Below, piece by piece: positions 1 to 64,000 of a DNA stretch of 64,000 nucleotides (position 1 is the stretch's first letter; each line of letters opens with the position of its first letter). The translations under genes were made by a program, and so were the position numbers. Source of the stretch: Yponomeuta sedellus (Eukaryota > Arthropoda > Insecta > Lepidoptera > Yponomeutidae); the NCBI GenBank assembly GCA_934045075.1, contig OW203738.1:4827487-4891486 (forward strand), read 5' to 3'. The notes below the pieces were generated by a model, which did not search any database, was not told the origin of the DNA, and was given only the letters and a program-made list of their open reading frames with translations.

Positions 1-104
1 GGGAGGAAAGTTCAAATTCCTCGATTCGTGGAAATTGCGCCGTTTGAAGTGCCAACATGAAAGGAATTTGCACTTAGGTCCTTCGTGTCCGATTGCGATT
101 CCAA

Positions 105-312
105 CGACGACCTCTGTGGCCTAGCGGTAGCGCGTCAGCCTACCATGCAAGAGGTCCCGGGTTCGAATCCCGGCTGGGAACAAATAAAAAAAGCCTAGGT
201 CTTGGATGTAAACAAGTTTGTGCTGTCGTTGTTTCTGGTTCCCACGACACAGGGTATAGTGTGGGGCCAGAAGCAATGTATGTGCTTGTATGTAAATGTT
301 ATGTTATGTTAA
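105..312 (+). mobile_element. SINE-A copy 1, tRNA-derived SINE
   Basis: Starts with a tRNA-like head: an A-box-like TGGCCTAGCGGTAGCGC and a B-box-like GGTTCGAATCC about 40 bases later, as in RNA polymerase III promoters. A short A-rich linker and a conserved body follow (CCAGAAGCAATGTATG), ending in TATG/TTATG repeats. The same head, body and tail recur at 11676, 42576 and, on the minus strand, 49727, which defines the family. It encodes no protein; the 84-residue frame across it is accidental. Confidence 0.8.
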
Positions 313-427
313 CGGAGTTTTTCTTTCCAAATATTTCTTCGCGCTAAACCGCAAAATATTGCATAAAATTGAAGAGGACTATGCCGAAACATGGATGTCA
401 AAATATATTTATGAATTTATAATAATT

Positions 428-552
428 TAGGTGCCTTGCAAAGCACGGAGATGCTCGGAAAAAATGCTGATAGCGGTAGTCACGGAGTGGTCACCCATAT
501 AGTACTTGACCCTTTTGTTGCTTAACCCAAGTGATTGATTCCATTAAGATTG
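428..552 (-). mobile_element. 5S-SINE head, inverted 5' part of a rearranged copy
   Basis: Minus-strand copy of the 5S-rRNA-like head of the 5S-SINE family (described at 34829). It directly abuts the plus-strand tail that begins at 553, so the 5' half of one element is inverted relative to its 3' half. That is the arrangement expected from twin priming during LINE-mediated insertion. Confidence 0.65.
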
Positions 553-755
553 TTAAGCCTTTGGTACCAGTTGCTATGTAATGGAAGTAGTTAAGCCATG
601 TCAGAGGCCTTATGGGCGGCTTGATAACTTCTGACAGTAAGGCCCGCCACTGTCTTACAATCCACCACCAACCCGGACTTAGCCCCCGTGGTGAAGTATA
701 ATCTAACCTTCATGCGATGTAGGGGGAGACCCGTGCTCCAGCACTCATCAATCGT
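553..755 (+). mobile_element. 5S-SINE tail, 3' part of the same rearranged copy
   Basis: Shows the family's tail landmarks in order: GTTAAGCCATGTCAGAGGCC, TTCTGACAGTAAGGCCCGCC, CCCCCGTGGTG and GAGACCCGTGC. It continues on the plus strand what the inverted head at 428-552 should have preceded. Confidence 0.7.
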
Positions 756-821
756 TGACATCAGTTAAAATAATTTTGCCTATATTATTTTGATTGATGT
801 CAAACCTTGCTTAAATTATTA

Positions 822-1062
822 GAGAGCGATGGTAACGGAGCGGTAGAACGCTTCTCATTTAGGGGGTCGTAGGTTCTAATCCCGCCAGGTAAGAATGATT
901 TTGTTTACTAAGTTACGTACATTAGTGAAGTTTTAGAGGCAATATCTCTTGCTAACGATGAGGGACAACTTAGTTAGGAAACGTGAGTGTCTGAGGTGAT
1001 TACCTTATTACCTTAGTGCTTAAATTGATAACCCGCGGTGGGCAGGCGTGCTTACACCGCGG
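822..1062 (+). mobile_element. SINE-B copy, tRNA-derived SINE
   Basis: Diverged copy of a tRNA-headed SINE. Family landmarks are a head like GGTAGCTCAGTAGGTAGAAC, then GTACCAATGAC, GGAAAACATCGTGAGGAAACC, GTGTCTGAGGTG, AATCCGCGGTGG and AGCCCATACTC, ending in a GCAGTGGAACGTTTATAGG tail. Here the head, the GAGGAAAC-like block (as TAGGAAACGTGAGTGTCTGAGG) and the CCGCGGTGG block are recognisable in order. Other copies lie at 2090, 3345, 8515, 21494, 25185, 25418 and 48810. Confidence 0.65.
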
Positions 1063-1289
1063 GGACAGCTAGTTAAATATACGAAAGATAAAGTTTTCCC
1101 CTGAATCCTGTGCTTATTGCGCCTTAATTCAAGCCAACTGTCCACCGTGGAATAACAAGAATAACCTCTTCAGCGGACAGATTTTACGAGTTGTACTATA
1201 AATCCTTCCTCTAAAATACTGAGCGAACTCTACCAAGTTTATTCATAACGGATTACTATCAAGCTGTTCACGACAGCTGCTCCCAAGCC

Positions 1290-2000
1290 TACGTGGGAAG
1301 CTCGGGACATCCAACAAGTACAGTCGACACCACATCGAACTAGAAAATTTGGTCGCTAATTCAGAAGACTGAAAGTGTACGGAATTTTTTGGAACTAAAT
1401 TTTCGTAAGCACTACTTTATATTAATTTGAAATCGGATTAACGTAGGTTTTTTGCCGGTAACCTACCCTTTTCCTTCACTTTAGAAAATTTTGTCACGAA
1501 GTCGCCGTTTCATAGCTCAGTAGAGTGAAAGTGAAAAGATTGTTTTTGAAACAAAATTTTAGTAAGCACGACACATAGATAAATTTTGTCAAGTCACTGT
1601 TTCATTACTCAGTGGAGAGAAAGTGAATATATATATTTTGGAAACGTATTCGTTGTAAGTACTACAAATTATTAATTTGGAACCGGGTTAACTTAGTTTT
1701 TTATTGCTGAAAACACGCCTCCTTTCCTTCACAGTAAGCGCTAGAAAATTTTGTCACGAACTCGCCGCTTCAAAACTCAGTAGAGTGAAAGTGAAAAGAT
1801 TTTTTTAAACTTTTGAACTCAGGACATCCAACAGTACAGTCGACATCACATCGAATTAGAAAATTTGGTGACTAACTTAGAAGAATGAAGCTGATAATAT
1901 TTTTTTTCTTAACTAAACCGTTCGTAAGTACTACACATTATTAGTTTAAAACCAGTTTAAGTTTACTTAGTTTTTTTTGCCGAAAACAAATCTTGGATTA
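1290..2000 (+). repeat. Diverged higher-order tandem repeat
   Basis: A block beginning GGACATCCAACA-AGTACAGTCGACACC-ACATCGAA near 1306 recurs near 1822, about 515 bases later. Between them a second block, AGAAAATTTTGTCACGAA, appears near 1486 and 1744, with a weaker relative near 1585. Each block carries a CTCAGTAGAGTGAAAGTGAA-like core and a CGTAAGTACTAC-like motif. Units are roughly 75-80 percent alike by eye. No reading frame is preserved. Confidence 0.6.
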
Positions 2001-2089
2001 TTACAAAATTCCCCACAGTCAATATGAAGGCACGCCCATGTTCCTTCTTTCATCATTGGACATAAATCATATTGTAGTCCTAAAACATA

Positions 2090-2268
2090 GCGGTGGTAGC
2101 TCAGTAGGTAGAACAATGGACTCGCAAGCGGGAGACCCAGGTTCGATCCCCAGTGCGGGCATGTACCAATTACTTTGTTTAATTTCAAAGTTACGTCAAT
2201 TTGTGAATCTGTAGTCGCAATACCACACGCTAACGGTAAAGGAAAACATTGTGAGGAAACCCGCGGCT
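2090..2268 (+). mobile_element. SINE-B copy, 3' part lost
   Basis: Good tRNA-like head (GGTGGTAGCTCAGTAGG and GGTTCGATCC), then GTACCAATTACTTTGTTTA and GGAAAACATTGTGAGGAAAC. The sequence leaves the family right after the GAGGAAAC block, so the 3' third is missing. Confidence 0.75.
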
Positions 2269-2794
2269 TAGTTGGCTTCGCATGTATTGACTAGTCTTTC
2301 CTGTGTTAAGCTGTCAGGATGGTACAGGTGCTGGGCAAGCCTACACCTTCTAAAACCACTAGACACTACAGCATCCGAGTGGTCCCTTCACCAATCTACT
2401 GCAGATAAAATTCATTCCCGATTCCACAGAATTTTAAGAATAAAAGAAAATAGAAAGTTTATAATTTATACGATCGTATTACATACTTTAGAAAGGTATC
2501 GAAGTAATGTATGTTAATTACTATGTCGTGTACACGTCGAAAGTCAAAGTAGATTCCCTGTTCTATGATTTTCGACGCCACCTTTAAGTTTAGTCTGGCA
2601 CACACAAATATTAGGCGAATGAAGTTATAAACAACCCAAACAAAACAACAGTATTTAGTTTACTTTACAGGTCTGGAATCTAGTAATTATTGTAATTAGA
2701 TACGCACAGAAAAATAAACATTGCATTGTTGGTACCTCTAACTTGGTACAGTAAAACCAAATGTGAGGCCTACTTAAGACGTTTTAGGAAGTCA

Positions 2795-2897
2795 TTCAAT
2801 CAGCCCATACTAGGACAGTGCTGGACATAGGCGTCTTCCATTATGACGCCACTTCCTTCTGTTCTCGGCCATTCTAATCCAGCCACAGCCAGCATTA
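2795..2897 (-). mobile_element. RTE-type LINE, 3' terminal fragment
   Basis: Read on the minus strand, the fragment resembles the last coding residues of lepidopteran RTE LINEs (a broken W-R-x2-A-E-N-R-R-K-W-R pattern followed by the CxxxxGG-like end). Its closest relative here is the minus-strand fragment at 30829-30945. Frames are shifted, so this is a dead remnant. Confidence 0.45.
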
Positions 2898-2924
2898 TAG
2901 TTGTTTAGCGTTAGCAATCGTTAT

Positions 2925-3335
2925 CAACCCTTGTACGTCCCCACTGCTGGGGCACGGGTCTCTTTTTGCATCGCAGGAAGGTTAGGCCTTACTCCACCAC
3001 GGGGGTTGGCCCCCGTGGTGGAGTAAGGTCGGGTAAGTCCGGGTTGGTGGAGGATTGTAAGACAGTGGCGGGCCTTACTGTCAGAAGTTATCAAGCCGCC
3101 CATAAGGCCTCTGACATGGCTTAACAACTGTCATTATATGACAGCCGGCACCAACGGCTTAACGTGCCTTGCGAAGCACGGAAGCGCTCGGAAAAATGCC
3201 ACTAGCGGTAGTCACGGGACCCTCACCCATCTTGTACCTGACCGCGCCTGTTGTTGCTTAACCAAGTGATTGATTCCAATCACTCGGTTCGCCTCACGAG
3301 TCACGAGGTCACGAGCGCTTCGCTAGCTAGCGTTA
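2925..3335 (-). mobile_element. 5S-SINE, near full length, with internal inverted duplication
   Basis: Contains the whole family from the 3' tail (left) to the 5S-like head (right; GTTGTTGCTTAACC is the complement of the 5S A-box region). The stretch that is single in other copies, around CCACCACGGGGG, is duplicated in inverted form at 2987-3005 and 3010-3028: 19-bp perfect arms with a 4-base loop. Confidence 0.8.
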
Positions 3336-3344
3336 GCAACGCGA

Positions 3345-3525
3345 CTCGCTGAATGTGAAGGAAAACATCGTGAGGAAACCTGAGTGTCTCAGGTGTTCAA
3401 ATACCTCAGCGCTTGAAATACCCGAACCTCGGCAAGCGCGGAAATTAAGCCCAAACTATCTCTCTCTCTCTCTTTGAGAGTAGGTCTGTGCGGTGCAGTG
3501 AGACGTTTATAGGCTGCATAAAAAT
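3345..3525 (+). mobile_element. SINE-B copy, 5' truncated
   Basis: Begins at GTGAAGGAAAACATCGTGAGG and runs through CAGGTGTTCAAATACCTC and AGCCCAAACT to the TATAGGCTGC tail. A TC-repeat has expanded inside the tail region. Confidence 0.75.
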
Positions 3526-3544
3526 AGAAAACGCTCTCTCACGA

Positions 3545-3927
3545 AGCTCTCTCCATAGCTCGCTCAGCGAGCTATGGAGAGAGCTATGCTCGGAGTTTCT
3601 TTGAATGATAGGATTCGTAACGGATGCATCCGACAGAGAACCAAAGTTATCGACATAGCTCAGAGAATCAGCAAGCTGAAGTGGCAGCGGGCTGGCCATA
3701 TCTCGCGAAGGACCGACAACCGTTGGAGTAAACGTGTTCTTGAGTGGAGACTACGACTCGGCAAATGTAGGACGCCCTCCGACTAGGTGGGATGACCATC
3801 TGCGAAAAAGTGCAGGCAGATGATGGATGCGGCAAGCTGAAGACAGGGCGCTATGGCGCTTATTAGGGGAGGGCTTTGTCCTGCTGCAGCAGTGGACTAG
3901 TACAGCCTCACGACGACGACGACACAT
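3545..3927 (+). pseudogene. RTE-type LINE, C-terminal fragment of the reverse transcriptase ORF
   Basis: The frame starting at 3574 reads like the C-terminal region of RTE-clade LINE proteins: ERAMLGVSLNDRIRNGCIRQ, then KLKWQRAGHISRRTDNRWSK. A frameshift near 3780 moves the continuation (a RPPTRWDDHL-like stretch and W-M-R-Q-A-E-D-R) into another frame. The 3' end is a short run of GAC triplets at 3910-3925, the usual microsatellite-like RTE tail. The 5' truncation point is a perfect hairpin: 3545-3564 is repeated inverted at 3566-3585 with a one-base loop. The enzyme part (endonuclease and RT palm) is absent, so this is a dead 5'-truncated insertion. Confidence 0.8.
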
Positions 3928-4024
3928 GATAGAGATCTGATATATCATCATGATAGAGATCTGACGATCGAAGCAAGTAACTTACTCTAGCCTCTCTTTA
4001 CTGCTCCGGAATACCTACAGGCGT

Positions 4025-4068
4025 AAGTGATGTATATGTGTGTGTATGTGTGTTTGTGTGTGTGGATA
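4025..4068 (+). repeat. GT-rich microsatellite
   Basis: Imperfect TG/GTAT repeats. No link to a neighbouring element tail is obvious. Confidence 0.7.
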
Positions 4069-4213
4069 TTTATTTTTCGTGTTGCCACTTGACATTTTAT
4101 TAAGACACTTAAGATAAGGGTGTCCTAGTTAGGAGGATATCAAGGTTTGGTTGGTGAACACGGGCATTTGTAATGTTACATTAAAATACATATGAAATAT
4201 GTATTTTAACTTA

Positions 4214-4485
4214 CATATGAAATTGGCGTTTTGTATGAAGGAACATAAAGTCATGTTTTTCTAATATAATATTTTTAATTTATCAAAGTATGTATACCAT
4301 TGTTATCTTTACACTTTTGCGATTTCATAGATAGTACATTGATTCCTTTACTTAAAATATCATTCGGACAGGAATAAATAAAATACTAGCTAAATATATT
4401 TACAAATTTAAATTTGGAATTTTTAACCAAAGAGGAGATATTTCAGATCAAAGTGGCCAGTACGATGAAACGCCAATTTCATATG
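4214..4485 (+). mobile_element. MITE with TA target-site duplication
   Basis: CATATGAAATTGGCGTTT at the left end is matched by its reverse complement at the right end. Including the flanking TA, the inverted match spans 4211-4231 and 4468-4488 (21 bp). TA dinucleotides at 4212-4213 and 4486-4487 fit a Tc1/mariner-type target. There is no coding capacity. A separate small palindrome, TTAAAATACATA with its complement, lies just upstream at about 4180-4209. Confidence 0.7.
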
Positions 4486-4675
4486 TAAGGACCTAATATT
4501 ACCTTCACTCACACTCGTATCCAGGAGGAATAGACAGAGTAGTAGGCAGATTTTTTAAAAATAATCTAATACTGTTGATACATGATTTTGCTAGTCAACT
4601 AGACACTTAAAGATTATAAGGCTGACCAGAGATTATTAGTTATAACACGTTAAAAAAAATTATGTATCGATAGTT

Positions 4676-4783
4676 GTAGACTTTTAGTCCGGATCTACTT
4701 ACGGGTGTTGTTATATCGGAAGTTATACCCGTAAGTAGATCCGGAATAAAAGTCTACAATGTGTTGTGCTTACGAAAGTTTTA
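4676..4783. mobile_element. 108-bp hairpin insertion with 12-bp direct repeats
   Basis: The direct repeat GTATCGATAGTT is at 4664-4675 and 4784-4795, as expected for a target-site duplication. Spanning the left repeat end, 4674-4706 is the inverted complement of 4727-4759 (33 bases, one mismatch) around a 20-base loop. The family is not recognised. Confidence 0.6.
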
Positions 4784-4795
4784 GTATCGATAGTT

Positions 4796-4872
4796 CTCTA
4801 TCTACCCCTATCTCTCCTGTCTACCCTTGGCCTGTGCCCTGCAGTGGAACGTCTGTACGCTAGATAAAAAAA
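4796..4872 (+). mobile_element. SINE-B 3' fragment
   Basis: Only the tail block GGCCTGTGCCCTGCAGTGG and AACGTCTGTACGC remains, followed by a short A run. Confidence 0.5.
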
Positions 4873-6050
4873 AATATTTCGTCACTCTGTATTTGGGAAA
4901 TACTATTCTGCATCAAAGCCACCGACCATTTCTTCACAAATCACATGGGCCATTTTACTGAAAAAAATTAAGGTTTCAAAAGAGGCTTAAATTGACCATA
5001 GCACGGAAATAATCACTTACGTCAAACACTGCCGTTCCCAAGGATTCATCAAGATACGTGCGGTTTTCAAACTCACAACGAACACTTATTTATGTAGTTA
5101 TCCAAAACTGTGCCTGAATAAAAACATGGCCTCATTATTATACTATCAAGCGACATGATATGCCATGTAATGGCATTAAATTACTGCACTTTTTGCAGCA
5201 GAAAGTGGGTCTATAGTTTCCGTAACACCGTAATGTAACCTATTCCGCGCACCATAGAGATGAAGACTTCGAACAGTTGTTCTGTAGGCGCCGCATGAAA
5301 CGCACGGACTGGCAGGTTAGGCGAGAACGCCCGCGCGCCCCATGAAAAAGTTTTACGCTGTTCGAATTTCAAATCGCTTGTTTTAAGAAAAAATAGTAAG
5401 CTTCCAGTGTTATGTTTCTGGTGGCACCTTGTGTTTTTAAAAAGTGAGTTTTCGTATTTCGAATTTAAGAAAAAACAAAATGCGTTCGGAAAATGTGATT
5501 TGATTAGTTTCGTTTGGATGGATGGAACGGAAAAGTTATCAGTGTTTGAAAATTAAGTGATTTGTACTACTTTTTTTTCCAAATATCAATGGTGAATTCA
5601 AATAAGACCCGAGCTCACCTTTGAGACCTAAGACCTACCATGTAAGTACATTTTGGAATTTTACGTACGCATAAAATCTTCTGTGTTTTACTAGGCACAA
5701 TGAAGCTCGAACGAAATTTTATTATCCACTTTATCGCAGCCAAATCCATGTCTTGTAGAGCCAATGGTTGTAAGCCTGTAACCCTTCGTGTACCGAGTCC
5801 GTATAATTTGAATAATATCAATTGAACGATCGGTTTTATTGGACCATTGCGATCACAATGAGTTTAGGATGGGTCGCTTTTGTTTGACGAGGACCAAGGG
5901 TTGTTACGGTGTATAGCTTTTGACACCATTTTCTTAAATTTCTTTCATTCTGTCCTATCATTCCTTAATGAAAATTTCAACTTACGTCTGCCTTTCTAGA
6001 TTTCGTTTGGATTTTCATCAACTTTTAAATAAATAAAATAAATAAATATC
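4873..6050. other. Unassigned intergenic sequence
   Basis: AT-rich with no frame above about 70 codons and no family I recognise. A GC-rich patch with CGCCCGCGCGCCCC lies at about 5280-5345; it could be an old promoter or repeat piece, but I see no gene attached. Confidence 0.5.
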
Positions 6051-6054
6051 TGTA

Positions 6055-6311
6055 CAGTCTATTTATTCTTACTAGTCCAATTTAGTAAACAAGATTCTAA
6101 CCTTAAAATTGAGATTAGATGCTTAAACTAGACATTTTCACGCAAATTCATGAATTATCATGAACTATGTTTATAAAATTGGCAGCGTGTTATCTAAAAG
6201 AGTGTCCCAGGTTACTTCATTTATGGAAATATGGCAGTTTTGGACTAAAAAGTCACAGTTTAAGGGTAGAATCTTGTTTACTAAATTGGACAAGTAAGAA
6301 TAAATAGACTG
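6055..6311. mobile_element. MITE with long terminal inverted repeats and TA duplication
   Basis: Ends read CAGTCTATTTATTCTTACTA and the complement, TAAGAATAAATAGACTG. The inverted match runs about 58 bases with a few differences. Flanking TA dinucleotides are at 6053-6054 and 6312-6313. CAGT ends plus TA fit the Tc1/mariner superfamily. No ORF. Confidence 0.8.
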
Positions 6312-6811
6312 TAGACTCTTCAGTTCCTAGGATATTTTTTTAGATGGAATAGCCTTCTCCAGCACTGATACCATTCTCACAGGAAAATAAGAAAAGTCAT
6401 GTCCCTTTGAGTATATTGGCGTTTTAATTGCAATTTTTTCTCTAAGCACCTGTAAGTAAATTAGTAAGCGACCTTTATACCGACATTACGTATCTGAGTG
6501 CCACCAATTAATACTTAATTACCGCATTAAATTTTAACATCCGCGTGAAGTTCAAAGTACGCAAACGTGATAGGTTCTTGCGGTGTCGCTTATACAGCTG
6601 ATTTTTTCTCATTCATTTTTCTAAATTCGATTTTTTGATCTCGACCTCAAAAATATCAATTTGGTAAGGAAGGCGGAAACGATTTCGCTTTCGTATTGAA
6701 AGAATAAATTTTCCAGCAACAGGCATCGATATTGTTACTTTTAAATTGAAACGTAGAAAATGCTTTTTGAATTAACAACATAATTGACACAAATTGGGTA
6801 AATGTTGAAGA

Positions 6812-7150
6812 AGAAGCGATCGTGGCTAATTCGAACCGAATGTTTGGAATCAATCACTCGAGTTAAGCAACAACAGGCGCAGTTGGGTACAGGATGGGTG
6901 ACCGTCCCGTGACTACCGCAAGTGGCATTTTTTCCGAGCGTTTCCGTGCTTCACAAGGCACCTTAAGCCGTTGGTGCCGGCTGTCTTGTAATGGCTGTCG
7001 TTAAGCCATGTCAGAGGCCTTATGGGCGGCTTGATAACTTCTGACAGTAAGACCCGCCACTATCTTACAATCATCCACCAACACGGACTTGGCCCCCGTG
7101 GTGGAGTATGGCCTAACTATCCCGGAAGAGACCCGTGCTCCAACAGTGTG
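6812..7150 (+). mobile_element. 5S-SINE, near full length
   Basis: Plus-strand copy from the AAGCGATCGTGGC head, through GAGTTAAGCAACAACAGGCGC and GGATGGGTGACCGTCCCGTG (5S-like A and C boxes), to GAAGAGACCCGTGCTCC. The terminal TGA-rich tail is lost. Confidence 0.85.
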
Positions 7151-7611
7151 GCATTTTGTTCTCTAGTGCAGAATTGACACCACCTCGGCAGGGTTGTAAC
7201 ATTTATAGCACTGAACTTAAACAAGACTGAAGATATATGAAAAGAAGATGCAAAAAGTACACATAAAGCTTAAAGTTTCATCGTGTTTACAAGTCTATTT
7301 ATTGGAATGCATAAAAAAAAATCCGAACTACCTTATATTTTTATACTTACTAGTATAATGCTCGGCAAATAACTTGTCTTTGATTTTGAGAATCATTAAG
7401 GAATCGTGAAAAAAAAATCCTTTTTCTTACTCAGAAAGTAGGGATGAAGTCGCCTGGGTTGAAAGTAATCAAATTCGTAAAGTACCTAATCCAAACGAAA
7501 ATCAAATTATGCAAACAACTAGTTCTATTTTTTTTTATTTTTACAATTATTACTATTATACAAAACGCGATTCCTAAAATACAATTCTAGTGCCGTTTAA
7601 TAGTTTGTGGC
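7151..7611. other. Unassigned AT-rich sequence
   Basis: No ORF, repeat head or inverted ends recognised. Confidence 0.4.
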
Positions 7612-7623
7612 AAAGGGAAAGAT

Positions 7624-7710
7624 CCCGGCATGGGTGGAATTTTTAGCCTCTAAATAGGTTTTTAAAATTGTCCTTAGCACGGGTTAGTGCATTAAAAATA
7701 AAAATAATAT
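7624..7710 (+). mobile_element. TL308, 87-bp insertion spanning the monomer junction
   Basis: Flanked by the 12-bp duplication AAAGGGAAAGAT at 7612-7623 and 7711-7722. It begins inside the tRNA-like T-arm (CCCGGCATGGGTGG), passes the end of the 308-bp unit (AGCCTCTAAATAGGTTTTTA) and continues without a break into the start of the next unit (CCTTAGCACGGGTTAGTGC), stopping in the internal A-rich stretch. The template must have had at least two units in tandem, or been circular. Confidence 0.8.
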
Positions 7711-7886
7711 AAAGGGAAAGATGTAACCACAGACTATTTAAACTGCCTGGTTAGATAGTGCTGTCTAGAGAATTATCTGATCCCTCTATAGATAATTCTA
7801 GCTTGGGAGTAAGAATCAGACTCAAAAATTGATTCTATCTGAGCCATTCAATTACCCGTACTTTGATAGAAGTATTGCTTTCTGGA

Positions 7887-8483
7887 TCCTACTAATATTA
7901 AAGACGCGAAAGTTTGTAAGTATGGATGTATGTCTGTTACTCTTTCACGTAAAAACTCCTGAATGGATTGTAGCGAAACTTTACAATATACATCAGAATA
8001 ACACATAGGCTACAATTTACAAAGATATTGTGTGAATTGTCCAAAAAATGGCGATAAGTGTCAAGTCAGTAGGAAAAAATCTACCATCTGTGAGCTATTC
8101 TGGCGTGCTACAAAACCGCTGGAGTTACACATATGTGATGTATTGTAATGTAAATGTAATGTATGGTGGAAATGTAAAAAAAAATCTTTCAATACAGTTG
8201 AGCATACTGCAGTACATACCTATAGGCCTATGATTAAGGCTCCGCAGTGCTTAGAATTACCGTGTGTCGACAATTTATTACGTTATTATAGTGCGACTGT
8301 AACATCTAAATATTGTATTTTCTAAGGTTAAATATTGTCTAAATATTGTCAGGTAGTATTTTTAAGTGTGACGGAAAAACTTTTTCTGTGATAATTTTAA
8401 TGTCACAACGTTATCTACGCCATGCTAATATGAGCTACTTGAAATACCAATTCTGCGCAGACGAAGTCGCGGGCACCAGCTAG
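7887..8483 (+). mobile_element. Non-autonomous Helitron
   Basis: Begins TCCTACTAATATTA after an A and ends CAGCTAG followed by T, the A|T insertion site and TC...CTAG ends expected of Helitrons. The segments CGCGAAAGTTTGTAAGTATG near the 5' end and GACGAAGTCGCGGGC just before the 3' end are hallmarks of a Helitron family widespread in Lepidoptera. It is 597 bp with no Rep/helicase coding, so it depends on an autonomous relative. The 61-residue frame inside it is spurious. Confidence 0.85.
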
Positions 8484-8514
8484 TATGAAATAAAGTTATT
8501 CTTTTTTATGTAGC

Positions 8515-8668
8515 CATAAACGTAACAAAGCAAGGCATAGGCCTTCTGTCTTTGAAATACAGAGCGAGAGAGAGAGAGAGAGAGTATGGGCTTAATCCCA
8601 CCCGTGCCCACCCAATTTTATGCTATGAGGTATTTAAACACCTAAGACACTTAGGTTTCGTCTCGATT
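8515..8668 (-). mobile_element. SINE-B fragment with GA expansion
   Basis: Minus-strand tail and middle of SINE-B (AGGCCTTCTGTC, then TATGGGCTTAATCCCACCCGT and CACCTAAGACACTTAGGTTTC). A run of GA repeats sits where other copies have GAGAGAAGG. The copy is cut at 8670 by the TL308 insertion. Confidence 0.65.
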
Positions 8669-8670
8669 AT

Positions 8671-9002
8671 ACTATTTTTATTTTTAATGCACTAACCCGT
8701 GCTAAGGACAAATTTAAAAACCTATTTAGTGGCTAAAAATTTCACCCATGCCGGGATTCGAACCCGCAACCTCTGGCTATCCGAGCCAGCGCTCTACCAA
8801 TTGAGCCAATGGGCGACTCACCGGCATCAGTGAAATGTCGAACCTCTTTACACTATTCTCTGTATTACGTACAGGCAGCGACATCTCGCTTAGGCAAATT
8901 GCATCACTTACAGCCCCGACTACCTACTTTGATTTTTAGCCTCTAAATAGGTTTTTAAAATTTGTCCTTAGCACGGGTTAGTGCATTAAAAATAAAAATA
9001 GT
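8671..9002 (-). mobile_element. TL308 copy with an inverted second tail
   Basis: A minus-strand unit (complement of the tRNA-like cloverleaf at about 8745-8820) is followed on its right by a plus-strand piece, 8932-9002, that spans the end of one unit and the start of the next. As a result 8671-8740 and 8932-9002 form about 70-bp inverted ends, which mimic a TIR transposon. I see no clear long target-site duplication here. Confidence 0.7.
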
Positions 9003-9553
9003 ATGACATTGGATCACTTAAATATTTTTTTGGCGGATGAGTCCGACCAGGGTTCGCAATAGTTTGACTTGTAGTCCTATTGACTACAATCCTATTGACT
9101 TGTAGACGCCTCCGTTTAGTGACAATAGATATCGATGGCAGCGACTTACCCTCAATTATATCTCTCAGGTCTGATTTAATGAAAACTATCCGTCTAATAA
9201 AGTATTACACAATAATTTAAATCCACCGTGTAATAACGAAAGAAAGGCAAATACAATATATTTTGAAATGGTTGTCTCATACGAGATTCGGCCACTGCCG
9301 AACGAATATCTATGTACATTGCATTTTTATATCATTGCAGTTTCACTTTAAGTTTTCATTTTAAAGCTAAATGTAAAATATATCACCATATTAATAATAT
9401 TCAGCTTAAAATAGAACCTTAAACTTGGAAGAATATTATCATCTGCCCCTGCAAACGTTGTTTTGCCATATTAATAAGCCTGTAATCTATTCTCAGACCT
9501 AACAAATAAACACAAAAAAAAATCAGAAAAATCTATGAAGCCATAGTTATGCA

Positions 9554-10061
9554 TTAAACGGATCAAATTGCGATTATTTATTAAGTAAAACATAACAGAG
9601 AACGTTGTGGACTGAAAAAGGATGTAGTGACTAGAGTTGAGAAAGGAATGTAGCGTTGGTTTGGACATGTGGAGAGGATGAAGGAAGAAAGATTGACGAA
9701 ACAAATATATATTGCGAGTGTGAGTGCAAGGGTTGGTAAGGGTCGACCCAGGCGGACATACATCGACCAGATAGGGGATGTATTAGCAAAGGGAAAAATA
9801 AAAAGTACCCGGAACCGGCGTGCGTGCATGCAACGACTTATGAACGTTGATGAAGCGAAGGTGATCTGTCGAGATCGTGGCAAGTGGCAGTCCCTGGTCT
9901 CTGCCTACCCCTCTGAGATACAGGCGTGAGGTTATGTATGTATGTAAAACATAATTACCTTATTTCCCGACGTTTCGGCAGCGTTACAGTTGCCGTAGTC
10001 TCGGGTAGACTGAAGGTAATTACGATTTACCTAATAAATAATCGCGATTTGACCCGTTTAA
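9554..10061. mobile_element. Fold-back (TIR) element interrupted by a LINE
   Basis: Once the LINE at 9596-9945 is removed, the left arm (from TTAAACGGATCAAATTGCG at 9554) is the inverted complement of 10013-10061 over about 49 bases with a few differences. The centre carries CCCGACGTTTCGG and, further on, GTCTCGGG. A lone arm of the same family is at 11345-11400, and a related segment at 12490-12625. Confidence 0.65.
9596..9945 (+). pseudogene. RTE-type LINE, 5'-truncated, TATG tail
   Basis: The frame 9669-9929 encodes the C-terminus of a lepidopteran RTE LINE: ERMKEERLTKQIYIASVS, then GKGRPRRTYIDQIGDVLAKG, RNRRACMQRLMNVDEAKVI and RDRGKWQSLVSAYPS. This region lies after the reverse transcriptase and is not catalytic. 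The 3' end is a short TATG repeat. The duplication AAAACATAA at 9587-9595 and 9946-9954 marks the target site in the fold-back element. The only ORF piece is intact but far too short for activity, so this is a dead-on-arrival insertion. Confidence 0.85.
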
Positions 10062-10361
10062 TATATAACTATGTATGAGTATCGCGAATTATTAAGAAAT
10101 ACTTTTTATGAAGCCGTTTCGGAGGAGTTCGATAACAAGCACTGTGACATGTAATTTTTATATATTAGATCTTTTTCTCGTACGAGTCGCATTACCGTAA
10201 TATTCTTCATCTTCATGTGCCGTCTCCTATCGGAGGTTGGCAACCATCTATAAAGAAAACCTTATCGTCATAAAAAAGGGTTTTTTTTTCGATTTTGGCA
10301 ACCAATTCGGCTATCTTTTCGATGTTGCCAAAACCCAAAAAGTACTGGCATTGAACTGGTA

Positions 10362-10586
10362 CAGTCTGTTAGCTTTTAGAATATCCCTTGGGCTCTAGAG
10401 TAGGCTTCGTTTTTCACCGAAAGCACACGAGTGTAATACTACTTCCTGCTCTGTATAAATGTCAAAGTGTCATATTAGTTCCGATTTCGAAATTCAGTGT
10501 CATATTAGTTCCGATTTTTCTATTACACGAATATATCCGAGTCTATCCGATAGTAGCCGAGGTATATTTTAAAAGCTAACAGACTG
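10362..10586. mobile_element. MITE with 20-bp inverted ends and TA duplication
   Basis: GTACAGTCTGTTAGCTTTTA at 10359-10378 is matched exactly by its complement at 10570-10589. TA dinucleotides flank CAG...CTG ends, again Tc1/mariner-like. Inside, TGTCATATTAGTTCCGATTT occurs twice about 31 bases apart. Confidence 0.75.
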
Positions 10587-10590
10587 TACT

Positions 10591-10626
10591 TTTAACCTGT
10601 GTTTTAGCCTCTAAATAGGTTTTTAA
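10591..10626 (+). mobile_element. TL308, 36-bp severely truncated insertion
   Basis: The 10-bp direct repeat AGACTGTACT at 10581-10590 and 10627-10636 flanks only 36 bases. Of these, the last 24 or so are the TL308 unit end (TTTTAGCCTCTAAATAGG and the T/A run). It marks this end as the point where reverse transcription starts. Confidence 0.7.
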
Positions 10627-10990
10627 AGACTGTACTCTGCTGAAACCACTGACGCAGGTTGCGTATCCATGATATCCTTGTTCTCCCAGGTCTGCTTCAT
10701 CCTGGAATCTTAGCTAGTATTTAAGCAAGGATTTCAGGCTAGCAAGCAAGTAGTATTCGCGCTAGTATAACAGGGCAAAAACCCCAATTTTCCCGATAGA
10801 AAGCACCTAAATAACCTTACCTAATGAACGCCTAAAGTGAGCAGATTGATAGGGCAATTAAACGATGTTACCAAGAAACACTATCTGTATAGAAAAGGGA
10901 AATTGATACGATACTCTGTTACAATGGAAGTCAAGGGTCGTCTGAGCCCTGAGAGTTTCATAAAACTAGTTTATTATGACAATGGGTAAT

Positions 10991-11274
10991 GTTTATAAAA
11001 ATAAAAATAGTATAATCATGTGGGTACAGTGATATCGTTCCGATGTTAAACCTAACTGCAAAGTAGGTAGTCGGGGCTGTAAGTAATGCAATTTGCTTAA
11101 GTCAGATGTCGCTGCCTGCACGTAATACAGAGAATAGTTTAAAGAGGTTCGAAATTTCACTGATGCCGTGAGTCGCCCATTGGCTCAATTGGTAGAGCGC
11201 TGGCACGGATAGCCAGAGTTTGCGGGTTCGAATACCGGCATGGGTGAAATTTTTAGCCTCTAAATAGGTTTTTA
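10991..11274 (+). mobile_element. TL308 monomer, near full length
   Basis: Flanked by AATGGGTAAT at 10981-10990 and 11275-11284. It starts in the internal A-rich stretch, passes ATCATGTGGGTACAGTGATA and AAAGTAGGTAGTCGGGGCTG, then a tRNA-like cloverleaf, and ends AGCCTCTAAATAGG plus a T/A run. The tRNA-like part is therefore near the 3' end, not at the 5' end as in ordinary tRNA SINEs. Confidence 0.85.
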
Positions 11275-11344
11275 AATGGGTAATATCCTAATAATATGAC
11301 AATATTTTTGTTGTAAAAGAACATAGGTAATTTTGGGAGTATGT

Positions 11345-11400
11345 TATGTACTAAAGGGTTCTGATCGCGATTATTTATTAGGTAAATCGTAATTAAATCT
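11345..11400 (+). repeat. Solo arm of the fold-back family at 9554
   Basis: Shares GATCGCGATTATTTATTAGG and TAAATCGTAATTA with the arm at 10013-10061. No partner arm is visible nearby. Confidence 0.5.
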
Positions 11401-11675
11401 GGTGAAATCCCACTATCTCACTGGATAAACTGGAAAACTGTTGCTTATATGTATTTAATTGTATTTATATTTAATTGTATATGTATTCATGTATTTTATT
11501 TAAGTATATGTTGCTTGTTGCAGGATAACAATGCAAAGAGTAGAATGGGAATATCTGGGGGAGGCCTTTGCTCAGAAATGGGCAGCCAATTAATAAATTA
11601 TGTACTATTAATTATTTTTGTAATCAAAATGACACTTTAACATAACATTTCATAATTCAAATAATACAATTTAAT

Positions 11676-11895
11676 CGACGACGACGACGACCTCTGTGGC
11701 GTAGCGGTAGCGCGTCTGCCTACCATGCAAGAGGTCCCGGGTTCGAATCCCAGCTGGAAACAAAAAAAAAAGTCCAGGTCTTGGATGTTTACATGTTTGT
11801 GATGTCGTTGTTTCTGGTTCCCACTACACAGGGTATCCTAGTGTGGGGCCAGAAGCAATGTATGTGCCTGTATGTAAGTGTTATTAGTGTTATTA
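11676..11895 (+). mobile_element. SINE-A copy 2
   Basis: Complete head with both promoter boxes, preceded by GAC triplets, and complete body up to the TATGTAAGTGTTATT tail. Confidence 0.85.
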
Positions 11896-12177
11896 ATGCA
11901 TGCTATTATATTTGTTATATAAGATATTGGCAAATAAAGGCTATTTTCATTTTCATATATGTTGCTTACCTATATGTATTTAATTGGATATGTATTTATT
12001 TTTTAAGGAATCTATGTATATTATTATTTAAATATGTACATTATATCGTAGGAAATTATAAGTAATTATATTCTCGCACTCCCATGCTGTTTGTTATCAA
12101 TATATTTTCTATTTAATTATTTATGTACATGCACCACGTACCGACTATATTCTTCATGCAATCCATTCCATCCAAAG

Positions 12178-12250
12178 GTTGTCTGGAAGAGATCGCTCTT
12201 AGCGATAAGACCGCCAATTGTATAACATAACATAATATGATATTAATCTG
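12178..12250 (+). mobile_element. LINE 3'-end module
   Basis: GGTTGTCTGGAAGAGATCGC and TTAGCGATAAGACCGCC form the small stem-loop shared with 27770 and 59040. I know this module from the 3' ends of lepidopteran LINEs. The T-rich and A-rich sequence up to about 12430 may be the rest of its 3' UTR. Confidence 0.6.
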
Positions 12251-12489
12251 GTTAGTTATGTTGCCTAATTCAGAAGTTAGCTTTTTTTTTTTTATTGGCT
12301 ATCCTTTCTTTTTTTCTAATTCGTGGTAAGCGATGCTGGTTGTACAATTACTTAATACTTTAATGATACTTAAGATGCTGTTACCACTTATTGTAAAATT
12401 GTTTGTTTACCCTAATAAAATAAAAATAAATAAAATAACTTAGATTAAGAGTCATGGTTGTAATATTTTTCTGGTTGTGCAATAAAGTG

Positions 12490-12625
12490 TACTCTATCTA
12501 TTATCTCAATTCCGGACGATTCGTCAGCGTTGCAGTTGCCGTGGTCAGGGTAGACTAAAAGAAGCGATTACAATTATATAACTATGTACGAGGACCGCAA
12601 GTCTTTAAGAAATACAGTCTTAAGT
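12490..12625 (+). repeat. Fragment related to the fold-back family at 9554
   Basis: Shares CAGCGTTGCAGTTGCCGTGG, ATATAACTATGTACGAG and TAAGAAATAC with 9980-10115. Confidence 0.5.
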
Positions 12626-13195
12626 ATGTTGCGTAAGATGAGCTTTATTGCTGGCGGCAATAACATAACGGTGTTCTCATAAAACAAATGGTTTTCGCAT
12701 GTCCACAAAAAACAAATAAAGCCCAGAGGGCGGGAACTGCTAAATTTCTCACGAGTAAGCTGCAAGCGATATTGTTTCAAAAGTGATGCACGGCTCTAGG
12801 TAACAAGTACCTGCAAAGGTACTGCAAAGTTCCACTTTGTATGGCCGATTTGGCCAAACGTGAACAGTCAATTGAATTAAAACTAAGTAGTAGGTTTTGT
12901 AGTATGAGTTAGTAAGAACCCTATTACAGTAATTAATTTGCATCAATATACCTGCATTGTGAGTTTTTTGCTGCAAGGTGTCCTATGATTTGCTTGCTTT
13001 ATTTGCCTACCACAAAGTAAGTCCGGTACAAAATCCGTAGTTGAGTCGGGGTCATCAATAAACGAACAATCGGGATCTATTTTTAACAAGCCAAAGTAGT
13101 AATAAAACAAACAATATTCACGAGAAGCAAAGAAACAGCAAAAACATTGAATGAATGAATCGTTTTGTTTTTTTAGCCGGTGACAATGACAATTC
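12626..13195. other. Unassigned sequence left of the Copia element
   Basis: No frame or repeat recognised. It supplies the target AATTC immediately before the 5' LTR. Confidence 0.4.
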
Positions 13196-13400
13196 TGTTG
13201 TAGTTAGGCAATAAAACGTGTTTGATATGTACTCTAAAGAGGATATATTCAGGTTTTGTCTATTGCACCACTGTATCGAACTGTCGTGTTTTGAAAAATG
13301 GCGTAGTAACCACGTTTGTTATTTTTATCTGTATTTTCACCGATCCCAATAAATTCATCAGTTTGCAAGAAACACATCTTTACCTGGAGTCCTAATAACA
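13196..13400 (+). repeat. 5' LTR of the Copia element
   Basis: TG...CA ends. AATAAA motifs occur inside it, including one at about 13350 (CCCAATAAATTC) that could serve polyadenylation. It matches 16846-17050 throughout. Confidence 0.95.
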
Positions 13401-13416
13401 GGTTATGGGCCCAGTC
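13401..13416 (+). promoter_or_regulatory. Primer-binding site for initiator tRNA-Met fragment
   Basis: GGTTATGGGCCCAGTC directly follows the 5' LTR. It is complementary to the anticodon stem-loop of initiator methionine tRNA, the internal-fragment priming used by Copia elements. Confidence 0.85.
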
Positions 13417-13443
13417 GTTTTCGTAACTCTGTTTAGGTGAAAA

Positions 13444-15954
13444 TTGCTGTTTCGGGAGGCAAGCTTATTTTCGTTGGAGAGGCGCTTAGTGTTAAGGGAA
13501 GAGCAGCAGCGTTTGGGGGCTGGCGGTACTGGAGTTAAAAAGTACTGCAACAAGCGCAACCTTGTTACATTCTACAACGAAAGGGGAGTTATATCCAGGA
13601 TAATGGATCAGCTCATGTCGGCGGGATCGGTGGGGGTTGTCAAACTCGAGGGGCAACGAAACTGGAGTCTGTGGAAGTTTCAAATGACGGTGCTATTAAG
13701 ATCGTTAGACTTGCTGTCAGTCGTGAACGGCACGGAAGTGAAGTCTGAGGAAAACGCAGTTGGGTGGTTTAAAAAGGATGCAAAAGCTCAGGGATTGCTC
13801 GTCAGTAGATTGTCTGAAAGTGCGATGGTCCACATTACGACCTGTGAGACGGCGACTCAGATGTGGAACAAATTACTGACCATATATGAGCAGAAGTCAA
13901 ACACGAGTACTCATATTATTCAACAACGCTTCTTCAGCTTTAAATATGAAGATGGGATGGCCTTGTCAACGTTCGTCTCAAAAATACAAGAGATGGCTAG
14001 TCAACTGAAACAAGCTGGAGAGGAAGTGTCTGAGAAGTTTCTCATGACGAAGGTACTCATGTCATTACCAGAGAAATATGTACATTTTATCTCGGCATGG
14101 GAGTCGGTTGATCCAGCGCGTCAAAACCTGGATGACCTGGTTGGAAGATTGTTGATGGAGGAGGATAGGTTGAGGAGTAGATTGACTTATCCGGAGAATA
14201 GCAGAGACAACAATATCGCTTTAGCTGCAAAAAGAGAAGCAAAGTGCTTCAAATGCAATCGAGTGGGACATATAGCAAAAGATTGCAGAAGTAACAAGGA
14301 AACCCGGAGATGTTTCCTGTGCAATAAAGCTGGTCATTTAAAATCGCACTGCCCGAAGACTAATGCGAATAATAAATCGGGTTTTAACAAGGATGACAAT
14401 GCATTCCCGGTTATGACAGCAAATGCGATGACTACTGACAGCGGACTTCATGTAGTTCCAACAAGCAAATGGATTATAGACAGTGGCGCAAGTCAACACA
14501 TGACTTCTGAGAGAATCCTTTTTACGTCATTCAATGAGACGTCAGATCGATTTGTTGTGGTTGGTGATGGGCGAAAATTACCAGTATTAGGAAATGGAGA
14601 TATATTATTCGAGGGCAATAAACTAAGCGACGTTTTGTTCGTACCAGAGTTGAAATTAAACTTGTTTTCGGTATCTTGTGCGACAAGTAAAGGGTACACA
14701 GTTAATTTGTTGCTGGACAAATGCCTAATAAAGATAAATGGTAAAGTATGTGCATCCGGATTTAGGGAAGAAAGTTTTTATGTTATGAACTTCACGAGAA
14801 ACGATGCTCAATGCGCGGCAGTCTCGTTAAGCGAGTGGCATGAGCGACTTTGTCACCAGAACATGGAGCAACCACTCGAACAATTGGAGATATCGCAGGA
14901 AGTACTGAACAGTGAAAGACACCAAGAGCAGGTAGACAGAGAGAATCTGCAAGTAACATCAGAGACAGAAAATGAGACTGGAAGCGAAACTTTTGAGTCA
15001 GCCGAGGAGATTGAAGAGCCGATAAGGACAAGATCAGGCAGAGTAGTGAACCGTCCTAGACTATTGGATGATTATATACTTGTTGCAGGCGAAGGTGAAC
15101 CTGAAAATTACAAAGAAGCAATGAAAAGAGAGGATGCTGATAACTGGAAAAAAGCGATAGACAAGGAGCTAGAACAACTACAAGAAAAGAATACCTGGAC
15201 ATTAAAAGAGAAGGTGCCAGAAGGTCAAGAGATCATCAGTACTAAGTGGGTACTACGGCTAAAACAAGATCATAAAGGAGAAATAATCTATAAAGCAAGG
15301 TTGGTGGCGCGAGGATTCCAACAGAGTGACCTTGATGATCTTGATCTTTACGCCCCAGTGGTAAAGCTTAATACATTCAGGATCTTCACAGCGGTGGCTA
15401 CTAGGTTGAACTGTAGAATAAATCAATTGGATGTTTGTAACGCTTTTTTAAACAGCAAAATTGACGAGGTAGTTTACTTAAAAATGCCAGAGGGCGTAGA
15501 CACTAAGTATAAGTACTGCAAACTAAACAAGTCAATTTATGGTTTAAAAAGATCTCCAAAATATTGGAACGAAACTTTTGATGCGGTCATGAGGGCGGAG
15601 GGGTTTAAAAGCTCTGACAAAGATTATTGCCTGTATTCAAAAAATGAAAACGGTAACAAAACTTTCTTGCTACTGTATGTTGATGACATTCTTTATTTCA
15701 GTACGTGTGAAAAAGAGTTGTCAAAGTTGAGAGAAAGTTTGACTAACGCTTTTAAGCTGAGAGACATGGGACATGTGGGCAATTTTCTGGGGATTGAGGT
15801 GAAGCAGGATTTGGTCAAGGGCTACACAACAATATGTCAAAAAGAGTACTTAAAAAAGATAATATCCTATTATGGTATGACTGATTGTAAACCTTTGTCT
15901 TTGCCCATTGATAAGAATTTTCAATTTGATTTACTAAAAAAAAGAAAAGTCTGA
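13444..15954 (+). CDS. Copia Gag-Pro-RT polyprotein lacking integrase
   Basis: Reads 836 residues; the natural start is probably Met54 (13603), where similarity to Copia Gag (VKLEGQRNWSLWKFQMTVLL) begins. Two CCHC zinc knuckles follow, CFKCNRVGHIAKDC near residue 268 and CFLCNKAGHLKSHC near 290, then the aspartic protease motif DSGA near 346. A Gag-pre-integrase stub (WHERLCHQN, 465-473) is joined directly to a linker that precedes reverse transcriptase, so the HHCC and DDE parts of integrase are gone. RT shows NWKKAIDKELEQL, QLDVCNAFLN and the catalytic YVDD near 745. The frame ends early at TGA (15952-15954) just after an A8 run (15936-15943); the C-terminal RT and RNase H continue in the next frame. 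The protein could package and reverse-transcribe only with help, and integration would need integrase from elsewhere. Confidence 0.9.
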   Translation: MLFREASLFSLERRLVLREEQQRLGAGGTGVKKYCNKRNLVTFYNERGVISRIMDQLMSAGSVGVVKLEGQRNWSLWKFQMTVLLRSLDLLSVVNGTEVKSEENAVGWFKKDAKAQGLLVSRLSESAMVHITTCETATQMWNKLLTIYEQKSNTSTHIIQQRFFSFKYEDGMALSTFVSKIQEMASQLKQAGEEVSEKFLMTKVLMSLPEKYVHFISAWESVDPARQNLDDLVGRLLMEEDRLRSRLTYPENSRDNNIALAAKREAKCFKCNRVGHIAKDCRSNKETRRCFLCNKAGHLKSHCPKTNANNKSGFNKDDNAFPVMTANAMTTDSGLHVVPTSKWIIDSGASQHMTSERILFTSFNETSDRFVVVGDGRKLPVLGNGDILFEGNKLSDVLFVPELKLNLFSVSCATSKGYTVNLLLDKCLIKINGKVCASGFREESFYVMNFTRNDAQCAAVSLSEWHERLCHQNMEQPLEQLEISQEVLNSERHQEQVDRENLQVTSETENETGSETFESAEEIEEPIRTRSGRVVNRPRLLDDYILVAGEGEPENYKEAMKREDADNWKKAIDKELEQLQEKNTWTLKEKVPEGQEIISTKWVLRLKQDHKGEIIYKARLVARGFQQSDLDDLDLYAPVVKLNTFRIFTAVATRLNCRINQLDVCNAFLNSKIDEVVYLKMPEGVDTKYKYCKLNKSIYGLKRSPKYWNETFDAVMRAEGFKSSDKDYCLYSKNENGNKTFLLLYVDDILYFSTCEKELSKLRESLTNAFKLRDMGHVGNFLGIEVKQDLVKGYTTICQKEYLKKIISYYGMTDCKPLSLPIDKNFQFDLLKKRKV

Positions 15955-15955
15955 C

Positions 15956-16621
15956 AGTCAGTTTGAATATAAGTGCAGAGCACTTATTGGGAAACTATTA
16001 TATGTAGTTACTGGTTCTAGGCCAGATTTATGTGTTGTAGTTAATATGTTGAGCAGATACGTCTGTTGCGCTAGTCAACTACTCCATAAAATGTTACTAA
16101 ATGTACTAAGGTACATACAGGGAACGATAGATTTGTGTCTAACGTATTACAGGGATTGTAATGAGGGCGTAACATGCCATGTTGATAGTGACTGGGGGGG
16201 GAGTGATGATAGAAAATCTACAACAGGGTATTGTTTCAAATTATTTGGGTGTTCTGTCATTTGGGTATCAAAAAAGCAACAATCTGTGTCTCTGTCGTCA
16301 ACAGAAGCTGAGTATATTGCTCTAAGCCATGCTACGAGTGAAGCCTGCTGGCTGAAATCAATATTAAAAGATTTCGACATAGATTTGGGGCCTATTGTAG
16401 TTTATGAAGATAACCAGTCTACTATCAAAATGGCTCACATGGCTACTGGAAATACAAGAGTTAAACACTTAGATATTAAACAAAGATTTGTAAAAGAAAA
16501 AATCGACAATAACATTATTGTATTGAAGTACGTAAGTTCCAGTAACCAAATTGCCGATATTTTAACTAAACCCCTGGGTGGTATAATGTTTAAAGATTTA
16601 AGAGGAAGGTTGTTTAGTTAG
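15956..16621 (+). pseudogene. Copia RT C-terminus and RNase H, frameshifted
   Basis: Continues the Copia polyprotein one base out of frame. Before the first ATG (16046) the frame already reads SQFEYKCRALIGKLLY and TGSRPDLCVVV, typical of the RT-RNase H linker. RNase H follows: CHVDSDWGGSDDRKSTTGYC, then SLSSTEAEYIALSHATSEAC, YEDNQSTIKMA and QIADILTKPLGG. The acidic residues expected of Copia RNase H (D in VDSDW, E in STEAEY, D in YEDNQS) are present. A single-base indel in the A8 run at 15936-15943 explains the shift; whether it is a mutation or a programmed frameshift is not decidable here, but I know of no Copia family with a programmed shift at this site. Confidence 0.85.
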
Positions 16622-16835
16622 ATTGATTTTGTTTTCTAAAATTAGTTATATTAGTGTGAGATTTAGTTTTATTTGTAACTTGTGTGTTATGTTGTTTGTT
16701 GGTTATTAAGTCTAGGATGGCCTGTTAAGGGGAGGTTACGTTAAAAGGAGATTTTTTGTTTTGTCAAGGGCATGTTAGTGTATTAAAGGGAAGTTCATGA
16801 GTGTTAGTGTTAAAGTTTTGTTATACATATTTTAT

Positions 16836-16845
16836 TGAGGGGAGG
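16836..16845 (+). promoter_or_regulatory. Polypurine tract
   Basis: TGAGGGGAGG immediately precedes the 3' LTR and would prime plus-strand synthesis. Confidence 0.85.
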
Positions 16846-17050
16846 TGTTGTAGTTAGGCAATAAAACGTGTTTGATATGTACTCTAAAGAGGATATATTC
16901 AGGTTTTGTCTATTGCACCACTGTATCGAACTGTCGTGTTTTGAAAAATGGCGTAGTAACCACGTTTGTTATTTTTATCTGTATTTTCACCGATCCCAAT
17001 AAATTCATCAGTTTGCAAGAAACACATCTTTACCTGGAGTCCTAATAACA
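16846..17050 (+). repeat. 3' LTR of the Copia element
   Basis: Same length and, as far as I can read, the same sequence as 13196-13400; ends CCTAATAACA before the target copy AATTT. Confidence 0.95.
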
Positions 17051-17743
17051 AATTTAAACAACTTTTTTTTGTCTAGTGTTGCCATAAATAAATAGTTTAC
17101 CATCAAATCAAGATTATTTCTTTGAATCATTTTATCACACCAATAATTAAATATGACATATCTAGCAAGTATTCTAATGCCGTTGCATTAGTGTGCATTA
17201 TTTTTTACCCAAATAATACTAAAAAGCGATGCATTAGAAACTCCAAATTGTTTTCTGTGCAATTTGTATTCCTTAAATTGCAACACTGAAATAAAAATCA
17301 AGGCTGGTTGACAAAATAAAGACTGGATTTGAGACAAAAATTTTATTAGTTTGAAACTGTTTAAAATGTCGATTGATACAACGAGATAAGCAAAAATATT
17401 CGTTTTGAAATTAATTATAATCAGGGGTTATTTCGATTGTCCACGTTTGGCCCAAAATGGACAATGTCCTTTATACGGAACACTCGGTGTACAAGTCCGA
17501 CTCGCACTTTTCCGGTCTTATTTATTTCGGTCGACGAGAAGCTTTTAGGAACGCAAGTGATTTCTACGTAAGTGAGTTCTTGATGAAAATTTATTGGATA
17601 TACTGTCAGCTATTTTTTTTGTTTACCTGGGACTAATCATTAGGCCAAGTCGTCTTAGACTTCGCATGCACCATTTGCAATGGTTTCTTTGAAAGTTAAG
17701 CTGTCACTTGTGATTTGTATAGCTAGAGCCATCGAAAAAGGAA
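17051..17743. other. Unassigned sequence
   Basis: AT-rich, without ORF or recognisable repeat. Confidence 0.4.
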
Positions 17744-17751
17744 TATAAAGC

Positions 17752-18049
17752 ACGGGTTAGTGCATTAAAAATAAAAATAGTATAATCATGTGGGTACAAT
17801 GATATCATACCGATGTAAAAACCTAACTGCAAAGTAGGTGGTCGGGGCTGTAAGTGATGCAATTTACTTCAGCCAGATGTCGCTGCCTGTACGTAATACA
17901 GAGAATGGTGTAAAGAGGTTCGAAATTTCACTGATGCCGGTGAGTCGCCCATTAGCTCAGTTGGAAAGAGCGCTGGCACGGAAAGCCAGAGGTCGCGGGT
18001 TCGAATCCCGGCATGGGTGGAATTTTAGCCTTTAAATAGGTTTTTATAG
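17752..18049 (+). mobile_element. TL308 monomer, almost complete
   Basis: Flanked by TATAAAGC at 17744-17751 and 18050-18057. It starts at ACGGGTTAGTGC, about 14 bases into the unit, and ends after the AAATAGGTTTTTA tail. The tRNA-like cloverleaf (from CGCCCATTAGCTCAGTTGG) lies about 35 bases from the 3' end. Confidence 0.85.
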
Positions 18050-18127
18050 TATAAAGCCGTCGAGGTGATTTCTATTACACTACACTTTAACTTAAGTTTT
18101 AAGTTACACACAAGTGCCACTACTTAA

Positions 18128-18606
18128 GGCGCTACGCGGTGCTAACTAGCGCCACCAATGGAATAAAAATCATATCTTGTTTAATTATACGGTTTTCTCA
18201 AAAAGTGAACAAACCTAACAACTGTGACGACAAATTTTAAAACCTTCAGTCTAGAATCTAGGATCAAAAACTTTGGACCTTTATCCATTTCCGCTATAAA
18301 CGGCCCCTTTTGGCAATAATATTATTCTACGTAAATGAGTAATGAGTAAATTTAATATTGTAAATTGCGCTACCTGCTAAATCGTGTCTCCAAAACTTAG
18401 ATCACCTAGTAGATAATCCTTAGTAGCAGTGAGCTTGCTTATGTGCAAATTTTTTGTGCAATAAAGAATCTTAATAATGCTTCCGAGTCCTAGGTTCTAA
18501 AAAGAGTTACTATACTTATTGACATTAGGATGTTCACTTTTTCTAAAAACGTGTTATAAAAAAATGTTTTTTTCTAGCGCTGGCCCTAGTTAGCACCTGT
18601 AGCGGC
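18128..18606. mobile_element. MITE flanked by TTAA
   Basis: TTAA at 18124-18127 and 18607-18610 borders imperfect inverted ends, GGCGCTACGCGGTGCTAACT on the left and the complement of AGTTAGCACCTGTAGCGGC on the right. A related element is at 45554-45800. TTAA suggests piggyBac-type mobilisation, but the ends lack the usual CCC, so the superfamily is uncertain. Confidence 0.65.
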
Positions 18607-18931
18607 TTAAGCACCAACTGCAGACTTTAGCAGAATTATTCACAAATAACTGTGAGAATTAAGTTGAAAACGATCAATAAAAGTGGTGATTTACTGAAGT
18701 AGTTGATTTACGCAGCCTGCGGAGCTGAGGTCGTGACAGTGACAGTTTTGCTATTTTCGTGCAAAACTCGCCCTTTTGCCACACGTAATAAGATCTACTG
18801 ACGAGGTTCGCGAGTAAGACCAACTGCACTTGAGACAACAAAGAAATAAACATGTATTAATTACTGTATTGTGCAAAATATTATTTACTTTTGATCTTCT
18901 AGGGGTCAACTCTATCTCACCTCTGTGTTTG

Positions 18932-19188
18932 AAATGAAATGAAATGATGAAATGAAATAAAAAGGTTTTATTCAAAGTACCGCGGAAACAGCGGGTTAAT
19001 GAACGTTACAATTTAAACTAGGATTCAATTTCAAAATCTAGATCATTTTGGAGAAAAAATGGACAAAAAAATCTAAACTTAGTCTTTTCGAAGTCCGTAA
19101 TTAACAGAGTTTAAATAATTATTATAAAACATAGAACTCATGCATGCATTATACTGACTTTAATTCCAGACATCATTGTCACGTTTTC
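18932..19188 (-). mobile_element. LINE-B 3' UTR, severely 5'-truncated copy
   Basis: Matches the 3' UTR of LINE-B at 35637-35885, including the pentanucleotide tail seen here as repeated GAAAT (about 18932-18960), then AGGTTTTATTCAAAGTA and AATCTAGATCATTTTGGAG. Confidence 0.8.
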
Positions 19189-19374
19189 AACGTACACTCG
19201 CGGCTTTGTCCTAGAGGGGTAGGTGGAGACCAGATGCCTATTTCATGGAACCACCATTCAACTTTTACTATGAAAGTTCAATGTAAATTACAAAGTCCAT
19301 CAGCCCACAGATTAACAAGTAGAAAGACTCGGCTACGCAGTGAAAATCTAATTGTCATAATAAAAAGGTGGATT

Positions 19375-19703
19375 GATTGGAATCATCACTTGGTTTAAGC
19401 AACCATCGCGTGAGTACAGTATTTTCACCAAGCCCTTCCGTGCTTCGCAAGGCAAGCACGGAAACCGTTGAAGGAAGCGTTAAGCCGTTGGTGCCGGCTG
19501 TCATGTAATTGCAGTCGCTAAGCCATGCCAGCGGCCCTATGGGCGGCTTGATAACTTCTGACAGTAAGGCCCACCATTGTTTTACAATCCTCCACCAACC
19601 CAGACTTGGCCCCCGTGGTGGAGTATGGCCTATCCTTGCTGCGATGCAGGAAAAGACCTGTGCCCCAGCGGCGGGGACATACAAAGGGTTGAAATGATGA
19701 GGT
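19375..19703 (+). mobile_element. 5S-SINE with damaged head
   Basis: The 5S-like part is degraded (TTTAAGCAACCATCGCGTGA, C box lost). The tail is good, through GGGGACATACAAAGGGTTGA. It contains a local duplication of GCACGGAAACCGTTGAAGG-like sequence. Confidence 0.75.
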
Positions 19704-19759
19704 GGGACCCAAATTTGATAACGTAGCTCATTGCGAGATTTCTAGATGGATCACATACC

Positions 19760-20066
19760 TAGTTAATGCTCATCATCAGCCATTCGACGCCCACTCCAAG
19801 CCTCACGGTCTTGTGCCACCCGCATCCAGCGACTCCCCGCCATGGTAACCAGGTCGTCAGACCATCTGGTGGACGGCCTGCCCACGCTGCGTCGTCCGGA
19901 CCGCGGTCGCCAGGTCAGAACTTTTACCCCCCAACGGCCATCAGTTCTTCGAGCTATGTGCCCCGCCCACTGCCACTTCAACTGAGCAATTCTTCGAGCT
20001 ATATCAGTGACTCGGTTTCTTCTGCGGATCTCCTCATTGCTGATTCGATCGCGCAGTTAATGCTCA
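19760..20066 (-). pseudogene. RTE-type LINE, C-terminal fragment
   Basis: On the minus strand the frame reads KWQWAGHIARRTDGRWGVKV, then LTWRPRSGRRSVGRPSTRWS, DDLVTMAGSRWMRVAQDREA and WSGRRM, which is the typical RTE C-terminal region. Further 5' on that strand (about 19982-20066) it continues in another frame as a RNRVTDIARRIAQL-like stretch, so a frameshift is present. The end at GATGAGCATTAA gives the short tail. No RT remains. Confidence 0.85.
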
Positions 20067-20252
20067 GTTGGTTATTTTTACTTACGCTTAATGTGTGTTA
20101 TTGTTTGCTTTGTTTTTATTGGCAAACTAACTTGCTTACGTCTACATAATGTTTAAGTAATATTGAAATGTCAGTATTGTATCTACAATTAGCTCTAAAT
20201 CGCTAAATCTGTACATATTATGTTAACCTAAATAAATAAAATAAAAATAATT

Positions 20253-20978
20253 ACACCATTTTAATTTTTAATGCACTAACCCGTGCTAAGGAACAAATTT
20301 AAAAACCTATTTAGAGGCTAAAAATTTCACCCATGCCGGGATTCGAACCCGCAACCTCTGGCTATCCGTACCAGCGCTCTACCAATTGAGCCAATGGGCG
20401 ACTCACGACATCAGTGAAATTTCGGACCTCTTTACAATATTCTCTGTATTACGTACAGGCAGCGACATCTGACTTAAGCAAATTGCATTACTTACAGCCC
20501 CGACTACCTACTTTACGTAATACAGAGAATATTGTAAAGAGGTCCGAAATTTCACTGATGTCGTGAGTCGCCCATTGGCTCAATTGGTAGAGCGCTGGTA
20601 CGGATAGCCAGAGGTTGCGGGTTCGAATCCCGGCATGGGTGAAATTTTTAGCCTCTAAATAGGTTTTTAAATTTGTTCCTTAGCACGGGTTAGTGCATTA
20701 AAAATTAAAATGGTGTAATCATGTGGGTACAGTGATATCGTTCCGATGTTAAACCTAACTGCAAAGTAGGTAGTCGGGGCTGTAAGTAATGCAATTTGCT
20801 TAAGTCAGATGTCGCTGCCTGTACGTAATACAGAGAATATTGTAAAGAGGTCCGAAATTTCACTGATGTCGTGAGTCGCCCATTGGCTCAATTGGTAGAG
20901 CGCTGGTACGGATAGCCAGAGGTTGCGGGTTCGAATCCCGGCATGGGTGAAATTTTTAGCCTCTAAATAGGTTTTTAA
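20253..20978. mobile_element. TL308 composite: inverted unit plus two forward units in one insertion
   Basis: The 12-bp duplication ATAAAAATAATT at 20241-20252 and 20979-20990 brackets the whole 726 bp. From left to right: a minus-strand stretch running across a unit junction (20253-20513), then a plus-strand partial unit (about 20514-20671), then a full plus-strand unit to the AAATAGGTTTTTAA end. Arms 20251-20455 and 20514-20718 are inverted copies of about 205 bp around a 58-base spacer. One target duplication for the whole array implies a single integration event from a multimeric template. Confidence 0.85.
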
Positions 20979-21239
20979 ATAAAAATAATTGTAATAGTAA
21001 TACGGAGCGTTTTTGCTGTGATGACGGTCACTGGCACTTGTGAGCCTGAGGGTGCCTCGTGTTAGAGGCGAAACGCGTCTCGTGTTTTCTCACACAAGTA
21101 TTGGTGTCGGTGGCGGTGTGTTCGTGACTTGCTTCTGCTTGAAAAAGTGGAGGGGAGGGCGGTGCATTAACTAACCTCATGGTGCTTGTGGGATTTTTGG
21201 CGGAATTTAGCAAAGCAAATTTTCACTTTTTAATGCTAA

Positions 21240-21332
21240 TGCGGCAAGCTGAAGACAGGGCGCTATGGCGCTCATTAGGGGAGGGCTATGTCTAACAGTG
21301 GACTACACAATATAGCCTGAAAAAGAAGAATG
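21240..21332 (+). mobile_element. RTE-type LINE, 3' terminal fragment
   Basis: GCGGCAAGCTGAAGACAGGG, GCGCTCATTAGGGGAGGGC and AGTGGACTACACAATATAGC are the conserved RTE 3' end, with an AAG-type tail. Same family as 37708, 41793 and 35406. Confidence 0.8.
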
Positions 21333-21493
21333 CTAATAGTAATTAATAAAAAATTGCATACACCTATCATATAGATCATACATGACGTCTTGGAGGCCGT
21401 CATGTAAGATCTAGTTAAAGTAGTAATGCCATATTGTGTACAACATGACTGCAATAAATTAATAGAATTGAATCGTAACATTTATTTAATTCT

Positions 21494-21790
21494 TCTTTTT
21501 TTACCTAAAAACGCCTATAAACGTCCCTCTGCAGTACACAGACCTTCTCTCAGAGAAAGAGTATGGGCTTTATGACCACGCGTGAACACCGCGGATTGGT
21601 AATTTCAAGTGATGAGGCATTTAAACACCTCAGACATTCAGGTTTCCTCACGATGTTTTCCTTCATGGTTAGCTAGTGGTATTGGTACTATAACTTCATA
21701 AATGTACAAAAACCGCATTAGGAATCGAACCTAGGCCTCTCGCTTCCGAGTCCATTGTTCTATCCACTGGGCTACCGTCGCTCTATGATA
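21494..21790 (-). mobile_element. SINE-B, full length
   Basis: Best full-length copy. Reading the minus strand: tRNA-like head with AGCCCAGTGGATAGAAC and GGTTCGATTCC, then CATTTATGAAGTTATAGTACC, the GAAAACATCGTGAGGAAACC block, CCAATCCGCGGTG, GAGAGAAGGTCTGTGTACTG and an ATAGGCGTTTTTAGG end with an A-rich tail. Confidence 0.85.
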
Positions 21791-22024
21791 TAACAATAAT
21801 AAATGAATTTACTTTGAGAGTGTATGTATACAGGTGTTACAAAATCGTCATCTTCTTGAAATCTCATATCCCCAGAGTGGGTCAGAGGGCGATTTTTATT
21901 TTTTATTGAGGCATTTGTAGCTAAGAAAATAAGAGAGTATTCGAATAATTATTTATTTGTTTATATAGTTGTGTATACGGTTAGGTTATACAATATATTG
22001 TAGAGTACATCCAAAAGAAATGAT
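21791..22024. other. Unassigned sequence between two SINEs
   Basis: Nothing recognised; AT-rich. Confidence 0.4.
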
Positions 22025-22312
22025 GGTATAGAAATATTATTAATAATAATAATATAATAATAATAATAATAATAAATATTCATAGACATTTTACACAGAT
22101 CTCGTTAGCCCTATACTAAGTACAACTAAATGACTTGTGTTATAGGTGCTAATTCGACGATAGATTTAATACAATAAATACATAGATAACATCCAAGACC
22201 CGAGACAAACTAGAAAAGTTCGTTTCCTAGTTTGAGCCGGTCGGGGATCGAACCCGAGACCTTTGGTTTTACAGCAGCGTGCCAAACCGCTGCGCCACCA
22301 AGGCCGTCATGT
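22025..22312 (-). mobile_element. SINE-E copy 1 with AAT-repeat tail
   Basis: tRNA-like head on the minus strand (GGTGGCGCAGCGGTTTGGC and GGTTCGATCCC), then AACTAGGAAACGAACTTTTC, TCTTGGATGTTATCTATG and AACACAAGTCATTTAGTTG. The tail is an ATT-type microsatellite (about 22025-22078 on the plus strand as AAT). Relatives are at 22560, 23036 and 48552. Confidence 0.85.
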
Positions 22313-22324
22313 ACAATCCATTAA

Positions 22325-22480
22325 GCATGTACAATCCCCGACTCTGAATTACAATCCTCCCCCAATCCGGAATTGGCCCCCGTGCTGGAGTATGGCCTAA
22401 CCTTCCTGGAGACCCGTGCAGGAAGCAGGAATGCAGGAAGAGACCCGTGCCCCATCAGTGGGGACATTCAAGGGTTGATA
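22325..22480 (+). mobile_element. 5S-SINE tail fragment
   Basis: Starts near TTACAATCCTCCCCCAATCC and ends GTGGGGACATTCAAGGGTTG. GACCCGTG and GCAGGAA are locally repeated (22405-22455), an expansion not seen in other copies. Confidence 0.75.
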
Positions 22481-22559
22481 TCATCGTCATGCACAATGAA
22501 TGAAGAAATTAATACATAAAATAAAGAAATGTCACAATTGCATTGTACTCGTAGGTAGC

Positions 22560-22806
22560 TATATAAATATAAATATTCATGGACATATTGCACAGATCTT
22601 GTTAGCCCTATACTAAGTACAACTAAATGACTTGTGTTATAGGTGCTAACTCGATGATAGATTAAATACAATAAATACATAGATAACATCCAAAACCCGA
22701 GACAAACTAGAAAAGTTCGTTTCCTTGTTTGACCCGGCCGGGGTTCGAACCCGAGACCTTCGGTTTCACAGACAGCGTGCCAAACCGCTACGCCACCGGG
22801 GTCGTC
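22560..22806 (-). mobile_element. SINE-E copy 2
   Basis: Full head (GTGGCGTAGCGGTTTGGC) and body to AATATTCATGGACATATTGC; tail short. Confidence 0.85.
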
Positions 22807-23035
22807 AAATTTCAAAATTCACCACCTTTTCAAGGATTAAAAATCTACTCGAGCTTTACTCCCGCATCAGTTAAGGCACTGCACCTCCTTTATACCAAGA
22901 CGTAGGGATAGCCGTGTGCGCACTTGAGAGTTTTTGTGACGAACCGTGTTAAAGTAATTAGAGATTTTTCACTCGCAGCTGTTTGTCATCGCTTGTCTTA
23001 AATTATTGTGGAATGAAAGCCTGTTGAAGTCCAGT

Positions 23036-23195
23036 TAGGTGTCCCGAGACAAACTAGAAAAGTTCGTTTCCTAGTTTGACCCAGCCGGGGGTCGAACCCG
23101 AGACCTTCGGTGGTACAGTTACAACCGAAGGTCTCGGGTTCGATCCACGCTGAGTGCAGCGTGCCAAACCGCTGCGCCACCGAGGCCGTCAAACG
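23036..23195 (-). mobile_element. SINE-E copy 3 with inverted duplication of the B box
   Basis: Head and start of the body only. The B-box segment is duplicated in reverse: 23092-23111 and 23124-23143 are 20-bp inverted partners (containing GAACCCGAGACCTTCGG) around a 12-base loop, so a B box now exists on both strands. Confidence 0.75.
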
Positions 23196-23242
23196 AGTCT
23201 AATAATGACTATTTATTGCCAGTGTTGAATTAAACTATCTTT

Positions 23243-24382
23243 ACACTATTTTTATTTTTAATGCACTAACCCGTGCCAAGGAACAAATTTAAAAACCTAT
23301 TTAGAGGCTAAAATTTCACCCATGCCGGGATTCGAACCCGCAACCTCTGGCTATCCGTACCAGCGCTCTACCAATTGAGCCAATGGGCGACTCACGGCAT
23401 CAGTGAAATTTCGAACCTCTTTACAATATTCTCTGTATTACGTACAGGCAGCGACATCTGACTTAAGCAAATTGCATTACTTACAGCCCCGACCACCTAC
23501 TTTGCAGTTAGGTTTTAACATCGGAACGATATCACTGTACCCACATGATTACACTATTTTTATTTTTAATGCACTAACCCGTGCTAAGGAACAAATTTAA
23601 AAACCTATTTAGAGGCTAAAATTTCACCCATGCCGGGATTCTTTGCTTTGCCGTGCCGTGAGTCGCCCATTGGCTCAATTGGTAGAGCGTTGGTACGGAT
23701 AGCCAGAGGTTGCGGGTTCGAATCCCGGCATGGGTGAAATTTTAGCCTATAAATAGGTTTTTAAATTTGTTCCTTAGCACGGGTTAGTGCATTAAAAATA
23801 AAAATAGTGTAATCATGTGGGTACAGTGATATCGTTCCGATGTTAAAACCTAACTGCAAAGTAGGTGGTCGGGGCTGTAAGTAATGCAATTTGCTTAAGT
23901 CAGATGTCGCTGCCTGTACGTAATACAGAGAATATTGTAAAGAGGTTCGAAATTTCACTGATGCCGTGAGTCGCCCATTGGCTCAATTGGTAGAGCGCTG
24001 GTACGGATAGCCAGAGGTTGCGGGTTCGAATCCCGGCATGGGTGAAATTTTAGCCTCTAAATAGGTTTTGAAATTTGTTCCTTAGCACGGGTTAGTGCAT
24101 TAAAAATAAAAATAGTGTAATCATGTGGGTACAGTGATATCGTTCCGATGTTAAAACCTAACTGCAAAGTAGGTGGTCGGGGCTGTAAGTAATGCAATTT
24201 GCTTAAGTCAGATGTCGCTGCCTGTACGTAATACAGAGAATATTGTAAAGAGGTTCGAAATTTCACTGATGCCGTGAGTCGCCCATTGGTTCAATTGGTA
24301 GAGCGCTGGTACGGATAGCCAGAGGTTGCGGGTTCGAATCCCGGCATGGGTGAAATTTTAGCCTCTAAATAGGTTTTTAAAT
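23243..24382. mobile_element. TL308 composite: inverted dimer plus forward trimer in one insertion
   Basis: The 13-bp duplication TTAAACTATCTTT at 23230-23242 and 24383-24395 brackets all 1140 bp. Left part, minus strand: one full unit plus parts of its two neighbours (23243-23641). Right part, plus strand: a partial unit, then two full units of exactly 308 bp each, whose starts (TTTGTTCCTTAGCACGG) are at 23766 and 24074. Arms 23241-23641 and 23720-24120 are near-perfect inverted copies of 401 bp with a 78-base spacer. The same meaningless 65-codon frame appears three times because of this structure. Confidence 0.9.
23972..24044 (+). other. tRNA-like cloverleaf inside TL308
   Basis: Acceptor strands CGCCCAT and ATGGGTG pair over 7 bp (one G-T). 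The D stem is GCTC/GAGC with loop AATTGGTA, the anticodon stem CTGGT/GCCAG has the 7-base loop ACGGATA, and the T arm GCGGG-TTCGAAT-CCCGG has one mismatch. A-box-like TGGCTCAATTGG and B-box-like GGTTCGAATCC are intact. Position 33 is C rather than U, and the fold lies 29 bases from the unit's 3' end. It is not a translation tRNA; it could act as an internal promoter or as a structural end. Confidence 0.7.
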
Positions 24383-24395
24383 TTAAACTATCTTT

Positions 24396-24672
24396 TTCGA
24401 TAAATTTAGTGATTTAGTATCGGCCTGTATCTATTGTATTCGAAACAGTCTCTTGCATTATTGAATTATTTTTCAGACTAATTAAGTCACAACAATGCGA
24501 TACGACGGTAGGGGCGGTCTTGATCAAACCAATTTATCAGAGGTACTTATTGAAGATAGATGAAATTGATATTTTGTTAACGTTAAACGAATGATAATGA
24601 ACGTGGCTTGCAATAAGAATATGAAACTAGTACTCGTCGGAAACGTTTCAGATTTTGTTTTTTTTCGATATA
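24396..24672. other. Unassigned sequence
   Basis: No repeat or frame recognised. Confidence 0.4.
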
Positions 24673-25037
24673 AACCTTTGTATATTCCCACTGCTGGGGC
24701 ACGGGTCTCTTCCTGCATCGCAGGAAGGTTAGCTCATACTCCACAACGGGGGTTAACTCCGGGTAGGTGGAAGATGGTAAGACAATGGCGGGCCTTGCTG
24801 TCAGAAGTTATCAAGCCGCCCATAAGGCCTCTGACATGGCTTAAAGACTGCCATTACATGACAGCCGGCACCAGCGGCTTATCATGCCTTGCGAAGCACG
24901 GAAGTGCTTGGAAGAGATGCCACCAGGCGGTCACGGGACGGTAACCCATCCTGCTCCTGACCGCGCCTGTTCTTGCTTTACTCCAGTGATTGATTCCAAT
25001 TACTCGGTTCGACTAGGCCACGAGCGCTTTGTTTTTT
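24673..25037 (-). mobile_element. 5S-SINE, near full length
   Basis: Tail at left (TGGGGCACGGGTCTCTTCC), head at right. The C-box region (GGGACGGTAACCCATCCTG on the plus strand) and A-box region (TTCTTGCTTTACTCC) are mutated. GGGGGTTAACTCC replaces the usual GGGGGCCAAGTCC. Confidence 0.8.
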
Positions 25038-25184
25038 TTATTCTGCTTTTAGTAAGTCAGTTTATTTAGTAAGTCAAATATTAGTTAGCGATTGAGGCGC
25101 CAATCCTCCACTGACTCCAACTCCGACTTCCAATTCTGTATATATTAATGACTTTATTTTTTAAGTAACATTCCTAAATGTGCG

Positions 25185-25372
25185 AATTTGGTTTAGCAAT
25201 ACCACTCTCTAACTACGAAAAAAGACATCATGAAGACACCTGAGTGTCGGAGGTGTCCATACCTCATCGTTTAAAATTGAAAATCGTGGTGATTAAGCCC
25301 GTAAATATGCGCTTAATCACCACGATTGTCCGTTTCAAGTGTCCTACGCCTATGTCCCACTGGGATGAATAC
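25185..25372 (+). mobile_element. SINE-B fragment with hairpin duplication
   Basis: Middle and tail of SINE-B. AATCGTGGTGATTAAGC at 25282-25298 is repeated inverted at 25311-25327 (17-bp perfect arms, 12-base loop), inside the conserved GTGGTGATTAAGCCC block. Confidence 0.7.
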
Positions 25373-25417
25373 AGGCTACAGTAAGTTATGTAGAAGCTAT
25401 ATAAAGTTAGTTAGAGT

Positions 25418-25678
25418 AGTGTTAGCAGATTCGTAGAAGGTCGGCTTCTCATTCGGGAGGTTGTGGGTTCGAATCCCAGAATATACCAGTGACTCTGTTG
25501 TGAGTTATACTCGTAGTAGCAATGCTACTCGCTAACGGGGAAGGAAAACATCGTGAGGAAACCTTGAAATTGCCGATCCGCGGTGGTGACCCGTGGTGAT
25601 TAAGTCTCATACTCTCTTTCTGAGAGAAAGTCTGTGTCCCAGTGGGACGTACGTACATATGGACTACATTAAATTATG
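25418..25678 (+). mobile_element. SINE-B, full length but with a short deletion
   Basis: Head TAGAAGGTCGGCTTCTCATT and GGTTCGAATCC; the GAGGAAACC block is joined directly to TTGAAATTGCC, so the GTCTGAGGTG segment is missing. Tail TGTCCCAGTGGGACGTACG. Confidence 0.75.
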
Positions 25679-25837
25679 TAAGTAGTTTTCGTGCATCGTC
25701 ACTTGACGATCGAACTGTTAATCGGCTGTCAAGGTAAATACAAAAATCTGGCGTAGTAACCGGCAGATATCTTGACCAAATGACTTAGAAGCCAAGGAAT
25801 TCCGCCGTTCTCTTAGGTTAAGTAATTGAGTATTAGA

Positions 25838-25975
25838 GTTTTTTTCCCGCTGCCTTTTTCTCCACTACACTGCGGCCCGAAGGCAGCGGCTTACATTTTA
25901 CATTGCACATTGACATTCAGCAAACAGAATGTAAATTATTTACGTCGAAATAAAATTGAATTGAAGTGTATTAAA
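25838..25975 (+). mobile_element. LINE-A 3' UTR, severely 5'-truncated copy
   Basis: Reverse complement of 32018-32160: CCCGCTGCCTTTTTCTCCAC, GGCCCGAAGGCAGCGGC, AACAGAATGTAAATT and an AATTGAATTG tail. Confidence 0.8.
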
Positions 25976-26267
25976 ATATGTTTGTAATTTTCTCTTTTAT
26001 TTACTTTTCGCAAATGGCCGCAATAGGCTTAGCCTAATACGATATGTATGCTATTTGTACTTCATAATACCATCTTAATTCTAATTTTTATTTCATGATT
26101 GCCCGCCTAGAAGCCTGACGCAACTAAATCTAAAAATATAATAAATAAAAATTTCATTAACTGCTCGATTGCGGCAGAGCCATAAAAGAGGGAATGTATT
26201 TAGCTCGTATGTAAATATGCCCGATTCGAATCTCCCTCGTAACTCCTTAACCAAGTGTCAAATTTTG

Positions 26268-26315
26268 GTAAATTAGATTCACGGATGTAAATTTTACATC
26301 GTGAATCTAATTTAC
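26268..26315. repeat. Near-perfect hairpin
   Basis: GTAAATTAGATTCAC (26268-26282) pairs with 26301-26315, and GATGTAAA with TTTACATC inside it. One bulged G and a one-base loop. It is not inside a family I recognise. Confidence 0.8.
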
Positions 26316-27190
26316 ATTAATTAGATTATATATAAAAACAGGGACACAGATTAATTTTGACAGCCGTATTCCGGTTCTTCTACGGCCACTCATGTAAGCG
26401 CCATCTATGAATTGTGTCGTGAATTTGTGGTGAAAACGTCTCATTATATGAAACCACTACAAATTGAACGAACAAAAAACCACAAAAGTAAAATATAATA
26501 CAACTGAAATAAAAAAAACTATCACCAGCCAGAATGTTGAGCATCAACTACTAAGTGGGTAGTTGCGGGTAAACTCAAATTCAAGAATTTACATAAGACA
26601 GGCTGGTACCTAAGTTATCACGTGACTGAGTAGGACACCTCCAAGTGAAGATTGATGTGCTGTCGACTGTACTCATACAAGCACTAAGACGCGTCTTTAC
26701 AGAACCGCGCAAGCGAAATGTGGGGAAGCCTTTTCAACTTCAACATGTCGTTTTCCAATTAGTCTTGTTGCGACCTTTGCCTTTACAAAGGAGTATTGTG
26801 TCTACTGCAGTGACGAGAGAATAATGAAGCTTTCATTCAACTGAGCAACGACTTTTTGAACCGTCATGCAAGAAAATTACTAGTTCAGTACTTTCGGGCA
26901 GGCGCGGATCTTCTTCTGGCACATACATTGTGTCGAAACTTTTCCGATTCTGACGTTTAAGCATCACAAAAGGCGTCACTCGTGCCATCGTACGTCCCGG
27001 GCTGAAACGGAATGTGCTCCTGGTACACTTTGCGTGGGCATATATATTATTAAGTTACCAACGTCAAAAGACCGTATTTTGCCGCACGGGGAATTAAGCG
27101 TTGTCTGTGCCATCTAAATTGTTGTATTAAGACTACGCTTATTTTTTTAAATGACTTTGCCCACCACTTATTTACAAGCGTTTACATTAG
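26316..27190. other. Unassigned sequence
   Basis: Moderate GC, no frame above 60 codons, no repeat landmarks. Confidence 0.4.
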
Positions 27191-27194
27191 CAAG

Positions 27195-27292
27195 AGCAGG
27201 TGGGGTCAGGTGCTGGATGGGTGACCATCCCGTGACTACCGTTAGTGGCAAGTGCTTGGCACTACCAAGCGGTTAACAGCTGTCAATTGACC
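27195..27292 (+). mobile_element. 5S-SINE head fragment
   Basis: CAGGTGCTGGATGGGTGACCATCCCGTGACTACCG-like block (C box intact as GGATGGGTGACC) preceded by a degraded A box (TAGCAAGAGCAGGTGG). It ends soon after; the tail is not attached. Confidence 0.65.
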
Positions 27293-27449
27293 AAAAAGCT
27301 TACAAAGAAAAAACTGTTAACAGTATATTACCAGGCTGATAGCGTGCGAGATATCGAAGGTAAGCCTGATTAGTGTCTTACTGCCGGTTTAAGGCCGCGG
27401 GCAGCGATCCGATTATGTCGTAAATAATTAGCGTTGATTGATGATGACA

Positions 27450-27645
27450 TCAACCCTCTGTATGTCCCCACTGCTGGGGCACGCGTCTCTTCCTGCATCG
27501 CAGGAAGGTTAGGTCATACTCCATCATGGAGGTCAAGCCTTTGGTGCCGGCTGTCATGTAATGGCAATCGTTAAGCCATGTCTGAGGCCAGAGGCCTTAT
27601 GGGCGGCTTGATAACTTTTGACAGTAAGGTCCGCCACTGTCTTAC
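27450..27645. mobile_element. 5S-SINE fragments joined head-to-head
   Basis: A minus-strand tail (27450-27530, from ATCAACCCTCTGTATGTCCC) runs into a plus-strand middle part (27532-27645, GCCTTTGGTGCCGGCTGTC to CCGCCACTGTCTTAC). The junction is sharp, pointing to rearrangement or twin priming. AGAGGCC is duplicated at 27580-27597. Confidence 0.65.
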
Positions 27646-27769
27646 AAATTATCGACCATTATCGTTGATTATTCATGAAATAATTATCAGGTTGAAGACC
27701 TCCACCTTTTTAGCTATTTCTTCTAACATTGCTCCTCTGTCTCATTTTTCCTTCAGTAAAGCTCCATCA

Positions 27770-28165
27770 TCGGTTGTCTGGAAGAAATTACTCTACGAAA
27801 TAAGGCCGTCAATTGTGTTGCATCTTTGTAAATATTTTATGATTATACTATTGCGGGTACAGCGATATCATTCCGATGTAAAAACTTAACTGCAAAGTAG
27901 GTACTCGGGGCTGTAAGTAATGCAATCTACTTCAGGCAGATGTCGCTGCCTGTACGTAATACAGAGAATAGTGTAAAGAGGTTCGAAATTTCACTGATGC
28001 TGGTGAGTCGCCCATTAGCTCAGTTGGAAAGAGCGCTGGCTGGCACGGATAGCCAGAGGTCGCGGGTTCGAATCCCGGCATCGGTGGAATTTTAGCCTCT
28101 AAATAGGTTTTTAAAATATTTTATGTTTGATTTTTCTGGTGTAAAATTTCTATATAGAATATTCT
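27770..28165 (+). mobile_element. LINE 3'-end module interrupted by TL308
   Basis: GGTTGTCTGGAAGAAATTAC, then ATAAGGCCGTCAATTGTG; the continuation after the TL308 insertion runs to AGAATATTCTTATGTTATC, matching 59040-59165. Confidence 0.7.
27842..28113 (+). mobile_element. TL308 monomer inside a LINE 3' end
   Basis: AAATATTTTATG at 27830-27841 and 28114-28125 is the target duplication. The copy starts ATTATACTATTGCGGGTAC, at the internal breakpoint used by the composite copies, and ends AAATAGGTTTTTAA. CTGG is doubled in the anticodon stem. Confidence 0.85.
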
Positions 28166-28645
28166 TATGTTATCTTATTTCCTCCGAGGAGCTTAGGATC
28201 ACCAAGCGTATCTTCGTTTTCTTTCTTTAAAGTCGGTCGGAAGGAAGGCCTCTTGAATAAAGCGATAAAGGCCTGCATCAATCTTTCGCTATGGTAAGCT
28301 AGAGCATTCTTTTGCAAAGTATGTGCCGCGTCACTGTACCGCGGTCTTCAGATGCCCTCCGGACGGCTTTGACATTTTCTTAAACTCGACTCTTTCCAAA
28401 CTAGTCTTTTTTTAACTTGCCATCTCTTTACTTGGTCTCTTTTTTAATATTGACTCTTTCTTGCTATGCCTCTGAAAAACGATAAGTTTTTAGCAAAACT
28501 GTCGTTTTAGCAGGAAAACCATCTAGTCCTATCTAGGTAAGAAAAAAAATAAACTGACAGGCATAGCTCAGATACATATTTGTAATATTAATTTTGTTTT
28601 TTCTGAATGTAGTCATTTGTTTGCTTTGTGTCGGAACGTGTTCTT
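28166..28645. other. Unassigned sequence
   Basis: No family recognised. The TTTCCTCCGAGGA palindrome near 28180 is short. Confidence 0.4.
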
Positions 28646-28649
28646 GAAA

Positions 28650-29110
28650 ATGGAGAAAAGCGAAGTGTGAGCCGTTACTAAATACCTCTGTTTAAGAAAA
28701 AAATAACGACGCAAGAAATTCATTGCTATTTGGAGGCAACATTAGGAGAGTCTGCTCCGCCGTATTCCACTGTCGCAAGGTGGACACCTTGCGACAGTGG
28801 AATACGGCGGAGCCATTTTTTTTTGAGGTATTTAGTATCAATTTCGAGTAGGGACAACGAGCATGGATGACAAACATCGTTGCGGCCGTCCATCGACGTC
28901 AGTCACCCAAGATAATGTTGCGAAAGTAGAGAAAATTGTATTGAGCGATAGAAGAGTTACCATCCGATAACATACCATACCAAGAAACGGGCATTTCATA
29001 TGGAAGTATTATTAATCCATATTGAAACAATCTTTGAATATGAAAAGTCTCCGCAAGATGGGTGCCGAGAATGGGTTAACCGACTGTCAGAAACAAAATC
29101 GACTTGAGTA
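28650..29110 (+). pseudogene. Mariner transposase N-terminal remnant
   Basis: From ATG 28650 the frame reads MEKSEV, then a stop, then AVTKYLCL; an extra frame change leads to ITTQEIHCYLEATLGESAPP and STVARWT, which is the first helix-turn-helix of a mariner transposase. After a perfect inverted duplication (28754-28782 versus 28785-28813) it resumes as SMDDKHRCGRPSTSVTQDNV and KVEKIVLSDRRVTIR, the second DNA-binding part, followed by degraded KQSLNM. The catalytic DD34D half is absent. No inverted terminal repeats were found. Confidence 0.8.
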
Positions 29111-29606
29111 GTATGTTTTACGATGAGTAAGACCTAAACCCGGCTTAGGCATGGTCTATCTATATTAAGACACTCGAAAACTGTTGTTTAGCAAATGAAG
29201 CTTAAAATATGCTTGTAAACATATTTTGAAACATTTACTCAACGCCTGTCTATTATTTTTTGTGGTACGACGGTTAGAACTTAAGATCTTGGCCGAGAAT
29301 CTCTTAAACTGTACTGTATACGTCGCATAAAACAAAAACCGTGCCGTTATGCTGTACCAAAACCGATGAACTTATTGTTGTTATTAGTTTCAGTTGCGAC
29401 AGATTAACATTCCCGTAAACGGGTCGTTGGGCAAATGAGTCGTGTAAATAACCAAGTGATATTGTAGAAGCGACTTTGAATGACATTGAGATCGAATGCG
29501 TAAGAAAACTTTCGGCCCAATGACAATTGGGTACTTAGGTGCAGCTGGTGTCTGCTACAAATCGCACCAATTTTCTTCAAGTTGCTTAATGGTTTGTTTT
29601 TTTGTG
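29111..29606. other. Unassigned sequence
   Basis: No coding or repeat landmarks; the catalytic half of the mariner is not here. Confidence 0.4.
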
Positions 29607-30036
29607 GCATATATACGTCCAGTACAGGGCACAGGCCTTCTCTCAGAAAGAGCGACTATGGGATTAACCTATAATTAAAAAAAAAATGCGAAGCACGGAA
29701 GCGCTCGGAAAAATGCCACTAGCGGTAGTAACGGGACGGTCACCCATCCCGCACCTGACCACGCCTGTTGTTGCTTAACTCGAGTGATTGATTACAATCA
29801 CTCAGTTCGACTAGGCTACGAGAGCGAGCCCATAACGGATTGGCAAATTCAATCGCTGAGGTTGAACACCGCAAATAATCAGGTGTCCTCACCACGTTTT
29901 CCTTCACCATAAGCGAGAGCAGTAGTAGCGGAGCGGTGCTTCGCATTCGAGAGGTCATGGGTTCAATATTCAATATGCTTTATATCAATAGTTCGAATCG
30001 CGGCATGTACCAATGACGTTGTTTACTAATGTTGTT
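29607..30036. mobile_element. SINE-B pieces in both orientations around a 5S-SINE
   Basis: Minus-strand SINE-B tail (29607-29665) and middle (about 29836-29925) flank the 5S-SINE head at 29682-29834. A plus-strand SINE-B head (29925-30036, with CGGAGCGGTGCTTCGCATTC and GTACCAATGACGTTG) follows. This is a nested and rearranged patch. Confidence 0.55.
29682..29834 (-). mobile_element. 5S-SINE head, 3' part missing
   Basis: Runs from GCGAAGCACGGAAGCGCTCGG to TCGACTAGGCTACGAG; contains GACGGTCACCCATCCCGC (C box) and GTTGTTGCTTAACTCGAGTG (A box) in complement. Confidence 0.8.
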
Positions 30037-30291
30037 ATATTCCATCAATTACTGATAAAATATTCTGAACCGGTATCTTTGATTACATTGTCTGCTTGTA
30101 GGGTCAATTGAACATCAATCCGATAAATACTCGTAAACTGATTTTGTGCACGCAGCTGGAAGGTCTATGAATGTTGATAATCAAATCAGCAATCAGAGAT
30201 CTAGTCAGTCTATGTACGTAAGCAATATTATTGTCCAGTCTGTCTTATTTTATCCACAAATACATGATATATAGGTATTTAATCAATCGTT

Positions 30292-30457
30292 GTGAACTGA
30301 AAGAGGATGTAGTGACAAGAATTGAGAAATGAATGTTGCCTTGGCTTGGACATTGGAGAGGATGAAGGAAGAAATATTGACGAAGGAAATCAAGATCGTG
30401 GCAAGTGGCAGTCCCTGCGTGGTCTCTGGCTACTCCTCTGGGATACAGGCGTGAGGT
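30292..30457 (+). mobile_element. RTE-type LINE 3' end with internal deletion
   Basis: Same family as 9596-9945: GAACTGAAAGAGGATGTAGTG, GGATGAAGGAAGAAATATTGAC, then a jump to GATCGTGGCAAGTGGCAGTC and GGGATACAGGCGTGAGG. The central 150 bases are missing. Its TATG tail is the left edge of the GTAT array. Confidence 0.8.
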
Positions 30458-30753
30458 TATGTATGTATGTATGTATGTATGTATGTATGTATGTATGTAT
30501 GTATGTATGTATGTATGTATGTATGTATGTATGTATGTATGTATGTATGTATGTATGTATGTATGTATGTATGTATGTATGTATGTATGTATGTATGTAT
30601 GTATGTATGTATGTATGTATGTATGTATGTATGTATGTATGTATGTATGTATGTATGTATGTATGTATGTATGTATGTATGTATGTATGTATGTATGTAT
30701 GTATGTATGTATGTATGTATGTATGTATGTATGTATGTATGTATGTATGTATG

Positions 30754-30784
<31 letters not shown>

Positions 30785-30825
30785 GTATGTATGTATGTAT
30801 GTATGTATGTATGTATGTATGTATG
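30458..30825 (+). repeat. GTAT tetranucleotide array, about 92 units
   Basis: Uninterrupted except for one A at 30784 (GTAAGTATG). Three plus-strand frames and the minus strand stay open only because the repeat lacks stop codons in those frames; the Met-Tyr-Val-Cys and His-Thr-Tyr-Ile polymers are not genes. Grew from the tail of the RTE LINE on its left. Confidence 0.95.
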
Positions 30826-30828
30826 AGA

Positions 30829-30945
30829 AATCAATCAGTACACGTTGGATACACGTCCATTGCTGGATTCAGGCGTCCCTCAACGCACGCCACTTCCTTC
30901 AGTCGTTGGCCATCCTCATCCACCCTCGGATCGTCGGACCATATA
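30829..30945 (-). mobile_element. RTE-type LINE, 3' terminal fragment facing the array
   Basis: Minus-strand coding remnants of the W-x-R-x-A-N-D-W-R-K-W-R type followed by QQW-like residues, in broken frames. Its 3' end also touches the GTAT array, so two LINE ends converge there. Confidence 0.55.
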
Positions 30946-31860
30946 GTTGCTGATGGTTTGTTTTTTTTTTTCCTAAGCTGCGTTTGCCAGTTCGTGATAT
31001 CCACTTGAGTGGAGACCACCTTTCCACGACGTCGAAAATAGGTTCTTCGGCTTAATCGGGCCATTGTGGATTAACTATTGGTTGTCATCAACCAAAGTGC
31101 ATCTTTGCTGTTTGATGTAGAAATCTTTTGGTTTATTGCTATTGTTTTACCTAAATGTTGTTCTACCCGCAATTTCAAACGATTTAAATAAAACTTGGAT
31201 AGTATCTGGGACCTAATTGCGTTCACCGGATCCTGTTAGAACCATGGTATTTGTGATAGCAATTTATATGGGATTTGACAAATACTCGACCGCTCAGCAT
31301 TTGATGCGCGTAATGTAGGAGCAGATTATTGTTAATGAAAAAAGGAAAGAAAGTGTAGTTTTATCTAAATTTGCTGAATTTACTCAAATTTAAATTTGAC
31401 TTAACGATAATCGAAGGGGGCGTTAGAAACCATAATACACGATCTACCTAGCTTGGTTTCTAATGTGATAGAAAATTACGTATACTTAATATTTAAGTGA
31501 AACTGTAAACTAGCATAATTTGACACGTATACCGATGTCTGTTGCTCAATAAATATCTTTATCTTTATAATGTGACCAGCCTACTGCCACTTCACCTTTT
31601 GCATGCTAATCTTATAGGGTGTCAGTTACCTTAGTTCTATCCTCCTAAGCCGTCGAGGTAACAGTTACTTCAAGACTTCTAAAACTACGTAGATTTTGAA
31701 GAACTTTTTCTTGTTATCCAAAAAATGATGAGGAAAATATTGGACCTGGAACAGTAAGTTTTCCGGACTTCCTACTAAATCATTGGGTGTAAATTAAGAA
31801 AGTTATTCGTGGTGTCCTATTTCTAGGACGCCAGGGCTTTGGAGGCTATGGCGGTTTGTC
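30946..31860. other. Unassigned sequence
   Basis: A T-run at 30959-30972 and AT-rich sequence; nothing coding. Confidence 0.4.
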
Positions 31861-31863
31861 TCA

Positions 31864-32012
31864 TATCTGATATTTTTTTTATATCATCATCAGTCATTTA
31901 TCGCCTACTGCAGGATATGGGCCTCCTTCGTTGTTTTTCAAGCTTCACAGTCTTGTGTCGTCAGCATCCCGCGACCCCCGCTACCGTAACCAGGCTTTCA
32001 GTCTCTAAAATG
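31864..32012 (-). mobile_element. RTE-type LINE, 3' terminal fragment
   Basis: Plus-strand ATCATCATCAGTCATTTATCG (tail plus end) and GTCAGCATCCCGCGACCCCCG, resembling the end of 19760-20066 in the same orientation. Coding potential on the minus strand is lost. Confidence 0.55.
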
Positions 32013-32017
32013 CATAT

Positions 32018-34817
32018 TCAATTCAATTCAATTCAATTTATTTCAACGTAAAGAATTTACATTCTGTTTGCTGAATGTCAAAGTACAATGTAACATGAAA
32101 GTGAAAGCCGCTGCCTTCGGGCCGTAATGTAGTGGAGAAAAAGGCAGCGGGAAAAAAAAACTCCACTCTGACCATCTTTTCTCAAGTCTTAAATCTAATA
32201 CATTAGATACCACCTATACGCATAAGATTCCATGATTGCCATTAATAACTTTAAATGTTAAGGCATTATTAAATAAATATACTTTTTTTACATAGGCCGT
32301 GAAAACATGACAAGTGCTGCAGCCAGACACACGAACAGCACTCGTTCACGAGCATAACGCAGAGGTCAGCCATCATCAGTCTCAACCATTTTGGAGGGAG
32401 ATAGATGACCCGGCCACCACGCCACCATTCGAATGACCTTTAGCAAACCTGCAGATTAAGTTTTTGTCAGTTATAGAATGTATGATATATTTACTAATAT
32501 GCAATCACGTCGTCTGTACAAACTTAAATTAAAATATGACATACATAACTAACACTGAGGATTGCAGTGATTCGGTTGCTACATATAAAATATTTATTTA
32601 ATAACTATGATTTACTCGTTGTGGAATTGGTCTACTGCCAAGGGCTTACATCATTTGTAAAGTCATCTATTCTATAATAGGCCTTTTTACACAGCGCCTT
32701 TTTAATGAAATTTTTAAATTTGCTGTCAGGCAGGGATAGAATATGTTCTGGAATTTTATTGTAAAAACGTACACTTAGTCCTACAAAAGATGCATTTACC
32801 TTGGCTAATCTGAATTTAGATAAAGCAACTTTGTTTCTGTTTCTAGTGTTTACGTTATGGATATCCCTGTTTAATTTAAATGTTGTTAAGTTTTTTCGTA
32901 CATACATTATGTTATCGAATATATATTGGCAAGCCATCGTTAGAATTCTGATTTCCTTGAAAATATCCCTTAGCGATTGCCTGGTAGGTAAATTGTAGAT
33001 AGCTCTAACAGCCCTTTTTTGTAGAATAAAAACTGTTTCTATATCTGCCGCACGCCCCCATAGTAACAAACCATATGACATAATACTGTGAAAATAACTG
33101 AAATATACAAGCCTCGCAGTTGACACATCTGTTAGTTGCCTAATTTTTCTAACTGCAAATGCGGCTGAACTTAACCTACCCGCTAGATTTTTTATGTGTG
33201 GACCCCATTGCAGTTTCGAGTCTATTGTAATACCTAAAAACACCGTGGACTCTACTAAGTCTAGTCTGTCACCAGCTATAATTAAACTTGTGTCCACTTT
33301 TTTTACATTGGGCAATGAAAACTTTATACATTTTGTCTTTTTCGCATTCAACATGAGATTGTTTACAGTAAACCAGTTTAACACTTTAGAAAGGGTGTTG
33401 TTTACATCGTCTAGATTAGATTGACCTCTCTTGATTTTAAAAATTAGAGAAGTATCGTCTGCAAACAATACTATTTGTGACAATTTCTCAACTAGGTAGG
33501 GCAGATCATTTACATATACTAAGAAGAGGAAAGGCCCCAAAATAGAACCCTGAGGAACTCCTATTTTAACATCAGATCCAGAAGACTTAACCCTATTTAT
33601 GTCAACTTTCTGAACTCTGTATGCTAAATATGATTGAAGAAGAGCTAGAGATCCATTACTGAGACCGTATCTATTCAATTTACAAAGGAGCGTTTTATGG
33701 TCTACACAATCAAAAGCTTTAGAAAGGTCACAGAAAACTCCAATAGCATCCTGCGCCTCCTCCCACGCGTCAAAGATGTGATTCATTAATGCCACTCCTG
33801 CGTCGGTCTTTGAACGACCCTTAGTGAAACCGAATTGTTTTTTATGAAAGAGTTTATTTAAACTAAAGTGTGTCAACAATTGGTGTAAAATTAGTTTCTC
33901 AAACACTTTACTTAATACCGGTAGTATTGCTATGGGCCTAAAATTGTTTGGATCCTCATTATCACCTGCCTTAAATAGAGGAACTATTTTACTAAATTTT
34001 AAGAGATCCGGGAAAGTCCCATGATCAACACATTTATTAAAAATTGTAGCAAGGTGTGGTGCAATAATATGAATTACCGTGGATATCAGTTTGACCGACA
34101 TACCCCACAAGTCTTCAGTTTTCTTTATATTTATTTGGTTAAATGTTTTAACAATAGTTTGGAAGCTAACGTGGGAAAATTGAAAGTCTGTTACGCATGG
34201 TTTTATATTTTCTAACATTAGTGATTCTGCTGACTGAGACGAAGAATTTAAGCCCGCCGTTATATTTAGTGGGATGTTTGTGAAGAAATTTTCGAATACT
34301 TTTGCGATTTCGTCACTTGAGTTGACTATTTTCCCACTTACCTTTAGCGCAAAACTTTGATCCCTCGGTTTTGTTTTGCCTGTCTCCTTGTTAATCACTT
34401 GCCAAGTAGTTTTTATTTTATTTGAAGACGCCTTTATCTTTTTGCTTATATTAAGGGATTTTGCCATAGAACAGGTTTTCCTAAAGGTTTTAGAGTAATT
34501 CTTAACAAATTCTCTAAAGCTTGGATCCGGATTGGATTGCTTTTCTTCATACAATTCATACAATCTTTTCCTACTTCTATGTATACCAGGAGTGGCCCAT
34601 TCTGAAAAACCATTATTACTGAGCTGAATTTTTTTAATTTTAAAAACCTGTTCAAATTCGTTTGATATCGTGGTAAACAATTCATTATATAAAGTGTTGG
34701 GATCATTGCTATCAAATTGCAGTAAACCTATTTTGGTACCTAATTTATTTTTGAATAATTCAATTTTTTTGTCTGTGAAGTTGTTCAATACAGGCATATT
34801 GCCTGTATTGAACAACT
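32018..34817 (-). mobile_element. LINE-A, 5'-truncated, pentanucleotide tail
   Basis: Contains the reverse transcriptase ORF (32632-34815) and a roughly 600-bp 3' UTR that ends in ATTGA-type repeats (seen as ATTCA repeats at 32018-32040). Endonuclease and ORF1 are missing. At the 5' end, 34779-34796 is repeated inverted at 34800-34817. A shared 3' UTR copy is at 25838. Confidence 0.8.
32632..34815 (-). CDS. LINE-A reverse transcriptase, N-terminally truncated
   Basis: An uninterrupted 727-codon frame, but its first codon is not an ATG and the endonuclease is absent, so it is a fragment of a longer ORF2. RT landmarks in order: an N-terminal linker (EWATPGIHRSRKRLYEL, residues 50-70), FRPIAILPVLSKVFEKLI, KKQFGFTKGRSKTDAGV, VFCDLSKAFDCVDH (catalytic Asp), GVPQGSILGPFLFLVYVND and the catalytic LFADDTSLIF at about 33456. 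The thumb and C-terminal region (VFLGITIDSKLQWGPHIK, RLVYFSYFHSIMSYGLLLWG, NVNTRNRNK) are complete. No RNase H. This fits the Jockey/CR1 group of LINEs; the clade is not certain. Closely related to LINE-B at 35848. The lack of stops suggests a fairly young insertion. Confidence 0.85.
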   Translation of the reverse strand: MFNTGNMPVLNNFTDKKIELFKNKLGTKIGLLQFDSNDPNTLYNELFTTISNEFEQVFKIKKIQLSNNGFSEWATPGIHRSRKRLYELYEEKQSNPDPSFREFVKNYSKTFRKTCSMAKSLNISKKIKASSNKIKTTWQVINKETGKTKPRDQSFALKVSGKIVNSSDEIAKVFENFFTNIPLNITAGLNSSSQSAESLMLENIKPCVTDFQFSHVSFQTIVKTFNQINIKKTEDLWGMSVKLISTVIHIIAPHLATIFNKCVDHGTFPDLLKFSKIVPLFKAGDNEDPNNFRPIAILPVLSKVFEKLILHQLLTHFSLNKLFHKKQFGFTKGRSKTDAGVALMNHIFDAWEEAQDAIGVFCDLSKAFDCVDHKTLLCKLNRYGLSNGSLALLQSYLAYRVQKVDINRVKSSGSDVKIGVPQGSILGPFLFLVYVNDLPYLVEKLSQIVLFADDTSLIFKIKRGQSNLDDVNNTLSKVLNWFTVNNLMLNAKKTKCIKFSLPNVKKVDTSLIIAGDRLDLVESTVFLGITIDSKLQWGPHIKNLAGRLSSAAFAVRKIRQLTDVSTARLVYFSYFHSIMSYGLLLWGRAADIETVFILQKRAVRAIYNLPTRQSLRDIFKEIRILTMACQYIFDNIMYVRKNLTTFKLNRDIHNVNTRNRNKVALSKFRLAKVNASFVGLSVRFYNKIPEHILSLPDSKFKNFIKKALCKKAYYRIDDFTNDVSPWQ

Positions 34818-34828
34818 ATGCAGAAGCA

Positions 34829-35215
34829 GAAGCGCTCGTGGCCTAGTGAAGCGCTCGTGGCCTAGTCGAACCGAGTGATTGGAATCAATCACTTGAGTTA
34901 AGCAACAACAGGCGCGGTAAGGTGCAGGATGGGTGACCGTCCTGTGACTACCGCTAGTTTGATTTTTCCGAGCGCTTCCGTGCTTCGCAAGGCACGTCAA
35001 GCCGTTGGTGCCGGCTGTCATGTAATGGCAGTCGTTAAGCCATGTCAGAGGCCTCATGGGCGGCTTAATAACTTCTGACAGTAAGACCCGCCACTGTCTT
35101 ACAACCCTCCACCAACCCGGACTTGGCCCCAGTAGCGGAGTATGGCCTATACCTTCCTCAGGGAAGAGACCCGTGCCCCTCGTTGGGGACATATTGGGTT
35201 GATGATGACAGGCAT
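34829..35215 (+). mobile_element. 5S-SINE, full length, best copy
   Basis: Defines the family. The head AGCGCTCGTGGCCTAGTCG is followed by a 5S-rRNA-like segment: GAGTTAAGCAACAACAGGCG and GGATGGGTGACCGTCC correspond to the 5S positions of the A box and C box, with similar spacing. The rest is a roughly 280-bp body (TTCCGTGCTTCGCAAGGC, GCCGTTGGTGCCGGCTGTC, TTCTGACAGTAAGACCCGCC) and a 3' end GGGGACATATTGGGTTGATG with TGA-type tail, similar to RTE LINE tails. The first 19 bases (GAAGCGCTCGTGGCCTAGT) are tandemly doubled at 34829-34866. About 17 full or partial copies occur in the window. Confidence 0.85.
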
Positions 35216-35482
35216 ATTGCTGTGTGGTGTCGGCCTAGAGAATAGCACCAACCCAAATTCTTCCCGCGGGTGTCGTAAAAGGCGACTAAGGGTCATAAAC
35301 CGAGGGGTGGGCAGCAGCACCCCCTGCAGTACAATTCCACCGAACTGCGATCCCCAACCCGCATGCCCAGCCTGGGGATTATGGGCATTACCCCCCAATG
35401 ATGCCACAACCTTGCACTATGGCGCTCATTAAGGGAGGGTTATGTCCAGCAGTGGACTAATATAGCCTGAAGAAGAAGAAGC
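35216..35482 (+). mobile_element. LINE deletion derivative: 5' segment fused to RTE 3' end
   Basis: AATTCTTCCCGCGGGTGTCG, TAAAAGGCGACTAAGGGTC and CAGCCTGGGGATTATGGGC are known to me from the 5' part of lepidopteran RTE-like LINEs. At about 35406 this is joined to the RTE 3' end (GCGCTCATTAAGGGAGGG, CCAGCAGTGGACTAATATAG, AAG tail). The entire ORF is deleted. Confidence 0.6.
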
Positions 35483-35636
35483 CCGGTAATGGTCGTTTCA
35501 TTTACACTATCTGTAATCTGGTAACCAATAGCTTTGCAATGGTATAACCCGTGCTACTTAACTCGGCGCATTGCGCGATTCGATCTTCTTCGCGTGATAT
35601 GCCTATTCAATTTGCTCGGGTTATACCCCTGGAATG

Positions 35637-36757
35637 ACATTGTAGTAATGAAATGAAATGAATGAAATGAAAAGGTTTTATTCAAAGTAGCGCAGAAGCT
35701 GCGTCTTAATGAACGTTACAATTCAAACTAGGTGTCCATTTCAAAATCTAGATCATTTTGGAGAAAAAATGGACAAAAAAACTCCAAACTTAGTCTTTTC
35801 AAAGTCCTTAATTAACATAGTTTACATAATTATTATAAACATAGAACTCATACATTGTACTGGCTATAATTCCAGACCTCATTGTCATCGAGATAATCCT
35901 TTACGTTATAGTAGCCCTTTTGGCACAAAGTGTGCTTAACATATTTTTTGAACCGCGATTCAGGCAAGCTTAATATATCTTCAGGGATTTTATTATAGAA
36001 GCGTATACAATGCCCCATGAAGGATGTATTAACCTTTGCCAGCCTAAATAGTGGGAACAAAAGTTTATGTTTATTTCTAGTATTCACATTGTGTTGGCTA
36101 CCTAAAGTTTTAAAGTTACTGATATTTTTCCTGACGTACATAATGTTTTCATAGATATACTGACTGGCAACTGTCAGGATGTTAGTTTCTTTAAAGAAAT
36201 CTCTTAACGAATCTCTACTGCCTAGCTTATAAATGAATCTGATCGCTCTCTTCTGCAAGACAAAGATGGTCTCAATATCTGCAGCCCGTCCCCACAGTAG
36301 TATGCCATAGGACATAACACTATGGAAGTAACTAAAATAAACAAGCCTAGCAGTTGCGACGTCAGTTAGTTCCCTAATTCTTTTAACTGCATATGCTGCT
36401 GAACTAAGCCTATTGGCTAATTTTTTTATATGAGGACCCCATTGAAGCTTTGCATCAATTGTGATACCTAGAAATACAGTTTCATTTACAAGGTCTAATT
36501 TGTCATTCCCCAACATAACATTGCTGTCAACCGCTTTGACATTTGGTAGAGTGAACTTTATACATTTTGTCTTCTTTGAATTTAACAATAAGTTATTGGT
36601 AGTAAACCAATTATGTACCCGAGAGAGAGCATTATTTGTACTGTCAAGGTCATTCTCTTGTCTCTTAATTTTAAAAATAAGTGACGTGTCATCTGCGAAT
36701 AATACTATCTCTGACATATTTTGAACCATGAACGGCAAATCATTTACTATTGCTTTG
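35637..36757 (-). mobile_element. LINE-B, 5'-truncated
   Basis: Minus-strand element with the C-terminal half of RT and a short 3' UTR ending in an ATTTC-type tail (plus-strand GAAAT repeats at 35647-35672). The truncation falls at VNDLPFMV, just before the catalytic FADD. Confidence 0.85.
35848..36757 (-). CDS. LINE-B reverse transcriptase, C-terminal fragment
   Basis: About 300 codons. It starts within RT at VNDLPFMVQNMSEIV, includes the catalytic LFADDTSLIF, and the complete C-terminal region: VHNWFTTNNLLLNSKKTKC, VFLGITIDAKLQWGPHIKKL, RLVYFSYFHSVMSYGILLWG, NVNTRNKHK and LCQKGYYNVKDYLDDNE. It aligns residue by residue with LINE-A at roughly 60 percent identity by eye, so the two are separate families of one clade. 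The fingers and palm upstream are missing, so it cannot be active. Its 3' UTR also occurs alone at 18932. Confidence 0.85.
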
Positions 36758-37120
36758 TCCTAGTAGACTACCAAATTTAGGCTAATAACAACCATTGTCG
36801 GGCTTATATGATTCTATTGACAAACCATGTAAGTATTAGTATCTAGGGCTAGGTCGTCAGATTATCTGGTGTAGGGCCTGCTGACGCTACATATTTTTGT
36901 ATCGCAGTTACCTTATTTGGATATTACACCAACGATAACAACTCACAGTCCTTTTTGTTTGTTTGCACTTAAGCTAATTAGTGGGGTATGGGAGGATAAT
37001 GGCGGTGTAGAAATACAAAAAATATGTATACTTGTATATTATTAATTTATTATGCTTCAAACTCTCAAACCACAATAAGCAAAAGATTATTAATTTTTAA
37101 ACATAGAATATTTTTTTTAT
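36758..37120. other. Unassigned sequence
   Basis: AT-rich, no coding or repeat landmark. Confidence 0.4.
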
Positions 37121-37440
37121 GAATGAATGAATGAATGATTTATTTTGTCACAAACAAATATGCTTACATAACAATAATTATAGATAGATAGCTAGATAAA
37201 ACATTTATTTAACGGCACAATACTTTAAAACATAACATTGGCATACATCAAATATAACATAAAGGAAAAAATATTACATGCATACAAGAAAAGAGAAAAA
37301 GGATAAACAGAACACGTTTCAAACATTGATTACATTTACATACGCTTAACAATAAATAAAAAACAATAAATAAATAAATAACAATAAAACAGAACATTAC
37401 AAACGTATACAAACATTTAAATATTGTCATGCTCAGGTTT
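37121..37440 (-). mobile_element. Possible LINE 3' UTR with GAAT tail
   Basis: GAATGAATGAATGAATG followed by ATTTATTTTGTCACAAAC has the look of a minus-strand LINE 3' end, and A-rich runs continue to 37440. No coding part is attached and no second copy is present to confirm it. Confidence 0.35.
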
Positions 37441-37654
37441 AAAGTATTGAGCTACTAAAATGGTCGCAACACAGCATCTGTCGTAGGAGCACCGAGGTGC
37501 TCCAAAACGCTGATATTCTGTCGCGGCCATACTGCGGTTAGTCGTGTTTGTTGAAAAAAAGAAGTAAAGAATTTTTATTTATAAAATAGAGTATCTGTGT
37601 GACAATGATACTATTTCAGCGTTTGATGTTGCTGTAGTTTAGGTAGCCTCTAAT

Positions 37655-37702
37655 CGTCATACTGCAGGGAACAGGCCCTCTCTCTCTAAGGGAACGTCTT
37701 TT
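37655..37702 (-). mobile_element. SINE-B 3' fragment
   Basis: CTGCAGGGAACAGGCCCTC and CTCTCTAAGGGAACG correspond to the family tail in complement. Confidence 0.45.
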
Positions 37703-37707
37703 CATTT

Positions 37708-37872
37708 CTTCTTCTTCTTCAGGCTATATAATGTAGTCCACTGCTGGACATAGCCCTCCCCTAATGAGCGCCATAGCGCCCTGTCTTCAGCTTGCCGCAT
37801 CCAGCATCTGTCGGCAGTTTTTCGCAGATCGTCATCCTACCTGGTTGGAGGGCGTCCTACACTACGTTTGCC
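37708..37872 (-). mobile_element. RTE-type LINE, 3' terminal fragment
   Basis: Begins with the TTCTTCTTC tail, then TAGTCCACTGCTGGACATAG, GCGCCATAGCGCCCTGTC and CTGGTTGGAGGGCGTCC. Minus-strand counterpart of 41793. Confidence 0.85.
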
Positions 37873-38700
37873 TTTTCATTTATAAATTTTATAATCTTTA
37901 AAAATGTAAAATTATGCGAGCGAAGCAGCATGTTCCACGTAGCCTTAAACTGAAGTTTTCAAACTTGAATGTATTGTTTGTGTGGGTAGCTATATTGCGC
38001 GTTAGTGTTCCATATTGTTAATCTGTGGGTTTATCGGCTTTGCAATGTACATCACACAAGCATAATAAACTACGATTTATAGTTTTTCGAAACACGTCCC
38101 CAGGCATTGCGACGCACAGTTTGGGAAGCCCCGCTCTAGACGATTAGGTAAAGTCGACTCTGTTCCAGTGCTTGGCTGAAAGCATATTGTGCCTTTACAA
38201 AGTCTTTTTGTAGTCGTTATAGTGCCACCCGGCGTCAGCGTTGCAGTTTTAAAATAGCATCATTGCATATTCAAGTGTTGGCGGAGTGCTTTATTTAGTA
38301 CCTGCTTCCGCCACCATTGGTATAAGTAGAATATTTACGTCTGCACGGAGTTTACCGTGGCGGTTTTAGGGTTCTCTCCCCGAAGGGTTCCAAGGGTGAC
38401 CTCATTGCCTACGACTTCTGTCTGTCTGTCCGTCTGACTTATAAAGGTCGAGGTAGGGGCATAGTTGAAATTTCCACATAACAAGTCGTCGGTGATCAAA
38501 CGAAAGTCGGTGGTTTTCGATTCCTTATCAAATTGTATGAAAAATTCAAAATAAGAAAGTTAGCAAGATATCATGATCCTTACCCGATTAGGCTAAAGTT
38601 TAGAATGTCTCTCACTTGCATTAAGAATCACGTTTTTCTGCAATTTAGATGAAAAAAAGAAACTCATAATATTTTGAGGTATGACATTTTTATATTCTTT
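37873..38700. other. Unassigned sequence with a CTGTCTGTC patch
   Basis: CTGTCTGTCTGTCCGTCTG at about 38421-38440, followed by AAGGTCGAGGTAGGGG, looks repeat-derived, but I cannot name the family. No ORF. Confidence 0.4.
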
Positions 38701-38704
38701 TTGT

Positions 38705-38820
38705 TGCACTAACTCGCGCTGAGCACAAATTGAAAAACTTATTTAGAGGCTAAAACTTCCGACCATGCCGGGACTCGAACCAGCGACCTCTGGTTGGTCT
38801 GGTCGCTAACCGTACCGTAT
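38705..38820 (-). mobile_element. Old, diverged TL308 fragment
   Basis: GCACTAACTCGCGCTGAGC, AACTTATTTAGAGGCTAAAA and GCCGGGACTCGAACCAGCGAC match the TL308 unit end, the next unit's start and the T-arm, across the junction, with many substitutions. Shows that junction-spanning copies are not only recent. Confidence 0.65.
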
Positions 38821-38879
38821 GTCATTTTACAATATCAACAGCGATGTGTTATTGGACGGTCTTTAGTCATCTAATCCAA

Positions 38880-38954
38880 TCCGAATCCGAAGATCGGACT
38901 CAGTGTCGTGTCTTGGGAGAGACCTATGGCCAGCAGTGGACTGACACGGGCTGA
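38880..38954 (+). mobile_element. RTE-type LINE 3' end
   Basis: TTGGGAGAGACCTATGGCC, AGCAGTGGACTGACACGGGC and TGATT form the end of another RTE subfamily, read WERPMASSGLTRAD. It leads directly into the second GTAT array. Confidence 0.75.
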
Positions 38955-39147
38955 TTATGTGTGTATGTATGTATGTATGTATGTATGTATGTATGTATGT
39001 ATGTATGTATGTATGTATGTATGTATGTATGTATGTATGTATGTATGTATGTATGTATGTATGTATGTATGTATGTATGTATGTATGTATGTATGTATGT
39101 ATGTATGTATGTATGTATGTATGTATGTATGTGTATGTATGTATGGA
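38955..39147 (+). repeat. GTAT tetranucleotide array, about 47 units
   Basis: Starts right after the LINE 3' end; ends GTGTATGTATGTATGGATGG. Open frames on both strands are products of the repeat. Confidence 0.95.
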
Positions 39148-39192
39148 TGGTTTTGCTCTGGGCGTTTTTCCATTGTGATGTCCTTGTGTGTG

Positions 39193-39330
39193 TGATATCA
39201 ACCCTTTGTATGTCCCCACTGCTGGGGCACGGGCCTCTTCCTACATCGCAAGAAGGTTAGGCCATACTCCACCACGGGGGCCAAGTCCGGGTTGGTGGAC
39301 GATTGTATGACAGTGGTGCGCCTTACTACT
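39193..39330 (-). mobile_element. 5S-SINE tail fragment
   Basis: From ATATCAACCCTTTGTATGTCC to GACAGTGGTGCGCCTTACT; stops before the 5S-like head. Confidence 0.8.
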
Positions 39331-40104
39331 ATTATAATTATGTGATGTCCTTGCCGGGTTACTATAACATAGGGATTTGAGACGAGGAAAAGTGATTGCG
39401 TGGTGAGGAAGTTATTATTATATGATTACACACTGGCTGACCCCGCAACCGTTGTTTTGCGATATTAATAAGCCCACAACTATTTTATTTACGAGAAAAA
39501 GAAATATTTGTTGATTCTAGAAACATGAAAAGTAGGCTTTACAGCTTACTAAGTAGGTAATACTTTTAAATTTAAACAAAGTAAAAAATCAATTGAAAAT
39601 TACTTTAATAAAGTTGTGAGTTTTGAAAAGCAGATAATACCTCTCTTTTTACGGAACCATACACTATGGGTCACGCACTTGGCCGTTTTTTTATTAAAAG
39701 TCCTCTTTGTGAATTCTACTTCGTGAGTAATATTTTATTAGGAAAAAGGTTTCCTCTTAAAATTTTGATTCATTTTATGTCATTTAAGAAAAGTTAACGT
39801 GGCAAAGTTCATCATAACTCACACGTCGAGGGTCCCTAAAAGGCACTAGAAGCGCCCAAAACTTACTCGATCGAGGTCTCAATGTCAATTTAGAGGTTAA
39901 TTAACCCCGACTTGCCTAAGTCAAGTTTAAGCTTCCTAAATATACTGCGGTTCGCCTTCGGTTTTACGACCTACACGTATTATTTGCACGATCGCGTCAA
40001 CCGATCAATCAAGAAACGTTAATTTATACAAATATTTGATGTGTAGCTGTGTCTGGGGTAACAAATGCCGAGGTACAGAAGGGCGTCTCCGGACAAATGT
40101 AAGG
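39331..40104. other. Unassigned sequence
   Basis: CCGCAACCGTTGTTTTGCG and ATATTAATAAGCC at about 39440-39475 recur at 9450-9482, so part of it is an old dispersed repeat. No ORF. Confidence 0.4.
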
Positions 40105-40445
40105 CATCTTGATATCCTTTGTATGTCCCGTGGCTGGGGCAGGGGTATATTCCTACATCGCAGTAAGGTTAGACGTACTCCCCCACGGGGGCCAAGTCCG
40201 GGTTGGTGAAGGATTATAAGTTATCAAGCCGCCCATAACGGCCTCTGACATGGCCGAATGACTGCCGTTACATGACAGCCGGCACCAACAGCTTAACGTG
40301 CTCTGCAAAGCGCGGAAGCGCTCGGAAAATATGCCACTGGCTGTAGTCACGGGATGGTCACCCACCCAGTACTGACCGCGCCTGCTGTTGCTTAGCCTAA
40401 GTGATTGATTCCAGTCACTCAGTTCCATTAGGCCACGAGCGCTTC
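40105..40445 (-). mobile_element. 5S-SINE, near full length
   Basis: Tail from TGATATCCTTTGTATGTCCC; lacks about 30 bases around GACAGTGGCGGGCC; head complete with GGGATGGTCACCCACCCAG and CTGTTGCTTAGCC in complement. Confidence 0.8.
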
Positions 40446-40965
40446 AAGGCATATTATGTTCCATTAACTCAAGCCTGTGTCATGAATTAAGTAAAGTAAA
40501 TGTTTATTTCTCACCATAAAGAGCAACATAGAAGCGGGCTATTATTAGCCTTGAGGGCTTTATAAAATCACTTAAAGGCTAATGGTACAATTATCAATTT
40601 AACTAATTGCCAAACTAGGTGGTCCCGTATTTTGACAATTAGTTTTTTTGTACGTAATGTACAGATCAATTTCAGACATTATTAATTTAAGTATTGTGCG
40701 TCTCATGTATACGGATGCATTGGTGAATATGGTTAGTTATTACTTAATTGTATGTAAATTTGTGTGTGTGTGTGTATGTGAATGTGTAAGATTAGGTGTT
40801 GCATGTGAGCATGTACGCATGAGATAGCGTGATGTGTGAGTTGCAGCATATGAGTATATTGCTTTAAAAATTTAATAATACTAAGTAGACAAACTATACA
40901 TGCGTGGCATATAAATGTGAAAGAATGATGTGAAATTCCCACCGAGAATCGTTTAAAGTCAACTG
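40446..40965. other. Unassigned sequence with TG-rich patch
   Basis: TGTGTGTGTGTGTATGTG at about 40760. The AT-rich stretch near 40500-40560 could be a LINE 3' UTR but I cannot confirm it. Confidence 0.35.
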
Positions 40966-40969
40966 AGGA

Positions 40970-41052
40970 ACTTTTTATTCTCAATTTGTCAAGAAAAACA
41001 TCATGAGAAAAAGTAAGCGTCTGAGAGGATCTTCGCACTTGAAATCGCCAAA
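40970..41052 (+). mobile_element. SINE-B fragment, diverged
   Basis: GAAAAACATCATGAGAAAAAG, GCGTCTGAGAGG and TTGAAATCGCC follow the family order. Confidence 0.45.
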
Positions 41053-41790
41053 ATATTAGTGCAATAAAGACTAGTGTTCTCTATATAGATCTTCAAATAT
41101 TGTACAATACTAAAGTTTCTGATTTATGATGTCCAAATAAGACTGAAATAATCAAATTAGTGATTAAAACTAAGAAAAATGAAGACCAAATCGTTGCCGT
41201 CGGCCGATAAGGTACTTAGAAGGATGGCAGCGTTGAATAGCGAGACTAATATAGGCACCAGCCCATATTTGAGTTATCTCTTAAAATTATATTTTATATG
41301 GACTAACTTAATTAGAAAACGCTTAGAATTCGATAAAAAACATATTTAAATTCCAACCTGTACTTAAGTATATGTACTTAATGGTCTTTACTGTAAACTA
41401 AAAAACCTGAAATGTGAAACTTGTAACTGATTTCCTTTTTCCGATGTTCCGAGGATTCTTAATGTTAAAAGTTTTTGTTTGGACGACTAAAACTTACCAT
41501 TTTCGATTGTGGGGAAATATAAGCAAGTATAAGCTAACTTATAATGTTTTTTTACTACCAAACCAGTAGCGTAGCGAGTCCCTTCTGTTATCTGATTGAT
41601 GGCTAAGTTGACACGTACATGGTAATTTGATTAAAGTTTCCAATGAGCAACTGTGAATTGGCCGAAGTGTTTTTTTTTCAACTGTTACCTCATTACATTC
41701 TTAAGTAAATAAAATTTACTACTTACATTTTTTTGGTATTTATTTATTGAGTTATTAATTTAGTTATGGTAGGTAAGCTAAGAATTAGTG
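41053..41790. other. Unassigned sequence
   Basis: AT-rich; nothing recognised. Confidence 0.4.
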
Positions 41791-41792
41791 TA

Positions 41793-41942
41793 GGAGGCCC
41801 TCCGACCAGGTGGGATGACGATCTGCGAAAAACTGCTGGCAGATGCTGGATGCGGCAAGCTGAAGACAAGGCGCTATGGCGCTCATTAGGGGAGGGCTAT
41901 GTCCAGCAGTGGACTACATAATATAGCCTGAAGAAGAAGAAG
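41793..41942 (+). mobile_element. RTE-type LINE, 3' terminal fragment
   Basis: AGGAGGCCCTCCGACCAGG, ATGCTGGATGCGGCAAGC, GCGCTCATTAGGGGAGGG, CCAGCAGTGGACTACATAAT and a GAAGAAGAAGAAGG tail. Coding reads RPSDQVGWRSAKNCWQ-like residues in a broken frame. Confidence 0.85.
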
Positions 41943-42004
41943 GTAAGCTTAGATAGAGGGCGTGTAAACAGGGGGTGTAAGAACCGAAAGTTAAATAAAC
42001 TTAA

Positions 42005-42058
42005 AGAACTCTCTGTCTGAGAGAAGGCCTCGGCTCACTGCATGTTTATAGGGACATA
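42005..42058 (+). mobile_element. SINE-B 3' fragment
   Basis: GTCTGAGAGAAGGCCTCGGC and CTGCATGTTTATAGGGAC. Confidence 0.5.
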
Positions 42059-42575
42059 AAACAAAAGAATACTTTTATGTTAAGTCAACACCACATTAAT
42101 GAATAGATTAGATAGATTATTGATTTACATTAGACCTAGATTTTCCAGTAAACCTGGGGGTGTGCTCAAAAATCTGAGATATTATAATTCTAATTATTTT
42201 TTCTGGTGGTGCCAGAAGTCTATCGGTCTCCCTTATCTCTTTCTACTTAGTAACGTTATTTTATTTTATTTGCCAAAAAAACTTAAAGTTAACATGACAG
42301 GGGATCCCTATTGCCAGATACTTAAAACTTAATCTAACTAAAATTAATATACACACTAAATACTAATTACTATATAGAACTAAATACTAATTACTTTATA
42401 GATAACTTTGCAGTGGAAGTGTACTAGTTAATCCTATGTCGACTGTACTTAGTAAGATATTTATCATGTATGTATTCAAAGTCTATAAGGCGGAAGACGC
42501 ATAGGATGAGGCGCGGATGCATGGGTATGGCATAGGCGTTTTCTTTTCCACTAAATTATGCTATAGGTTGCTTTT
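42059..42575. other. Unassigned sequence
   Basis: ACTAAATACTAATTACT is locally repeated near 42355-42400. The 77-codon frame here has no recognisable product. Confidence 0.4.
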
Positions 42576-42798
42576 TCGACGACCTCTGTGGCACAGCGGT
42601 AGCGCATCTGTCTACCATGCAAGAGGTCCCTTATTCGAACCCCGGCTGGGGATTAAAAAAAAACCTTAGGTCTTAGATGTTTACATGTTTGTGATGTCGT
42701 TGTTTCTGGTTCCCACGACACAGGGTATCCTAGTGTGGGGCCAGAAGCAATGTATGTTCCTGTATGTAAATTTTATGTTAAATGTTATGTTTATAGAG
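42576..42798 (+). mobile_element. SINE-A copy 3
   Basis: Complete, with B box mutated to ATTCGAACC; tail TATGTTAAATGTTATG. Confidence 0.85.
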
Positions 42799-42934
42799 GT
42801 CTATTTTTAAATGCGCCATAAAATAAAAATTTCCAACTAACTTACCTTTACTTTTAACATAAAACAATTGAATAAGTATAAACAAGTCTTTTTAGCTACT
42901 TGTAACGTATAATAAACCTCTGTTAATTTTTAAG

Positions 42935-43042
42935 ACAATTGTTGGTGATCGAACCCACCTGAATTTTTGTATTGAGTACAAAAATTCCTCCGTATCAGGA
43001 TCTCGACACAATACCGCTGAGCTAACAAGACTTTGGAGACTT
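42935..43042 (-). mobile_element. tRNA-like SINE head with hairpin insertion
   Basis: On the minus strand: TTGTTAGCTCAGCGGTATTG (A box) and GGTGGGTTCGATCACC (B box). Between them sits a hairpin, GAATTTTTGTA at 42961-42971 and its complement at 42977-42987. Family unclear. Confidence 0.55.
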
Positions 43043-43390
43043 CGGGGAAATTACGCAACACATTCTTAGGCCGCTTTCTGTTGTGGCCGCTTGATTGGAA
43101 ACCATTTATTTTAGTGCTAATTCTTTTCAAATAATTCAAATTGGTTTTTAGTCAGACGTAATTTATAGACCTATCACCTGTAGTAATTTGCTAGCGATTT
43201 ATTTATTTTATTAAGTCTACAAAACAGAATACAGTCGTTACAAATTTCAACTTAAAAATACATAAACTGTTTGTGTTCTGGACTGCAGTCCACAGTATGT
43301 AAACATAGAAGTTTTCTAAATTTAAAGTGGGATATGCAGTAATAACTTAATCTAGATTAATTGATTTAATTGTTTGGTACCTGCAATTTA
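43043..43390. other. Unassigned sequence
   Basis: Probably leads into the LINE remnant at 43392, but I see no protein similarity here. Confidence 0.35.
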
Positions 43391-43391
43391 C

Positions 43392-43560
43392 AAAAGCCTC
43401 CCAGAGGAATTATGTAATAAGCACCTCAGAAAAGCACAATTTAAAAATATGCTTAAGCGTTTTCTGTTAAGTAGTCTGTAGACATAAAATATTATTATGG
43501 ATAATTTTAGTGGTGTCTTGCATTGTTTACAGTGAATAAATATATAAATAATAAATAAAT
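43392..43560 (+). pseudogene. LINE ORF2 C-terminal remnant and 3' end
   Basis: The frame 43392-43481 reads KSLPEELCNKHLRKAQFKNM then LKRFLLSSL and a stop, the typical closing segment of Jockey/CR1-type LINE proteins (net charge strongly positive, N-K-L-P-like start). The A-rich sequence to 43560 with AATAAATATATAAATAAT would be its 3' UTR. Only 30 codons are left, so this is a severe 5' truncation. Confidence 0.6.
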
Positions 43561-44030
43561 CGAACATTAAAACGTTTAGCGTAACTTAAATGCCGATTTG
43601 AAAGCGATACGATTACACAGCGATTGCGCGGCGTTGTCACCGCGAATATCATCATCGACGCCGATTGTACCTCGCGCCAATCAGTCAATAACAGACACTT
43701 GAGTATGCGAACGTAGTGACGTTGAGATGTCCAATCGTCGTTGCAGAGTTATTTAAAAATAAATATCCTCATGTTATAATATGGCATACCATTTTGGTGT
43801 CATTGGTGTTAGACCCAATTTATTGTTTGTGTGTTCACTACTTGTAGTCAGGTTATAGGAATAGTGTTCAGGCTAATTTACGGGCACTGAATATCTTTAC
43901 TTACATGCAAAGGTAATAAATAATATGGGATACACAGTAGAGCCTCTCTCCCAGTTGTTTACTAGATAATGAATCCTCCCATATTAGTCGTTGACTTGTA
44001 TCTGCTTGCGTTTCCTACGTCTTCGAAGTA
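43561..44030. other. Unassigned sequence
   Basis: Contains CpG-bearing stretches (GATTGCGCGGCGTTGTCACC near 43621) that lead up to the CpG patch at 44070. No ORF. Confidence 0.4.
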
Positions 44031-44069
44031 ACAAAACCAGCAGTAGTGTTTTTCGTCAGATAAATTAAT

Positions 44070-44185
44070 TTGAGTGCCCGAAACGCGGACCGCTTGCCGC
44101 GAAAGTGCAGCGACGTCGCGCCGTCGTCGCAGTGTGCTCACTGCGCAATTGCCTCGGTTTCAAATCGCTCTCGAATCGCTAGTGT
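44070..44185. promoter_or_regulatory. CpG-rich patch, possible promoter or first exon
   Basis: GCCCGAAACGCGGACCGC, GCAGCGACGTCGCGCCGTCG and CTCACTGCGCAATTGCC give a local CpG density well above the surroundings, and it is not inside a repeat I recognise. TCAGT-like and CAGT initiator matches are present but weak. It could equally be an old transposon piece. Confidence 0.2.
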
Positions 44186-44640
44186 GATAGGGTTATTACT
44201 ATAGAGGATTAATTTAATTGCAGTATAAACATTTTTACATTTTTTAATACGTAAAAACTGAAATTAAAAATTGTCCATTAAAAGTCGCCCATTTTATTGT
44301 AAAAGTACTATAAAATAGGTATGCTTTATAAAAAACTTCCTTACATGATTTATGTTATCGACTGTACAATGGTCCCGAAGTTCCGAGGGAATATTTAATT
44401 TCGACCTTCGGCCGCATGACTCAGCCTATTATTAGATTATTACATTTTCGTGGTCAAAATACCACCGTTTTCCGTTCGAGTTATTTATTTTTTAATTTAT
44501 ATTAAAGTAAAACGCCGGGTGGCAAACAACAGGAAGGAAGTGGTTATTTTCATTTCGATGCACGAAACCGAAACGTTAGCAATAAAATTTAAAACGTTAA
44601 CATCAAAAAGCCCTTTTTAACTACGTCAGTCAGACTGTCA

Positions 44641-44725
44641 GTGGAGGCTGAAATGCTTAAAGGTAGGCTTCCATGCATCGCGGCTGATCGCGTGCGACTG
44701 ACGCGCGTTGCTAAAGCGACAATGG
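44641..44725 (+). repeat. Repeat unit with GCTTCCATGCAT core
   Basis: GGTAGGCTTCCATGCATCGC and GATCGCGTGCGACTG match, in reverse orientation, the segment at 45840-45950. The two flank an RTE fragment and a MITE. Confidence 0.4.
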
Positions 44726-44819
44726 TAAGTATCAAAATGAATGGCGCCGTTCCTACCATCTGCCGCACGCGAGTTAAAATAAGTAACATCGAACTCTCAA
44801 AAAAAATTTTTTTACGTAG

Positions 44820-45262
44820 CCTCTATCTTTGTGTCCCACTGCTGGGTAAAGGCCTCCTACAATTCAGTCCACAGTTTCCTGTACTGGGCCACCTCAGACC
44901 ACTCCGGCAGATGGTTGTCGAGATCATCTCTCCACCGTCTTTCAGGCCGGCCTTGATTTCGATGTCCGTCCTGTGTAGCACCCACTCGGTGGCGAGTTGC
45001 GCCCACCTATTTGGGTGCATTCGACTGACATAACCAGCCCAGCTCCACTTCAGTTTTGCCGTCTGGACACCCACATCGATTATTCGGGTCCTTGCGCGTA
45101 GTGTGGTATTTCGGACGCGGTCTACCCTCCTCAGGCCCAAAGTACTGCGCTCCATCGCTCTCTGACAAACCTCCAGCCTGGACTTTTGTAGTTTGGTCAG
45201 CGACCAAGTATGGGAGCCATAGGTGAGAATGGGCAGGATACACACACACATCGACAAAAAAT
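44820..45262 (-). pseudogene. RTE-type LINE, C-terminal part
   Basis: Minus strand: LPILTYGSHTWSLTKLQKSR, LEVCQRAMERSTLGLRRVDR, RTRIIDVGVQTAKLKWSWAG and YVSRMHPNRWAQLATEWV. A frameshift near 44960 then moves the RWRDDLDNHLPEW-like and LEEAF-like end into another frame, ending CCCAGCAGTGGGACAC in nucleotides. The stretch LTYGSHTW is the RT C-terminal region conserved in RTE. No palm domain is left. Confidence 0.85.
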
Positions 45263-45545
45263 ATTTTCATTTAATTTATAATAATAATATTCTATGGATT
45301 AAAGTTGAATAATCTTCTAAGTTGTTATAAACATGAGAGAATTTATACTCGTATAAGTCGATGGCGTCGGTTCCCATGAGATGACATTTGGGGAACATAT
45401 TTTAATGGTAACGGAAGACAATGGTAATACAAGAACTATTTTAATAATATTTTTCATTAACTTTCGAAACACTTCAGTACACTTTATTAACCAGATTATG
45501 TAACTTTTGAATTTTTTTCCGCCGGGGTTAAAAGGAGTCGAAACG
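45263..45545. other. Unassigned sequence
   Basis: AT-rich; nothing recognised. Confidence 0.4.
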
Positions 45546-45553
45546 TCTATTAA

Positions 45554-45800
45554 GGCGTTTAGGGGCGCTCTATTAGCGCCAAAATTGGAATAAAAATCAT
45601 AAGATAAGAATATTCTTTATTGTACACCAGGAAAAAACAACATACGTTGTTTTATAAACTGTTTTTTTTTAAAAGTACCTAACTATTAAAAATCTTAATA
45701 TCTGTGATAATTGTTTTAGAAAATACAGCCTAGAACGTAGTATCAACATCCGTAGTAAAAACGGAGGTTTTGGTGGTGCTAGTTAGCACCGTAAAGCGCC
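45554..45800. mobile_element. MITE flanked by TTAA, relative of 18128
   Basis: TTAA at 45550-45553 and 45801-45804. The right end in complement, GGCGCTTTACGGTGCTAACT, closely matches the left end of the 18128 copy; the left end is more diverged (GGCGTTTAGGGGCGCTC). ATTGGAATAAAAATCATA is shared by both. Confidence 0.65.
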
Positions 45801-45834
45801 TTAACTCGCGTCCGTCGCGAGTTTGGATACGGCA

Positions 45835-45955
45835 CAATATATTTTTGGGCACGCGATCGATCGCACGAGGCTGCGATCGACCGCGATCTTATTTCTCAGT
45901 TCTATCTGCGGCCGCAATGCATGGAAGCGTACCCTTAGAAGCTATTTCATTTACA
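45835..45955 (-). repeat. Repeat unit with GCTTCCATGCAT core, second copy
   Basis: Contains TGCATGGAAGCGTACCCTTA and the locally palindromic GCGATCGATCGC. Family unknown. Confidence 0.4.
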
Positions 45956-46730
45956 GTAACTGCGTGAGTGGAGTGAGACTGTTGATTTTCCGTAATTAAT
46001 AAGGCGCCTCACGAAGCGATTTTCATGCCAACGTAGTTGGGTTTTTACTTACAAACGATGTGCTAGCTTGCAATAAAACTTTCTCATATATTTGGAGAAC
46101 ACAAATCAAGGTTCATCATCGTGCTTACACTTTGAAAAAAAATTATTATAGCCTTTTCAATAGATGTAATTTCAATTGCGAGCACGAACAAACTTTGATA
46201 AGTGTCCTCTAAATATATTGATGAAGCGTCATTGAGACCTCGTATGTCTGTTGTAAATTAAAACTAAACTACGTTGTTACGGGAATTGCAGCTTGGATTA
46301 CCCAAGGAACAATTCTCAGACTAAAGAAGATATGAATTTTTTTCATTGGTGGCGTTATTTGGTACCGGCTTGCGCTTTGTTAGAGGATACCATAGCAGGA
46401 ATAAAGAAATCCATTTTAGGAAATTAAATAGGATTTTAATAAACTTTTCTAATACTAAGTTCTTTATCTCTAGCACAAATTTACCATGTTGAGTCTCGAG
46501 GAAGTACGACAAATAATCTCGCTTTTGCGAAGAACACAAATATCGTGATGTGCACGGCTAAAAACTTTTAGCGGAGTCCATAGAGCATAGCTCAGTGAAC
46601 CTTGTCAGGTGCATCTGAATGGTTTGCCAACTTGGACCAGCTTGGCAACTGGTTTACGTCGAAGCAACTGAACCCGGTACCACACATATTTGTCTTGGTC
46701 TGTGGTTGGTACCGATACAGCGCTTAAACG
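45956..46730. other. Unassigned sequence
   Basis: No family or frame of interest. Confidence 0.4.
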
Positions 46731-46734
46731 TCGT

Positions 46735-46845
46735 GTCTCAAACAAATCCTAATCAGCGGTGACCTAAGTTGGCAAACCGTTGTGGAATGTAGATTTTCGG
46801 TCAATACAATTGCCTAAAAAATAAAAGACAGCTGAGGGAGCCAAT
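46735..46845 (+). repeat. Unknown dispersed repeat, copy 1
   Basis: AATCCTAATCAGCGGT, TTGGCAAACCGT and CGGTCAATACAATTGCCTA are shared in order and spacing with 49150-49250. Confidence 0.6.
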
Positions 46846-47392
46846 TTTGACTCCATTAGCAAATAATTCGAATACGAAGCTAAGCCTTACGACTAGAATT
46901 CTACATAAAAAGTCGAACGACAGCCAAAATCTGTATACTGAACGCTATGCTGCATTGGATTCGAATGAGAAAATAAATGTGTAATGACTCTGTTGAGTTA
47001 CTTTATCTTATTTTTATGTGACACATGTCTAAGCCTCCGAATATTTTGCGTCTACGCTTTCAATTCGCATGGGCGAGAATCAGCTACCTGACCCCCAATT
47101 TACGAGAACGACAGAACCACGAGTTGCAATAAACTTATGATAGTTTTGCTGACGCTATCTACTCCAAAAGATAGCTCTGGATTGGTTGAGACTAGTTTTT
47201 GTTGGCTTAAATTGTTTACGCTGTCAGCGTTATAGCAAGCCTGACTTGTCAGGATGGCGAGTTCAAAAGTTGTGAATAGAAGAATATATCCACCATTTAT
47301 ATCAATAAATTGTGTATGCTTGGCCGGCAGCTTAACCAACATTGATTTCGTCACTATTTAAAATTTTTACCCCTTGTATATTTAAAGAGCAT
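46846..47392. other. Unassigned sequence
   Basis: The 84-codon minus-strand frame at 47100-47354 has no recognisable product. Confidence 0.4.
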
Positions 47393-47394
47393 GT

Positions 47395-47572
47395 TATCAA
47401 CCGTAGTATTTCCCCACTACTGAGGCCCGAGTCTCTTCCTGCATCGCAGAAAGGCTAGGCCATACTTCACAACGGGGGCCAAGTCCGGGTTAGTGGAGGA
47501 TTGTAAGACAGTGGCGGGCCTTACTGTCAGAAGTTATCAGTTATCAAGTTATAAGGCCTCTGACATTTAAAA
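47395..47572 (-). mobile_element. 5S-SINE tail fragment
   Basis: From TATCAACCGTAGTATTTCCC to AGGCCTCTGACAT, with AGTTATC doubled near 47530. Confidence 0.8.
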
Positions 47573-48218
47573 AGTAATGATAAAAAACTATTGTGTTATA
47601 GTTTTCATCGTGTCGTTCCTATTTTGAAATGTTTTCTGAGGATATGTTAGGTTTGCTCTTGGACCTGACATATTGTTTCTCGCAGATTACAGTAAGAATA
47701 ATAAGAAATTAAAAACATATTTATTCTGAACCTCAATCTCATCTAAGTTTTCGATTGAGAAAATTTTATAATAAAATAACCAATTTTGGAAACAACTTTT
47801 AATCATAGGGACACAAAAATGTAAATGTCCTTAATTTTAAGATCAATTACGCTGTAAGTTAAAACTACGATTTTATACCCGCCGCACCATACTGACGTCA
47901 GAAAGGCGGGTGCAATAGTTGTATGGCGGAGTTCAGAGCATCATGGCCACAATCTATTGATGATTGGTTACGTTAATATGTTAAGTTTTTACCCCGTGGT
48001 TGAAGCCTTTGCGGATTTATGATAAAAAAGTGTTTTTGTGACGTCACGTTTTCTTATAGTTTTCATCAAGTCGTCCCAATTGGGAAATCTCAACTTTTCT
48101 GACAAAGGTGATATTTGAGTTATAAAAACACAATGACGTACCTAATTAATTCGTCTATTTCATTTTTCTTAAAATATACCTATGCAAAGTCAGAATAGTC
48201 CAGACTATTCATAGTATG
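47573..48218. other. Unassigned sequence
   Basis: A roughly palindromic theme (TGTGTTATAGTTTTCATCGTG near 47592 and TTCTTATAGTTTTCATCAAG near 48050) suggests an old repeat; not resolved. Confidence 0.35.
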
Positions 48219-48219
48219 C

Positions 48220-48447
48220 GATTCCGTGCTTCTCAAGGCACGTTAGGCAGTTGGTGCCGGCTGCCGTCGATAAACCAAGTCAGAGGCCTTGGGGGGGCTT
48301 GAAAACTTCTGACAGTAAGACCAGCCACTAGTCTTGAAAGGATCCACCAATCCGGAGTTCGCCCCCGTGGTAGAGTACGGCCCATACCTTCCTCAGGGAA
48401 GAGACACGTGTCCCCCGGTGGGGACATAATAGGTTGATAATGATGAT
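48220..48447 (+). mobile_element. 5S-SINE, 5'-truncated
   Basis: Starts at TTCCGTGCTTCTCAAGGCAC and runs to the end GGTGGGGACATAATAGGTTG with a TGATGATG tail. Confidence 0.8.
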
Positions 48448-48551
48448 GGTGATTCATACTCATTGATGTCGTAGGCAAAATTTACGAGACCATTTACTTA
48501 TGACATGATTTATTAGTCTAAAATAGCAGTACAACTTTGAACAATAATAAA

Positions 48552-48796
48552 TAAATTAATATTTATGGACATATTACACAGATCTCGTTAGCTGTATACT
48601 AAGTACAATTAAGTGACTTATGTTATAAGTGCTAACTCGACGATAGATTTAATACAATAAATACATAGATAACATCCAAGACCCGAGACAAACTAGAAAA
48701 GTTCGTTTCCTAGTTTGACCCGGCCGGGGCTCAAACCCGAGACCTTCTGTTTTACAGACAGCGTGCCAAACCGCTGCGCCACCGAGGCCGTCATAA
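48552..48796 (-). mobile_element. SINE-E copy 4
   Basis: Head on the right (GGTGGCGCAGCGGTTTGGC in complement), body to ATTTATGGACATATTACAC. Confidence 0.85.
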
Positions 48797-48809
48797 TAAA
48801 TTTTAGTAT

Positions 48810-49105
48810 GAGCGGCGGTAGCCCGGTGGGTATACTTAGAGGGGAGAGATCCAGGTTCGATTCTTAGTACGGGCATGTACCAATTGTTAAGTAAGTTATA
48901 CATTTGAGAAGTTACAGTAGCAATACCACTCGCTACCGGTGAGCACAACGTGAGGAAACCTGAGTCTCTGAGGTGTTCAAATAACTCATCTCTTGAAATT
49001 GCCAATCCGGGGTGGGAAAGCGTGCCAATTAAGCCCATACTCTCTCTTTGAGAGAAAGCCTTTGCCCTGCAGTGGAACGTTTATAGGCACGTAGAAAAAA
49101 ACTTA
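48810..49105 (+). mobile_element. SINE-B, full length
   Basis: From GCGGCGGTAGCCCGGTGGG and GGTTCGATTC, through GGAAACCTGAGTCTCTGAGG and GAGAGAAAGCCTTTGCCCTG to GTTTATAGGCACG and an A run. Confidence 0.85.
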
Positions 49106-49149
49106 GAATTGGTGCCAATTGAGCGCCGTAACCATACATCCCTCGAACC

Positions 49150-49250
49150 AATCCTAATCAGCGGTCCCTTAAATTGGCAGACCGTCGCGGAATGCTCTTT
49201 TCCGGTCAATACAATTGCCTAGCAAATAAAAGATACCTCTGACGCCCAAT
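49150..49250 (+). repeat. Unknown dispersed repeat, copy 2
   Basis: Partner of 46735-46845; GTCAATACAATTGCCTAG then AAATAAAAGA. Confidence 0.6.
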
Positions 49251-49544
49251 TTATCAAGAGCTCTAGACCTATTTAGCCCCCTCCGGGCTTAGTAAAGATT
49301 TGAATGACTCAGCGGGGCGAGACAGGTCAAGTGAAGATGGCGCAGGCGATAGTGGCTGACAATACAAGCCATTCTTCTAGTCAATTTCAATTGATTGAAC
49401 AATGTCTTCTGATCTGTAGCAATAAGGCAAGAGTAGGGTCTCTCAAAGGATTTGGTGGCGTGGGTCGGTGGTTTATTTTTGTGCCTCCCTTTGAATTTGT
49501 ATCAACCATTTTTAAAGTTCCGTATTATAATTTCCTATAATTTA

Positions 49545-49727
49545 ACATAACATTCACTTACAGGCACAAACATTGCTTCTGGCCCACGCTAGGATAGCCC
49601 TGTGTTGTGGGAACCAGAAACAACGACATCACAAACATGTGAAAATCCAAGACCTGGGTTTTTTTTGTTCGCACCCGGGACCTCCTGGTAGGCAAATGCG
49701 CTACCGCTGCGCCACAGAGGTCGTCGA
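49545..49727 (-). mobile_element. SINE-A copy 4
   Basis: Minus strand; head at the right (GTGGCGCAGCGGTAGCGC in complement), TTATG-type tail at the left. B box mutated. Confidence 0.85.
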
Positions 49728-49749
49728 ATTTACTGTGTATTCCTGAGAT

Positions 49750-49921
49750 CCTGATATCAACCCTCTGTATGTCCCCACTGCTGGGGCATGGGTCTCTACC
49801 TGCATCGCAGGAAGGTTAGACCATACTCCACCACTGGGACCAAATCCGGTAGGTAGATGATTGTAAGACAGTGGCGGGCCTTACTGTCAGAAGTTATCAA
49901 GCCGCCCATATGGCCTCTGAT
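49750..49921 (-). mobile_element. 5S-SINE tail fragment
   Basis: ATATCAACCCTCTGTATGTCC to AAGCCGCCCATATGGCCTC, cut off where the next copy begins. Confidence 0.8.
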
Positions 49922-50435
49922 ATCGTCCCCACAGCTGGGGCACGGGTCTTTTCCTGCATCGCAGGAATGTTAGGCCATACTCCACCACGGGGGCAGAGTC
50001 CGGGTTAGTGCAGGATTGTAAGACATGGCGGGCCTTACTGTCAGAAGTTATCAAGCCGCCACTAAGGCCTCTGACATGGCTTAACGACTCCAAGCCACTA
50101 CAAGACAGCCGGCACCAACGGCTCAACATGCCTTGCGAAGCACGGAAGCGCTCGGAAATATGCCACTAGCAGTAGACACGGGACGGTGACCTATCCTGCA
50201 CTTGACCGCGCCTGTTGTTGCTTAACAAGTGATTGATTTCAAAAACCTACTTAGAGGCTAAAAATTCCACCCATGCCGGGATTCGAACCCGCGACCTCTG
50301 GCTATCAGTGCCAGCGCCAACTGAGCTAATGGGCGACTCACCGGCATCAGTGAAATTTCGAACCTCTTTACAATACTCTGTATTACGTACAGAAGTGATT
50401 GATTCCAATCACTCGGTTTTTGGGCTACGAGAGCT
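49922..50435 (-). mobile_element. 5S-SINE, full length, interrupted by TL308
   Basis: Directly abuts the previous copy. Tail GGGGCACGGGTCTTTTCCTG, complete body and head (ACGGGACGGTGACCTATCC, TTGTTGCTTAAC). The head is split at 50227-50404 by a TL308 insertion. Shares diagnostic bases (CACAGCTGGGG, GGGGGCAGAGTCCGGG) with the copy at 52758. Confidence 0.85.
50239..50392 (-). mobile_element. TL308, 5'-truncated, nested in a 5S-SINE
   Basis: AAGTGATTGATT at 50227-50238 and 50393-50404 is the target duplication. In element orientation it starts CTGTACGTAATACAGAG and ends AGCCTCTAAGTAGGTTTTTG. Its tRNA-like anticodon arm has a small deletion. Confidence 0.85.
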
Positions 50436-51415
50436 GTGTACTAATTCAGTTGAAAATCCAACGGATTGAAACCTTTACTGGGTACATAATTTCCTTTAAC
50501 AATATTGAGATGTGATTAATAAGATCTTTTAAGTTTCAAAAAAAGCCTCGTAGGAAGCACGGAGGTGGGATTAGAATTTCGCATTCACTCAAGGTTTTCA
50601 AGGATTACGTTCTGAGTGCTTAGTGCGAGTTTTTTAACTACTCGATCGCGTTAACGTAAGCTCATATTTCTATGGCATCGAGGAAGCGCCACCTAGCGAC
50701 AAGTATGGAAATTAAAATTGCTGAGTGCGAGTTGTAATGGTTTACGTTGAGAAGTGAAGACGTTTACCAGCCAAAACACGAATAAACGCGAGTGCGAGTT
50801 GTACTGTGACAGCGTTTTGCCAGTTCAAACTGTTTACTTACTCATACTTACTACTCAATGCTCAATTAACGCGGTAGTAAAGTTATTCGATTGGATCTGT
50901 CAAACTCGCACTAAGCACTCAGAATGTGTGACTTCAGTCGCAGCCGTTCTCAGATTTACGTAAGATATTTTATAGCTGACGTGCGATTCGAGCCGTTCGT
51001 ACCCTTGAGAATATAGAAGATTCGCAGCCTCTTTGACTGGAGTGGATAATAGCCTAGATAAATAAATGGGTAATGCTGAGCGCAAAAGTCGAGAATATCT
51101 TATTTCATATTTCGTTTCGTGTGCTGATAAAACGATTCGATGAAATTGAAATCGAGTTACGTCAAGTCACTCAAAATAAGATTTTTTTGTGTTCCAACTT
51201 GACAAAGGAATTTGATCAGCATGATGTCACCTTTATCCTATTGGAAGTGAATTCAACGATGATAATTTCCTGAATCGATACATGGGTACAAAGCTCGAAA
51301 AGTAACTTGACCAAATGAATGATAATGTAGGGTTAATAATAGATTAACAAGTAATAAAAAGAAATCTATTACATTCATCAACTAAGTGTTTTATTATTGT
51401 GATAACAGAGATCTT
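50436..51415. other. Unassigned sequence with a local theme repeat
   Basis: Variants of GAGTGCGAGTT (50622, 50724, 50791) and TCTGAGTGCTTAGTGCGAG (50611, with its complement near 50903) recur, so an old element with inverted parts may lie at about 50590-50940. No ORF. Confidence 0.4.
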
Positions 51416-51419
51416 TTTT

Positions 51420-51535
51420 GTAGGCTTTATACATCCCACTGCAGGTCACAGGCCTTCTCTCAGAAAAAGAGAGTAGGTATGGGCTTAATTACCACGCGTA
51501 TCCACCGTGGATTGGCAATTTGAAGCGCTGGCGTA
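51420..51535 (-). mobile_element. SINE-B 3' half
   Basis: ACATCCCACTGCAGGTCACAG, TCTCTCAGAAAAAGAGAGTA and CCACCGTGGATTGGCAATTTG. Confidence 0.7.
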
Positions 51536-51890
51536 GAAAGGGTTTATCCCACATTTTGACAAAATATCGGGACTTAAATATAAAGGCTCTTACTAATAAA
51601 CACCGTATGAGCCTGGTATAGTTACACAGTGTTTTGTTCACGTCATTTGAATGTAATTTTCAGTTGGAAGAAAAGAGACAAAACACTGCATAGTTATACA
51701 ATATTCATACCAAGTTTATTAGTAAGGCTGAAAAAGTGGAACCAGTTCTAGTCCTTCGGGGCTGCGAAAATTTACTAGAGCGGCTATTAAATTTAGTTCC
51801 CTAAAAACTGCGCTTTCGTCCCGCGAGGCCAACCCGTTCTTCATAATCGGCTGAGTACTTTTAGCACTAAACATACTTACATAGACTGCT
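51536..51890. other. Unassigned sequence
   Basis: Nothing recognised. A near-inverted pair, ATAGTTACACAGTGTTTTG and AAAACACTGCATAGTTATAC, lies at 51618-51700. Confidence 0.4.
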
Positions 51891-51894
51891 GGCC

Positions 51895-52190
51895 TATTCG
51901 AACCGAGTGATCGGAACCAACCACTTGAGTTAAACAACAATAGGCGCGGTTAGGTGCAGGATGGGTGACCGTCCCGTGACTACCGCTAGTGGCAGTTTTT
52001 CCGAGCACTTCCGTACTTCGTAAGGCACGTTAAGCCGTTGGTGTCGGCTGTCATGTAGCGGCATTATGGTCGGCTTGATAACTGTTGACAGTAAGGCCAG
52101 CCACTGTCTTACAATCATCCACCAACCCGGACTTTGCCCCCGTGGTCGAGTATGACCTAACCTACCTCCGATGCAGAAAGAGACAGAAGT
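51895..52190 (+). mobile_element. 5S-SINE with central deletion
   Basis: Good 5S-like head (GCGCGGTTAGGTGCAGGATG and GGGTGACCGTCCCGTGAC); the GTCGTTAAGCCATGTCAGAGG segment is missing; tail ends at CAGAAAGAGACAGAAG. Confidence 0.8.
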
Positions 52191-52284
52191 TGTTAAACTT
52201 GTTACTTCTCCCCCTGTTACTTCTAAACCCGGTCTTCCCTACTAGTCAGTCACATCTGAAATTTTCGCACTAACTTCATAGTTG

Positions 52285-52400
52285 GGCCCTTGTGAGTACC
52301 AAGCGCTGAGGTTAACATTTCAGACACGAGAATTTCATCACGATGTTTTCCTTCGCAGTTAGCGAGTGATATTGCTAACGGCCATTACATGCGAATCGGT
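52285..52400 (-). mobile_element. SINE-B middle fragment
   Basis: AAGCGCTGAGGTTAACATTTC, GAATTTCATCACGATGTTTTCC and TTAGCGAGTGATATTGC in complement order. Confidence 0.55.
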
Positions 52401-52706
52401 AGGTAATTAGCTTCGTCAAAGCAACCCGCCGTAAAACTCTGACGGGATGCTCAGTAGTTTTTGAGTAAACATAAATAGGTACCTAACTGTGGCTACGTTC
52501 CATTGGACTGACCTTAACCTTATTTGTGACCCTTGTAATAGACACCGGCGTGCACCCGGCTAATGGAACTGTCAAAGAGAGTGGAACCTCGTTATTTGGA
52601 CGCAAATCTTGTGACAAACGTGACGTAAGGTGGAAATTGGAAACATTATTTTCAGCACCAGTTGGTCTTTTAGCCGACAGCGGCGGGTAATGGAGGAATA
52701 AGGGAG

Positions 52707-52755
52707 GGTAATGTGTATGTATGTGTTTATTTGTGTACGTATGTATGTATCGATA
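52707..52755 (+). repeat. TATG-rich microsatellite
   Basis: GTGTATGTATGTGTTTATTTG then GTATGTATGTATCG; adjoins the 5S-SINE tail at 52758. Confidence 0.7.
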
Positions 52756-52757
52756 TC

Positions 52758-52985
52758 GACATCAACCCTTGTACGTCCCCACAGCTGGGGCACGGGTCTT
52801 TTCCTGCATCGCAGGAATCTTAGGCCATACTCCACCACGGGGGCAGAGTCCGGGTTAGTTCAGGATTGTGGGCCTTACTGTCAGAAGTTATCAAGCCGCC
52901 ACTAAGGCCTCTGACATGGCTTAACGACTGCCATTACATGACATCCGGCACCAACGGCTTAACGTGCCTTGCGAAGTACGGCATA
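52758..52985 (-). mobile_element. 5S-SINE, head missing
   Basis: ACATCAACCCTTGTACGTCC to GTGCCTTGCGAAGTACGG; same subfamily as 49922. Confidence 0.8.
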
Positions 52986-53159
52986 ATTAACTGCATAATA
53001 AAATATAAATGAATATTATTACTACGACCGGACCGGAGATGGCATTACGGAACCAATTGCGCGAGTTGCACTCGCTGTTGGCATTTTTTTAACTTCGTTC
53101 AACTATTATTCATGAAACTAGAGAAGATGTACCAATTTTTATGCTTCTTTTCTCTTCCC

Positions 53160-53268
53160 TGAGGTAGGTTTAGGCCGTACTCTACCACGGGGGTCAAGTC
53201 CGGATTGGTGGATCCTTGCAAGACTAGTGGCAGGTCTTACTGTCCGAAGTTATCAAGCCGCCCGGTAG
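53160..53268 (-). mobile_element. 5S-SINE middle fragment
   Basis: TAGGCCGTACTCTACCACGG, CCGGATTGGTGGATCCTTGC and GAAGTTATCAAGCCGCCC. Confidence 0.7.
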
Positions 53269-53330
53269 TACCTACATAGGTAGTACGATGACGCGAGTCA
53301 CGCGTTTTGTGGCGATGAAATGTCAGAATT

Positions 53331-53394
53331 TGACAATGTACTGGAAAGCCGCGACTTTTGACGCTCAAAGTCGCGACTCTCCAGTACATTGTCA
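53331..53394. repeat. Long imperfect hairpin
   Basis: TGACAATGTACTGGA pairs with TCCAGTACATTGTCA, and after a mismatch CGCGACTTT pairs with AAAGTCGCG. Arms 53331-53358 and 53367-53394 carry two mismatches around an 8-base loop. Host element unknown. Confidence 0.8.
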
Positions 53395-53514
53395 ACTACC
53401 CAGGCTGGACGCTACCGCATGCATGGGTATTTGCCTGGTTAGATTTCGAGCAGGCTTGCAGAGTATGCCTTCTTCCAGACGGGGCGTAAACGTTCCACTT
53501 ACAACCTGGAAAAA

Positions 53515-53760
53515 ATCAGAGGCCCATAAGGCCCAGAGGCCCATAAGGCCTCTAAGATGGCTTAACGACTGCCATTACATGACAACTGGCACTAACGGCT
53601 TAGCGTGTCTTGCAAAGCACGGAAGCACTCGGCAAAAATGCCACTAGTGATAGTCACGTGACGGTCACCCATCGTGCACCTGACCGCGCCTGGTTTTGCT
53701 TAACTCAAGTGATCGATTCCAATAACTTGGTAAGGCTAAGCCACGAGCACTTCTTCTTAT
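53515..53760 (-). mobile_element. 5S-SINE head and part of body
   Basis: AGAGGCCCATAAGGCC is doubled at the left edge; body ACGACTGCCATTACATGAC; head GTGACGGTCACCCATCGTGC and CTGGTTTTGCTTAACTC, with the A box mutated. Confidence 0.75.
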
Positions 53761-54288
53761 GTATATATGTATTTATGTATGAGTTTACGTATGGAAAGGT
53801 TTTAGGACGTTCTCTTTTTCTCGTTCCGCTCATCCAGTATTCTTCTAAAATGGTGCCCCATGTTAGATTAATTCTGGAAGGATGGTTACTGGTAATCTCA
53901 ACTTTTTATATGGTGCTTTCAGTCCCTTGTGAAACTAAGTACATTTTAACAAGTAATCTCATAACCTATGCCAGGCATAGTAGTATTAGTAAAAAAAAAA
54001 AAGCCTTTTATTGTTCTTCCAAGAGACGTTATACATAATTTACAAACATTTTTTTTATACATATTTTTTTTGCATGCAAGTAAATGAATTGATAATTTGA
54101 TTCTACATGCAATGAATATAACAAAGTCAATATATTTATCTATCTCTTTACAACTAATCCGAATCAGATACGATTTTAAATCTATGAATTATGTTAAAAT
54201 CATTAAAAATTATGAATCATATTAAAATCAATAAAATTATAAATAAATTATTATCAATTATAAATTAATAGTTACTGTATACAAAATT
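53761..54288. other. Unassigned AT-rich sequence
   Basis: An A run at 53991-54002 and a T-rich stretch near 54040 suggest a processed tail, but no element body is visible. Confidence 0.35.
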
Positions 54289-54289
54289 G

Positions 54290-54388
54290 ATCATAGTAGA
54301 AGAACCCCTGGTAGGGTGAAGGCCTCCTCCAAGTTCAACCACGCATCTCTATCTTGAGCAATCTGTATCCAGTTAGTCCCGGCAATCT
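54290..54388 (-). pseudogene. RTE-type LINE, 3' end of the interrupted copy
   Basis: Minus strand reads K-I-A-G-T-N-W-I-Q-I-A-Q-D-R, then AWLNLEEAFTLPGV. It continues the frame that stops at RPYKRWSDDITK near 57995, across the LINE-C insertion. Standard RTE proteins have exactly this order (RW-DD-I then W-x2-x-A-Q-D-R). Confidence 0.8.
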
Positions 54389-54528
54389 TTTTTTTTTTTT
54401 ATTTATTTTTTTTTTCCATAAAATACCTTTCATTACAGGGTTCACCTAATGCGAATGGTATGCTACATCAAAATATTTAACTTGTCTCTTATCTAATCTT
54501 ATCTCTAATAACATCCCCATTAGGATTA

Positions 54529-57438
54529 TTAACATAAATTGTCCCTATAACATATAACAAACAGTGCTATTCTCTTGAATTCACTCAGAGCAACATGGAA
54601 TAAGTCAACCTGTTCCGATATAATGTTCAAAATGCGGCAAGCGCGTGTCAGCGGCGCGTGAGCCAGCAGGTTGGTGCGCGCGCGCGGCACGTGCAGCAGC
54701 GGCGGCCGGCGGCGGCGCCCCACGTACCCGTCCGGTACACACAGATTTAAGGCACCCAGTACCTCCGGATTGCTAATCCTTCCCTCGAGCACTTTATGCA
54801 CATAGGAAACCAACGCGAGATCCCTCCTCACTCTAAGCTCGTTGTACCCTACCATTCCCAGGATAAAAAGTGTAGGGTACATCAAGGGATAAAACGGATA
54901 AACTCCATATAACCTTAAGTACAAATATCTTATGAATTTATTTTGAATGCGTTCCATCATGAGACAATATTTTGTCTCATGAGGTGCCCAGATGATTGCA
55001 TTCGATTCAAGTTGGCTTCTAACTAGAGCGTTATAAAGAGCAATTATGGCAGCAACGTTTGAAAACGTACGGCCCTTACGAAGAATAAAGCCCAAATTCC
55101 TGTATGCCTTTTTGCAGATACTCTCAATTTGTGTGCGATAGTTTAAGTCTGAAGTCAATCTGACCCCCAGGTCTTTGACGTCACTTACTCGCCGAATTGG
55201 TGTATCTGCTACTGTATAATTATACATTACAGAATTTCGTTTCCGAGTAAAAGTAATTAGAGCGCATTTGGAGACGTTGAACTGTAGCTTATTTTGGTGG
55301 CTCCACTGTACTACTCTATCTATGTCGTCCTGTAACTTCTCACAATCTGAAACAGAGCACACTGGTAATGAAAGCTTCAAGTCGTCTGCAAACAACAAAC
55401 AATTTGAATCTTTCACTACTGTTGATAGGTCATTTATCATGATCAAGAATTCAAGTGGCCCCAAATTGCTACCCTGGCTGACTCCCGACCTAGTGAAATA
55501 AGGTTCTGAGCGATGTCCATTATACTCTACATATTGTTTTCTGTCTCCCATGTAACTAATGAAAAACTTGAGTAGATGTGGAGTAAAACCCATATTCGCT
55601 AATTTACTAAGTAAAACATCGTTGTCAACTAGATCAAATGCTTTTTTGTAATCAAAGTAGGCAGCATCCACCTGGCCCCCAGTATCCACTGCTGGGATTA
55701 CCTTTGACATAAAGCTAAGGAGATTACTATATGTGCTACGAGTAGGCCGGAAGCCATGCTGAGCATCCGACAATTGAGACTCAACTTGATAGAGTACCGT
55801 CTTTTGGATCGCAGATTCCAACACTTTAGCGGGTGTGGAAAGTACAGCTACCGGCCTATATCCATCTACGTTTGAACTAGCTCTTCCTTTGGGAACAGGT
55901 ATTACTCTGGTTATTTTCCACCGCTCCGGAAAAACTTCCGCTGCCAAACACTGATTATAAATATGTGCTAATGGTTCTGCTAAAACCATACGACAATCCC
56001 GCACAATATACGTTGGAATACCATCGGGTCCCGCCGACCGCTTCGGTTTAAGACGTGCTAGTGCGCTACGTACTTCCTCCAGTTGTAAGCGGTCCACCTG
56101 TACTCGTGCTGCGGTTGCCTCTGCGTCCGCCATCGCTGCCGAGACATCCATCGTAGCTCGATCCCGCGAGTACACCGAGTGAAAGTAAGCCGCGAATTCC
56201 TGGGCGCACTCCTTCCCGCACAATACCTGGCCATTTTTAATAATTTTTTGCTGACTCCGATTGCCCTTCATTGACCTTATATAGCTCCAGAATGCTCTTG
56301 GATCCTCAATTAAATGATTCTGAACGCGATCTCGATACTGTTCCTGAGCCAATTGAATTGAAGTTTTCACCTTTGCTCTGTATATTGAAAATTGTTTGTA
56401 GTCTAATAAAGATTTACTATACTTAAATTTCTTGTGAAGTTCAGCTTTTAATTTGATGTCGCGAATCAGATCCCTTGTATACCACTCTGGGTAATTGTAC
56501 TCAGAGTTTATACATACTCGCTTTTTTTTTGGAACACAATCATCGAAAATATTACTCAATTTACTATAGAAGAAATCTAGGCAACTGTCTACGTTATCCA
56601 AATCATAAAGAGGCGCCCAGTCCACTTCCGCTATCGCCGCATATAAAGAAAAGAAATCCGCTTTAGCAAAATTCCAATTGTTTGCGGCGGCGGCGGCGAC
56701 ACTATCATCAGTGCGGCGGTGAACCCGAGCGCGGCCATACATCGATAAAGATACCTCCAGTGGCGGGTGATACGCGTCTACCGGCAATAGTGGCACCTCT
56801 GCCGCGCGCACGCACACACCCGAAACCTCCCCGCTAAACTTGCATAAAACTAAATCAAGTTGACGATCGTTGCAATTACCAATCATGTTGCTCTGAGTGA
56901 ATCCACAGTATGATAGAAAATACTCATAATAATTACGTACTTCCAACGTACTCGAATAGAGGTTAAAATCGCCCACAATTACTATTTTACTATATTTATC
57001 ACAATATTGTTCAATTAATTTAAACATTAACACATACTCAGTTTCCTTACTATTTGGTGGGATATTAACACAACACATTAAAAACAGCAGTCTCTTTTGC
57101 AAGTACACCGTACCAGCCGCTAGCTCAAAAACATGTTCATCTACATTTACACTACCCGGCGGCGCTGCGACTGTGCGAATCTCAAATCGAGGTGTGGCCA
57201 CGAGACAAACTCCACCTTGCTTGCGGCCGTCCGCTCTATCGCAGCGGAGGATTGTAAATCCTTGCGGAACAATTTCTGCGTCCTGTATGGATTCAGTACA
57301 GCCGGTTTCCGTAAACGCAAAGAAATCTGCCGACGAAGAAAGAAACTCTGCGTTTAAGCCTTCTAGTTTTGTTCGCAATCCTCTAACATTTTGGTAATAT
57401 AATGTGTATTCATGCTTGACTTTTTGCTTTGGTTGCAT
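54529..57438 (-). CDS. LINE-C ORF2, endonuclease and reverse transcriptase
   Basis: A complete 969-codon frame from an ATG at 57438. Residues about 10-235 are an APE-type endonuclease: YYQNVRGLRTK, FAFTETGC (catalytic Glu), KIVIVGDFNLYSS, RQLDLVLCK and DAYHPPLEV (the Asp-His pair). A linker (ICINSEYNYPEWYT-like) leads to RT: LKPKRSAGPDGIPTYIV, YRPVAVLSTPAKVLESAIQK, AQHGFRPTRSTYSNL, DAAYFDYKKAFDLVDNDVL, GVSQGSNLGPLEFLIMINDL and the catalytic LLFADDLKL (codons at 55381-55392). The C-terminal part is about 200 residues, without RNase H or a clear zinc finger. It fits the Jockey/CR1 group. The ATG lies inside ORF1, with 29 bases of overlap, so translation probably needs reinitiation or stop-restart. 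No stop or frameshift is visible: the protein could be functional if expressed, although the 5' end of the element is lost. Confidence 0.9.
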   Translation of the reverse strand: MQPKQKVKHEYTLYYQNVRGLRTKLEGLNAEFLSSSADFFAFTETGCTESIQDAEIVPQGFTILRCDRADGRKQGGVCLVATPRFEIRTVAAPPGSVNVDEHVFELAAGTVYLQKRLLFLMCCVNIPPNSKETEYVLMFKLIEQYCDKYSKIVIVGDFNLYSSTLEVRNYYEYFLSYCGFTQSNMIGNCNDRQLDLVLCKFSGEVSGVCVRAAEVPLLPVDAYHPPLEVSLSMYGRARVHRRTDDSVAAAAANNWNFAKADFFSLYAAIAEVDWAPLYDLDNVDSCLDFFYSKLSNIFDDCVPKKKRVCINSEYNYPEWYTRDLIRDIKLKAELHKKFKYSKSLLDYKQFSIYRAKVKTSIQLAQEQYRDRVQNHLIEDPRAFWSYIRSMKGNRSQQKIIKNGQVLCGKECAQEFAAYFHSVYSRDRATMDVSAAMADAEATAARVQVDRLQLEEVRSALARLKPKRSAGPDGIPTYIVRDCRMVLAEPLAHIYNQCLAAEVFPERWKITRVIPVPKGRASSNVDGYRPVAVLSTPAKVLESAIQKTVLYQVESQLSDAQHGFRPTRSTYSNLLSFMSKVIPAVDTGGQVDAAYFDYKKAFDLVDNDVLLSKLANMGFTPHLLKFFISYMGDRKQYVEYNGHRSEPYFTRSGVSQGSNLGPLEFLIMINDLSTVVKDSNCLLFADDLKLSLPVCSVSDCEKLQDDIDRVVQWSHQNKLQFNVSKCALITFTRKRNSVMYNYTVADTPIRRVSDVKDLGVRLTSDLNYRTQIESICKKAYRNLGFILRKGRTFSNVAAIIALYNALVRSQLESNAIIWAPHETKYCLMMERIQNKFIRYLYLRLYGVYPFYPLMYPTLFILGMVGYNELRVRRDLALVSYVHKVLEGRISNPEVLGALNLCVPDGYVGRRRRPPLLHVPRARTNLLAHAPLTRACRILNIISEQVDLFHVALSEFKRIALFVICYRDNLC

Positions 57439-57985
57439 CGCTCCGAAACCACACCCATTCGCAATATTCTATATTTACAGACCAGTTTACGGGCTCACAA
57501 AGTAGTTCATATTTATTTTCTGGAACTGATATAATAAACGATGAATAGTCCCTCTCTGTTTTATGTTTGATGCAGTCTACCTTTATTTCAACATTTTCTC
57601 CGCAAATTTTTTTTATAAACGACTCCATAGACTCCACCGAGGTACCTTTTTTGACTCGCCATACATGAAGGAATTTTTTTTTCTCTGTCCCTTGAATATC
57701 TACCAAATTGGTATTTCCTCCTTTTTTTACTTCTGCCCTAGGATACTTTTTCTTCGTTCTCTTAACCGTATTCCATTCTCCCTCTTGGTTTATTTCGCTT
57801 TCTTCAATTTTGTTATCATCCACGCCCACGCTCGACGTTTCTGATACTTTCGCAGATTTCGTGGCCTCCCTTACAACAGTGGGCGAACTTTTTGCTACTA
57901 CCTCCGGCTTGTTATGCTTTACAACTGTTGCAAATGTTACCTGCGCTTTTTTTCCTTCATTTGATTTATCCTTCGTTAGCACTTT
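57410..57985 (-). CDS. LINE-C ORF1, N-terminally truncated
   Basis: The last roughly 190 codons of ORF1. There is no ATG at the start of the open stretch (first codon in the usual listing is GTG); the frame simply runs in from the truncation point. The N-terminal part is Lys/Ser/Val-rich and probably unstructured. The C-terminal 80 residues (KKKFLHVWRVKKGTSVESME to NWSVNIEYCEWVWFRSD) resemble the RRM-like or coiled-coil-tail region at the end of ORF1 in several LINE clades, presumed to bind RNA. No CCHC knuckles. It ends ATKAKSQA-stop with ORF2's ATG 26 bases upstream of the stop codon. Confidence 0.7.
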   Translation of the reverse strand, partial: KVLTKDKSNEGKKAQVTFATVVKHNKPEVVAKSSPTVVREATKSAKVSETSSVGVDDNKIEESEINQEGEWNTVKRTKKKYPRAEVKKGGNTNLVDIQGTEKKKFLHVWRVKKGTSVESMESFIKKICGENVEIKVDCIKHKTERDYSSFIISVPENKYELLCEPVNWSVNIEYCEWVWFRSDATKAKSQA

Positions 57986-57990
57986 GTTGA

Positions 57991-58790
57991 CGACTTTGTT
58001 ATGTCGTCAGACCAACGTTTATATGGCCGTCCTCTGTGGCGCTTTCCGTTTTCTGGGCCTATCCACTCTGTTACGGATTTGGTCCAGCGCGAAGAAGGCA
58101 TTCTGGCCACATGGCCGGCCCATTTCCATTTCATCTTTCGAACATGTTCTAAGGCGTCCTTAATCCTGGTCCTCTTACGTATTTCAGTGCTTTTGTTTTT
58201 GTGTAGTAATTTTATATTTAAAATACTGCGTTCCATAGCTTTTTGACATAGAGTTATTCTTTTCGCGTTTTGTTCTGTAAGAGTTCATGTGGCACAACCG
58301 TATGTTAATGTAGGGAGCAAGCATGTATCTAATATTTTTGTTTTTAGTCTTAGTGGCAGGTTACTTTTTAGAATGTCATTCATTGCCCAAAACTTTCTCC
58401 AAGTTATTATAATTCGACGTTCTATTTCCTCCCTATCGATGTTTTTGAAGGAAATGAGTTTGCCAAGATAAATATATTCATCAACATATTCAACAATTTT
58501 GTTGTCTATTTTTATTGTTGTCTGTGCACCATTGGTCATGATTTTGGTTTTTTCAAGGTTCATTTCTAAGCCAACTTCGACACTCTCTGTGTGTAATCTT
58601 TGTAGCATTTCTTGTAGTTCGCTAGCATTTCTCGCAAATAATACAATGTCATCGGCAAACCTTAGATGGCTTAAAAACTTATCGTTTATCTTTACTCCGT
58701 TTTTTGACCAAATTAGTATTAGTAGAAAGTCTTTATTTGGTACTACAGATATTGAATACAATAGGTTAAGCTTAATAAAGAACTAAAGTT
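57991..58790 (-). pseudogene. RTE-type LINE, RT palm to C-terminus, interrupted
   Basis: Two minus-strand frames cover it. The first (58285-58761) contains LSHLRFADDIVLFARNAS with the catalytic FADD, then NLEKTKIMTNG, YIYLGKLISF and LPTLTYGCAT. After a frameshift near 58285 the second (57976-58236) reads MERSILNIKLLHKNKSTEIR, RKMKWKWAGHVARMPSSRWT and GRPYKRWSDDITK, where LINE-C interrupts it. The upstream RT fingers and endonuclease are absent, so this copy was 5'-truncated before LINE-C arrived. Confidence 0.85.
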
Positions 58791-59038
58791 TACAAAGTAC
58801 AAAAAAGGTTTCCGCTCAGCTTGATGCCGCAGCTGATTTTCAGATCAGCTACGGCGCTGATTATCAGCGGGTGCCTGAGCGTCAATGTGTTAAAACCCAC
58901 GCGTGAGTTTGCATCGGCCTCATGCCATCTCGCGTGCGATGGTAGAACTAATATTAATTTTAATTGATAGTGCACTTGGTAAAGTATTTACTGAGTCCAA
59001 CTCGCGCTGGGACGTTTCTTATTATTTTTCGTTGCAAA
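58791..59038. other. Unassigned sequence
   Basis: GCTGATTTTCAGATCAGC and GCGCTGATTATCAGCGG at 58832-58872 form two small back-to-back palindromes. No element recognised. Confidence 0.4.
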
Positions 59039-59039
59039 A

Positions 59040-59165
59040 TATAATATTTGAGGTTATCTGGAAGAAATTACTATTAGCAATAAGGCCGTCAATTGTATCG
59101 TATCTTTTGTACCTGCTGTTTTTGTAAATATTTTTCCGCTATACAATAAAGAATATTCTTATCTT
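59040..59165 (+). mobile_element. LINE 3'-end module
   Basis: GGTTATCTGGAAGAAATTAC, TAGCAATAAGGCCGTCAATTG and ACAATAAAGAATATTCTTATC; third copy of the module at 12178 and 27770. Confidence 0.65.
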
Positions 59166-59585
59166 ATATATAGTCCCACAATCACGCGAAGTTTGTTGCC
59201 TGTATTACTTTGATTTAGGATAAAACGACAAAAAATCACGTTTATTATCCAAACAACAAACATGTTTAAAAATAAGGTGGTCTTTGGAGACCTCCATACA
59301 CCACTTGTTTATTGAATCATAATTTTATATTTAATCCGTCGAAATAAAATATATTCTGTGAAAATTTCAACCGACTCACTATTACGGTTCCAAAGATAGA
59401 GCCCTTTAAAAGTCGACCGACGACAGCGGAGGCAGAGTAATAGGGTCCCGTTTGGCACCTTTTGATACGAAACCCTAACAAAAAGATTTCTAATGAAAGC
59501 TCGCCATGTACACTTTTTATTTTGTACTTTTTGAATGATTTTGATGTGCTAAATAAAGTATTAAGTAAAAGTACCCTTTCCTGAC
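59166..59585. other. Unassigned sequence
   Basis: The 110-codon minus-strand frame has no recognisable product and ends in a 5S-SINE. Confidence 0.4.
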
Positions 59586-59587
59586 AT

Positions 59588-59837
59588 CCACCGTTGTATG
59601 TCACCACTGCTGGGGCACGGGTCTCTTCCCTAAGGAAGGTATAGGCCATACGCCACCACGGGGACTAAGTCCGGGTAGGTGGGGGATTGTACGACAGAAG
59701 CGGGCCTAGTGGCTGCAAGACTGGCTGGTCTTACTGTCAGAAGTTTTCAAGCCACCCTAAGGCCGCTAACTTGGCTTAACTACTGTCATCGATCGATGGC
59801 AGCGGGCACTGTTTAACGTGCCTTGCGAAGCACGGAT
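59588..59837 (-). mobile_element. 5S-SINE, head missing
   Basis: GTTGTATGTCACCACTGCTGG to GTGCCTTGCGAAGCACGG; carries a local duplication of GCGGGCCTAGTGG / CTGGCTGGTCTTACTG type. Confidence 0.75.
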
Positions 59838-59997
59838 CGTATAAAGTATAAAGTAATAGTATCGTACCTTTTTCGTTTGAAGCAAAACATACATTTTGAG
59901 CACCTAACTCATTATATTCAGCCCTCAACGGTTTCAGGTGTCGGTGGCTCTTGTTTCACAAAAAAATGACGTCATAACATAAAGATACGAGTGAGCA

Positions 59998-60350
59998 GTG
60001 CTAGAAGAGCGGTAGAACGCCGGCCTCTCTATCGGGAGTTCGTGGGTTGGAATCCCGGTATAATAATAATAATAATATAATAAATTGTTTATTTTAAATA
60101 CCTAAATTTTACATGTAAAAGAATTACTACAATCGTTTGGTGCTAAATCTATTGCACAATATTCTTGTCGTTGCATCCTGTCTCCTAAACTAGGCGAAAA
60201 ACCTGTATCTTAGTAGAAGGTGAAATTAAATTAAAACATAAAACATGTGCGTACAAACTTTTGTCGAGATTCATTGAGCGGACGACTGTCAGTCAATATG
60301 TTATATACCAATGACTTTGTTTTCTAAGTTATGTGCATTTGTGATGTTAT
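59998..60350 (+). mobile_element. SINE-B interrupted by a TAA-tailed insertion
   Basis: Head at 59998-60060 (AGAGCGGTAGAACGCCGGCC and GTTGGAATCCCGG) and continuation at 60296-60350 (TATACCAATGACTTTG). Between them, 60061-60295 begins with TAATAATAATAAT, probably a minus-strand element 3' tail, ended by a TATA repeat that may be the target duplication. Confidence 0.6.
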
Positions 60351-60525
60351 AGTACATAGGCTGCTACTTATGTATACGGAATCTGGCATTCCAATAATTT
60401 TAAACGCAATGTCTGACCTCCATGGTCAAATTCGTTCTTTTTTAAATACTGGCCGCTAATATTTTTCTCTTATATACGTTAGTGTTTTGTTTTTGTTGGG
60501 TTTAAAATGTCATATCGATGAAAAA

Positions 60526-60901
60526 ATGGAACTCACTCGTGAAAATATACGTGCTATGATTTATTACGATTTTCGACGTGGTTTAACGCAACAACAGTGC
60601 GTAGATTAATTAACTTCGACTTTTGGTGGTGAAGCTCCATCAAAAACGACTGTGTATCACTGGTTTAGTGAGTTTAATCGCGGGCGCAGTAAGCTCACGG
60701 ACGAAGTTAAAGAAAGTCGCCCGAAATCGGTGGTTGTGCCACAAGATATTGAAGCTGTGCGAAAACTAATAATGCAAGACCGCCATGTTACGTATCGCGA
60801 GATAGAGGCTATTCTGGGCATATGTATGACGAGCATTCATAGGATATTACATGAACATTTGTCTGTAAAAAAAATTTGTTCGCGTTGGATCCCGCACAAC
60901 T
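60526..60901 (+). pseudogene. Mariner transposase, N-terminal half, split by LINE-D
   Basis: ATG at 60526 opens MELTRENIRAMIYYDFRRGL, then TQQQCVD and a TAA stop at 60607-60609. The same frame continues LTSTFGGEAPSKTTVYHWFS, EFNRGRSKLTDEVKES, SVVVPQDIEAVRKLIMQDRH and RILHEHLSVKKICSRWIPHN. This is the paired helix-turn-helix DNA-binding half of a mariner transposase, with the WIPH motif that normally precedes the catalytic domain. The poly(T) of LINE-D begins right after WIPHN. The catalytic DD34D half would lie beyond LINE-D, outside the window, or be lost. A single base change in the TAA codon is the only defect I see in this half. Confidence 0.85.
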
Positions 60902-61040
60902 TTTTTTTTTAAAATCTTTATTAAGAACTTAGTACACAAAATAAAAGCGACCATGTCGTCTTAGTAATGCTATATACAGTAATACTTGTGTAATAAGTCT
61001 CTATACATGACTAAAGTTGATTAAATATTTGTCCTAGCTT

Positions 61041-61193
61041 TTAAACCAATTTGTATAAAATTTTGGCCTCTTCTGAATTGGGAAACGCAAGAACAACGTT
61101 ACAACCTCCTATAGTACTAAATATCGCATTATTACATACTAAGTTTCTTGCTGTTTCGTTTCGAACACATTCCACTAAAATATGATGTACGTC
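61041..61193 (-). pseudogene. LINE-D C-terminal extension after the premature stop
   Basis: Fifty codons in frame with LINE-D: DVHHILVEC supplies the His and last Cys of the zinc knuckle begun by CAEC, followed by a short conserved-looking tail (FPNSEEAKILYKLV) and a stop. This is the natural C-terminus lost to one nonsense change. Confidence 0.75.
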
Positions 61194-64000
61194 TTAAATT
61201 ACCTCACATTCTGCGCAGTTTGGAGACGGCACTTTTCTCATCATGAAGGCGAATTTATTAAGTGGGATGTGACCGGATCGAACTCTAAATGCAATTACTA
61301 GTGAAAATCTATCTAGGTTAGCAGTCTCAAACCACGCATAACGAAAAGGTTCGGATCGAATTGTTTTATACCAAATCCCCTTAAGTTGTGACACACTATT
61401 ATAATATTCAGACCAAAATTTATAGATATTTTCTTTAAGTGTCGGTAAGATATCAGTATAAAATGGCAAAAACTTCTGAGGAATACCGTCTGACACGGCC
61501 TCCCTCGCCAATCGATCCGCCTCTTCGTTACCATATAATCCCACGTGTGATGGCATCCATTGAATAATTACTTTTTTATTAAATCTTTCTAACTGTCTTA
61601 GGGATTCCAGGATAGTGTAGGCAATCGGGACTCCTCGAAAGCTCGAGGTGCACCGAGCCACATGTTGAAGTGCACTCCTAGAATCCGTCAAGATAACAAA
61701 TTTTTCGCAGTCAACACTCATTATATACGACAGGGCTTCTGACAGCGCAAATAACTCAGCATACATAATGGAAACATCAGCTTCGATTTTAAATTTAATT
61801 TTCGTCTGAGATTGTGGGTCAAATATTGCCGCACCTATGTCACGCCTCTCTTTTGAGCCGTCTGTGTATATTTTATAAAAATCAGAATACGAATTATTCA
61901 ACAACTCAAAGCATTTGTCTCTAAGGTACTTAGGACCTAAAACTTTTTTGGATTTGGTGACTCCCTCTATGAAGCATAGGACCGTACTATTTACATTGAT
62001 ATTTTGGACCCATGTGTCTAGGGAAAACATGTTTAAAATTTTTGACGTATGAATAGGATTTTCTTTTAGCATTTCATGAATCTTAGTTAAAAGTGGTTTC
62101 TTTTTATTACTCCAATAACCAGGTTTCTTGCACTGATCACTCAATTGAGCAATAACTTCTATATTATTATGATCCTCATCTAAAGCCCGCGATCTCAACC
62201 AGAACCTTCCTCCCAAGTATTGTCTGCGCAAATGGAGTGGATGTAAACACAATTCATTTTCCATCACGTGGATTGGAGTGGTTTTGATAAATCCGCCTAT
62301 AATACGCATAGCCTGATTTTGTACTTTTTGGAGTTTGCATAAATGACTTTTTACACCAGTATCATACAGGAAACTTCCGTAGTCCAGTCGACTTTGTATA
62401 ACCGAAATATATATCCTTCGCAAATGCTTAGGATGTACGCCCCAACTAGAGCCAGCTAACACTTTGAGTATATTCAAAAATTTTAAAGTCTTTTGTGTAA
62501 TTTCATTGATATGCTTCCCCCACTTTAAAGATCTATCGAGCCATAAACCTAAATCTTTGACACAGTCTACCAATTGTAATTGTGTGCCCTTGAGGCTAAT
62601 ATTAACTTCCTGTCTATTGAAACCTCTCCGGAATAAACATACTTTAGTTTTCCTCTCAGATATTTCCAGGCCAAGCATTTCAATGAGTTCACAGAAGACA
62701 TTCAAGGCTGCTTGCAAATTTACGCATCCTTCGCTTATTGATTTATATGAACCGTAAAGTACAAAATCATCGGCATACTGCGAAATAAAAACATTAACAA
62801 TCTCATGACATATATGCATAGTTACAACGTTGAATAATATTGGAGATAAAGGATCACCTTGTGCAAGACCACGTCCCGTTGTTCTTGTTAAGGTAATGGC
62901 ATCCGAATGTTTTACGTTTAGCTCTCTACGCTTTAAATATTGCCAAAGATAGTTACATATCCTATTTCCAACTCCAATATTATCCAAAGCATTTAATAAG
63001 ACATTTATATCAACATTATTATAAGCGCTGCTTATATCTACGAAACATCCTAAGGTTATCAAATTAGAACCATATCCCAATTGAATGTGTGAAACAAGTC
63101 GACTTAAGCTGTCTAGGCATGAACGCAACTTTCTAAAGCCTACAGTATTTGTGGAAAAAACTTCTTTATGTTCTAAAAACCACTCCAATCTGTGTTTTAA
63201 AATTGTATGAAATACTTTGCACGGACAAGATATTAGCGCTATGGGCTTTACTTCCGAGGAAGCTTGATTATCATGACTCGCCTTAGGTATAGGAACTATT
63301 TTAGTTGTTCTCCATTGAAAAGGCACAGAACCCTCTGCGAGAAACTTGTTATAAATATCAACTAAAATTTGCTTACCAATAGCAGGGACATGTTTCAACA
63401 TCGAAAAAGAGATACCATCATCACCTGGGGCCGTATCCTTAACTTTAATAGCACGATCTAATTCATGAACCGAAATATTTTGATTGAGATTTTGATTGAA
63501 AGAATTGAAGACTGGATCTCTTGGTGAGACAAAATCAGGAGATAACTCATGCAGAAGTTTCATGGCTTTATCTTCATTTATATTATTTCTTTGCACACGG
63601 TATCCTTTTAACCATCTCATACGTCGCCACATTTCGCTAGCTGATGTAGTACCGTCGATACTGCTGCAGAATTCATGCCAGGCTTTTCTTTTGGCTTGTC
63701 GGATTATTCTTTGAGCCGTAGAAACTTTCTCCTGCAGTACGTTATAATTTTGAGGTGTTGGGTTACCTCTGAAAATGGCCAGGGCCAATCTTCGCTCCGC
63801 AACTGCGCAAGATACATCTGTGTTCCAGTATGGTTTAGGAGTAAATTTCTGAAGGCATAAAGGATCTTGACAAACTTTAACATTTGGGATATTCTTATCT
63901 GCAGCAGAGTTTAAGGCCTTGATGAATTGGTTATAGGCTTGCTGGGGATTATTAACCAAATTCACTTCAGAAAGTTTCTCTTGAAGAGAACTCGTATACT
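61194..64000 (-). CDS. LINE-D reverse transcriptase and RNase H, 5' partial, premature stop
   Basis: The frame is open to the window edge (it reads YTSSLQEKLSE before the first listed residue), so the start and the endonuclease are outside. RT: VKDTAPGDDGISFSMLKHV, PIALISCPCKVFHTILKHRL, TVGFRKLRSCLDSLSRLV, GCFVDISSAYNNVDINVLL (catalytic Asp), GLAQGDPLSPILFNVV and the catalytic QYADDFVLYG near 62770. RNase H: IYTDGSKERRDIGAAIF near 61865, YAELFALSEAL, VILTDSRSALQHV and SHVGLYGNEEADRLAREA, with all four expected acidic residues. It ends PNCAECEVI at TAA 61194-61196; the same frame continues for 50 codons (DVHHILVECVRNETAR onward) to TAA 61041-61043, so the stop cuts a C-terminal C-C-H-C zinc knuckle. 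RT plus RNase H points to the I/LOA-type LINEs. Confidence 0.9.
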   Translation of the reverse strand, partial: YTSSLQEKLSEVNLVNNPQQAYNQFIKALNSAADKNIPNVKVCQDPLCLQKFTPKPYWNTDVSCAVAERRLALAIFRGNPTPQNYNVLQEKVSTAQRIIRQAKRKAWHEFCSSIDGTTSASEMWRRMRWLKGYRVQRNNINEDKAMKLLHELSPDFVSPRDPVFNSFNQNLNQNISVHELDRAIKVKDTAPGDDGISFSMLKHVPAIGKQILVDIYNKFLAEGSVPFQWRTTKIVPIPKASHDNQASSEVKPIALISCPCKVFHTILKHRLEWFLEHKEVFSTNTVGFRKLRSCLDSLSRLVSHIQLGYGSNLITLGCFVDISSAYNNVDINVLLNALDNIGVGNRICNYLWQYLKRRELNVKHSDAITLTRTTGRGLAQGDPLSPILFNVVTMHICHEIVNVFISQYADDFVLYGSYKSISEGCVNLQAALNVFCELIEMLGLEISERKTKVCLFRRGFNRQEVNISLKGTQLQLVDCVKDLGLWLDRSLKWGKHINEITQKTLKFLNILKVLAGSSWGVHPKHLRRIYISVIQSRLDYGSFLYDTGVKSHLCKLQKVQNQAMRIIGGFIKTTPIHVMENELCLHPLHLRRQYLGGRFWLRSRALDEDHNNIEVIAQLSDQCKKPGYWSNKKKPLLTKIHEMLKENPIHTSKILNMFSLDTWVQNINVNSTVLCFIEGVTKSKKVLGPKYLRDKCFELLNNSYSDFYKIYTDGSKERRDIGAAIFDPQSQTKIKFKIEADVSIMYAELFALSEALSYIMSVDCEKFVILTDSRSALQHVARCTSSFRGVPIAYTILESLRQLERFNKKVIIQWMPSHVGLYGNEEADRLAREAVSDGIPQKFLPFYTDILPTLKENIYKFWSEYYNSVSQLKGIWYKTIRSEPFRYAWFETANLDRFSLVIAFRVRSGHIPLNKFAFMMRKVPSPNCAECEVI

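Follow-up and report, generated by a model that had tools for sequence, protein, structure and literature searches.

In vitro, reverse transcription by the Penelope-like element (PLE) of Anolis begins at two adjacent internal sites, both target strands are cut and extended, and the start sites are used alike on each strand; a dimer is predicted, and the stretch between the two start sites is the long-known PLE "tail" (PMC11167929, in the sections available to us). A strict rule of one start of each kind is not described in those sections. In rotifers, direct and inverted PLE repeats lie within one target duplication, mostly head-to-head and with the tail on one of them, and the authors prefer self-priming on an antisense template as the explanation (PMC3846280, available sections). 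Metazoan non-LTR retrozymes have low-GC units of about 150-450 bp that occur as dimers to multimers, with target duplications longer than 4 bp and circular RNA intermediates (PMC7229834, available sections), and PLEs have been proposed as retrozyme helpers on the basis of shared hammerheads and co-occurrence (PMC7761336, available sections). For the heliconiine SINEs Metulj and ZenoSINE, the 3' tails served to assign RTE or Zenon LINEs as their partners (PMC6685494, available sections).

The repeat family described here, TL308, has a 308-bp unit and was found as a 1140-bp array at 23243-24382 of the window, which is the whole 64,000-nucleotide stretch of Yponomeuta sedellus DNA that was analysed. 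A sequence-only reading had claimed a head-to-head array of 308-bp units bounded by a single 13-bp target duplication, and this structure was confirmed exactly. The 13-bp duplication, TTAAACTATCTTT, lies on the plus strand at 23230-23242 (left copy) and 24383-24395 (right copy), and there is no third plus-strand occurrence in the window. Between the two copies are a minus-strand arm of 1.30 units, 5' truncated at unit position u56 and with its 3' end at unit position ~148 (the B arm, 23243-23641; 23241-23641 in the BLAST parse), a 12-base filler at the head-to-head junction (23642-23653), and a plus-strand arm of 2.37 units that runs from u298 to a 3' end at unit position ~102 (the A arm, 23654-24382; to 24384 in the BLAST parse). 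Complementarity between the 401-nt arms (23241-23641 and 23720-24120) is 99%, and direct copies in the array lie 308 bp apart. Within a full unit, the interval from start site A (u~102) to start site B (u~148), at 24075-24120 on the plus strand, is the analogue of the PLE tail.

TL308 was parsed at eight other places in the window, comprising a second head-to-head array and seven further copies. The second array (20247-20980) joins a minus-strand B arm (20247-20514) to a plus-strand A arm (20511-20980) and is flanked by a 14-bp duplication, AAATAAAAATAATT, at 20239-20252 and 20977-20990, both on the plus strand; the ends of the array overlap its duplications by shared bases. Two of the remaining copies end at B or near it on one arm: a plus-strand copy at 7622-7712, with its end at B and the duplication AAAGGGAAAGAT, and an old minus-strand copy at 38695-38793, with its end near B and a 12-bp duplication containing one mismatch. 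Four end at or near A: a one-arm copy with a 10-bp duplication and a short filler (10996-11277, plus strand), an older one-arm copy ending near A with an 8-bp duplication (17749-18044, plus strand), a copy in which an 11-nt inverted B arm, ATTATACTATT, was recognised by eye beside the left duplication (27842-28115, plus strand), and an old one-arm copy with the flanks AAGTGATTGATT (50236-50392, minus strand). The head-to-head copy at 8665-9002, whose two ends both lie near B and which lacks a clear duplication, breaks the rule, established below, that an insertion ends in one A and one B.

The TL308 unit consists of a tRNA-like, Pol III-promoter-like domain and a body of about 236 nt. All four tRNA-like stretches of the array at 23243-24382 were detected by both ARAGORN and Rfam: 23315-23390 on the minus strand (ARAGORN Ser GGA; Rfam tRNA, 38 bits), and 23663-23738 (35.5 bits), 23971-24046 (38 bits) and 24279-24354 (33.3 bits) on the plus strand. 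The unit has an A-box-like match at u7, a B-box match at u51 and a T5 run at 94-98, and its GC content is 42%. To our knowledge TL308 has no long open reading frame, unlike PLEs. When the unit was compared with the window, no match appeared beyond its own copies and a 33-nt stretch of tRNA region, and one 30-base pattern used to look for a TL308 relative in viral_contigs gave 0 exact matches. The absence of a hammerhead, which the sequence-only reading had reported, holds: Rfam lists no ribozyme family at E≤10 over 23200-24420, and the CTGANGA..GAAA hammerhead core is absent from both strands of the doubled unit. No circularising signal, ribozyme or other, was found in TL308. The circular fold of the unit has a free energy of -93, compared with -72 ± 8 for 50 shuffles; compensation across copies is weak (4 double changes versus 193 broken cells), and because compensatory changes are nearly lacking despite the free-energy excess, we do not claim a conserved rod structure.

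A 24-base tag from the unit occurs exactly 20,173 times in the 657.5-Mb assembly, and the reversed tag 0 times; the window array is typical of the genome and no one-off. We parsed 85 distinct clusters, from 39 places drawn with a 401-nt query, which favours multi-unit copies, from 30 less biased, mutually overlapping loci that are the first exact 24-mer matches listed on one contig, and from the window. Left out were L001-L008, which repeat the same places, and clusters shorter than 60 nt or lying 60 nt or less from a locus edge, for example in L033. The 85 clusters are made up of 49 simple two-arm, 32 one-arm and 4 complex clusters, and the two-arm counts that follow leave out the 4 complex clusters and the 32 with one arm, of which 29 were typed as A or B and 3 were not. 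One-arm copies are thus common, a single arm with an A or B end accounting for 29 of the 85 clusters, and only a few of them carry a short concealed second arm, seen by eye, of ~13 nt in L066 and ~22 nt in L045.

The simple two-arm clusters are all head-to-head (49/49), with 0 tail-to-tail pairs. Their outer ends fall in two narrow zones, A at u96-107 and B at u136-156, and 44 of the 49 insertions have one of each; of the other five, two combine B with B and three have an end that was not typed. The A+A combination is not seen. On the assumption that A and B are equally likely and independent, the binomial probability of 44 A+B insertions among 46 typed is 3e-11. In the less biased subset the combination is found in 16 of 18 two-arm insertions, and 10 further clusters are one-armed. 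Single arms reach 7.47 units and two-arm insertions 8.6 units. The architecture and the A+B rule, like the border motifs described next, are read directly from the copies.

A direct repeat scoring at least 11 flanks 38 of the 49 two-arm insertions, compared with 2 of 200 control flank pairs, in which left and right flanks came from different loci; the duplication is 12-14 bp long in 31 of the 49. The duplication encloses the arm pair, rather than each unit having a duplication of its own, which supports the earlier claim of a single integration per array. When the 32 clean cases of the 49 two-arm insertions are oriented by the A arm, the borders read ttAAC|A on one side and T|GTTnA on the other, the commonest base at each position being present in 13-23 of the 32. 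Since the two borders resemble each other, each strand seems to have been cut at a similar motif, as a paired endonuclease would do. The earlier proposal that the inverted arm arose by twin priming was not supported by this analysis: among the 46 typed insertions, the inverted arm begins in 44 at one of two fixed sites, opposite to that of its partner. Classical twin priming would give a variable internal start, and in its L1-type form it gives no reason for a similar motif at both borders. The double start in TL308 arrays matches double initiation of the PLE type. The sequence-only reading had picked up neither the two fixed 3' ends nor the tRNA-like domains, the second array, the seven further window copies, the clonality of units or the link to PLEs.

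The units within an insertion are nearly clonal. At 15 variable sites (13 substitutions and 2 run-length differences, picked because they vary), alleles compared across the arms of an insertion were the same in 313 cases and different in 4, and only 29 of 556 site-insertions were mixed, compared with about 170 expected for independently drawn units; the test took in single- and two-arm clusters with arms of at least 94% identity and at least 30 nt. Among insertion-private substitutions covered at least three times, 10 are in all units, 61 in one unit and 2 in some units. From the agreement between arms and the all-or-one pattern of private substitutions, each insertion appears to have been copied from one 308-nt sequence, mutations in single units having come later. 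The concatemeric template that the sequence-only reading had proposed is therefore supported, as a single unit repeated in a concatemer or closed in a circle. Mixed unit lengths, seen in 8 of 24 insertions with at least two measurable units, could be explained by late indels. Where the units run through the start sites they do so cleanly: indels are absent from the 162-165 crossings of u99-103 and from the 120-121 crossings of u147-155; small indels do occur in base runs near the start sites, up to 4.5% at u135-136 and 3% at u106. The indel-free crossings speak against template jumping by the reverse transcriptase from an RNA end to a start site. Judged from the clonal units and the clean crossings, the template seems most simply to have been a circular RNA of one unit.

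Candidate helpers were sought among PLEs. A PLE-endonuclease-like query gave at least 150 matches in the genome, from 2202 first-look candidates, and a PLE N-terminal query at least 67, with 31 of the 67 among the matches listed open over 791 aa without stops. One lineage, PLE2, encodes a protein with an RVT_1 domain that is 40% identical to an Anolis protein over 99% of its length; its best named relatives are lepidopteran, and PF26215 is assigned to PLE2 homologues. Three PLE2 arrays had both outer ends read. Two of these (C1 and C16) follow the A+B rule, with one duplication each, TTATAAAACGTT and TCAGTTTCTTTTTA, and the third (C30) breaks it, its left arm ending at neither site. The similarity of TL308 to PLE2 is weak. 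When their start regions were aligned in register, with the A sites and the B sites superposed, the score was matched by 1 of 2000 shuffles; an unanchored local alignment of TL308 with young PLE2 was not significant, 64 of 500 shuffles reaching its score. An older PLE2 copy, L096, gave scores reached by 5 of 10,000 shuffles anchored and 37 of 2000 unanchored, figures flattered by choice since it is the best-scoring of five extra loci, and among 9,816 real stretches of the window, counted with the TL308 copies, 23 also attain its anchored score. The tail measures about 46 nt in TL308, 36 in PLE2 and 31 in PLE1, and a PLE tail of 30-40 nt, shorter than the ~46 nt of TL308, is given in the available sections of PMC11167929. 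From these sequence comparisons, the helper is likely to be of the PLE2 lineage.

Other candidates fared less well. PLE1 was rejected as helper because it has no start-site similarity to TL308 (878 of 2000 shuffles reach the score); among six PLE1 loci inspected by eye, three have no tail, two have a tail of ~31 nt and one is missing that end. The TL308 start region has no clear counterpart in L094, a third PLE-like N-terminus, and L095 is probably no start region. A hammerhead was found in the PLE1 and PLE2 loci neither by Rfam (E≤1) nor by pattern, a result that is not decisive for the helper question. The sole Pfam PF01541 match over the cut-off, L078 (C23:5488100-5488258), is a real GIY-YIG segment in the other strand; its resemblance is to the host nuclease SLX1 and not to a PLE.

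In our view TL308 is probably a non-autonomous, retrozyme-like element with a tRNA-like domain, which a PLE mobilises by reverse-transcribing an RNA circle from two start sites. The TL308 body would hold two adjacent reverse-transcription start sites of the PLE kind, and a PLE reverse transcriptase-endonuclease acting in trans would nick both target strands at a similar motif, mostly 12-14 bp apart. The two nicked 3' ends would then act as primers on a shared RNA, at A for one end and at B for the other, and A+A insertions would be absent because a circle provides one A and one B. This RNA would in effect have no end, a 308-nt circle being its simplest form, and cDNA synthesis could continue for up to about seven rounds and stop at a variable position, after which the two cDNAs would be joined head to head. 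That the template was RNA and circular, that a PLE2-lineage protein is the agent and that two reverse transcriptase subunits work on one RNA, we infer from the ends, borders and units of the insertions.

The most serious competitor keeps the PLE machinery and its start sites, and replaces the RNA circle by a linear multi-unit transcript from a genomic TL308 array, or by a DNA circle. Multi-copy RNAs are believed to be made from PLE loci, insertion in vitro needs no hammerhead cleavage (PMC11167929, available sections), and the genome holds two-arm insertions as long as 8.6 units. Units of a genomic array mutate singly, however, so a linear array transcript should give intermediate patterns, and what is found instead is agreement across arms (313 same, 4 different) and private substitutions in all units or in one (10 and 61), with only 2 intermediate; A+A is likewise seen in 0 of 49 insertions, although a multimer has many A sites. 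A very young genomic array might still be uniform, and we regard this alternative as unlikely, though with some claim on the data. Later enlargement of one insertion by duplication or unequal crossing-over, or two separate insertions, would fit the differing unit numbers between loci and the known capacity of tandem repeats to expand. Against this stand the single outer duplication per arm pair (38 of 49, versus 2 of 200 controls), the private alleles common to inverted arms, and the finding that 259 of 286 within-locus variable positions (at least three units; gap-placement artefacts included) are carried by a single unit; as variable positions are mostly in a single unit, there is no sign of continuing homogenisation, and this origin is highly improbable.

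It is about equally improbable that TL308 is a tRNA-derived SINE of the usual LINE-mobilised sort, with an inverted arm due to L1-type twin priming; the A+B rule contradicts this reading. The tRNA-like head with its A- and B-box matches, the 12-14 bp duplications of 31 of 49 insertions and the inverted part in many copies are all as such an element would have them, but the inverted arm has a fixed start, unlike that of its partner in 44 of 46 typed cases, the borders share a similar motif, arms reach 7.47 units, and a matching LINE tail sought within the window did not appear. There are two ends instead of a single LINE-shared 3' end. Two ends and multi-unit head-to-head arms mean that TL308 is no standard LINE-mobilised tRNA SINE. 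Least probable is self-priming, in which the inverted arm would arise by fold-back once the reverse transcriptase had copied the first; this has been suggested for PLEs of Adineta vaga, where the inverted junction has palindromes (PMC3846280, available sections). The insertions studied here contradict it. Fold-back arms should meet at the same unit position, yet the truncation points of the two arms lie no more than 5 bases apart in 0 of 49 insertions and no more than 20 apart in 7 of 49, with a median of 75; the two different fixed outer ends would also be left unexplained.

Under the working model of PLE-type double initiation on an RNA circle, TL308 shares with PLEs (Penelope/Poseidon, GIY-YIG type) the combination of direct with inverted arms, mostly head-to-head and enclosed by a single duplication (PMC11167929 and PMC3846280, available sections), as well as two adjacent internal start sites, an optional tail and the cutting and extension of both strands (PMC11167929, same sections); it differs in its 308-nt unit, compared with 2.7 kb, its tRNA-like domain and its ~46-nt tail. 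Like metazoan retrozymes it has short, low-GC, multimeric units and target duplications, the circle being deduced here from sequence; unlike them it has no hammerhead that we could find, carries a tRNA-like domain and is linked to PLEs by its insertion ends. TL308 is no retrozyme by definition, because a hammerhead was not found, and retrozymes are its nearest functional analogue. It resembles Metulj and ZenoSINE in being short, abundant and non-coding, and a related heliconiine family has a likely tRNA-derived 5' half (PMC6685494, available sections). What sets TL308 apart is its pair of 3' ends, its multimers joined head-to-head and a start region like that of PLEs. A search of titles and abstract openings, with subscription journals mostly outside it, yielded, among the papers listed, no tRNA-bearing SINE mobilised by a PLE.

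How a circle might be closed can be approached through the tRNA-like domain. A composite pre-tRNA could form in a dimeric transcript if the 5' half of one tRNA-like domain paired with the 3' half of the next; its "intron" would be exactly one 308-nt unit, and the host tRNA splicing endonuclease and RtcB ligase could then free and close that intron as a circle. A single dimeric PLE complex would engage both start sites of one such circle, one per target strand, and copy it in rolling-circle fashion. Taken as a whole, this picture of a ribozyme-free circular PLE parasite in which the tRNA domain replaces the hammerhead as closing device is quite a long shot.

Should the main proposal be true, the signature of the helper would sit in the insertion ends themselves, beyond shared hammerheads and co-occurrence. 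Reliance of a tRNA-type SINE on a PLE, in place of a LINE, would represent a new life style for SINEs, and an apparently circular template without a ribozyme would point to a possible new route to circular RNA. The one-A-one-B rule recasts the PLE puzzle of a tail on one arm as a model of two reverse transcriptase subunits on one RNA, and with 20,173 exact matches to the tag, a single genome amounts to a large natural experiment.

Several neighbouring features were noted in the window and the loci. Just left of the array, at 23040-23190, lies a different tRNA-related repeat, which contains a 30-nt inverted repeat (23086-23115 and 23120-23149) with a B-box-like sequence. A tRNA-His-like prediction at 22730-22803 and a tRNA-Tyr-like one at 48716-48788 are possibly parts of other SINEs. 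By eye, long ORFs at 13441-16621 have the look of a Copia-type polyprotein split over two frames, and minus-strand ORFs of 979 and 727 aa (54529-57468 and 32632-34815) are LINE-like. A long simple repeat of the tetranucleotide type occupies 30245-31008, with several open frames on both strands. In L081, positions 2401-2539 form a near-perfect inverted repeat, possibly a MITE, with Rfam miRNA-precursor scores below the gathering threshold. In L085 (3805-3971), the right A end of the C30 PLE2 array abuts a two-arm TL308 copy with no visible duplication, a possible composite insertion. At C16:4957587-4958734, three PLE2-type N-terminal pieces, one of them covered by L092, stand in tandem about 420-470 bp apart and are perhaps a second non-autonomous PLE-derived family.
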